IMG/VR virus record: IMGVR_UViG_3300037427_000695
Coordinates: 1 to 36,657 of that record
DNA length: 36,657 nucleotides
Strand: one strand, 5' to 3'
Source: a virus
In this document: piece after piece, positions 1 through 36,657 of the stretch
How positions within the stretch are numbered: the first letter of the stretch is position 1
How the letters are laid out: the number at the start of each line of letters is the position of its first letter
Translations under genes and position numbers: made by a program
The notes under the pieces: model-generated
What the model was told of the DNA's origin: nothing
What the model saw: only the letters and a program-made list of their open reading frames with translations
Database searches by the model: none

Positions 1-2
1 AC

Positions 3-191
3 ATCACCTTTTGTGTTAGTGAAAGACCAACAACTTGTGGACATTCTTTACATCCAACCTGTAAAGTAGCAATGCTAGTTTATACTAACCACTGGAAAGA
101 TTGTGAGTTAGTTGTTAACAACAATTACACAGAAGATTCCACACTAAGTATGTACCAGGCGCAGGAACATAGGTATTCAGATGTACAGTGA
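3..191 (+). CDS. possible C-terminal end of an upstream gene (partial)
   Basis: An open frame enters from the left edge and runs 62 codons to a TGA at 189-191. The conceptual peptide has three cysteines near its start (CVSERPTTCGHSLHPTCK) and ends in a hydrophilic tail, YQAQEHRYSDVQ. I do not recognise the family. An open frame of this length could arise by chance in AT-rich DNA, and the competing frame from base 1 closes at 67-69. The codons look plausible for this phage. The first copy of the CTAAGTAT motif (141-150) lies inside this frame, which argues either that the frame is spurious or that the repeats begin within the gene end. Confidence 0.33.
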   Translation: MTFCVSERPTTCGHSLHPTCKVAMLVYTNHWKDCELVVNNNYTEDSTLSMYQAQEHRYSDVQ

Positions 192-226
192 GTTCTCAGC
201 GATTACACCACTAAGTATTAACAAGT

Positions 227-260
227 GTTTTCCACAGTTATTAACACATTTGTGGAAAAC
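227..260. promoter_or_regulatory. inverted pair of cyanobacterial-type DnaA boxes
   Basis: TTTTCCACA at 228-236 and its exact reverse complement TGTGGAAAA at 251-259 form 10-bp inverted arms (227-236 and 251-260) around a 14-nt AT-rich spacer. TTTTCCACA fits the general DnaA-box consensus TTWTNCACA and is the form described for cyanobacterial origins. The pair could bind host DnaA, or it could simply form a hairpin. No run of T follows the right arm, so it does not look like an intrinsic terminator. Confidence 0.5.
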
Positions 261-484
261 TACGCATTTCTTTTAAATACTTAAATAAACATATATGCGT
301 GTTATGTATCATCAACTGTGTGTCCACTAAATGATACTCTAAGGGGTCTAATCGTGTCATTATGATGTTGACTTAGCGAGCGTAACATGAGACGAACAGA
401 ATGTCAATTAGGGGATACACAGTTTGTAACACTCAGTCCATCAAGTATTATGTCAGTTGTTATAACATAAGACCCTGACAGTTG

Positions 485-513
485 TTGACAGTCTGTGAGT
501 ATCATGTTATAAT
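485..513 (+). promoter_or_regulatory. perfect consensus sigma70 promoter
   Basis: TTGACA at 485-490 and TATAAT at 508-513 are separated by exactly 17 nt, so both hexamers and the spacer match the bacterial sigma70 consensus. Transcription would start near 520 and run rightward. In T4-like phages, host-type promoters of this strength normally drive early genes. One copy of the GAGTAT repeat lies in the spacer, so a protein binding the repeats could block or modulate this promoter. Confidence 0.7.
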
Positions 514-542
514 ACTAATGTACACAAACAAAGAGACAATCT

Positions 543-571
543 ATGACACTCTGAGTAACACTGAGTATTAT
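543..571 (+). promoter_or_regulatory. weaker sigma70-like promoter
   Basis: ATGACA (543-548), a 17-nt spacer and TATTAT (566-571) each differ by one base from the consensus hexamers. The -10 element is part of the CTGAGTATTATG repeat copy. It would add a second start about 60 bases downstream of the perfect promoter. Confidence 0.35.
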
Positions 572-727
572 GTAATTGCAGTCCTTAAGTAATAAGAACT
601 GTGTGACACACTAAGTATCAATTAGGGACAGTGTTTTGCGTCTTATGTGTTATCGTGGTGTGGCGTGATGCGTGTTTTAATAGGGTTCCTAACAAATAAG
701 CTATAAACGACCCAGATCGACTTCGTG

Positions 728-757
728 ATATCAGTTTAGAAAAAAAATTTCTGATAT
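728..757. repeat. inverted repeat upstream of the AbrB-like gene
   Basis: ATATCAG (728-734) and CTGATAT (751-757) form a 7-bp inverted repeat around an A/T-rich 16-nt centre containing a run of eight A. It sits just ahead of the small DNA-binding gene and could be an operator. The stem is AT-rich and no T tract follows, so terminator function is unlikely. Confidence 0.35.
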
Positions 758-786
758 ATAAAAACATAGGTCAGTCCACGCATATT

Positions 787-951
787 GTGAAAAAAATTAA
801 TAAAAAAAGAATGACTCTAAGGGTCGATAGTATAACTGACGAATATACTCTTACAATCCCTGAAACATTCTGTAACCAATTAGATTGGTATGAGGGTTCG
901 GATGTTATAATATCAATAGATGGAGACGGCATTTACATAGAGGAAGCATGA
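787..951 (+). CDS. mini AbrB/MazE-like DNA-binding protein
   Basis: A 54-residue frame starts at a GTG (787). An internal ATG at 811 gives 46 residues, and neither start has a clear ribosome-binding site. The core fits the swapped-hairpin AbrB/MazE/SpoVT fold: an N-terminal strand (TLRVDSITDEY), the hallmark TIP (TLTIPETF), a short helix ending in L and W, the EGSDV turn, then strands VIISID and IYIEEA. Family members bind DNA as dimers and act as antitoxins or transition-state regulators. No toxin gene is recognisable next to it, so a transcriptional or replication role at the adjoining repeat-rich region is the more likely inference. Its TGA overlaps the ATG of the next gene (GCATGA), implying translational coupling. 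The family call is moderately secure; the function is not. Confidence 0.6.
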   Translation: MKKINKKRMTLRVDSITDEYTLTIPETFCNQLDWYEGSDVIISIDGDGIYIEEA

Positions 952-1115
952 ACACAACTTTCCATGTCTACGATAATAACAACACCCCAGTAGGTGATTT
1001 AATTAACCTTGACGAGGAACAGTTGCTAAAGAAGATTAAAGAGAGAGTTAACAAGCATAAAGAACTTACTATTGTAAAAGTGGAGTCCGAAGACATGACA
1101 GATGCCTCATATTAA
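948..1115 (+). CDS. small hypothetical protein, 55 aa
   Basis: The ATG overlaps the stop of the AbrB-like gene by four bases, and the 3' end overlaps the next start (1102) by 14 bases. That arrangement supports a real gene in an operon. The protein is soluble and charged, with a possible amphipathic helix (LDEEQLLKKIKERV) followed by a strand-like TIVKVES. I do not recognise a family. It could be a partner of the upstream regulator, but nothing in the sequence shows this. Confidence 0.6.
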   Translation: MNTTFHVYDNNNTPVGDLINLDEEQLLKKIKERVNKHKELTIVKVESEDMTDASY

Positions 1116-1731
1116 GAAAGAAGAATTCAATTTATTCCCCACACCAGTCTCATGTTATAACTTAGGGGCATTTGATATTAGTGAGATAGTAGATATAAAG
1201 GATACTATAACAACTGATGATCATGCACTTGTGGAAAACGGCACAAGTTCCTTTATACCTGATTGTGGAAAAGAGTATTTTTTAGATAAGACACCGAAGA
1301 TAAAAGAAGTAATACAGATGTGTGTTAATGATCATGCAAGAGCATTGGGGTTTGATGAACTAGATGTTGGACAGAGTTGGTGTAATAAGACTCCTAAAGG
1401 GGGTAGGTTAGATTTACATATACACAATGGTAGTGTTCTTAGTGGGGCATACTATCCAATACTTACAGAAGAGATAGCACCATTACTATTTCGCAACCCA
1501 CTGTACCTTTATAAGACGATGGAGTGGTTCAAATACCACTCAGAGTATGCTACTGTATTTCATCCAGTAGAACCGTACCAGGGACTCTTAGTGTTATTTC
1601 CTAGTTGGTTAGATCATAAAACAGAGACCGAGATCGGCGAGCGATTCGTTGTTAGTTTCAATACTAAATATCGTGACTCTAATGAAACGCTGGTTAGTAA
1701 TCAGTATGATAAGGTACAATCATCATGTTAG
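1102..1731 (+). CDS. 2OG-Fe(II) oxygenase-like protein (TIGR02466-type)
   Basis: This 209-residue protein resembles the phage 2-oxoglutarate/Fe(II) dioxygenase family often labelled TIGR02466. It has an N-terminal FPTPV element, then GQSW at 90-93, metal-ligand candidates H106 and H108 in LHIHNGSVLSGAYY, the FPSWLDH motif at 166-172 with H172 as distal ligand, and R181 as candidate 2-oxoglutarate-binding arginine before FVVSFN. Such enzymes hydroxylate proteins, nucleotides or small molecules, and the substrate here is unknown. The gene overlaps its upstream neighbour by 14 nt and its downstream neighbour, another oxygenase-like gene, by 7 nt, so the pair is probably co-translated. An insertion of about 20 residues after GAYYPI (LYLYKTMEWFKY) separates it from the compact family pattern. 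Confidence 0.75.
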   Translation: MPHIKKEEFNLFPTPVSCYNLGAFDISEIVDIKDTITTDDHALVENGTSSFIPDCGKEYFLDKTPKIKEVIQMCVNDHARALGFDELDVGQSWCNKTPKGGRLDLHIHNGSVLSGAYYPILTEEIAPLLFRNPLYLYKTMEWFKYHSEYATVFHPVEPYQGLLVLFPSWLDHKTETEIGERFVVSFNTKYRDSNETLVSNQYDKVQSSC

Positions 1732-2318
1732 TTGATAGTAATGGTGAATACTCAGGTCCATACTTAAAGAGGTTCGCAATCCCCTTTGCGAATTATAAGA
1801 TACCTGACTGGGATAAAAAGAAAGGACAATTAATGGAGATCTATGATGAGTATAGTAAGGATAACTTAGAGGAACAGCAAAAGCATTTGAAACCTTATGC
1901 AGATCATGTAACTGATTATGAAACACAAGAAGATTCTAAAAGTTATTGTCAGTTAATTGATCCTATACTTAGGGAAGACTTTACACATATACTAAGTGCA
2001 TTTGGTCATAGGGGATATAATTTTAGAATAGGTAAGGCATGGTTTCAATATTATGAATCATCACATGGGCATCCAGTACACAATCATGCATTTGGTGGAT
2101 ATAGTTCTGCATTGTTTTTAGAATATGATCCAGAGTGTCATAGACCAACTACATTTGTAAGTCCAATCTTAAATAACTTTGATGGTAATGTAGTTGATTA
2201 TATGCCAGAACCTGTAGAAGAGGGGCATTTATTAGTTTTTCCTTCAAGTCTTATGCATTATGCACCTACTAATACTACTAATGTACGGCGAACTATACTT
2301 TCAATGAATATATTCTAA
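1725..2318 (+). CDS. second 2OG-Fe(II) oxygenase-like protein
   Basis: This 197-residue protein starts 7 nt inside the previous gene. The C-terminal half has the double-stranded beta-helix signature: His-rich ESSHGHPVHNHAFGG with H114, H116, H119 and H121, FPSSLMH at 172-178 with H178, and R188/R189 before TILSMNIF. The N-terminal 90 residues differ from the first oxygenase and include a charged, probably helical stretch (KKKGQLMEIYDEY). It belongs to the same broad superfamily but is not a recent duplicate of its neighbour. The substrate is unknown; modification of a phage or host macromolecule is possible. A promoter follows its stop codon, so this gene probably ends the first transcription unit. 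Confidence 0.7.
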   Translation: MLVDSNGEYSGPYLKRFAIPFANYKIPDWDKKKGQLMEIYDEYSKDNLEEQQKHLKPYADHVTDYETQEDSKSYCQLIDPILREDFTHILSAFGHRGYNFRIGKAWFQYYESSHGHPVHNHAFGGYSSALFLEYDPECHRPTTFVSPILNNFDGNVVDYMPEPVEEGHLLVFPSSLMHYAPTNTTNVRRTILSMNIF

Positions 2319-2347
2319 TTGACTTCACCTATATAATCTGTTATAAT
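2319..2347 (+). promoter_or_regulatory. sigma70-like promoter before the glycosyltransferase
   Basis: TTGACT (2319-2324), exactly 17 nt, then TATAAT (2342-2347) gives an 11 of 12 match to the sigma70 consensus. It lies in the 51-nt gap between the second oxygenase and the glycosyltransferase. Transcription would begin near 2354, leaving a leader of only about 15 nt. This suggests early expression of the downstream cassette. Confidence 0.65.
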
Positions 2348-2369
2348 AATGATGTCCAAGTAAAACATT

Positions 2370-3128
2370 ATGGCTAAAGGATTTACTGTTAAAGCAAAGA
2401 ACCCACCAAAGAAGAATGTAGAGAGTGAATGGGATTATGATAAGGCATGGGAATTACTAAGGGGTAAGAACTTAGTATTCTGTATGCCTGGTCGTGGTTG
2501 TTCATTTGTATTCCTAAAGAACTTTGTACAACTTTGTTTTGATTTAGTTCAGCATGGGGTCAGCATACAGATCTCACAAGATTACTCATCAATGGTTAAC
2601 TTTGCTAGATGCAAGTGCCTTGGTGCAAATGTCTTAAGAGGACCAGATCAGATACCTTGGGATGGTAAGTTGCAATATGATTATCAGTTATGGATTGATA
2701 GTGACATTGTATTCAATACTCCTAAGTTCTTACAACTAGTCCTTATGGATCAAGATATTGCTGCAGGTTGGTATATGACAGAAGATGGTCAAACTACTTC
2801 TGTTGCTCACTGGCTCGATGAGGATAACTTCCGTAATAACGGAGGAGTTATGAATCATGAGACTGGTGAAACCATGTCTAAGCGTAAGAAACCATTTACT
2901 GTCGATTACACAGGATTTGGATGGGTTCTTATTAAGCATGGTGTATGGGAACATGATAAGATGAAGTATCCTTGGTTTGCTCCTAAGATGCAGGTCTTTG
3001 AAAGTGGAGAAGTACAAGACATGTGTGGAGAGGATGTCAGTTTCTGTCTAGATGCTCTCGATGCTGGTTTTGAGATATGGTGCGATCCTCGTATCCGTGT
3101 AGGACATGAAAAATCAAGAGTTATATAA
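2370..3128 (+). CDS. GT-A-fold glycosyltransferase-like protein
   Basis: This 252-residue protein has the layout of a small GT-A glycosyltransferase. A nucleotide-binding-like start (LVFCMPGRG, residues 35-43) is followed by a Rossmann-type region. The acidic metal/nucleotide-sugar motif WIDSDIVF (108-115) carries the DxD pair D110/D112. Then come GFGWVLIKHGVWE (182-194), the GEDVSFC motif (220-226) supplying a likely catalytic acid, and C-terminal WCDPRIRVGHEK with H246 as possible metal ligand. It would transfer a sugar from a nucleotide donor to an unknown acceptor such as phage DNA, a virion protein or a host surface glycan. It has no signal peptide or membrane segment. A strong sigma70-like promoter lies directly upstream, and the next gene overlaps its end by 23 nt. 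Confidence 0.75.
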   Translation: MAKGFTVKAKNPPKKNVESEWDYDKAWELLRGKNLVFCMPGRGCSFVFLKNFVQLCFDLVQHGVSIQISQDYSSMVNFARCKCLGANVLRGPDQIPWDGKLQYDYQLWIDSDIVFNTPKFLQLVLMDQDIAAGWYMTEDGQTTSVAHWLDEDNFRNNGGVMNHETGETMSKRKKPFTVDYTGFGWVLIKHGVWEHDKMKYPWFAPKMQVFESGEVQDMCGEDVSFCLDALDAGFEIWCDPRIRVGHEKSRVI

Positions 3129-3339
3129 TATAATCATACAGGATGGAGAGATCTACACAGGTCTCTCCGAAGATGAGTTCCTCGATAAAATGGTGGAACT
3201 CTCTCAATGTTTTTATGAGACTGGGTATCCATCTCCTAATATTATTTCACATACAACTTACAATGGCGAAAGTGTACACATCCCCAACGGGGAACAACAT
3301 TCAGACAACACCAAAGAAGACGAGACAAGGGCAAGGTAA
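3106..3339 (+). CDS. small phage protein, 77 aa
   Basis: The start lies 23 nt inside the glycosyltransferase gene. The protein begins MKNQELYNIIIQDGEIYTG, then has an acidic helix (LSEDEFLDKMVELSQCFYETG) and a hydrophilic tail. Proteins with this IIIQDGEIYTGL-type start recur near structural genes of T4-like cyanophages, as I recall; no function is established. The last 77 nt are shared in another frame with the next gene. Confidence 0.65.
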   Translation: MKNQELYNIIIQDGEIYTGLSEDEFLDKMVELSQCFYETGYPSPNIISHTTYNGESVHIPNGEQHSDNTKEDETRAR

Positions 3340-3406
3340 GAATACCAAATATTCTCCCACATCCCGTAACTCGGCTCGTAAACCTTATAGAGGACAAGGA
3401 AAATGA
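3263..3406 (+). CDS. very basic small protein, 47 aa
   Basis: An ATG at 3263 opens a 47-residue frame rich in K, R, T, G and Q (MAKVYTSPTGNN ... TTPKKTRQGQGKNT ... YRGQGK). It has almost no acidic residues and little hydrophobic core, so it is probably disordered and nucleic-acid binding. It overlaps the previous gene by 77 nt in a different frame, and its stop overlaps the next start as ATGA (3403-3406). Short basic proteins of this composition are common in T4-like cyanophages. A longer frame from 3143 exists, but the ATG at 3263 gives the uniform composition and the usual MAKVYTS start. Confidence 0.65.
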   Translation: MAKVYTSPTGNNIQTTPKKTRQGQGKNTKYSPTSRNSARKPYRGQGK

Positions 3407-3609
3407 TTAATCTCCTAGCGGCGGCGAGTCTCGATCTCAATGAAGCATGGAACCTCTCATGGGGTGAAGGTATTCAGTTTATACTGGTACTTGCTTTTGT
3501 TTACTGGTTAAAGGTAAAAATTGATACACGAGCAGGTCTCGGAAGAAAGAAGTTAAAACAGTTAAAAGGTGTTATAATAGAGGCAATTAAGGAAGCCAAC
3601 AATGAGTGA
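3403..3609 (+). CDS. small single-span membrane protein, 68 aa
   Basis: The start overlaps the previous stop (ATGA). A hydrophobic segment IQFILVLAFVYWL (about residues 25-37) is flanked by an acidic N-terminal side (DLNEAW, GEG) and a strongly basic C-terminal side (LGRKKLKQLKG), giving a predicted N-out, C-in inner-membrane protein. The basic helix continues to the end. I do not recognise the family. Size and topology would suit a membrane-acting accessory protein, but no lysis motif is evident. Confidence 0.6.
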   Translation: MINLLAAASLDLNEAWNLSWGEGIQFILVLAFVYWLKVKIDTRAGLGRKKLKQLKGVIIEAIKEANNE

Positions 3610-3751
3610 TGAATTGAGTCGCATTGCGAATGCTCTAGAGAGAATTGCAGACTTCTATGAAAAGGGTCTGCATGTTGATATAGATCATGCACATATAGAC
3701 GACATAGGCGAAATACATGGGGATGTAGTTACGCATCCTAAACAGTTCTAA
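3602..3751 (+). CDS. small hypothetical protein, 49 aa
   Basis: The ATG lies 8 nt inside the preceding gene. The peptide has a heptad-like start (MSDELSRIANALERIADFYEKG) suggestive of a short coiled coil, followed by a His/Asp-rich tail (HVDIDHAHIDDIGEIHGDVV) that could bind a metal. Such ELxRIAxALERIAxFYE starts are familiar in small phage and cyanobacterial proteins, but no function can be given. Its stop overlaps a late-promoter-like sequence. Confidence 0.6.
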   Translation: MSDELSRIANALERIADFYEKGLHVDIDHAHIDDIGEIHGDVVTHPKQF

Positions 3752-3754
3752 ATA
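3747..3754 (+). promoter_or_regulatory. candidate T4-type late promoter
   Basis: TCTAAATA matches the T4 late consensus TATAAATA at 7 of 8 positions and lies 30 nt before the DUF2997 start, the same geometry as the two perfect copies at 4931 and 23657. It overlaps the stop codon of the preceding gene. The assignment is by pattern only. Confidence 0.4.
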
Positions 3755-3776
3755 ACACACACTCGCTTTTTTAGTT

Positions 3777-3983
3777 ATGTCCAAACAGGAAACGGTTAAG
3801 TATTCCATCAGACAAGATGGATTAGTATCGGTAGAGACATCTGGGATGACTGGTAGTCAATGTTTAGAGGTAACTAGAGGTGTAGAAGAACAATTGGGAA
3901 CAGTATTAACTAGGGAGTTTAGTCCTGCTTATTACGAGAATGAACCAGTTGAGGAATATGTACACGATTCGGAAGGTTGTTAA
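3777..3983 (+). CDS. DUF2997 family protein
   Basis: This 68-residue protein matches the DUF2997 pattern: a strand (VKYSIRQDGLVSVETSG), then TGSQCLEVTRGVEEQLGTV and the closing REFSPAYYEN element. In cyanobacteria this family is typically encoded beside DUF1257/Ycf35, and the same neighbour follows here, its ATG overlapping this TAA by one base. The molecular function is unknown. The pair was probably acquired from a cyanobacterial host and kept as an accessory module. The protein is soluble, with no membrane segment. Confidence 0.75.
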   Translation: MSKQETVKYSIRQDGLVSVETSGMTGSQCLEVTRGVEEQLGTVLTREFSPAYYENEPVEEYVHDSEGC

Positions 3984-4360
3984 TGTCACACTTCAGTACG
4001 ATAAAGACCAAGATAACTAAAAAACCTGCTTTACTCGAAGCATTACAGATCCTTCAGTACGATGTACAGGAGGATCATTTATTAGTTAATCCAATTGATC
4101 ACAACCATGAGAAAGTAAAGGTTGATGTTGCTATAGGAAATGATATAGGATTCCGTTGGAATGGAACTGAATATGAATTAGTAGCAGATTTACAAACATG
4201 GAAAGATCCAATTCCTCCAAAAAGGTTTATTGAGAAGATTACACAACAGTATGCAAGGATGACCATTCATAATACTATAAAGGAAGATGGATGGCAGGTA
4301 GCAGAAGAGTGGGAAATGGATGATAATAGTATTGAATTGACTGTTACTCGTTGGCAATGA
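3983..4360 (+). CDS. ycf35: DUF1257 / Ycf35-like protein
   Basis: The protein (125 residues) begins MSHFSTIKTKITKKPALLEAL, a typical Ycf35 start. It continues with VDVAIGNDIGFRWNGTEYELVADLQ, TQQYARMTIHNTI, and a final GWQVAEEWEMDDNSIELTVTRW. Ycf35 is conserved in cyanobacteria and some plastid genomes, and its biochemical role is not established. I start it at the ATG at 3983, which overlaps the DUF2997 stop (TAATG), rather than at the TTG two codons earlier. Its own stop overlaps the next gene as ATGA. Presence in a phage suggests manipulation of host photosynthetic or translational physiology, but that is inference. Confidence 0.8.
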   Translation: MSHFSTIKTKITKKPALLEALQILQYDVQEDHLLVNPIDHNHEKVKVDVAIGNDIGFRWNGTEYELVADLQTWKDPIPPKRFIEKITQQYARMTIHNTIKEDGWQVAEEWEMDDNSIELTVTRWQ

Positions 4361-4935
4361 TTGAAACTTTATTTTCAACACCACTTTATTATACAAAAGT
4401 AGATGGTTTCCATAATATCCAAAAGGAGATTGAAAAGGGGTTGGATAAACTTGAATTTAAATATAAAAAACATTGGGGTGAGACACATTTACTTGCTCCA
4501 CAAAATTTTAATGAAAATGTTTTAGATATATGTGAATTAAATACTTTAAGCAATGAGATTGATAAACATGTATATCGTTATTTTGAAGAAATAGGAAGGA
4601 CGGGATATACATCAGAATATAAAATAGTTTCTTGGTTCACAAAATGTGGAAAAGGAAATTATGCTCACACACATACTCATGGTGCTGCAGATATTTCTGG
4701 GGTATATTATTATAAAACTAATAATAAAGACGGTAATATATTTTTTGAAACACCCAACCCTCACTTAAGTACTTCTGAATATTTTACTCATCTAGGTACT
4801 GCATGGGATCATATACCTGTTGAAGGTAAATTGTTGATATTTCCTGGTTGGTTACAGCATGGAGTTAGGACTAATTGCACAGATAATACTAGAATAAGTC
4901 TATCGTTTAACATAACATTCCAAAAGGGAGTATAA
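4357..4935 (+). CDS. third 2OG-Fe(II) oxygenase-like protein (TIGR02466-type)
   Basis: This 192-residue protein is the clearest TIGR02466-type member in the window. It has the N-terminal LFSTPLYY, a helical middle, then WFTKCGKGNYAHTHTHG with H104, H106 and H108, the strand ISGVYYYK, FFETPNP, FPGWLQHGV (162-170) with H168 as distal metal ligand, and R179 in TRISLSFN as 2-oxoglutarate anchor candidate. I start it at the ATG overlapping the Ycf35 stop (ATGA) rather than the TTG at 4351. It is closer to the first oxygenase than to the second, but clearly divergent from both. Codons are more A/T-biased than in the surrounding small genes. The substrate is unknown. A late promoter overlaps its stop codon. 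Confidence 0.8.
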   Translation: MIETLFSTPLYYTKVDGFHNIQKEIEKGLDKLEFKYKKHWGETHLLAPQNFNENVLDICELNTLSNEIDKHVYRYFEEIGRTGYTSEYKIVSWFTKCGKGNYAHTHTHGAADISGVYYYKTNNKDGNIFFETPNPHLSTSEYFTHLGTAWDHIPVEGKLLIFPGWLQHGVRTNCTDNTRISLSFNITFQKGV

Positions 4936-4938
4936 ATA
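4931..4938 (+). promoter_or_regulatory. T4-type late promoter (TATAAATA)
   Basis: TATAAATA is an exact match to the T4 late-promoter -10 box, recognised in T4 by the gp55/gp33/sliding-clamp polymerase complex. It lies 33 nt before the gp25 start and overlaps the stop of the third oxygenase gene. It marks the left boundary of the baseplate operon. Confidence 0.7.
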
Positions 4939-4963
4939 ACCCTGACATGTACTGTCATTATTG

Positions 4964-5359
4964 ATGGCGATAACCAAATCTCGTGCATATAAGGATATAA
5001 CTCTCAGTTTTCAACCAAATCCTGTGACTGGTGATTTGGGAATGTTAAAAAATGAGAGGGCTATTCAGCGTTCAGTAAGAAATCTTGTTCAAACAGGAGT
5101 AAATGAGCGTCCTTATAGTGATTTGGGATCAGATGTCACTGATAGTTTATTTGGATTTGTTGATGATGCTCAAGGAAGCGTCATTGCTAGGCAAATTGAG
5201 GATGTTTTAGGTGCGTGGGAACCCAGAATTGCTAATGTTAGGGTTGAAGCTGACCCAAGACCTGATAGAAATGCCTTTGAAGTACATATTTTTTATGATA
5301 TTGTTGGTGAAGACTTCCAAACCCAATCTTATGCGTTCGTATTAGAGGCAACTAGGTAA
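4964..5359 (+). CDS. 25: gp25-like baseplate wedge protein
   Basis: A 131-residue member of the GPW/gp25 family. The pattern TGDLGMLKNERAIQRSVRNL, GVNERPYSDLGSDV, SLFGFVDD, then ...DVLGAWEPRIANVRVEAD is diagnostic. In T4, gp25 joins gp6 and gp53 in the baseplate wedge and helps start sheath assembly. I use the ATG at 4964, which gives the usual MAITKSRAYKD start, rather than the TTG one codon earlier. The late promoter TATAAATA is 33 nt upstream, and the gp6 gene starts five bases after this stop. Confidence 0.92.
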   Translation: MAITKSRAYKDITLSFQPNPVTGDLGMLKNERAIQRSVRNLVQTGVNERPYSDLGSDVTDSLFGFVDDAQGSVIARQIEDVLGAWEPRIANVRVEADPRPDRNAFEVHIFYDIVGEDFQTQSYAFVLEATR

Positions 5360-5364
5360 AAAAC

Positions 5365-7284
5365 ATGCCCGTATCAAAGTTTACTAACCTTGATTTTGAC
5401 CAAATTAAGGAACAAATAAAGGATTATCTAAGATCAAACTCAGATTTTACTGATTTTGACTATGAAGGATCCAATATGTCGATTCTGATTGACATATTAG
5501 CGTACAATACTTATATTTCAGCGTTCAATAGTAATATGGTGGTCAATGAATCCTTTTTGGATTCAGCAACTTTAAGAGAAAATGTAGTTTCTCTTGCAAG
5601 AAATATAGGATATGTGCCTAGATCTCGTAAATCTGCTAAAGCAATAGTAAATTTTGACTTTAAATTCAATGGAAATAGTAATAGTGTTAAATTAGCAAAG
5701 GGTTTAGTCGTAGTTGGAGCAACAAATAACACTTCTTATACATTTTCTATCCCAGAAGATGTAATTGTACCTTCTCCTATTGATGTAGGAACAAATATTA
5801 CTGTAAATCCACCAAGAACTGCTCAATTTAGAAATCTTAATGTATATCAAGGCACACTTTTAAGAAAATTTTTCACAGTTAGTGGTAGTTTAGACCAAAG
5901 ATTCATTTTAGAGAACTCTTTTGTTGATACAGAGTCAATTAGAGTGTTTGTAAGGAAGTCTGGATCAAGTTCTGGACTAGAATATTCTAAAATTGACAAT
6001 ATAACAGCAATTAATGAGAAATCTAACATCTATTTGATCCAAGAAGTCAAAGATGAGCAGTATGAATTGTTATTTGGAGATGGATTGTTTGGTAAGAAGT
6101 TGGATAGTGGTGATATTATCGAAGTTAGTTATATTATTACTGATGGAAAGGCAGGAAATGATGGAACTAACTTCTCATTTAGTGCAAGTGCGGAAAATGA
6201 TGCAGGTGCTCCTATTGCTCCATCTCAAACAGTAGTAGTATCAACCGTTCAACCTGCTAGAGGAGGCGGTGAGATAGAAAGTGTTAACTCTATTAAGTAT
6301 ATCGCTCCTAGGGTCTATTCCTCCCAGTACAGGGCGGTTACAGCGAAGGATTATGAAGCAATTGTACAGAGTATATTCCCTGATGCAGAGTCTGTTTCTG
6401 TTATGGGTGGTGAAGAACTAGATCCACCTGAATTTGGTACTGTTGTATTAAGCGTAAAACCTAGAAATGCAACATATTTGTCCGATTTCTCTAAAGTTCA
6501 AATTTTAGACGGATTAAAGAAGTATTCAATGGCAGGAATTAACCAAAGAATAGTTGATCTTAAGATTCTTTATATTGAATTGGATGTTAGTGCATATTAT
6601 AACGCTAATGTCTTTAGTGATATTGACGGATTGAAAGCACAAGTAACATCTGCATTAAATGCTTATGGACAAAGTACTAATCTGAATGCGTTTGGTGGTA
6701 GATTTAAGTATTCTGATGCTTTAAAAGTTGTAGATGGTACAAATGAAGCGATTACATCAAATATTACCAAATTAACCATGAGAAGGGACTTAAAACCAAT
6801 CTTTAATACCTTTGCTCAGTATGAATTGTGTTTTGGTAACTCATTCCATGTAGTTGCTAGTGGTAAAAACATTAAAAGCAGTGGATTTAAGATTGACGGC
6901 AATCCAAATACACTATATTTCTCTGATCTCCCTCATGAAGATCTAAAAACAGGTGATATTGCTGTAATTCAAATAGTTAATATTGGTGGTGAAAATTCTC
7001 CTGTAGTTATTCCTTCTGCTGGAACAGTTGATTATGTTAAAGGTGAAATTATCATCAACACTATCAATATATCCGAAACTAATCTTGGATCTGGCATGAT
7101 TGAGATTCAGGCATATCCAGAATCCAATGATATTATTGGATTGAAGGATTTATACCTTCAATTAGACATGTCAAATAGTAAGATAAATATCGTAAAAGAC
7201 ACTATATCTTCTGGACAACAAATATCTGGAATTGGGTATAAGGTCACTTCTAGTTATTCAAACGGCACTATCACAAGATCTTAA
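5365..7284 (+). CDS. 6: gp6-like baseplate wedge protein
   Basis: This 639-residue protein is close in length to T4 gp6 (660). The start matches the gp6/baseplate-J type: NLDFDQIKEQIKDYLRSN, YEGSNMSILIDILAYNTY, and NESFLDSATLRENVVSLARN. The middle contains QYELLFGDGLFGKKLDSGD followed by ARGGGEIESVNSIKYIAPR and YRAVTAKDYEAIV, all typical of the J-like core. Gp6 forms the ring linking baseplate wedges. The position directly after gp25 supports the call. The protein is probably cytoplasmic until it assembles into virions. Confidence 0.92.
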   Translation: MPVSKFTNLDFDQIKEQIKDYLRSNSDFTDFDYEGSNMSILIDILAYNTYISAFNSNMVVNESFLDSATLRENVVSLARNIGYVPRSRKSAKAIVNFDFKFNGNSNSVKLAKGLVVVGATNNTSYTFSIPEDVIVPSPIDVGTNITVNPPRTAQFRNLNVYQGTLLRKFFTVSGSLDQRFILENSFVDTESIRVFVRKSGSSSGLEYSKIDNITAINEKSNIYLIQEVKDEQYELLFGDGLFGKKLDSGDIIEVSYIITDGKAGNDGTNFSFSASAENDAGAPIAPSQTVVVSTVQPARGGGEIESVNSIKYIAPRVYSSQYRAVTAKDYEAIVQSIFPDAESVSVMGGEELDPPEFGTVVLSVKPRNATYLSDFSKVQILDGLKKYSMAGINQRIVDLKILYIELDVSAYYNANVFSDIDGLKAQVTSALNAYGQSTNLNAFGGRFKYSDALKVVDGTNEAITSNITKLTMRRDLKPIFNTFAQYELCFGNSFHVVASGKNIKSSGFKIDGNPNTLYFSDLPHEDLKTGDIAVIQIVNIGGENSPVVIPSAGTVDYVKGEIIINTINISETNLGSGMIEIQAYPESNDIIGLKDLYLQLDMSNSKINIVKDTISSGQQISGIGYKVTSSYSNGTITRS

Positions 7285-7290
7285 AATCGG

Positions 7291-10200
7291 ATGATTGAAA
7301 CATATAGCCCCTTATCTACCAGAGTTAAGACTTATCAACTAGTTGCAGACCAAGCACCAGAGTTTGCAGTAGCTGAAAACCCTCTATTTGAAAAATTTCT
7401 AGAGCAATATTATATTTCTCAGGAATATCAAGGTGGCCCTGTAGATCTTGCTGAAAATATTGACAAATATATTAAAATTGATAATTTAACAAAGGAAGTT
7501 ATATCTGGAAGCGTATCTTTAGCATCAAATATTACTTCAACTGATGATATAATCACTGTTTCTGATAATACTAAAGGATTTCCTAAAAAACATGGTCTTA
7601 TAAAGATTGATGATGAAATTATTACATATACAGGAATAACTACAAACAGTTTTACTGGATGTATTAGAGGATTTAGTGGAATTACAACATATCACCAAGA
7701 AGGTGATCCAAAAAATTTAGAATGGAAGCAAACTACTGCTACATCTCATAATAGTAGTTCATATGTTCAAAATTTAAGTGCTTTATTCCTAAAAGAGTTT
7801 TATGACAAGTTAAAATCATTGTATGCTCCTGGTTTTCAGGGAGTTGCGTTAAGTCCTAGTTTAGATGTTAATAATTTCATCAAAGAAGCAAGAAGTTTAT
7901 ATGAATCTAAGGGTACTGACGAATCTTTCAAGATTTTATTCAAAGCACTGTTTGGTTTAGAGCCAAAAATCAATGATCTTGAAAAATACCTCATAAAACC
8001 CTCTTATGCAAACTATTTGAGAAGGGAATCCTTTACAGTAGAGACAGTTTCTGGAGATGCTACAAAATTAATCGGACAAACACTATTTCAAGATGCTGAT
8101 CCTAACAATCCTCTTGTTAAATCTGCATCTGGACCTATTTCTGAAGTTGTTAGCATCAGAGATAACTATTATCGTTTATCTGTATTCATTGGATATGATG
8201 ATAGGGACTTAATACAAGGCACATTCATTGTACCAGGTCGTACTCAAGTAATAGGTAAAATTGGAATGGGTGCAACCGTTCTTACGGTTGATTCTACCAT
8301 AGGATTTGGTCAAACTGGAAATATACAAGTTGGATTATCTTCTGATGCTTATTATCAAGAATTATCTTATACTGAAAAGACTGTAAACCAATTTATTGGT
8401 GTAACTACAACTGCAATTGAAATTCCATCTACTACTAATGTATTTACACCTACTGTAGTGTATGGGTATGAAGATAATGATACTACTAAACCAGTTGAAA
8501 TGAGAATAACTGGTGTTCTGCGAGATTTTGAGTCTACACAAAGTTTATATGGATTAAGTGGAGAATCTAGAATTAAAGTTAAGAATCTTGGAAGATATGT
8601 AACCAATCCACGGTCTTCAAGAACTTATGAACAGATTTTCTTCAATTCATGGATTTATAATACTAGTGCAAGGTATAAAGTCAAAGATATAAGTGGATCT
8701 ACCTTTACTTTAGATGGTTATATTGACAAATCTAGTTTAAAGGTTGGTGATACTGTTGATTTACTTGTTAGGGATAACTTAGCAGCAGAAACCATTGTAG
8801 CAAACAATTTAGTTGTTAGTTATGTCAATATTTCAAATAATTCGGTAAGTATACAAGGATCTTACACTATAAGTCCTTCATTAGACTATGATATAAGAAG
8901 AGTCCAGAATAAAGCGACTAGTAGTTCTGTTCCTATCATTGGTGGACAAAATCAGGTTCTATCTGATATTAGTAATACATATGTTCTTGATTTTAATAAA
9001 TCTGAAAGTGGAAAACAAGAAGCGTATGTTGCATCTAACTCTATTCCATCATATCAAATTGATACTGATAAAATTCATGCTGATTTAACAAATCCAACAG
9101 TATCTGGTGGAAATTTCCAATCTTATAATAGTCTAACTAACAAATATTCTGTTATTTCATTCTCTTCACCAGTTCCTTTTAAAACAGGAGATGAAATATC
9201 ATATATTATAGGTCCAGGATCTGATCCTATTGCAGGACTTGAAAAAGACAGTTATTTTGTTGAAGTATTAACTCCAAATAATAAAATTAAGTTATATCCA
9301 TCTAGATCGTTTATTGCGTCTGGATTAGCTCAAGAATTTACACCTCCAACAACATCTGGTTATCATGATTTTGTTAGAGTTGAACAAGCAAGAAAATCAA
9401 TCTTCCCAAGTAGGGTTCTTAAGAGATTTGTTCTTGAGCAGGATTTGGAAGCAGGATCCAATCAAGTAACTAGTTCTGATCAAACTTTAGATGGTAATAC
9501 TGGTATATTAGTTAATGGTGTTGAAATTAATAACTACAAATCAGACAAATTTGTATATTATGGACCATTAAAGTCTTTGAATATTGTTAATTCTGGAAGG
9601 AATTATGATGTTTTAAATCCACCCTCAATAACTATAGAAGATAATACAACTGGTATTAATACAGCATTTGGTAGAGTAGCAGTTGGTGGAACGCTAACAG
9701 ATGTTTTAATTGATCCTGTTGATTTTGAAATTAAAAAAGTTATTTCTGTTGATGTTCATGGTGGTAATGGATCTAATGCAAAAGCACAAGCTGTAACAGA
9801 ATTATACTATAGAAAGTTTGCATTTAATGCAAAGTCATTCTATGATGGTGGTACTATTGATTGGATGAGTGATAGGATAATATTAGATAAACCTCATTAT
9901 TATAATACTGGTGATAGGATACTTTATAGTCCTAATAACAATAATGTACTTGGACTTCATACAACAGCAGCTGCTGGTATAGATACATGTTTAATTAAAA
10001 ACCAATCATACTATGTTGGTGTTAGAAGTGATACAATATTCCAACTTTATAGAAGTAAAAATGATTCTGTTCTAGGAATTAACACTGTTGGGTTTGGATC
10101 AACTGCTGCAGCTTTAAATAATGGTCTCCATGAGTTTAGAGATTTTGAAACTAAGAGAAGAATATCTAGAGTTAGTATTCTTGAAGGTGGTACTGGTTAT

Positions 10201-13200
10201 ACAAATAAGAGAATTTCTGTACAACCTTCTAAAATTAGTACAGATAGGGATCATATTGAATTTGAAAATCATGGGTTTAAAGATGGTGAAGTGGTTCATT
10301 ATGGAATAACATCTACTGGTGGTACTGTTATTACTGGATTATCTACAAATTCTCAATATCAAGTTTTAACTATTGATGAGAATAAGTTCAGACTTTGTTA
10401 TTCTGGTATTGCTACTACTAGAATTCCAGATCGTACAAATTATAAGAATAAAGAATATGTTAGATTATCAGGAACTGGATCTCAATATCAAGATTTCTAT
10501 TATCCACCAATAACTGTTGATGTTAATGTTATTACTGATTCAAACACTCAAGTAAATTTAACAGCAACTCCTATAGTTCGTGGTCCTATTATAGACACTA
10601 TTTTATATGATAGGGGTCAAAATTATGGATCATCAGTTATTAATTTTGAGCAACCACCTGATGTTTCTATAAATTCTGGTAGTTTTGGACAAATTGGTCT
10701 AATCATTGTTAATGGAAAAGTAATTGATGCTTTTGTTCAAAGTAGTGGAATTAAATATGATGGTCCACCAGATTTAGAGGTAGTTGGTACTGGTACTGCT
10801 TTTGGTGCGAAACTTCGTGCTATTATGAATGGTGAGGAAATTTCTGATGTAATAGTTCTTTCTGAGGGATTAGGTTATCCAGATACATCAACAGTAACAG
10901 TTAAACAACCAGGTGAATCCGCAACTTTCTCGACAAAGGTTAGAAGACTTGTTGGTAACAAGTTCTTTACTAGTACTAATGAAGAGGGAGACTATCTTGC
11001 TCCAGTAGAAGGTGGATTAGCAATTGAAAGTGTTGCTTATGGAGCAACAGTTAGAAATGTCTTTAACGATGATGGATCAGGTCATTCTCCTATCATTGGA
11101 TGGGCATATGATGGAATACCAATTTATGGTCCTTATGGATTTGATGTTTCTGATGATATTCAGTCTTCTTCTAGAAGGATGGAATCTTCTTATAGTTTAA
11201 ATGCATCTAAAGTCGAAAATAGACCTTCAACAGCAGAATTTCCAGAAGGATTCTTTATTGAAGACTACTATTATGATGCTGCTGGTGATTTAGATGTGCA
11301 TAACGGTAGATTTACTAAAACGCCAGAATTTGAGAATGGTATATACGCATATTTTGCTAGTGTAGATAGTTTTGGTAATCCAAAGTTCCCATATTACATA
11401 GGAGACACATATAGAGCAATACCTCTAAGGGTAAATACTGTTTCTGGTGAGAAAATTAAACAAAATAACTTTGATTTTGAAAATTCAGATTTAGTTAGAA
11501 ATACCTTCCCATATAAGATGTTTGGTGATGGTGCATCTTATGATTTTGTGTATCAACCATATAAAGTAGTAGAACAGATTGCAAGACCAGATAAGATAGG
11601 TACTGGTAGAGTTGAAGAAATTAGAATCGTTTCTCCAGGAACAGGATACACAACAGGATCTCAAATATACTTTGATGATGAAGGAACTGGTGGATTTGGT
11701 ATTAGAGCATCTGTTAAAGCAGTAACTGGTAAAACAGTTAATAAGATTGATACAGAATTCTTTGATTATAACAATGTAGTATTTGAATGGTCACCACAAG
11801 CAGTTATTGCACATTTTGATCCATATCATACATTTAACCTTTATGATTATATTCAGGTTGCTGGATTATCTACTAGTGTTACTAAACTTGTAGGATCACA
11901 TCAAATAAATTCATTAAATTACTCAACAAATCTTTTAGAAACTGGATTTGTTGGAGTAGTTACTGATATTAAGGTTCAGTGGGTTCCAGAAACTGTTTCT
12001 GTTGGTTCTACTATTGGTTTTGGTACAATGACACCAAAACAAGTTGTAGTTGGTACTGGTGCTAGTTACACCATAGGGGGAGATCCTGTTGCAATTGGAT
12101 CAGAAACTGCACAGATTATTAACATCAATAGGGAAGATAATGTAATTAGAATTCGTAGATCAACAGGTGTTAGTACATCTGGTATTGGTTTAACACAATC
12201 TCAAACTCAAGGTCTTATTGGTCTTGGTATTAGTTACTATTCAAATAGATTAGATATTCCTTTAACTATCGAACCTTTTGAATCTAATGTAAATAGAAAA
12301 TTCTATTTTAATGCACAAGAATCTGTTGGATTTGGTACAACTGTTTCTCAGACAATAACAAGGAATTATCAGTATCTTGGAGTTACTAAAGAGAGATCTC
12401 TAAGAACCCAAGAAGTTTATATTGAGAATCATGGTTTAAACACCAATGATATTCTTAATTTTACTGTTTCTCCTAGTGGAAGTAATGTATCATGTGCAAC
12501 ATCTGGCATTTATGCTGGAACATTCAATTTACCATCTACACTTTATACAACAAGAAAGACTAAAGATACTATTGGACTAAAAACAACTAAAACATCTGGC
12601 GATATCTTCTTTATTAGTGGTGGTGGAGATTATAATGACTTTTTGTTTGAAACTGTAGAAAGTGAGCAAGTTACTGGAAGTGTACAAAACATTTTATCTA
12701 ATATACAGACTTCTGAAGCTCATGGATTATCAATAGATGACACAATCAATTTAATTGTTAAACCAGGTCTTTCTACTGGTATTGGAACAACTACTTTTGC
12801 TACACTAAAGAAAGTAAATGATTATTTGATTGTTGATCCAATAGATGTTGCTGCATCTGGTATTAATACAACTTCAAATAGAATTAGTCTTTATAAGCAT
12901 GGATTAATTAGTGGAGATAGGGTTCTGTATACAACATCTTCTACTTTCCCTGGTGGAATTAGTGAAAGAGAGTATTATGTCATTAGAATTGATGATAATA
13001 CAATTCAACTTGCAAATACATTAAAAGAAACTCAAGGAACTCCAAATGTTGTTAATATTACAAGTTCTGGTGGATCTGGACAAGTTCTTAACCCAATTAA
13101 TCCACAGTTAAGACCATATGCCAATAATGACATTGTTTTTGACTTAAGTGATCCTAGTTTGTTGAGTTATGACTTAAAATTCTATTATGACAATAAATTT

Positions 13201-16200
13201 ATCAATGAATTTGTTGGATCAGGAACAAGTCTTGGATTTGAAGTTGTTGGTGTTGGAACTTCAGCAACTGTTGGTGTTGCTTCTACTAATCCAAACTCTG
13301 TATACCATCCTACGGTAAAATTAAGTCATTCTGACAATATTGATACTCTTTATTACAATTTATTTGGTCCAACTGGTATTATTACTGCTGATAACACAGT
13401 AGTCAATAGAAATGAAATAAAACATGTTAGAAGTGGATATAATGGAAATTATTCTGTTGTTGGTGTTGGAACTACAGTATTTACTGTTAATTTGCAATTT
13501 AAACCAGAATCTTTGAGTTATGATAGAGATGATTGTGAAATTATAGAATATACTACTACTGCTGCAAATGTTACGGGTGGTATTGCTACTGTATCGATAG
13601 GTGATGGTGGATACAATTATAATACAATTCCTGGAATTACAAGTATTCAAGGAAGTGGTATTAACGCAACATTAATCCCAGAATCAGTATCTATCAACAA
13701 ATTAGAGAAAATGACTGTTCCTGAGGATGTCTATGGATATCCTTCAGATAATACACTTAAACCTGACGCATTTATTCCTAGAATTGTTGAAATTGATGAT
13801 TATGGTACTATTACTGAAGTTAAGGTTGTTTTTGGTGGTAAGTTCTATATCAATGCTCCATCATTGGTTTTATATGATAGGGGTTCAGGTGAGATCTTAG
13901 ATAATGGTCTTATTACATGTGAATTAAGTGATTCTGCTGTTACTAAGGCAACTGTGTCTGTTGCTCCAGTTGGGTTGTCAAATAATGATTATGGAGTTGC
14001 TCCTGTTAGAAATAGTAACGGTATTAGCATTTTAAGTACAGAAGCACAAGCAGGATTCTTAACATGTAAGATTACTACACCTGTTTTGGGGTATGATGAA
14101 GAACCTTTTGCTGTTGGTGATAAAGTCCTTGTTGAAGGTATTGAATTTGATTCTGGAAGTGGTGATGGGTTTAACTCAGGTGATTATAAGTTTGAAGCAT
14201 TTACAGTATCTGATTATAATGATGCTGTCAACCCAAGACAAGTAACATTTGATTTAAACGGAATTACAACAAATCCTGGTACTGGAGCAACTGTTAAATT
14301 TGGATTTGCTCAATTAGTAGAAGCAAGTTATCTTGCTAAATTTGAAGTAGTTAAAGGTAATTCTGATTTCGTTCAGAATGAACCATTTAAGAGAAATGAC
14401 AATGCGGATGCAGATATTCAGTTAGATTTCTTAAATAAGAATACTGCTAAGATTGTTGTTAGTGGAGCAGAACCTTTAGATATAACTGATGTTTTAACTG
14501 GTAAACTAAGTGGATCTAAGGCAAGAGTAGTTTCTATTGTTGAATTTAATGGTAGTTTCAATATAGATGCTTCTGTGAAGACATTAGTTGGATGGAGAGA
14601 TAATGTTGGATTAATGAATGATATTAATCAGGTATTACCTGATAATGATTACTATCAGAATATGTCTTATGCGATTGAGAGTCCTAAGACATATGAAGAC
14701 CTCATCACTTATGTAAATGATGTGGTTCACCCATCTGGGATGAAAAACTTTGCTAATACTGAAGTTATAGCAAAAGGTAGACCAGGTGATACTTTTATAC
14801 CAGCAGATGATGCTGGTGGACTTGTTCTTGATTTTACAGGAGATGCTCTAAGAGCAGACTCTATTTACCCTTATGATTTGGGTAGAGACTTCTTATCTTC
14901 AGGAACTGTTTCAAAATTTGTAGAATTAAGATCTACTCGACTTTCTGACTTCATTTTAAACAAAACTAACAGAGTTTTGAATATTGATGATATTAGTCCT
15001 CAATTCGTGTCTAATGAGTCTAATGATCTAAGCGATTATAGAATTATTGCAACTTATCCTGCAGGAAGATTTTTCCAAAGGTTCTTAACACAAACTGTTC
15101 ATCAAGCAGAAGATCCTAAGAAGAACCATTACCAATTTAATGAATTCATTTCAGTTACTGTTGATGAAGATACTTATTTGCTTCAAAAAGCAGATATGAC
15201 CAATTGGAATCAAGTTGTTGGTCTTGGTACTGGTTATGCTACTTTTGATACGAGATATTCTGGACCTCAATCTCAAACACAATTAATCTTCCGTCCAAAT
15301 GAACCTTTCGACACAAACTACGAAGTAAAATCACTTCAAACCAATTTTGCTGATTCTGTTGGTGTTGGAACATCTGCTTTTGGTCATATTCGTTTAGAAG
15401 GTGGAAATGTCCAATGTTCTGCTGCATCTACACTTGGAATTAGTTCAATAACCAATGTTATTGGAATGTCAACATTGACATCTCAAGCTGCTATAGTACA
15501 GTTCTTGGTAATAGACAAAGAAGTTGATAAGCAAGTTGATTATTTGGAATATGCTGTTATGCATGATGGGTCAAATACTTATCTTACTGAATTAACAGCA
15601 TTCAACTCAAAACAGAATTTAGCTGGTATATCTAATCCTAGTTTTATTGGTACAGTTACATCTAATATTGATGGTGGTTTAGTTAAGTTAGATTTTGAAA
15701 ATGGTCGTACCAACCAAGTTAATGTTAAATTCAAGTCTATTATTGTAGATCCTTCAACTGCTGGAGCAGATACTACTTACAGGTTTAAGATTCCATTCAC
15801 TCCAGATGGTACTGAAAGAACAGGAAGATTAGAAGTTAGTAGTCAAGCAAAAGCTGGTATTGCAACTATTTGTGGTTTAAGTAGTACTGCAGATTTAACT
15901 GTTAAGTCTACAGTTCATGTATCATATGGTGCAACTCAGTCATTACATCAGGTTTATGTATTAGCAGATCCTGAAAAGAGTCAGACCTTTATTACTGAAT
16001 ATCCTTTAGCTTCTGTAGGTTCTACTACTGGAGTAGGTACATTTGGATCCACTTACAGATCTGATGGTACTTTTGGTTTAGAATTCCATCCAACAGTTTC
16101 TGGTATTGTTAGCGTTACTGCATACAATGAAGTAATGTATAAGATCTTAGATCCTAACGGTACACTTCAGGGTGTTGGTGAAATTAATTATGGACAAATT

Positions 16201-19200
16201 TACGAATCTGTTGCTCAAAACTTATATCTTGGAATTAATAATAGAGACATAAAGGAATTTGATCTCAAATATAAGGGAGTTCCAATTTATGCCCGTGAAA
16301 CTAATATTACAAATCCAGATGAATTAAACCGTGTTACAGGTGTATTTGCACAAGAGCATTTCTTTATGCCATTTGAGCAACTAACTTATAAGGCAGATTC
16401 TAACCTTATTGGTATTGGTGGATCTGCTCTAGTTTATAAAACTGGTGCTGGTGTAACTGGATATCTTCCAGACACTGTTTATGCAATAAAGGATAATAAT
16501 CAACAATTTAGAATAGCATTAACAGAAAGTGATGCTAGAATAGGTAATGGTGTGACTTTCCTTGCTGATTCTGGTACTGGTAATCAGCATAGATTCACTA
16601 TGAGAAAGACGGACTCTAAGTCTATGGTTTCTATTAGTGGTTTAGTACAAAAACCAATATCATATACATCTATATCTTATGACTTGGATGTTCCTGTTGC
16701 TGGTTTTGTAACTGCATTTGTGTTGAGTGGTATATCTTCTATTAAATCTGGTGATCTTATTAAAATTGAAGATGAGTTTTCTATCGTAAAGAATGTCGGT
16801 ATTGGTACATCAACCTTTGGTCCTCCTGTTGGTATTGGTACATGGAGTCTTGTAGAAGTAGAAAGAGGAGCAGTTGGTACTGCTGCTACTCCACACTCTG
16901 CTGGTGAGACTGCTAGAATCTTTAGAGGATCTTTCCAGATAGTAGATAGTACAATACATTTCACACAAGCACCTCTTGGTGGTGACACTGGAATTATTAA
17001 CCCAAATAACCTTCCATATGCTAGAGCATCATTTGGTGGTAGAACATTCTTAAGACAAGATTATACTAAGAACCAAATATTTGATGATATGTCTAATTCA
17101 TTCGATGGATTAGAGACTGCTTATCCATTAACATCTATTGGTGTTGCGGTTACTGGTATTGGTACTACTGGTGGTAATGGTGTACTATTTGTTAATAGTA
17201 TATTCCAAGCACCTTACAGTGAAAACAACCCCAATGCTAACTTTAGAATAACAGAGCAAGCTGGAATTAGTAGTGTTGTATTTACTGGTATTACTTCATT
17301 TGGATATGACACGCCGATAATAGATGTTGGGGATATTAATGAAAACCAATTACCTAGGGGTGGTGTGATCATTTCTGTTGGGTCTACTCCAGGTCAGGGA
17401 TATGCTCCATTTGTAGGTGCAAATGTAAAACCAGTAGTTGATGCCTATGGTAAGATTACAAGTATAGTTGGTGTTCCTACTGCAGGAAGTAAGGTTGCTA
17501 TTAAAACTGCTTTCTATGACGAGAAGACTGGAATTATGGAGGTCAGCACAGTTGGACCTCATAATCTTAATATTGAAGATCCAGTTAAGATAGAGGGTAT
17601 GCAGTTAGAGTGTATTGGTTATAAGCACATTTACAGAAGTTCTGTAACCAATGCTCTAGTACTAGGTGGAAATTACACTCATAAGCATGTTGGTGTTACT
17701 ACAGATGCGATATTTACTGGTGGTGATTATCCTCATAAGTTTGTATCTGCACTAACAAATGGTGTTAATGTCCAAAGTGGTGCGGAGTCAGGTAATCAGA
17801 AGACTCCTAATAACGCAACATATAACGCTGGTACTGGTTTATTAACATTAGAATTTGCATCTGCTCATGGTATGTCTACTAATGATACCATTACATTGGA
17901 TGCAGGTGCGGTAACATTAACTTGTGAGAGAGATAATTATCAAACTCCTCATAGTTATCCTCGTTCATCTGACCCAATATCAGGTGTTACTACTGCAATA
18001 ACTAAGACTTCAAATACAGCATTTACTCTTAATGTTGGTATTTCTACTAGAGTAGTTCATGCACCTACCAATCTTGCATATGATGCACTGAAAGGTGAAA
18101 TGAAGGTAGCGGTAAGTACTGCTGGATTTACTACAGCATCATCTCATTCAATCACAACTTGTGCATATGACCCAACATTAGGTCAGATAGACTTTACTAT
18201 TACTGGACATGGATTCCAGAATGGAGAATATATTCAGATTCCTGAGAATGCTCTGATCTTTACATGTGCTAAAGACTCTCATGGTACTCAGCATACCTAT
18301 CCAAGAAATAGTGTTGGTGATAAGGATCGTATTGCAAATCGTTGGTTAGCAATTGATCAGGTTGGTGTCAACACATTTAGAGTTAATGTTGGTAAGGCTA
18401 ATGACGCAACTGCTGGTGTTCATACTTATGTTGGTGCAAATTCACCACTTAGAAAGGCAGTTACTGTAATTGGTATTCAGACAAATTCATTTAGTCTATC
18501 TTGTGAGAGAGATAACTACGCTACTACTCACACATATCCTCGTGCAGGATACAGTCATAGATTTGTAAATGCTGCTGCTGGTGCAGTTACACCTAATGTT
18601 GGTACTGCTTTAACACCTACAGATGCTTCTTATAACGAAACTACTGGTGATCTAACACTTACATTCCCATCACATGCTTTAGTTGCTGGTACTAATACAG
18701 TTCAGATTGCTCAAGATTCACTAGTCTTTACTTGTGATCTAGATGGTCATAACAGTCAGCACTCATATCCACGCACCACTGATCCTTTCTATGGTACAAA
18801 TATAGCGGTTGCATCTACTACTGCTACTACTGCCACAATGTTTGTTGGTAAGTCTGGTACAGGAGATCCTGTTAATAATAGACAGATTGGTATTGCATCA
18901 ATTGGTGTTGGTCAACTCTACTTCCATGTTGGTGTATCTACTATCAGTTATGCTAGTATCAGTGATGCAGTATACAATTCATTAACTGGTGATTTAACAC
19001 TTTCCATAGGATCTACTGGTGTTGCTAGAGTTCTAGCACAGAAGGGTAATGTTGGAATCGCTACTAGTGCAATTACTATGAGTTGTGATAAAGATGGATA
19101 TGCAACATATCATGCTTATCCAAGGGTAACTGATCCTTATCATAATAAGATAGTAGCATTTGGTAAAACCACTTCAGATACTATTACTGTCAATGTAGGC

Positions 19201-22200
19201 AAATCTGGTATTGGATATGGTTCTACTATTGGTATTACATCCTTTGTTTATGATTATACAAGTGGTATTGCTACAGTTATTGCTGATAGTAACCATAACT
19301 TTACTGATCCAAATCTAATTGGTATTGCTACTGGATCTCTTACATTTACTTGTGAGATGGATGGTCAATACAGCAATCATACTTACCCTCGTGCTTCTGA
19401 CCCTGTAAATGACAAGTTCTTAGAAGTTCGTGAAGTAACGCAAAATACATTTGATGTATTTGTTGGTATTACTACTAATGTTGGTTATACACCAACTGAT
19501 GCCACATATACTCCTTCTACAGGTATTTTGGATTTGGTAATTCCAAATCACAACCTTATGACTGGAACATCAGCTAAGTTTAAAGATTCTTCTCTTAACT
19601 TTGCGTGTTCTATGGACGGAATGGTAACTGAGCATTCATATCCTAGAGTAACTGACCCTTATTATGATACTGCTATTTCTGTTGCTTCTACTACAGCAAC
19701 AAATGTTAGATTTAATGTAGGTACATCACCTACTGTTAACTATAGTGTTACTACTGCAACTTATACACCTAGTACTGGATTCCTTGACCTTAATATTGGT
19801 CAGCATGGACTAGCAGCACAAACTTCAATTAAGTTAGCGACTGAATCACTCATTTTCCGTTGTGCTAAAGATAGTTATATTTCATCTCATGCATACCCAC
19901 GCACTACAATTGATACTCAGACTGTAAATGGTGCAGTATATGACGCAAATGCTGGCATAATGACCGTTACAGTTGTACCTGGCGGCAGACTTATTCATGA
20001 TGGCGACTTTATCAAGTTCGATAATGACTCTATTTCATTCAAGTGCGACATGGATGGCGGCACTTCAACTAAGACATATCCAAGATCATCTGATCCTGTC
20101 AGTGGTAAGTGGTTGCCTATTACAGGCATTACAACCACCTCGTTTAGTGTCGAAGTAGGTAAGTCACCTATCCAACCGTTTAGCATCTCCAGTGCCGTCT
20201 ACGACCCCACTGCTGGCATTGTAACAGCTACTATAGGTGATCATGGTTTCATGACTGGTCAATCTATCCAAATTTCACCTGAATCTATGTCATTTAGGTG
20301 TGGATTAGACACATACCAAAGTCTCCATTATTATCCAAGATCGAGTGATCCTGGATTTACAACTGCGGTCTCTATCGCTTCTACTACCGCAAATTCAATT
20401 GCTTTCCAAGTTTTAGCGTCACAACCGTCTACAAATATTTCAACTCATCATTTTGTACCGCATGATGGACTAACTGCTGAATCAGGTACGCAATATGATG
20501 GTACTGTTGGTATCATGACAGTTAGATCTGCTAATCACGGTCTTAACAATGGTGATTGGGTTCTATTTGATACTGGTGCAGTTTCCTTCACATGTGCTAA
20601 GGATGACTACAGTACAACTCATGCATATCCTAGAACAACCGATCCTTACAGTGGTAAGTGGATTCAGGTTTCTAATGTAACGACTAATACCTTTAGAACT
20701 AATGGTATGAGTTCTCCTGATACATCAGATCATATATTTGCTTCTGGTGTAACTGGTGCTATTAAGAGATCACAGATTCATGGTGGTGGTGCTTACGGGC
20801 ATACCTTCCAAGCTGCTGGTGTTGGTAGCATGGATCAGAAGCGTGATAGAGCATATGATCAAGCAATCGGTATTCACTCTGTTGGATCTAGTTCACATAC
20901 AGCAACTGACGCAGTATATGATCCTGTAGCAGGTATCATGACAGTTACTGTTGCTGGTCATGGATTCATGAACAGTGATAGAGTTAAGTTTGATACTGGA
21001 GCGATATCACTGAAGTGTGCTAGAGATGCTTATAGAATTGCTCACGCATATCCTCGTGTATCAGATCCTATTCATGGTAAGTGGGTATCCATAGCAAGTA
21101 CTACTGTTAATACATTTGCGGTAGATGTTGGTGCAACTGGTCCTAACGATCAATTTGCACATACCTTTGATAGTGCAACAACAGGTGGTATTAAGAAACA
21201 GACTGGATATATTACACTTCAAGTTGGTGTTTCAACTGATACATCAGAGCATCGTTATGACATTGGTGCAGGACATGAGGCAACTAACGCAGTAGTCTCT
21301 GGTGGTAACCATACTCATAGATTCCTTAATGCTACTACTGGTGCAATTCAGTATGGTGGTAATTACGCTCATTCCTTTGTATCTGCTGCTTCTAGTGCAA
21401 TATACATTGATTCTTGGTCTGGTGCTGCTCTAACTCCAACAAATGCAGTATACAATCCTGGTACTGGTGTTCTACAGTTTACTGCTCCTAATCATGGATT
21501 AGTAAAACCTGAGAACTTTAAGTTAGCAGGTATCGGTGTTACATGTCAGTATGGTGCTAAGACATATCCTAGCGGAGTTCAAGGTTACTATTACACTGTA
21601 AGGTCAGTAGGAACTACTACATCCTTTACCACATTCGTTGGAGTATCTACATTAGTACATCCTTATACAGGTGGTGGTACAGTAAGAGTTGGTTTAACAA
21701 CTAACATTTATCCCGACTATGATCAAACATTGGATATAACTGGTATTATTTCTGCCAGAACATTTAAAATTAATGCTGGTATTAGTACTATTCACCACTC
21801 TTATCATAGTGGTGGTACTGTTGCTCCTTGGCATAATTTGACATTTGGTTCTGGATATAAGACAACTCTTGGAACAATTGATTCTATCTGTGCTCATGAT
21901 ACTGTGGGAAGTGGGGAAACCATTACCGCAATTGTTGGTGCTGGTGGATCCCTAATCTTTAATGTATCTAATGGTGGTACTGGATTTACTGAAAATGCTA
22001 CTATTAAAGCACCACAACCAAATGGTGAGTATCTAAGTATTCAGGGTAGTTACAGAGAAGGACTTGGTAATACTACAACTACTGGTGTTGGTTGTTCAAT
22101 AACAGTTGATATTATAGGAGTAAGCACTAGTTTCATTGGACTATCAACATCTCCAGAATTTAAATTATTTGAAGTTCAAAGATGGAATTTCTCAAAACTT

Positions 22201-23661
22201 GGATATGGATTTAAGATAGGCGACAAGTTTAATCTTGTTGGATTATCAACTGATCCTGATGCTGGTGATAATTTTGAACCATTTGAAATTGAAGTACTTG
22301 ATATCTTTAGTGATGATATCGCATCATGGCAGTTTGGTAATATTGATTATATTGATAATATCAAGGCATATCAAGATGGTGCTAGAACAAGATATCCACT
22401 CTATTATCAAGAGCAACTAATAAGTTTTGAAATTGATAATAATGATATTGATTCTAGACAAATTGATTTAGCACCAGTTCTTCTAATATTTGTCAATGGT
22501 GTTCTTCAAGAACCTAATAAGCATTATACATTTAATGGAGGAACATCAGTTTCCTTTGAAACACCTCCTACTGTAAATGACGATGTGTTTATCTTCTTCT
22601 ATAGAGGAACAGTTGGAACTGATAGTGCTTTATTTGATGTTAATGAATTAATTAAGGTTGGTGATGATTTAGAACTATTCAAGAGTTCTGAAATAGAATT
22701 GAATAGGGTTCCTAAGGATAACACCAATTTCGCACAACAAGAACCAAGAATAGTTGTTAATGTAACTACAGCATCTGTTGTAGAAACACCATTCTATCAA
22801 GGTGCTGGTGTTAATAATGACAACTATAAACCACTTAGATGGAATAAGCAAAAAGTTGATAGAGTATTTGGTGGAGCAATAGTGTCTAAAGCAAGAGATT
22901 CTCTTGAAGCACAGATTGTTCCGACAGTAAATATTATTGCTGGAGTTGCTGCTACTGATACTTTCGTATTTGTTGATCATACCGAAAACTTCAGAGATCT
23001 TGATGGATTATTGAATGATCCATTTGGACTTTATATTTACGGTGTTGGTATTGGTACAACTGCACAAGCAGGTGTTAACTGGGAGATTTGGAATGATGTA
23101 GATCCTTTGGATGAAGATGTTCAAGGATACATTGGTGTTGTTACTGGTATTACTACTTCTGCTGGTATTGGTACTGATCTTGGACTTGTTATTCAATTGG
23201 ATACTAACAACTTAGTTAATTCCGAAAATTCATCTTATGTGACTGGATTCTCAACTGGATATCCATTCAAACTTTATAATACAGGAATAACACCTGCAGC
23301 AGGTGTGATAACAAGTGTTGATGCACATGATTCCGATCCTATCGGTATTAGTACATTTGAACTTGATAATATATACTATGCTCATGCATTATCATGGGAT
23401 GGAAGTGCTAGAACAGGTGTTATTACATGTAACATCCATTCTGGAACTGATATTACAGGATTAGTTGGTGTTGGATCAACTGCAAATCCTACTGCATTGA
23501 TTACATGGGGTAAATTCTCTAATACCCAAAGAGATCAAGCCCGTCCGATTACTTTCAGCACTAAAGGACTTCAGTATAATCCTGATTTGGACAATTATCC
23601 AATCGCTAAGAGGATCAATACTGGTCTCAGGTACACAGGAGCACTTGGAAAAACCTTATAA
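7291..23661 (+). CDS. giant baseplate/tail structural protein, gp7-like by position (5456 aa)
   Basis: A single uninterrupted frame encodes a protein of roughly 0.6 MDa. The N-terminus (residues 1-250; ENPLFEKFLEQYYISQEYQ, NLSALFLKEFYDKL, YESKGTDESFKILFKALFG) looks like the conserved start of the large cyanophage protein next to gp6, the slot T4 gives to gp7 (about 1030 residues). Beyond it lie many beta-rich modules: GTGY-type turns, HGL..GD units, a YHYH-like domain (about 1265-1375), a conserved region near residues 2430-2500 (YYQNMSYAIESPKTYEDL), about a dozen Cys...YPR repeats (about 3500-4800), and a C-terminal LIFVNGVLQEPNKHYTFNGG module. No signal peptide or membrane segment is evident. 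The gp7 label rests on synteny and the N-terminus; most of the length is extra and may form peripheral baseplate or fibre structures. The stop overlaps a late promoter. Confidence 0.85.
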   Translation: MIETYSPLSTRVKTYQLVADQAPEFAVAENPLFEKFLEQYYISQEYQGGPVDLAENIDKYIKIDNLTKEVISGSVSLASNITSTDDIITVSDNTKGFPKKHGLIKIDDEIITYTGITTNSFTGCIRGFSGITTYHQEGDPKNLEWKQTTATSHNSSSYVQNLSALFLKEFYDKLKSLYAPGFQGVALSPSLDVNNFIKEARSLYESKGTDESFKILFKALFGLEPKINDLEKYLIKPSYANYLRRESFTVETVSGDATKLIGQTLFQDADPNNPLVKSASGPISEVVSIRDNYYRLSVFIGYDDRDLIQGTFIVPGRTQVIGKIGMGATVLTVDSTIGFGQTGNIQVGLSSDAYYQELSYTEKTVNQFIGVTTTAIEIPSTTNVFTPTVVYGYEDNDTTKPVEMRITGVLRDFESTQSLYGLSGESRIKVKNLGRYVTNPRSSRTYEQIFFNSWIYNTSARYKVKDISGSTFTLDGYIDKSSLKVGDTVDLLVRDNLAAETIVANNLVVSYVNISNNSVSIQGSYTISPSLDYDIRRVQNKATSSSVPIIGGQNQVLSDISNTYVLDFNKSESGKQEAYVASNSIPSYQIDTDKIHADLTNPTVSGGNFQSYNSLTNKYSVISFSSPVPFKTGDEISYIIGPGSDPIAGLEKDSYFVEVLTPNNKIKLYPSRSFIASGLAQEFTPPTTSGYHDFVRVEQARKSIFPSRVLKRFVLEQDLEAGSNQVTSSDQTLDGNTGILVNGVEINNYKSDKFVYYGPLKSLNIVNSGRNYDVLNPPSITIEDNTTGINTAFGRVAVGGTLTDVLIDPVDFEIKKVISVDVHGGNGSNAKAQAVTELYYRKFAFNAKSFYDGGTIDWMSDRIILDKPHYYNTGDRILYSPNNNNVLGLHTTAAAGIDTCLIKNQSYYVGVRSDTIFQLYRSKNDSVLGINTVGFGSTAAALNNGLHEFRDFETKRRISRVSILEGGTGYTNKRISVQPSKISTDRDHIEFENHGFKDGEVVHYGITSTGGTVITGLSTNSQYQVLTIDENKFRLCYSGIATTRIPDRTNYKNKEYVRLSGTGSQYQDFYYPPITVDVNVITDSNTQVNLTATPIVRGPIIDTILYDRGQNYGSSVINFEQPPDVSINSGSFGQIGLIIVNGKVIDAFVQSSGIKYDGPPDLEVVGTGTAFGAKLRAIMNGEEISDVIVLSEGLGYPDTSTVTVKQPGESATFSTKVRRLVGNKFFTSTNEEGDYLAPVEGGLAIESVAYGATVRNVFNDDGSGHSPIIGWAYDGIPIYGPYGFDVSDDIQSSSRRMESSYSLNASKVENRPSTAEFPEGFFIEDYYYDAAGDLDVHNGRFTKTPEFENGIYAYFASVDSFGNPKFPYYIGDTYRAIPLRVNTVSGEKIKQNNFDFENSDLVRNTFPYKMFGDGASYDFVYQPYKVVEQIARPDKIGTGRVEEIRIVSPGTGYTTGSQIYFDDEGTGGFGIRASVKAVTGKTVNKIDTEFFDYNNVVFEWSPQAVIAHFDPYHTFNLYDYIQVAGLSTSVTKLVGSHQINSLNYSTNLLETGFVGVVTDIKVQWVPETVSVGSTIGFGTMTPKQVVVGTGASYTIGGDPVAIGSETAQIININREDNVIRIRRSTGVSTSGIGLTQSQTQGLIGLGISYYSNRLDIPLTIEPFESNVNRKFYFNAQESVGFGTTVSQTITRNYQYLGVTKERSLRTQEVYIENHGLNTNDILNFTVSPSGSNVSCATSGIYAGTFNLPSTLYTTRKTKDTIGLKTTKTSGDIFFISGGGDYNDFLFETVESEQVTGSVQNILSNIQTSEAHGLSIDDTINLIVKPGLSTGIGTTTFATLKKVNDYLIVDPIDVAASGINTTSNRISLYKHGLISGDRVLYTTSSTFPGGISEREYYVIRIDDNTIQLANTLKETQGTPNVVNITSSGGSGQVLNPINPQLRPYANNDIVFDLSDPSLLSYDLKFYYDNKFINEFVGSGTSLGFEVVGVGTSATVGVASTNPNSVYHPTVKLSHSDNIDTLYYNLFGPTGIITADNTVVNRNEIKHVRSGYNGNYSVVGVGTTVFTVNLQFKPESLSYDRDDCEIIEYTTTAANVTGGIATVSIGDGGYNYNTIPGITSIQGSGINATLIPESVSINKLEKMTVPEDVYGYPSDNTLKPDAFIPRIVEIDDYGTITEVKVVFGGKFYINAPSLVLYDRGSGEILDNGLITCELSDSAVTKATVSVAPVGLSNNDYGVAPVRNSNGISILSTEAQAGFLTCKITTPVLGYDEEPFAVGDKVLVEGIEFDSGSGDGFNSGDYKFEAFTVSDYNDAVNPRQVTFDLNGITTNPGTGATVKFGFAQLVEASYLAKFEVVKGNSDFVQNEPFKRNDNADADIQLDFLNKNTAKIVVSGAEPLDITDVLTGKLSGSKARVVSIVEFNGSFNIDASVKTLVGWRDNVGLMNDINQVLPDNDYYQNMSYAIESPKTYEDLITYVNDVVHPSGMKNFANTEVIAKGRPGDTFIPADDAGGLVLDFTGDALRADSIYPYDLGRDFLSSGTVSKFVELRSTRLSDFILNKTNRVLNIDDISPQFVSNESNDLSDYRIIATYPAGRFFQRFLTQTVHQAEDPKKNHYQFNEFISVTVDEDTYLLQKADMTNWNQVVGLGTGYATFDTRYSGPQSQTQLIFRPNEPFDTNYEVKSLQTNFADSVGVGTSAFGHIRLEGGNVQCSAASTLGISSITNVIGMSTLTSQAAIVQFLVIDKEVDKQVDYLEYAVMHDGSNTYLTELTAFNSKQNLAGISNPSFIGTVTSNIDGGLVKLDFENGRTNQVNVKFKSIIVDPSTAGADTTYRFKIPFTPDGTERTGRLEVSSQAKAGIATICGLSSTADLTVKSTVHVSYGATQSLHQVYVLADPEKSQTFITEYPLASVGSTTGVGTFGSTYRSDGTFGLEFHPTVSGIVSVTAYNEVMYKILDPNGTLQGVGEINYGQIYESVAQNLYLGINNRDIKEFDLKYKGVPIYARETNITNPDELNRVTGVFAQEHFFMPFEQLTYKADSNLIGIGGSALVYKTGAGVTGYLPDTVYAIKDNNQQFRIALTESDARIGNGVTFLADSGTGNQHRFTMRKTDSKSMVSISGLVQKPISYTSISYDLDVPVAGFVTAFVLSGISSIKSGDLIKIEDEFSIVKNVGIGTSTFGPPVGIGTWSLVEVERGAVGTAATPHSAGETARIFRGSFQIVDSTIHFTQAPLGGDTGIINPNNLPYARASFGGRTFLRQDYTKNQIFDDMSNSFDGLETAYPLTSIGVAVTGIGTTGGNGVLFVNSIFQAPYSENNPNANFRITEQAGISSVVFTGITSFGYDTPIIDVGDINENQLPRGGVIISVGSTPGQGYAPFVGANVKPVVDAYGKITSIVGVPTAGSKVAIKTAFYDEKTGIMEVSTVGPHNLNIEDPVKIEGMQLECIGYKHIYRSSVTNALVLGGNYTHKHVGVTTDAIFTGGDYPHKFVSALTNGVNVQSGAESGNQKTPNNATYNAGTGLLTLEFASAHGMSTNDTITLDAGAVTLTCERDNYQTPHSYPRSSDPISGVTTAITKTSNTAFTLNVGISTRVVHAPTNLAYDALKGEMKVAVSTAGFTTASSHSITTCAYDPTLGQIDFTITGHGFQNGEYIQIPENALIFTCAKDSHGTQHTYPRNSVGDKDRIANRWLAIDQVGVNTFRVNVGKANDATAGVHTYVGANSPLRKAVTVIGIQTNSFSLSCERDNYATTHTYPRAGYSHRFVNAAAGAVTPNVGTALTPTDASYNETTGDLTLTFPSHALVAGTNTVQIAQDSLVFTCDLDGHNSQHSYPRTTDPFYGTNIAVASTTATTATMFVGKSGTGDPVNNRQIGIASIGVGQLYFHVGVSTISYASISDAVYNSLTGDLTLSIGSTGVARVLAQKGNVGIATSAITMSCDKDGYATYHAYPRVTDPYHNKIVAFGKTTSDTITVNVGKSGIGYGSTIGITSFVYDYTSGIATVIADSNHNFTDPNLIGIATGSLTFTCEMDGQYSNHTYPRASDPVNDKFLEVREVTQNTFDVFVGITTNVGYTPTDATYTPSTGILDLVIPNHNLMTGTSAKFKDSSLNFACSMDGMVTEHSYPRVTDPYYDTAISVASTTATNVRFNVGTSPTVNYSVTTATYTPSTGFLDLNIGQHGLAAQTSIKLATESLIFRCAKDSYISSHAYPRTTIDTQTVNGAVYDANAGIMTVTVVPGGRLIHDGDFIKFDNDSISFKCDMDGGTSTKTYPRSSDPVSGKWLPITGITTTSFSVEVGKSPIQPFSISSAVYDPTAGIVTATIGDHGFMTGQSIQISPESMSFRCGLDTYQSLHYYPRSSDPGFTTAVSIASTTANSIAFQVLASQPSTNISTHHFVPHDGLTAESGTQYDGTVGIMTVRSANHGLNNGDWVLFDTGAVSFTCAKDDYSTTHAYPRTTDPYSGKWIQVSNVTTNTFRTNGMSSPDTSDHIFASGVTGAIKRSQIHGGGAYGHTFQAAGVGSMDQKRDRAYDQAIGIHSVGSSSHTATDAVYDPVAGIMTVTVAGHGFMNSDRVKFDTGAISLKCARDAYRIAHAYPRVSDPIHGKWVSIASTTVNTFAVDVGATGPNDQFAHTFDSATTGGIKKQTGYITLQVGVSTDTSEHRYDIGAGHEATNAVVSGGNHTHRFLNATTGAIQYGGNYAHSFVSAASSAIYIDSWSGAALTPTNAVYNPGTGVLQFTAPNHGLVKPENFKLAGIGVTCQYGAKTYPSGVQGYYYTVRSVGTTTSFTTFVGVSTLVHPYTGGGTVRVGLTTNIYPDYDQTLDITGIISARTFKINAGISTIHHSYHSGGTVAPWHNLTFGSGYKTTLGTIDSICAHDTVGSGETITAIVGAGGSLIFNVSNGGTGFTENATIKAPQPNGEYLSIQGSYREGLGNTTTTGVGCSITVDIIGVSTSFIGLSTSPEFKLFEVQRWNFSKLGYGFKIGDKFNLVGLSTDPDAGDNFEPFEIEVLDIFSDDIASWQFGNIDYIDNIKAYQDGARTRYPLYYQEQLISFEIDNNDIDSRQIDLAPVLLIFVNGVLQEPNKHYTFNGGTSVSFETPPTVNDDVFIFFYRGTVGTDSALFDVNELIKVGDDLELFKSSEIELNRVPKDNTNFAQQEPRIVVNVTTASVVETPFYQGAGVNNDNYKPLRWNKQKVDRVFGGAIVSKARDSLEAQIVPTVNIIAGVAATDTFVFVDHTENFRDLDGLLNDPFGLYIYGVGIGTTAQAGVNWEIWNDVDPLDEDVQGYIGVVTGITTSAGIGTDLGLVIQLDTNNLVNSENSSYVTGFSTGYPFKLYNTGITPAAGVITSVDAHDSDPIGISTFELDNIYYAHALSWDGSARTGVITCNIHSGTDITGLVGVGSTANPTALITWGKFSNTQRDQARPITFSTKGLQYNPDLDNYPIAKRINTGLRYTGALGKTL
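11083..11418 (+). other. YHYH-like domain inside the giant protein
   Basis: Residues about 1265-1375 read HSPIIGWAYDGIPIYGPYGF, then a SSYSLNAS element, EGFFIEDYYYD, GDLDVHNGRFTKTPEF, and GIYAYFASVD before FPYYIGDTYRA. This order matches the YHYH domain (PF14240 as I recall it), named for its Tyr/His motif and found in secreted bacterial and eukaryotic proteins of unknown function. The first motif residue here is the histidine of HSPI. Confidence 0.7.
17797..21690 (+). repeat. Cys...YPR protein repeat array in the giant gene
   Basis: Twelve divergent copies of a 80-110 residue module share the order: (A/S)xYDPxxGxMTVT, HGFxxGDxVxF, F(T/R/K)CxxD, five or six residues, H(A/S/T)YPRxxDP, then a strand ending FxVxVG. 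The YPR codons lie near 17955, 18300, 18540, 18770, 19120, 19385, 19640, 19900, 20080, 20335, 20627 and 21052, with a decayed TYPSG copy near 21565. Each copy keeps one cysteine about 12 residues before YPR. Repeats are conserved in protein, less so in DNA. Between them are short units with HxF motifs (GGDYPHKFVSA, GGNYAHSFVSA). Confidence 0.8.
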
Positions 23662-23664
23662 ATA
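23657..23664 (+). promoter_or_regulatory. T4-type late promoter (TATAAATA)
   Basis: An exact TATAAATA overlaps the stop codon of the giant gene and lies 42 nt upstream of the gp8-like start. The 37-nt gap between these genes is the largest inside the baseplate block, consistent with a fresh late transcript for the gp8 and DUF4815 genes. Confidence 0.65.
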
Positions 23665-23698
23665 CAAAAAAAGTTTGCACTCTCATTAAACGATAGTA

Positions 23699-25270
23699 AT
23701 GTCAGCAATTATAACAGATCAATTTAGGATCATAAACGCTAATAATTTCATGGATGATATTACTAGCGGTAATAATTCATACTACTCGTTTTTGGGATTG
23801 GCCAATCCAACCATTTCTGGATTTGGTAGAACTGACACTTGGAACAGCACTACTGTTGAACCACCTTCACCCATTGATAGTATCAATTACAATAACCATG
23901 TGTATGATACTATGTTATTTGGAAGGAAGATCTTTCCTGGTGATGTAAGAAGATTGGTTAGAAAAATTACTTGGACTAAAGGTACATCATATGATATGTA
24001 CCGACATGACTATAGTACTAACAATCGTTCTTTAGTTTCTAACTCTAGTAGATTATATTCATCCAACTATTATGTGATGAATAGAGACTATAGAGTTTAT
24101 ATTTGTATTAATAATGGTGCTGCTGGTATTTCAACTATTGCTAGTGCATCTTTAGACGAACCAAGTTTTACTGATCTTGAACCAGCTACTGCTGGTGTTA
24201 GTGGTGATGGATATCTATGGAAGTATCTGTTTACAGTTCCTCCTGCAGATATCGTAAAATTTGACTCTACTGAGTATATTGCGGTTCCTAATGAGTGGGA
24301 GTCATCCACTGAGTCTGACATTAAAGTTGTTAGAGACAATGGTAATTCGCAATCAAATAATAACCAAATTAAAGTAGTATCTATTGATGAGGCTGGAACA
24401 GGATATAATTTCCTATCTAGTCCTATTGAAGTTGACATTGTTGGAGATGGTAGTGGTGGAAAATGTAGAGTATTGACCAATACCCAAGGTCAAATTATTT
24501 CTGCACAAGTCACTAGTGGTGGTAAAGATTATAGTTATGCTCGTGTTGATCTTTCTTCGATCAATGGTTCTGCTACCAAATTTGCCAAATTGACACCTAT
24601 AATTCCACCTGCAAGTGGACATGGGTTTAATGTGTATAAAGAACTTGGAACTGATAAGGTTCTAATTTATACTCGTTTTGATGCATCATCATATGATTTT
24701 GCTTCTGATACGGTATTTGCACAAGTTGGATTAGTTAGAAATCCAACCGCAATTGGTGTAGCAGGAACAAATTATTTACAGACTTCTGAATTTTCTGCTT
24801 TAAAGGCATTTAAATTTACAGGAAACACCTCCCAAGCACTTGGGATAGGAACACAAATTGAGCAAAATATTTCTGGAGTGGGTACTGCCAGAGGATATGT
24901 TGCGTCTTATGATATTGATACTAGAGTTATTAAGTACTTCCAAGATAGAAGTCTTTCTTATAACCAATCAACTTTTGATCAAACAGATAGTAAGCAAGTT
25001 TCAGCACAAGCTCCTGTTTTGAATTTCCAGTCAACTGGTGATGCTGTCACTAGTACTGCTTTCAGTGTCAATGTAGATACAACCTTTAGTGGCATATCTA
25101 CAACTACACCTGCAGGTAAGGTTGTTGATCTTGGAGTTCAGTTTACAAATGGTCTTGCTGATCCTGAAATAAATAGACGCAGTGGAGACATTATTTACCT
25201 TGATAATAGACCATCTATTACAAGGAACTTGAGACAAAAAGAAGACATTAAAATCGTATTAGAATTCTAA
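23699..25270 (+). CDS. 8: gp8-like baseplate wedge protein
   Basis: This 523-residue protein has an N-terminal half with the cyanophage gp8 pattern: FRIINANNFMDDIT, SYYSFLGLANPT, YDTMLFGRKIFPGDVRRLV, GTSYDMYRHDYS, SNYYVMNRDYRVYICINNG, SLDEPSFTDLEP and GDGYLWKYLFTVPP. T4 gp8 is 334 residues; the extra C-terminal part contains beta-rich GTGY and GGKDYSYARV units like those in the giant protein. T4 gp8 is a wedge component binding gp10 and gp7. The late promoter TATAAATA lies 42 nt upstream. The gene is followed after four bases by the DUF4815 gene. Confidence 0.85.
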   Translation: MSAIITDQFRIINANNFMDDITSGNNSYYSFLGLANPTISGFGRTDTWNSTTVEPPSPIDSINYNNHVYDTMLFGRKIFPGDVRRLVRKITWTKGTSYDMYRHDYSTNNRSLVSNSSRLYSSNYYVMNRDYRVYICINNGAAGISTIASASLDEPSFTDLEPATAGVSGDGYLWKYLFTVPPADIVKFDSTEYIAVPNEWESSTESDIKVVRDNGNSQSNNNQIKVVSIDEAGTGYNFLSSPIEVDIVGDGSGGKCRVLTNTQGQIISAQVTSGGKDYSYARVDLSSINGSATKFAKLTPIIPPASGHGFNVYKELGTDKVLIYTRFDASSYDFASDTVFAQVGLVRNPTAIGVAGTNYLQTSEFSALKAFKFTGNTSQALGIGTQIEQNISGVGTARGYVASYDIDTRVIKYFQDRSLSYNQSTFDQTDSKQVSAQAPVLNFQSTGDAVTSTAFSVNVDTTFSGISTTTPAGKVVDLGVQFTNGLADPEINRRSGDIIYLDNRPSITRNLRQKEDIKIVLEF

Positions 25271-25274
25271 AAAA

Positions 25275-28200
25275 ATGCCACAACAGACTAACCTGAATAT
25301 AAGTCCTTATTACGACGACTTTGACAGGACAGACAATTACCATAGAGTTCTATTCAAGCCAGGATATCCTGTCCAAGCTCGTGAATTGACTAATTTACAG
25401 TCAATCATGCAGAATCAGGTTGAACAGTTTGGTAGTCATATTTTTAAAGAAGGGTCTGTTGTAGTTCCTGGTGCTTGCCATTATGATGGGCAGTACTTTT
25501 GTGTTAAGTTAGATCCTACACATTTAGGAACAGATATTGAAGTATATTTGCAAGATATTGTTGGGAAAAGAATTAAAGGAGAAACATCTGATGTAACAGC
25601 ATTAGTAGTTAATTATATCACATCTGAAACTTCTACCGAAAATCATCCAACTCTTTATATAAAGTATTTGCGTCCAGGTCCAAGTGGAGATTTCCAGTAC
25701 TTTGAAAATTCTGAAAATCTATTATTAGAAGAACAAGTTACTTATGGGAATACCACTTTAGGTGAAGGGTCATCATTTGCTTCAACTATTTCTATAGATG
25801 CATCAACAATTGGTACTTCTGCTAGTATTGGAGATGGTGTTTATTTTGTAAGAGGTGCTTTTGTAAGGGTTAATCAACAAACAATAATTTTAGAACAATA
25901 CCATAATGCTCCATTCTATAGGATTGGATTGCAAGTAGTAGAAAAGGCAGTTAATGCTAAAGAAGATCCAAAATTATATGATAACGCAAAAGGATATTCT
26001 AACTATGCTGCTCCAGGTGCAGATAGATTAAAAATAGAACTTGTACTTACTAAGAAAGAGACTGAGGAAAAGGATGATACTGATTTCATCGAATTGATGA
26101 GAGTCAGGGCAGGTAGAATTGAAACATGGATAAAGAGAGATCCCCAATATAATATGATAAGGGATTATATTGCTAAAAGGACATTTGATGAATCTGGGGA
26201 TTATACTGTAAGTCCATTCTTTGTTAATGTTAGAAACAGTTTAAATGATAGAAAGGGTAATGATGGTTTGTTTTATGCTAACGAACCAACTGTAGAAGGA
26301 AATACTCCTAATGATGATTTAGCATGTGTTAAGATATCACCAGGAACAGCATATATTAAAGGATATGAATTTAAGACTTTTGGTACAACTGTAGATGTAT
26401 TAAAACCCAGAACAACTCAAGAAGAGTTTAATAGAGAATCTTTTGCTCTTCAAATGGGTAATAGTGTTACAGTTAATAATGTTTCTGGTATTACTACATT
26501 TAGAAACACTATTGATCTTCAATTAGCAGATGCTACTGGTTCTGGTAAAACTAAAATTGGTGAAGCAAAAGTATATAATTTTGGTTTAGTTGATGCTAGG
26601 TATGAAGATGCTGCAACTGATTTTGATCTATTTTTATATGATGTTCAAACATATACTACATTAGATCTAAATGACTATGTTTCTAGTAATGAAGTAAATG
26701 CATCTGCTTATCTTAGAGGAAATCAAAGTGGAGCAACTGCATACGCTGTAAATGCTGGTGCTGGATCTAGTACTCTTACAATAACTCAAACATCTGGTGT
26801 GTTTCAACCAGGAGAGCAGATCATTGTAAATGGTAAGGAAGAGAATGTATCTAGAACTGTTGAGAAGGTAATTACTTATGATATGAATGATGTTACTAGT
26901 TTTGCACAATCTGGTAATTCATTCACTGCTGATAAAAAGTTATATGGTAAAGTTCCATTTGGATTTAATGCTACTGATCAAGTAAGAATAACAACTGGTG
27001 GTGTAGTTACTTCTCCAGGAAGAACCTTTGAAAGGTTCCAACCAGGTGATATTATTAGATATCAGATACCAGGTAATAGTAGGATTCAACAGAATGTAGT
27101 TGAAGTAGTTGCTAATACTGGTGCTAATATGACAGTTAGAGCAATCTCTTCTGTCACTAATTTGTATAATGGTGCTCTTCCAGGTTCTACCTATGAGGGT
27201 CAAATTAGAATAGGTGAACAGGATTTAGTTTCTAACGATGGTGGTGGATTGTATTTAAGACTACCTGCTACCAATGTTGCTGATATAGACTTTACTGGAT
27301 CTGAGATGATTTTCTCAGAACAAGTAACTGGTGAATCCACAGATGCTAATGGTGTTCTTGTAGTTAGTACAAGTTCTATTGATATAGATGATATTAATTT
27401 TGTAGCATTTGACCAAGAAAGATATCAAGTACAATACTCCAATGGTAATATTGCTGAAATTGATCAATCTCAAGTTGAGGTTGCCACAAATACTTTGACC
27501 ATCAACGGTCTTTTATTCAGTCAATCAGGTGTTAGAGTTAATGTTACTGTATCCAAAAAGAATATTAAGAGTAAAGTTAAGTCTTATCTTAAGAGTCAGA
27601 CAACTGAGATCATATATTCAAACAATTCTGGATCAGGAACTAATGCTAGTTCTACATTAAATGATGGATTAACTTCTAAGCAATTATATGGAACTAGAGT
27701 TCAAGACGAGCATATTTGTTTAAATCATCCAGATGTAAGTGAAGTTGTAGCAGTATATGAAGCATTAGATAATAATGCCCCTATTTTTGATAAGTTAATC
27801 TTTACATCTACTGATTCTATATTATCAGAAGCTATAGTTGGTGAAGATATATTGGGAGCAACAACAAATGCTGTAGCAAGAGTTGTTTCTGTTGATGCTG
27901 GTAGTAGTTCTATAAGTGTTGTTTATAGAACAGCAGACAAGTTTAATCTTCTAGAACAACTTAATTTCCAAGATTCTAATACATCATCCATTCTTCAGGC
28001 AGTGAGTCCTGGAAAATATAGAGATGTTACAGATTTATTTGTATTAGATTCTGGACAAAGAGAGCAGTATTATGATTATTCTAGATTGGTAAGATTTGAT
28101 AATAGTTATATTCCATCTAGAAAATTATCTATTGTATTTGATAGATATGAAATCCCATCTGCTGATACTGGAGATATATTTACAGTTAATAGTTATGACG

Positions 28201-31200
28201 CAGAAAGATTTAATCATGATATTCCTTTAATAGGAATTAATAAAGTAAGAGCAACTGACACTTTAGATTTTAGACCTAGAGTATCAGAATATAGTCCTGC
28301 ATCTGCTTCTTTCTCTCCATTCTATCAATCTAGTAGAATATTTAATGATGAACCTAAAAGGATAACAACTCCTAATGAATCAGCAGAATTTGGATTCAAA
28401 AATTACTTAGGTAGAATTGATAAGTTAATTATGAAGACTGCTGGTAATGTAATTGTAGCTAAAGGAACTCCATCAAATAAACCAAAACCACCTGCTGATG
28501 AAGTAGATGGAATGACTATTGCAGTCATTACTATGCCAGCATATCTTTATGATATTAATGATTCTGCAGTTTATTTAATGGATAATCGCCGATACACAAT
28601 GCGTGATATTGGTAGAATTGAAGATCGTGTAGGAAATTTAGAAAAGGTTACTTCATTATCTTTACTTGAGCAAAAGGTTGCTACTTTACAAGTTAAAGAT
28701 GCAGACGGACTTGATAGATTTAAGAGTGGTTTCTTTGCAGATTCATTTAAATCATCTGATTTTGTTGATGTTTCATCTCCAATAGATGTTGATGTTGATA
28801 AGGGAGAATTAAGACCTCTTAATGATCTTAGTTCTGTTGATATGCAGTTGTTGCCTTCTACGCAACTACCACCAGAAGAATTAGATTTATCGCAAGATTT
28901 TGCACTTCTGGATAACAATACCAGAAAGACTGGTAGAATGATTACTCTTAATTATGAAGAAGAAGTATTTGTTAGTCAGGATTTTGCTACTAGAGTTAAT
29001 AACTTAAACCCATTCCTTGTTCATAAATTTAAAGGTGATGTTACTCTAAACCCATCTAGTGATAACTGGATTAGTACTCGTAGATCTAGAACTTTACAAA
29101 CACAGACCATTAGAAGAACTTCTTATGATACCAGATTATCAGTAAACAATATTGATGGTGGTTTTGGTGACGATGAGTTGAGGATGTCTGAAAGTAGTGG
29201 AGTAAGAAGTGTTGAAAGGGATGATATTAGATCAGAAAATACTTATATTGCTAGTGAAACTTTTGATCCTTGGTGTAGATCAAGGAATGTAGCATTTAAT
29301 GTTCAGTGTTTAAGACCATTTAGTAGATATTTTATATTCTTTGATCAAGTAGGAACAGTTGATGTGGTTCCAAAAATTATTGGAATTACTAATGTAATTG
29401 GAGCATTTTCTGTTGGTGAAACTATTACTGCTTTAGTAGGTGGTGAAACCTTCAGATTTAGACTTTGTAGACCAGATCACAAAGAAGGTCCATTTGCAAA
29501 TCCAACTAGAGTATTTGAACAGAATCCTTTAGATAGAAATGAGACTTTACCTACAGCATATTCTCAAGGTTCTACAGTTATCAATATTGACTGTAACGCT
29601 TTAGCAGCAGCTGCACAGGGAGATTTCTTTGGATTCCTTCCTATTGGAACTGTAATTGCAGGTGAAACTAGTGGTGCTCAAGCAACTATATCTAATGCTG
29701 GTGCTCAACAGGGTGCTGGTCTTGAATTAAGAACAGACGCATATGGTGATGTTTACGGTGCTGTATGGATAAGAGACCCAGAAAGGACACCAACACCATT
29801 AGCAAGGATTAGGTCTGGTGAAAGAGAATTTAAGGTTACATCAAGTTCTACTAATGCTACTGGACTAAGAGGTAGTACTTTAATATCTTCTGGTGCTGCA
29901 ACATACACTGCTGTAGGAACTACAAGAAATGTACAAACAGATGTTAGAGTTACTACTCTAGAAACTACGACGATTGAGAGAAATTACGGACTGACCTTTG
30001 TTAACAGAAGGCCACCCCCACCTCCTGAACCTCCTGCTCCAGATCCACCAGTAATAATCGTCATGCCTCCTCGGACGGTGAGAGTTCCTGGACCCCCTGT
30101 ACCGAACCCTATACCTGGACCTCCAGTTCCTGGACCTCCAGTATTTGTTCCTGTACCAAACCCAATACCCAATCCTATACCTACTCCTGTGCCTACACAG
30201 GAAGCAAATGAGGATGACCCATTGGCACAATCATTTATGGTTGACCAGTTTGGAGCATATGTAACTTCGGTTGATGTTTACTTTGCAACAGTTGATACTG
30301 ATCCTTCTAGACCTGCATTCGTGCAGATCAGAGAAATGGAACTTGGTATTCCTAAGAAGGAGATTATCAATAAGGATGCTATTGTATTCTTAAATTCTGC
30401 AGAGATTCAAACATCAGTAGATGCTTCTATTGCGACACATGTGACATTCCCGTCACCCGTGTATCTGAAACCAGCAACTGAATATGCTTTCATTGTTGGT
30501 GCTCCTGCTAATGGATATGAGATCTTTACAGCAGAAATGGGACAGACGGCACTGAATGCTCAGAATCTTCCGACTGCTGCTGGTAGAGTTTATGCTAACC
30601 AATTCTTAGTTGGTAACATGTTCAAGTCCTCTAATGGTCGAACATGGACTCCATCTCAGTTTGAGGACTTAACATTTAAACTGTATCGAGCTAAATTCAC
30701 TTCTGATGATGGTGTTATAACCTTCCAGAACCCTCCTCTTAGATCGAACAACGCAACATTACCACCATTGAATACAGATCCAATACAGGCACTTCCTAAG
30801 AAGGCTGCTGTTGGATTTACGACAACTACAACTCCTGGTCATATAGGAACTGTATTTGTTCCTGGTAGAAAGGTTGGTGATAGTACTGCCACTTATCGAT
30901 ATGGTTATATCGAAGATAGGGGTGGTCCTGCAACAGGTGTTGTTGGAATCAATACAGGTGGACTCAATTATGGTACTCCACTTGCTGCTGTTAGAACCTT
31001 TAACATTACTGGTAAAGGTACTGGATTAAAACTTGGTGTAACAGTTGGTGCTGGTGCTTCCGCTATTACTGCAGCAACGATATCTATTGCTGGTAATGGT
31101 TATAAAGTTGGAGATATGGTCGGTATTGTAACTGCTGATATGAGTGGTTCTGGTACTGGTGTTAGAATTGGTATTAACTCCATTAATGGATTAGATACTC

Positions 31201-32660
31201 TATATCTAACTGGAATGCAAGCAGAAGAATTTACTGCTGGTGCTAATCTAAACTACTTCCATGAAGCTGGAACTGTTGTTGATTCTGGTCAAGATGTTTA
31301 TAGGTATGATGCTACAGGTAGCATTTATACTGGAGAATATGCAAGAATCAATCATTTCAATCACGGAATGTATGGTATTGGTAATAAGGTAGAGGTTAGT
31401 GGTGTTGAACCCAATACTTTACCATCAACATTATCTACATTAGTCAACTCTACTACAACTAGCGTTTCTATCGCTGACAGTACTGGATTTGATGTATTTG
31501 AAGGAGTACTTGTTAGTGCTGCTAATACTGGTTATGCTAAGATTAATAATGAGGTTATTTCCTACACAACTGTTGGTATTAACACTCTAAGTGGTATTGT
31601 TAGAGGAGTAGATAATACTCAGTCTATCAATCATTCTGAAGGTTCTGTCATTAGCAAATACGAATTTGCTGGTGTATCATTAAGTAAGATTAATGCAGAG
31701 CATGATGTATCACCTTTAGAGAAGAAGATGGATGATTATGTCATCAAAGTTGATAGAGGCGGTAGATCTGCTGATAACGGCGGTCTCAGTATGCCTCAGT
31801 TAGGATTCAATGCTGAGATATATGGTGGTGGTGCTAATGCACACGCTTCTAAGAATATCCAGTATAATACTATTGTTCCAGCATTTGATGTTACTACTCC
31901 AGGTGCAACAGACTCTGCAGTTGTTAATGTAAGAACTGTTAGTGGAACTAGTGTTGATGGTAATGAAACATCATTTACTGATCTTGGATTCTTACCATGT
32001 GCAGTTAATCAAGAGACTAAATTACCAAGTACTAGAATCGTTGCTTCCGAAGTTAATGAGAAGAATAGTCTTACTTCCTTATTCAGGAATAAATCTTTGA
32101 CAACAAGGATTGCTATTTCTAACGGTGGTAATTTCTGGAGTTCTCCTATGTTGTGTTTAGACACAGCAAATGTTCAGTTCACTTCAAGTAGACTTAATAA
32201 ACCAATTGGTAATTATGCTACTGATCCAAGAGCTAATGTTCTAACAGGAGATTTACATACCTCATATTATCAATCAAAGATAATAAACATCAAACAACCT
32301 GCAACTTCTCTTAAAGTTGTATTCGATGCATTTAGACCTGCATCAGTTGATTTTAGAGTTATGTACAGTTTGGTAAGAGGCGACTCCAGTGAAATCGAAC
32401 AGAGTTTTGAGTTATTCCCAGGATACTCAAATAGTGTTGATACCACGGGTGATGGCTTTGGAGATACAATGCTTGACTCTGCTGCCAATGATGGACAAGC
32501 AGACAAGTTTATTCTTCCAGCATACAAGTGGAATGAGTATCAGTACACTAGAAATGATTTGTCACCATTTACAGGATTTGTTATTAAAATCGTGTTAAGT
32601 GGAACAAACCAAGCTGATATTCCAATCATTAAGAATGTTCGAGCACTAGCATTAGCATGA
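25275..32660 (+). CDS. large DUF4815 tail/baseplate protein (2461 aa)
   Basis: The N-terminus (LNISPYYDDFDRTDNYHRVL, FKPGYPVQARELTNLQSIMQ, NQVEQFGSHIFKEGS) is the hallmark of the DUF4815 family of cyanophage structural proteins, and this domain probably covers the first 500-600 residues. Later parts include a short coiled coil (RIEDRVGNLEKV, near residue 1120), a proline-rich hinge (about 1579-1642), then a conserved module starting DPLAQSFMVDQFGAYVTSVD. The C-terminal third has GTGY-like units and an EVISYTTVGINTLSG element similar to one near the start of the giant protein. Its place after gp8 is that of T4 gp9/gp10, so a fibre-anchoring role in the outer baseplate is plausible. The stop overlaps the next start (ATGA). 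Confidence 0.85.
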   Translation: MPQQTNLNISPYYDDFDRTDNYHRVLFKPGYPVQARELTNLQSIMQNQVEQFGSHIFKEGSVVVPGACHYDGQYFCVKLDPTHLGTDIEVYLQDIVGKRIKGETSDVTALVVNYITSETSTENHPTLYIKYLRPGPSGDFQYFENSENLLLEEQVTYGNTTLGEGSSFASTISIDASTIGTSASIGDGVYFVRGAFVRVNQQTIILEQYHNAPFYRIGLQVVEKAVNAKEDPKLYDNAKGYSNYAAPGADRLKIELVLTKKETEEKDDTDFIELMRVRAGRIETWIKRDPQYNMIRDYIAKRTFDESGDYTVSPFFVNVRNSLNDRKGNDGLFYANEPTVEGNTPNDDLACVKISPGTAYIKGYEFKTFGTTVDVLKPRTTQEEFNRESFALQMGNSVTVNNVSGITTFRNTIDLQLADATGSGKTKIGEAKVYNFGLVDARYEDAATDFDLFLYDVQTYTTLDLNDYVSSNEVNASAYLRGNQSGATAYAVNAGAGSSTLTITQTSGVFQPGEQIIVNGKEENVSRTVEKVITYDMNDVTSFAQSGNSFTADKKLYGKVPFGFNATDQVRITTGGVVTSPGRTFERFQPGDIIRYQIPGNSRIQQNVVEVVANTGANMTVRAISSVTNLYNGALPGSTYEGQIRIGEQDLVSNDGGGLYLRLPATNVADIDFTGSEMIFSEQVTGESTDANGVLVVSTSSIDIDDINFVAFDQERYQVQYSNGNIAEIDQSQVEVATNTLTINGLLFSQSGVRVNVTVSKKNIKSKVKSYLKSQTTEIIYSNNSGSGTNASSTLNDGLTSKQLYGTRVQDEHICLNHPDVSEVVAVYEALDNNAPIFDKLIFTSTDSILSEAIVGEDILGATTNAVARVVSVDAGSSSISVVYRTADKFNLLEQLNFQDSNTSSILQAVSPGKYRDVTDLFVLDSGQREQYYDYSRLVRFDNSYIPSRKLSIVFDRYEIPSADTGDIFTVNSYDAERFNHDIPLIGINKVRATDTLDFRPRVSEYSPASASFSPFYQSSRIFNDEPKRITTPNESAEFGFKNYLGRIDKLIMKTAGNVIVAKGTPSNKPKPPADEVDGMTIAVITMPAYLYDINDSAVYLMDNRRYTMRDIGRIEDRVGNLEKVTSLSLLEQKVATLQVKDADGLDRFKSGFFADSFKSSDFVDVSSPIDVDVDKGELRPLNDLSSVDMQLLPSTQLPPEELDLSQDFALLDNNTRKTGRMITLNYEEEVFVSQDFATRVNNLNPFLVHKFKGDVTLNPSSDNWISTRRSRTLQTQTIRRTSYDTRLSVNNIDGGFGDDELRMSESSGVRSVERDDIRSENTYIASETFDPWCRSRNVAFNVQCLRPFSRYFIFFDQVGTVDVVPKIIGITNVIGAFSVGETITALVGGETFRFRLCRPDHKEGPFANPTRVFEQNPLDRNETLPTAYSQGSTVINIDCNALAAAAQGDFFGFLPIGTVIAGETSGAQATISNAGAQQGAGLELRTDAYGDVYGAVWIRDPERTPTPLARIRSGEREFKVTSSSTNATGLRGSTLISSGAATYTAVGTTRNVQTDVRVTTLETTTIERNYGLTFVNRRPPPPPEPPAPDPPVIIVMPPRTVRVPGPPVPNPIPGPPVPGPPVFVPVPNPIPNPIPTPVPTQEANEDDPLAQSFMVDQFGAYVTSVDVYFATVDTDPSRPAFVQIREMELGIPKKEIINKDAIVFLNSAEIQTSVDASIATHVTFPSPVYLKPATEYAFIVGAPANGYEIFTAEMGQTALNAQNLPTAAGRVYANQFLVGNMFKSSNGRTWTPSQFEDLTFKLYRAKFTSDDGVITFQNPPLRSNNATLPPLNTDPIQALPKKAAVGFTTTTTPGHIGTVFVPGRKVGDSTATYRYGYIEDRGGPATGVVGINTGGLNYGTPLAAVRTFNITGKGTGLKLGVTVGAGASAITAATISIAGNGYKVGDMVGIVTADMSGSGTGVRIGINSINGLDTLYLTGMQAEEFTAGANLNYFHEAGTVVDSGQDVYRYDATGSIYTGEYARINHFNHGMYGIGNKVEVSGVEPNTLPSTLSTLVNSTTTSVSIADSTGFDVFEGVLVSAANTGYAKINNEVISYTTVGINTLSGIVRGVDNTQSINHSEGSVISKYEFAGVSLSKINAEHDVSPLEKKMDDYVIKVDRGGRSADNGGLSMPQLGFNAEIYGGGANAHASKNIQYNTIVPAFDVTTPGATDSAVVNVRTVSGTSVDGNETSFTDLGFLPCAVNQETKLPSTRIVASEVNEKNSLTSLFRNKSLTTRIAISNGGNFWSSPMLCLDTANVQFTSSRLNKPIGNYATDPRANVLTGDLHTSYYQSKIINIKQPATSLKVVFDAFRPASVDFRVMYSLVRGDSSEIEQSFELFPGYSNSVDTTGDGFGDTMLDSAANDGQADKFILPAYKWNEYQYTRNDLSPFTGFVIKIVLSGTNQADIPIIKNVRALALA
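30009..30200 (+). repeat. proline-rich hinge in the DUF4815 protein
   Basis: About 64 residues contain runs such as RRPPPPPEPPAPDPP, GPPVPNPIPGPPVPGPP and NPIPNPIPTPVPTQ. The DNA is locally C-rich on the coding strand. Such a segment would form a stiff polyproline-like spacer between the N-terminal DUF4815 part and the C-terminal module beginning DPLAQSFMVDQ. Confidence 0.85.
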
Positions 32661-32854
32661 TCCCAGTAAAAGGACACCCTAATTTGTATAGGGATGAAGA
32701 AACAGGAGCTATCATTAATACTGATAGCTCTGGGTTTTCTGCGTATCAACAAGCAAAGTCTAAAAGAGCAAAGGAGAGAGAAGACATAGATAACATGAAG
32801 CATGAGATTTCTGAAATCAAAGACATGCTTGCAAAAATTACAGCAAAATTATGA
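32657..32854 (+). CDS. small coiled-coil phage protein, 65 aa
   Basis: The ATG overlaps the DUF4815 stop (ATGA). The protein starts MIPVKGHPNLYRDEETGAII, a start I associate with a small conserved protein of T4-like cyanophages, and ends in a charged heptad-type helix (EREDIDNMKHEISEIKDMLAKI) likely to oligomerise. No function is established. A perfect 9-bp hairpin followed by a T-rich stretch lies within its first 90 bases. The next small gene overlaps its stop as ATGA. Confidence 0.7.
   Translation: MIPVKGHPNLYRDEETGAIINTDSSGFSAYQQAKSKRAKEREDIDNMKHEISEIKDMLAKITAKL
32706..32738 (+). terminator. intragenic terminator-like hairpin
   Basis: GAGCTATCA (32706-32714), loop TTAATAC, then TGATAGCTC (32722-32730) form a perfect 9-bp stem followed by TGGGTTTTCTG. 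The shape resembles a Rho-independent terminator, with a modest U tract. It sits inside the 65-aa gene about 50 nt past the DUF4815 stop, so it could attenuate the long late transcript or protect its 3' end. Confidence 0.45.
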
Positions 32855-33018
32855 GAGATCCACACAAAGAATTTTTAAGATTTCATTATGGTGAAGAAGC
32901 AGGTCCACAGGATACTTCTAATCTAACTGATATTGAATTAATAAGAGCAGACATAGATACTCTTCACAAAAAGGTTGATATGCTAGTGGTAGAGATAAAG
33001 AAACTAAATACCTTATAG
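32851..33018 (+). CDS. small hypothetical coiled-coil protein, 55 aa
   Basis: The ATG overlaps the previous stop (ATGA). The peptide begins MRDPHKEFLRFHYGEEAG and ends with a helix (LIRADIDTLHKKVDMLVVEIKKL) bearing a heptad pattern. It is similar in layout to its neighbour: a short polar head and a C-terminal coiled coil. The two may pair. I do not recognise a family. Confidence 0.6.
   Translation: MRDPHKEFLRFHYGEEAGPQDTSNLTDIELIRADIDTLHKKVDMLVVEIKKLNTL
33003..33010 (+). promoter_or_regulatory. weak late-promoter-like box
   Basis: ACTAAATA matches the T4 late consensus TATAAATA at 6 of 8 positions and lies 36 nt before the start of the 111-aa gene, the spacing seen for the better copies. 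It is within the end of the preceding gene. Support is limited to motif and position. Confidence 0.3.
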
Positions 33019-33038
33019 GATAATAGTAAGCATAGCAG

Positions 33039-33374
33039 ATGGCAATTTTTGTCTCTAATTTGCAGATTGAACAGGGAACTGATTTTGAGCACTTATTTGC
33101 ACTTGGTGATAATGATAATAATACTACCCTGAATCTAGCAGGTTTTACAGCGTCAGCACAACTAAGAAAATGGGCAGGTAGTACAAACTATGTTGCCTTT
33201 GCTTCGACTATATCTAGTCCATTGGAAGGAGAGATCCAGATCTCAATGGCATCTACTATAACAACCGACATAAAACCTGGTCGTTACCTTTATGATGTTC
33301 TTTTGAATGACGGTACTAGTAAGGTAAAAGTCGTTGAAGGAATGATCAATGTTAGAGCAGGGGTAACAAGGTAA
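33039..33374 (+). CDS. small virion-type protein, probable Ig-like fold (111 aa)
   Basis: The protein starts MAIFVSNLQIEQGTDFEHLF and continues with alternating strands (LNLAGFTASAQLRKW, EGEIQISMASTIT, GRYLYDVLLNDG, KVKVVEGMINVRAGVTR). This resembles the small beta-sandwich proteins placed before tail fibres in many phages (BppU N-terminal-like). It is likely a fibre- or baseplate-associated structural piece. The next gene starts on its stop codon (TAATG). Confidence 0.65.
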   Translation: MAIFVSNLQIEQGTDFEHLFALGDNDNNTTLNLAGFTASAQLRKWAGSTNYVAFASTISSPLEGEIQISMASTITTDIKPGRYLYDVLLNDGTSKVKVVEGMINVRAGVTR

Positions 33375-33589
33375 TGCCTTCTTTACGAATTGGTACTGGC
33401 AGCCAAGTTAAGGTTATTGCCAGCGGCTCCTTAGGGGGAGGCGGTGGAGGAGGTAAACTAGTTTTACTTTCTGATGTTAATGCCAATAATCTAGCAAACG
33501 GTAGTTTCCTAGTTTATGACTCAGCATCCGCTAAATTTATAACGCAAACTAACTTACCATCCACCACAATTGATGGAGGGGAATACTAA
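33374..33589 (+). CDS. small glycine-rich fibre-associated protein (71 aa)
   Basis: The ATG overlaps the previous TAA. The protein has SLRIGTGSQVKVIASGSL, a run of seven glycines, then KLVLLSDVNANNLANGSFLVYDSAS. The LSDVN...LANGSFLVYD pattern is common in phage tail-fibre N-terminal or repeat segments. The poly-Gly linker is flexible and could join two small beta units. It is co-translated with the tail-fibre gene, whose ATG overlaps its stop. Confidence 0.65.
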   Translation: MPSLRIGTGSQVKVIASGSLGGGGGGGKLVLLSDVNANNLANGSFLVYDSASAKFITQTNLPSTTIDGGEY

Positions 33590-36500
33590 TGGCCGCAACG
33601 ATTCTGATCAAGAGGACGCAAGGAACCTCTCCACCAACCGCAGCACCAGTTGGAACTGGTGTATCATTTGGTGAATTAGTATATACCTATGATACCTCTG
33701 ATGTAGGTGCTGGTAAGTCGTATAAGAAATTATATATTGGTAACCCAGCTGGCCCTACTCAACCTCCAATTGTTGTTGGTGGTGAGTATTACACTCAAAT
33801 GTTGCCAGAGAACCCAGCTGACTTTGGTAAGCCAGTTGCTTCTAAGGCAGTTATCCTTAACCCTTCAGGGCAAGTTGTATCTTGGAATGTTCAGACTGAT
33901 CTTAATGTAGGTGCATCAGCAACAGTTACTTCTGATTTAACAGTTGGTGGTAATTTGAATGTCACAGGCGATTTAACATATGACGAAGTAAATGCAAGGA
34001 ACTGGAATATAACTGGTGTAGGTACTATCCCTACTCTTTATGTAACTGACATTACTGATACTCTCAACCTACAAAGTAAGGTAGGTATTATCAGTGCTCT
34101 TTCTGGTGTTGGTGCTACATATAACGATTTTAATTCAACATCTGCACAGTTTGAGCAGATTAATGTAAGTCATGCATCCACTACTAAGAACCTCACGGTT
34201 ACTGGTATTGCAACGATTGAAGATAATGTAGACTTTAGAACGCAGTTAATAAGAATTGGTAGAGAAGCTGGTGAGTTAGAAACTGATGGTAGTGATCGTC
34301 AGGGGTTCTTTATCGGTAACTGGGCAGGTCAACAAGCTGGTTTAGGTAATAACACTAAGAGAAACATTGCTATTGGTCACAGTGCCTTCCAGAAGGGTGG
34401 TAAGACTAAAGCAGAATCCAACCTCTTCTTAGGACATTTTGCTGGTCAAGAAGCAGAAGGTTCACATAACATCTATATTGGTGATAAGGTAGGACAGGAT
34501 TTAGGTTCTCAATCTGTTATCACTTATGGTGAGACTGGTAATGCCAGTACCATTTCATTCTCTGATGGTAGTTCATTGGGTAATGATCCATATGCTTACA
34601 GAGTATATGGTACTACAGATAATTTCTCCAACATACAGGGTGGAGATTGGGCATTTGAGATATCCCAACTTGGTGACCTTGGAACCATTAACAATGCTGT
34701 TACTGGTAACCTATCATTTAACATTGGTACTTGTACTAATGCTCATCTAGCAAAATTAATTGGTCAGCAGATTACAGTTAAGGGACAGGATAACTTTGCC
34801 TTATTAACTGATCCAAATGATGCTATCTACTTATCAAGTGGTAGTATTGGATTAACAGATACTTATGGTTTCATAGTTGTTAGATCTGGTATTACCACAA
34901 ATAGTGGTAAAGAAGATCACGATCAGAACATTGGTATAGGTCGTGAAGCACTATGGGGTGCTGGTATATCAACTAACCAGAGCAACAACATTGCTATTGG
35001 TGCGTTTACTTTATACAATGTTAATGGTAGTGATAATATAGCTATTGGTAATTCTGCTGGTACTCATAATACTGGTAGTAACAATGTTATTATTGGTAAA
35101 GGACAAGATGTTAGATATCCAGATCAAGACGATCAGTTAATAATTGGTTCAGGTGATGTTAAGTGGGTTTCTGGTAATAGCGACGGGTGGGTCGGAATCG
35201 GGACCACCACGCCAACAGCCCTCCTCGATGTGGATGGTGATGTCAACATCACTGGTGTTGCTACTGTTCCTCAGTTAGATGTTAACGATTTAGGTATCGA
35301 AGACATTAAGGTAACTGCTGGTTTAGCAACTGACTTTGCAATTACTAACCTAGTCAACTCAGTTGGTATCATTACTAATGCCTACATTGATGTAGGTGTT
35401 GTAACATCATATGTTGGTACTTACTCAACAGTAACTGTACTTGATACAGAAACTGCTGATCTTAGAGATGTTAAAATAACTGCTGGTATCATTACAGACA
35501 TTGTTGGTACTGCTGCAACTATCACTACGATTGATGCTTATGTAACTGATATTATACATGGTAATATTGTTGCTGGTGTTATCACATCGATAACTGGTAT
35601 CTATGCAACCATTACTAATTTTGATACTGAATTAGCAGACCTTAAGGAAGTCAAAATTACTTCTGGTATCATAACTGATATAGTTGGTACTGCTGCTACA
35701 ATCACTACGATTGATGCTACGGAAGGAGATATTGTTAATGCTAAAATTACTGCTGGTGTTGTAACTTCTATAGTCGGTACTTATGCGACTATTACAACCT
35801 TTGACACAGAGACAGCAGATCTTAGAGATGTTAAGATCACTGCTGGTATCATAACAGATATTGTTGGTACAGCAGCAACCATTACAACTATCGATGCCAC
35901 AGAAGGCGACATAGTTAATGCTAAAATAACTGCTGGTGTTGTTACATCATTAGTTGGTACATACTCAACAATTCAAGATGTAAATATCACTAACGACTTT
36001 AGAGTTGGTGGTGCATCAACATTTGTTGGTAATGTTACTTTCCAAGGTGGTGTAATTGGTCTTGGTGATTCTACCAGTGATGCTATTGTATTCAATGCTG
36101 ACATTGATTCAAGTTTCATTCCTGATGATGACGATACCTATAACCTTGGTGCTGCTACTCAACAGTGGAAAGATCTTCATATTGATGGCACTGCTTATAT
36201 TGATGACCTAAGTGTTGATTCAACAGTTGGTGTTTATGCAACTATAACAACCTTTGACACAGAGACTGCAGACCTTAAGGATGTTAAGATTACCTCTGGT
36301 ATTATCACTGATATCGTTGGTACTGCTGCTACAATCACTACGATTGACGCAACTGAAGGAGATATAGTAAATGCTAAGATCACTGCTGGTGTTGTAACAT
36401 CGATAGTTGGTACTTACGCTACTATAACAACCTTTGATACTGAGACTGCAGATCTTAGAGATGTTAAAATTACTGCTGGTATCATAACAGATATTGTTGG

Positions 36501-36657
36501 TACTGCTGCATCTATCACTACGATTGATGTAACAGAAGGAGATATAGTTAACGCTAAAATCACTGCTGGTGTTATCACATCTATAGTTGGTACTTATGGT
36601 ACTATTACGACTCTTGATGTAGAGACATTAGATGCTCAATCATTAAGCATTACTGGT
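33589..36657 (+). CDS. long tail fibre protein, 5' part (open at the right edge)
   Basis: The ATG overlaps the previous TAA, and 1023 codons run without a stop to the window end, so this is a truncated view. The N-terminus (MAATILIKRTQGTSPPTAAP, GVSFGELVYTYD, KKLYIGNP) is typical of cyanophage fibre-like proteins and may attach to the baseplate. Then come short strands (LTVGGNLNVTGDLTYD), YadA-head-like repeats (NIAIGHSAF, NLFLGHFAG, NIYIGDKVG, NIAIGNSAG, NVIIGKG), the junction WVGIGTTTPTALLDVDGDV, and an exact 60-residue repeat array from 35416 onward. Such modules form trimeric beta-rolls or beta-prisms in receptor-binding fibres. The receptor-binding tip is presumably beyond the window. 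Confidence 0.8.
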   Translation, partial: MAATILIKRTQGTSPPTAAPVGTGVSFGELVYTYDTSDVGAGKSYKKLYIGNPAGPTQPPIVVGGEYYTQMLPENPADFGKPVASKAVILNPSGQVVSWNVQTDLNVGASATVTSDLTVGGNLNVTGDLTYDEVNARNWNITGVGTIPTLYVTDITDTLNLQSKVGIISALSGVGATYNDFNSTSAQFEQINVSHASTTKNLTVTGIATIEDNVDFRTQLIRIGREAGELETDGSDRQGFFIGNWAGQQAGLGNNTKRNIAIGHSAFQKGGKTKAESNLFLGHFAGQEAEGSHNIYIGDKVGQDLGSQSVITYGETGNASTISFSDGSSLGNDPYAYRVYGTTDNFSNIQGGDWAFEISQLGDLGTINNAVTGNLSFNIGTCTNAHLAKLIGQQITVKGQDNFALLTDPNDAIYLSSGSIGLTDTYGFIVVRSGITTNSGKEDHDQNIGIGREALWGAGISTNQSNNIAIGAFTLYNVNGSDNIAIGNSAGTHNTGSNNVIIGKGQDVRYPDQDDQLIIGSGDVKWVSGNSDGWVGIGTTTPTALLDVDGDVNITGVATVPQLDVNDLGIEDIKVTAGLATDFAITNLVNSVGIITNAYIDVGVVTSYVGTYSTVTVLDTETADLRDVKITAGIITDIVGTAATITTIDAYVTDIIHGNIVAGVITSITGIYATITNFDTELADLKEVKITSGIITDIVGTAATITTIDATEGDIVNAKITAGVVTSIVGTYATITTFDTETADLRDVKITAGIITDIVGTAATITTIDATEGDIVNAKITAGVVTSLVGTYSTIQDVNITNDFRVGGASTFVGNVTFQGGVIGLGDSTSDAIVFNADIDSSFIPDDDDTYNLGAATQQWKDLHIDGTAYIDDLSVDSTVGVYATITTFDTETADLKDVKITSGIITDIVGTAATITTIDATEGDIVNAKITAGVVTSIVGTYATITTFDTETADLRDVKITAGIITDIVGTAASITTIDVTEGDIVNAKITAGVITSIVGTYGTITTLDVETLDAQSLSITG
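35416..36657 (+). repeat. 180-bp tail-fibre repeat array
   Basis: Units begin at 35416, 35596, 35776, then after a unique insert at 36229, 36409 and 36589 (cut by the edge); each full step is exactly 180 bp. The 60-residue unit runs GTYATITTFDTETADLRDVK, then ITAGIITDIVGTAATITTID, then ATEGDIVNAKITAGVVTSIV. The insert (about 35962-36228) carries the fibre motif DDDDTYNLGAATQQWKDLHI. Protein identity between units is very high, while third codon positions vary. Confidence 0.9.

Follow-up and report, generated by a model that had tools for sequence, protein, structure and literature searches.

A perfect host-type promoter and the gene-free DNA around it appear to belong to a conserved control locus of marine cyanophages

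Why does a perfect sigma70-type promoter in a viral genome stand in front of a long stretch of DNA without any gene? We addressed this question in a virus record of 36,657 bases (IMG/VR IMGVR_UViG_3300037427_000695, positions 1-36,657), which is called the window in the following. Three of its open reading frames matched the T4-like phage proteins gp25 (4961-5359), gp6 (5365-7284) and gp8 (23699-25270), and the protein encoded at 2370-3128 has its relatives mainly in Synechococcus and Prochlorococcus phages (103 records); based on these matches, the window was assigned to a T4-like cyanophage. A single ORF of 5456 aa (7291-23661) occupies the position of gp7, the baseplate wedge initiator, according to the gene order of P-SSM2 and S-SM2, and the T4-type late promoter motif NATAAATA is found at 4931 (before gp25) and 23657 (before gp8). 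The features of the locus are listed in Table 1, where the first bases, open until a TGA codon, were taken as the 3' end of an ORF truncated at the contig end. Judged by the sequence and conservation of its parts, the promoter with its gene-free stretch appears to belong to a control locus that is conserved among viruses infecting marine cyanobacteria. We assign a probability of about one half to a reading in which the host reads the promoter, transcription leads away from an origin-like module and the resulting mRNA begins with an untranslated leader.

Table 1 Features of the promoter locus, with positions counted from the first base of the window.
Feature	Positions	Strand	Description
Upstream ORF, 3' end	3-191	+	Stop-free translation to TGA 189-191
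DnaA box 1, TTTTCCACA	228-236	+	Identity 1.0 in 10 relatives; cyanobacterial DnaA box, according to the accessible text of PMC4674748
DnaA box 2, inverted, TGTGGAAAA	251-259	-	14 nt past box 1; identity 0.97 in 10 relatives
A+T-rich tract beside the box pair	266-296		Candidate unwinding element; 30-bp stability reached by 0.7% of 80-nt blocks of the window
Perfect sigma70-type promoter, extended -10	485-513	+	TTGACA 485-490, 17-nt spacer, TATAAT 508-513, TG 505-506
Probable untranslated leader	514-786	+	No gene; no transcript-specific RNA structure seen
Conserved DNA element TAAGCTATAAACGACCCA	697-714	+	One form of TATATAAAA-N14-TAAnCTAyAAA
Inverted repeat ATATCAG...CTGATAT	728-757		Named in the sequence-only reading; stem not maintained
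TATATAAAA motif before the gene start	755-763	+	Sole copy in the window, both strands
First gene after the promoter	787-951	+	54-aa MazE/AbrB-like small protein, GTG start; PHROG 661, Pfam PF04014

When spacers of 16-18 nt are allowed, the promoter is the sole perfect sigma70 match in the window, so that the TTGACA-17-TATAAT noticed in an earlier sequence-only reading was confirmed and found to be unique. Shuffled sequences gave an expectation of 0.06 perfect promoters, and one or more was reached in 4 of 100 shuffles. The same reading had placed the first credible start codon near 787, which agrees with the GTG at this position and with the lack of + strand ORFs of at least 40 aa in 514-786, where the longest spans 24 codons. 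Its count of about 270 gene-free bases holds for the DNA after the promoter, but the true gene-free stretch already starts at 192 and comprises 595 bases (192-786, with no listed + strand ORF of at least 40 aa).

Perfect sigma70 sites are ordinary in T4-like cyanophages. In 13 cyanophage genomes we counted 74 perfect promoters (TTGACA-16..18-TATAAT, 2 to 8 per genome), of which 70 share the strand of the baseplate genes; the reversed pattern gave 3. Host-like sigma70 middle promoters of a T4-like cyanophage were reportedly described for Syn9 by Doron and colleagues in 2016. With its perfect hexamers, the promoter of the window is the same as such host-like sites of T4-like cyanophages, and it is unusual solely by its place in a conserved gene-free locus. 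A near-perfect second promoter (TTGACT-17-TATAAT, 2319-2347) lies ahead of the phrog_1574 gene at 2370, and P-TIM68, S-SM2 and Bellamy carry perfect promoters immediately before the same gene.

The promoter is retained among relatives. All 12 bases of both hexamers are kept at the homologous place in six of them (L118, L105, L123, L129, L126 and L016), which were selected via a downstream 17-mer and thus independently of the promoter. Among the nine relatives not selected by promoter, six keep 12/12 bases, L045 and L048 show TTGTTA-17-TATAAT, and L061 has none within the 320 nt searched, its 12/12 site lying further upstream. A perfect site is present at most 450 nt upstream in 20 of the 84 listed relatives fetched by the downstream 17-mer and in 0/84 mononucleotide-shuffled sequences; four of the 20 sites stem from the promoter-selected L008-L012, without which the count is 16/80. 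L008-L012 also seem to lack two 2OG-Fe(II) oxygenase genes of the window (1102-2318): the match stops at 1084/1113 and restarts at 2318, as if two genes had been inserted or lost in the interval that separates the AbrB-like gene from the phrog_1574 gene.

Upstream of the promoter, the gene-free stretch contains an inverted pair of TTTTCCACA, which is the DnaA box in most cyanobacteria as far as the accessible text of the source states (PMC4674748). The pair occurs at a constant 14-nt spacing with a variable spacer sequence in 12 clade members, namely those that have a pair; L061 has one box farther up (L174), and L045 and L048 have none within 700 nt. In 3 of these 12 members, TTTTCCACA is changed on one side to TTATCCACA, the sole box change and, in the part of the source available, the other form permitted by the DnaA box consensus (PMC4674748). 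Across the 13 cyanophage genomes, the inverted pair was found once each in Syn9, P-TIM68 and S-RIM12 (3/13; reversed pattern 0), where it lies 942, 145 and 572 nt upstream of the conserved element described below, in Syn9 inside an annotated 52-aa hypothetical gene. In S-SM2, two direct-repeat DnaA boxes precede the element by about 0.8 kb. The whole genomes of Syn9, S-RIM12, P-TIM68 and S-SM2, which were all retrieved after boxes had come to light at the locus, contain 16 strict boxes, 9 of them at most 1.5 kb upstream of the element, and among the 13 named phages four have a box within this distance and the other nine none. In the window itself, the box cluster consists of the pair (228-259) and boxes at 1230 and 1264 inside a gene. 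The latter are TGTGGAAAA 9-mers set 34 nt apart in the first 2OG oxygenase gene, and a further one lies at 4645; phage Syn1 (L166 722-754) has three consecutive TGTGGAAAA boxes with 12-nt spacing 3.4 kb upstream of its element.

The A+T-rich tract beside the pair is extreme in three sequences: 0.7-1.0% of blocks are equally low in the window, in S-RIM12 and in S-SM2, where it lies on the other side of the two direct-repeat boxes. The tract of Syn9 is weak, as 13.6% of blocks reach the same level, and P-TIM68 has no such tract next to its pair. In seven relatives of the clade, random positions are as low with a probability of 0.003-0.063, and the values for L023, L030 and Syn1 were weak (0.28-0.36).

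Downstream of the promoter lies the conserved element, whose upstream half is degenerate in the window (TTTTAATA). Its 17-mer AAGCTATAAACGACCCA (698-714) is present in at least 120 viral contig stretches and, among the matches listed, mostly stands about 90-130 nt ahead of the start of a small gene, with L124 apparently unrelated. In a set selected solely by a neighbouring protein, CYTAABCTAYARANG was matched with at most two mismatches in 55/72 loci compared with 8/72 shuffled ones (72 of the 80 loci listed, 8 with less than 300 nt upstream having been dropped; one mononucleotide shuffle per locus). In addition, TATATAAAA was found at a fixed spacing upstream of TAAnCTAyAAA across 64 instances. 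These derive from 72 inputs, i.e. 59 of the 72 loci and 13 named phages (13 loci were omitted, 7 without a clear match and 6 as near-duplicates), of which 5 had no regex match and 3 (L211, L170 and L201) were removed by hand; 58 were kept for a consensus fold. Since the regular expression fixes much of positions 0-10, the free evidence is limited to the upstream TATATAAAA and its spacing. Forms of the element are located upstream of the baseplate genes in Syn9, Syn1, S-T4, S-CAM9, Bellamy, S-RIM12 and P-SSM2, and also in P-TIM68, S-SM2, S-SSM7, ACG-2014f, S-SKS1 and Sf-CH8. The 11-base core showed no genome-wide enrichment in 13 genomes (30 matches, 10 of them at the locus, versus 33 for the reversed pattern), and the 12-base CTATAAACGACC gave one match in S-SKS1 at up to one mismatch (reversed pattern 0). 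A hairpin excess was seen 18-110 nt upstream of the element, just before TATATAAAA (mean z -1.44 and 17 values below -2 among 61 loci, mononucleotide shuffles).

Two simple functions were considered for these motifs. As a late promoter of the group, TATATAAAA was rejected, having one copy in the window, and the strand-biased motif is NATAAATA, with forward/reverse counts of 40/3 in P-TIM68 and 39/4 in S-SM2. The product of the first gene after the promoter matched PHROG 661 (E 2.3e-8) and, just above the cut-off, MazE_antitoxin (PF04014, E 2e-5, 24.9 bits versus 24.7). An element serving as the operator of this AbrB-like gene alone is unlikely, because P-TIM68, S-SSM7 and S-SM2 all carry a form of the element without a local PHROG 661 match: P-TIM68 and S-SSM7 have none, and the sole PHROG 661 match of S-SM2 lies elsewhere.

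The relative arrangement of these parts was examined with a scan for TTTTCCACA-N14-TGTGGAAAA, which returned at least 120 viral stretches, 119 of which were examined. Among these listed matches, the element lies at most 1.7 kb downstream and points away from the pair in 74/119, compared with 2 for the reversed pattern and 2 for an element that faces the pair, and 50/119 have a perfect promoter downstream of the pair (reversed 2; facing 7). Promoter and element are both present in 44/119, and 44/44 of these listed loci are arranged as pair, promoter, element. Positions drawn at random from the same contigs scored the equivalent of 18/119 for the element and 13/119 for the promoter, values that we attribute to the fact that the contigs themselves contain the locus. 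The 45 listed loci without the element may include other kinds of phages. Several loci, among them L271, L284 and L305, lack the cyanophage element within 1.7 kb despite the fixed-spacing box pair and might represent origins of other phages or of phage-plasmids. Over the first 45 nt that follow the pair, the A+T content averages 70% in the 63 distinct listed loci with the element. When the 60 nt on either side of the pair were compared, the difference was modest: the promoter side is the less stable one in 40/62 distinct listed loci (p 0.034, uncorrected for relatedness), and it belongs to the least stable 5% of its own contig in 26/62 of these loci, compared with 11/62 for the other side.

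Altogether, a succession of box pair, A+T-rich tract, host-type promoter and element, placed upstream of baseplate genes, fits an origin-like control locus. According to this model, the locus would begin, in this phage and in some relatives, with an oriC-like module that is made up of the inverted pair of cyanobacterial DnaA boxes and the A+T-rich tract and precedes the promoter by 226-257 nt. Host DnaA might bind the pair and open the tract. The promoter at 485-513 would be a sigma70-type promoter read by the host, and its mRNA would start near 520, cross the 267-nt leader and enter the run of small genes from 787. As proposed here, the leader would be untranslated because the DNA is a control locus upstream of the baseplate gene cluster rather than RNA-coding. 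Transcription from the promoter could then help replication to start at the locus, in a manner similar to the promoter transcripts at T4 oriF. According to the available part of the cyanophage review, host polymerase may transcribe early genes from sigma70-like sites (PMC2984593).

The comparison with T4 reveals both parallels and differences. In the T4 record, oriF, or ori(uvsY), is annotated next to gene 25, and the accessible part of the review describes it as a promoter followed by an A+T-rich element, in which an R-loop arises from the transcript (PMC3016281). The cyanophage locus is alike in outline, with a promoter, a candidate A+T-rich element and the neighbourhood of gene 25, but it lies on the opposite side of gene 25 and adds DnaA boxes; the word 'DnaA' is absent from the main text of this T4 replication review. 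Whereas T4 oriF uses a MotA promoter, the promoter of the window has a full -35 hexamer, and cyanophages are described as having no motA in the accessible part of PMC2984593. An unwinding element after the promoter is a weak candidate: 719-835 ranks in the lowest 2% of segments, yet 15-21% of 160-nt blocks are as low, and Syn9 was negative. With cyanobacterial oriC (e.g. of Cyanothece 51142), the locus shares TTTTCCACA boxes in a gene-free stretch, here accompanied by the A+T-rich tract. Cyanobacterial oriC is usually located beside dnaN and has 1 to 12 boxes, as far as the source at hand covers it (PMC4674748), whereas the phage locus described here has a single pair, downstream of which a promoter and a phage element follow.

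A serious rival is a DnaA-regulated promoter without origin function. The locus would then be a plain regulatory region, in which the run of small genes gains several start points from stacked promoters and regulator sites, host DnaA would act only as a transcription factor on the promoter where boxes exist, and the long leader would be a by-product. The uniform order of pair, promoter and element in the listed loci with all three parts is as expected for a regulator as well. A DnaA box within 1 kb upstream is absent from 36 and present in 5 of the 41 element instances whose contig reaches at least that far, and detrended GC skew showed no extreme at the locus in Syn9, S-RIM12, P-TIM68 and S-SM2; both findings also speak against the origin part of the model. 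However, this explanation does not account for the fixed 14-nt inverted pair and the unstable A+T tract in several lineages. It also leaves unexplained why the body of the leader (514-697) is about as variable as the neighbouring gene (identity 0.72 versus 0.69 for 787-951) beside fully conserved blocks. In 10 relatives, 4 of them promoter-selected, identity to the window was 1.0 for the -35 and -10 hexamers, 0.92 for 260-299, 0.97 for 743-766 and, by selection, 1.0 for 698-714, compared with 0.65 for the spacer between the DnaA boxes. We regard a plain regulatory region as somewhat unlikely.

The leader itself was also considered as a source of RNA function. From the position of the promoter, transcription is predicted to start near 520, which would leave about 267 nt ahead of the first gene. 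We consider it likely that these form a long untranslated leader, since both hexamers are kept in six close relatives not selected by promoter and a terminator scan found no + strand terminator in 514-786. To this extent the sequence-only reading of the leader stands. Its other suggestion, a small RNA or a structured leader as the product of the promoter, found no support and appears improbable. It could draw on 267 nt without a gene, on the inverted repeat at the end of the leader and on a consensus fold of 11 sequences that was better than 100/100 column shuffles (z -3.45). Yet the opposite strand reached -3.47 and the two strands of the DNA upstream of the promoter -4.16 and -4.53 (gene: 0.67 and 0.18), and 1/33 pairs changed on both sides. 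As the opposite strand is equal and DNA that is not transcribed by this promoter is stronger, the fold is not specific to the transcript. This sole favourable result was thereby matched and exceeded, and the small RNA or structured leader was rejected. The single-sequence fold was likewise ordinary (z -0.73, 39/200 shuffles equally or more stable), no Rfam family reached its gathering score for the leader, the sole match being at chance level on the minus strand (E 0.95), and RNAalifold predicted 0 pairs over 58 relatives of the element region, approximately the last third of the leader.

The inverted repeat at 728-757 is present at the leader end as originally noticed, but its stem is fully paired in only 3 of 15 sequences (window counted), with no compensating change. 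It was rejected as a terminator or stem, as its right arm is fixed while the left arm drifts. The gene-free DNA contains imperfect inverted repeats, and nothing points to the transcript. Further imperfect inverted repeats before the promoter have arms at 314-340/398-424 and 383-407/485-509, the latter overlapping the promoter. Direct repeats CACTAAGTAT at 142, 209 and 609, in the gene-free stretch and the end of the preceding ORF, are possible regulator sites. The locus shares with the manA, wcaG and PhotoRC-II RNAs that they are conserved untranslated stretches in T4-like cyanophages; those are structured RNAs of cyanophages according to the accessible text of PMC2864571, whereas the leader of the window has neither an Rfam match nor transcript-specific structure.

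That the box pair is a decoy titrating host DnaA and thereby slowing host replication, with an unrelated promoter, is very improbable: one inverted pair per genome where present (3/13 genomes) would suit it, but a sink is expected to have many boxes at no fixed place, whereas the pair keeps a fixed position and order with respect to promoter and element.

The origin prediction for Syn9 is said to go back to Weigele and colleagues in 2007. In the available text of PMC2984593, a single theta origin is predicted for Syn9 with no location given, and this prediction is all that the literature, in the parts accessible, offers on where replication starts in T4-like cyanophages. We found no description of a DnaA-box locus in T4-like cyanophages in the accessible parts of PMC2984593, PMC5780444, PMC4674748, PMC2864571, PMC3037559, PMC5490813, PMC6359870 and PMC3016281. 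Doron 2016 and Weigele 2007, the most relevant studies, are outside this scope, and we therefore claim no priority. A further outcome is a conserved element of no known function that precedes the baseplate genes of the phages covered. Tentatively, and at somewhat less than even odds, we propose that some T4-like cyanophages begin replication at an oriC-like origin that borrows host DnaA, so that bacterial-style opening would be combined with T4-style priming by a transcript, with a host-type promoter and a phage element downstream. The candidate DnaA-box locus makes the question of where these phages start replication testable, and it can be addressed at named places in cultured phages, namely Syn9 52.5-53.6 kb, S-RIM12 46.5-47.4 kb and P-TIM68 58.2-58.4 kb.
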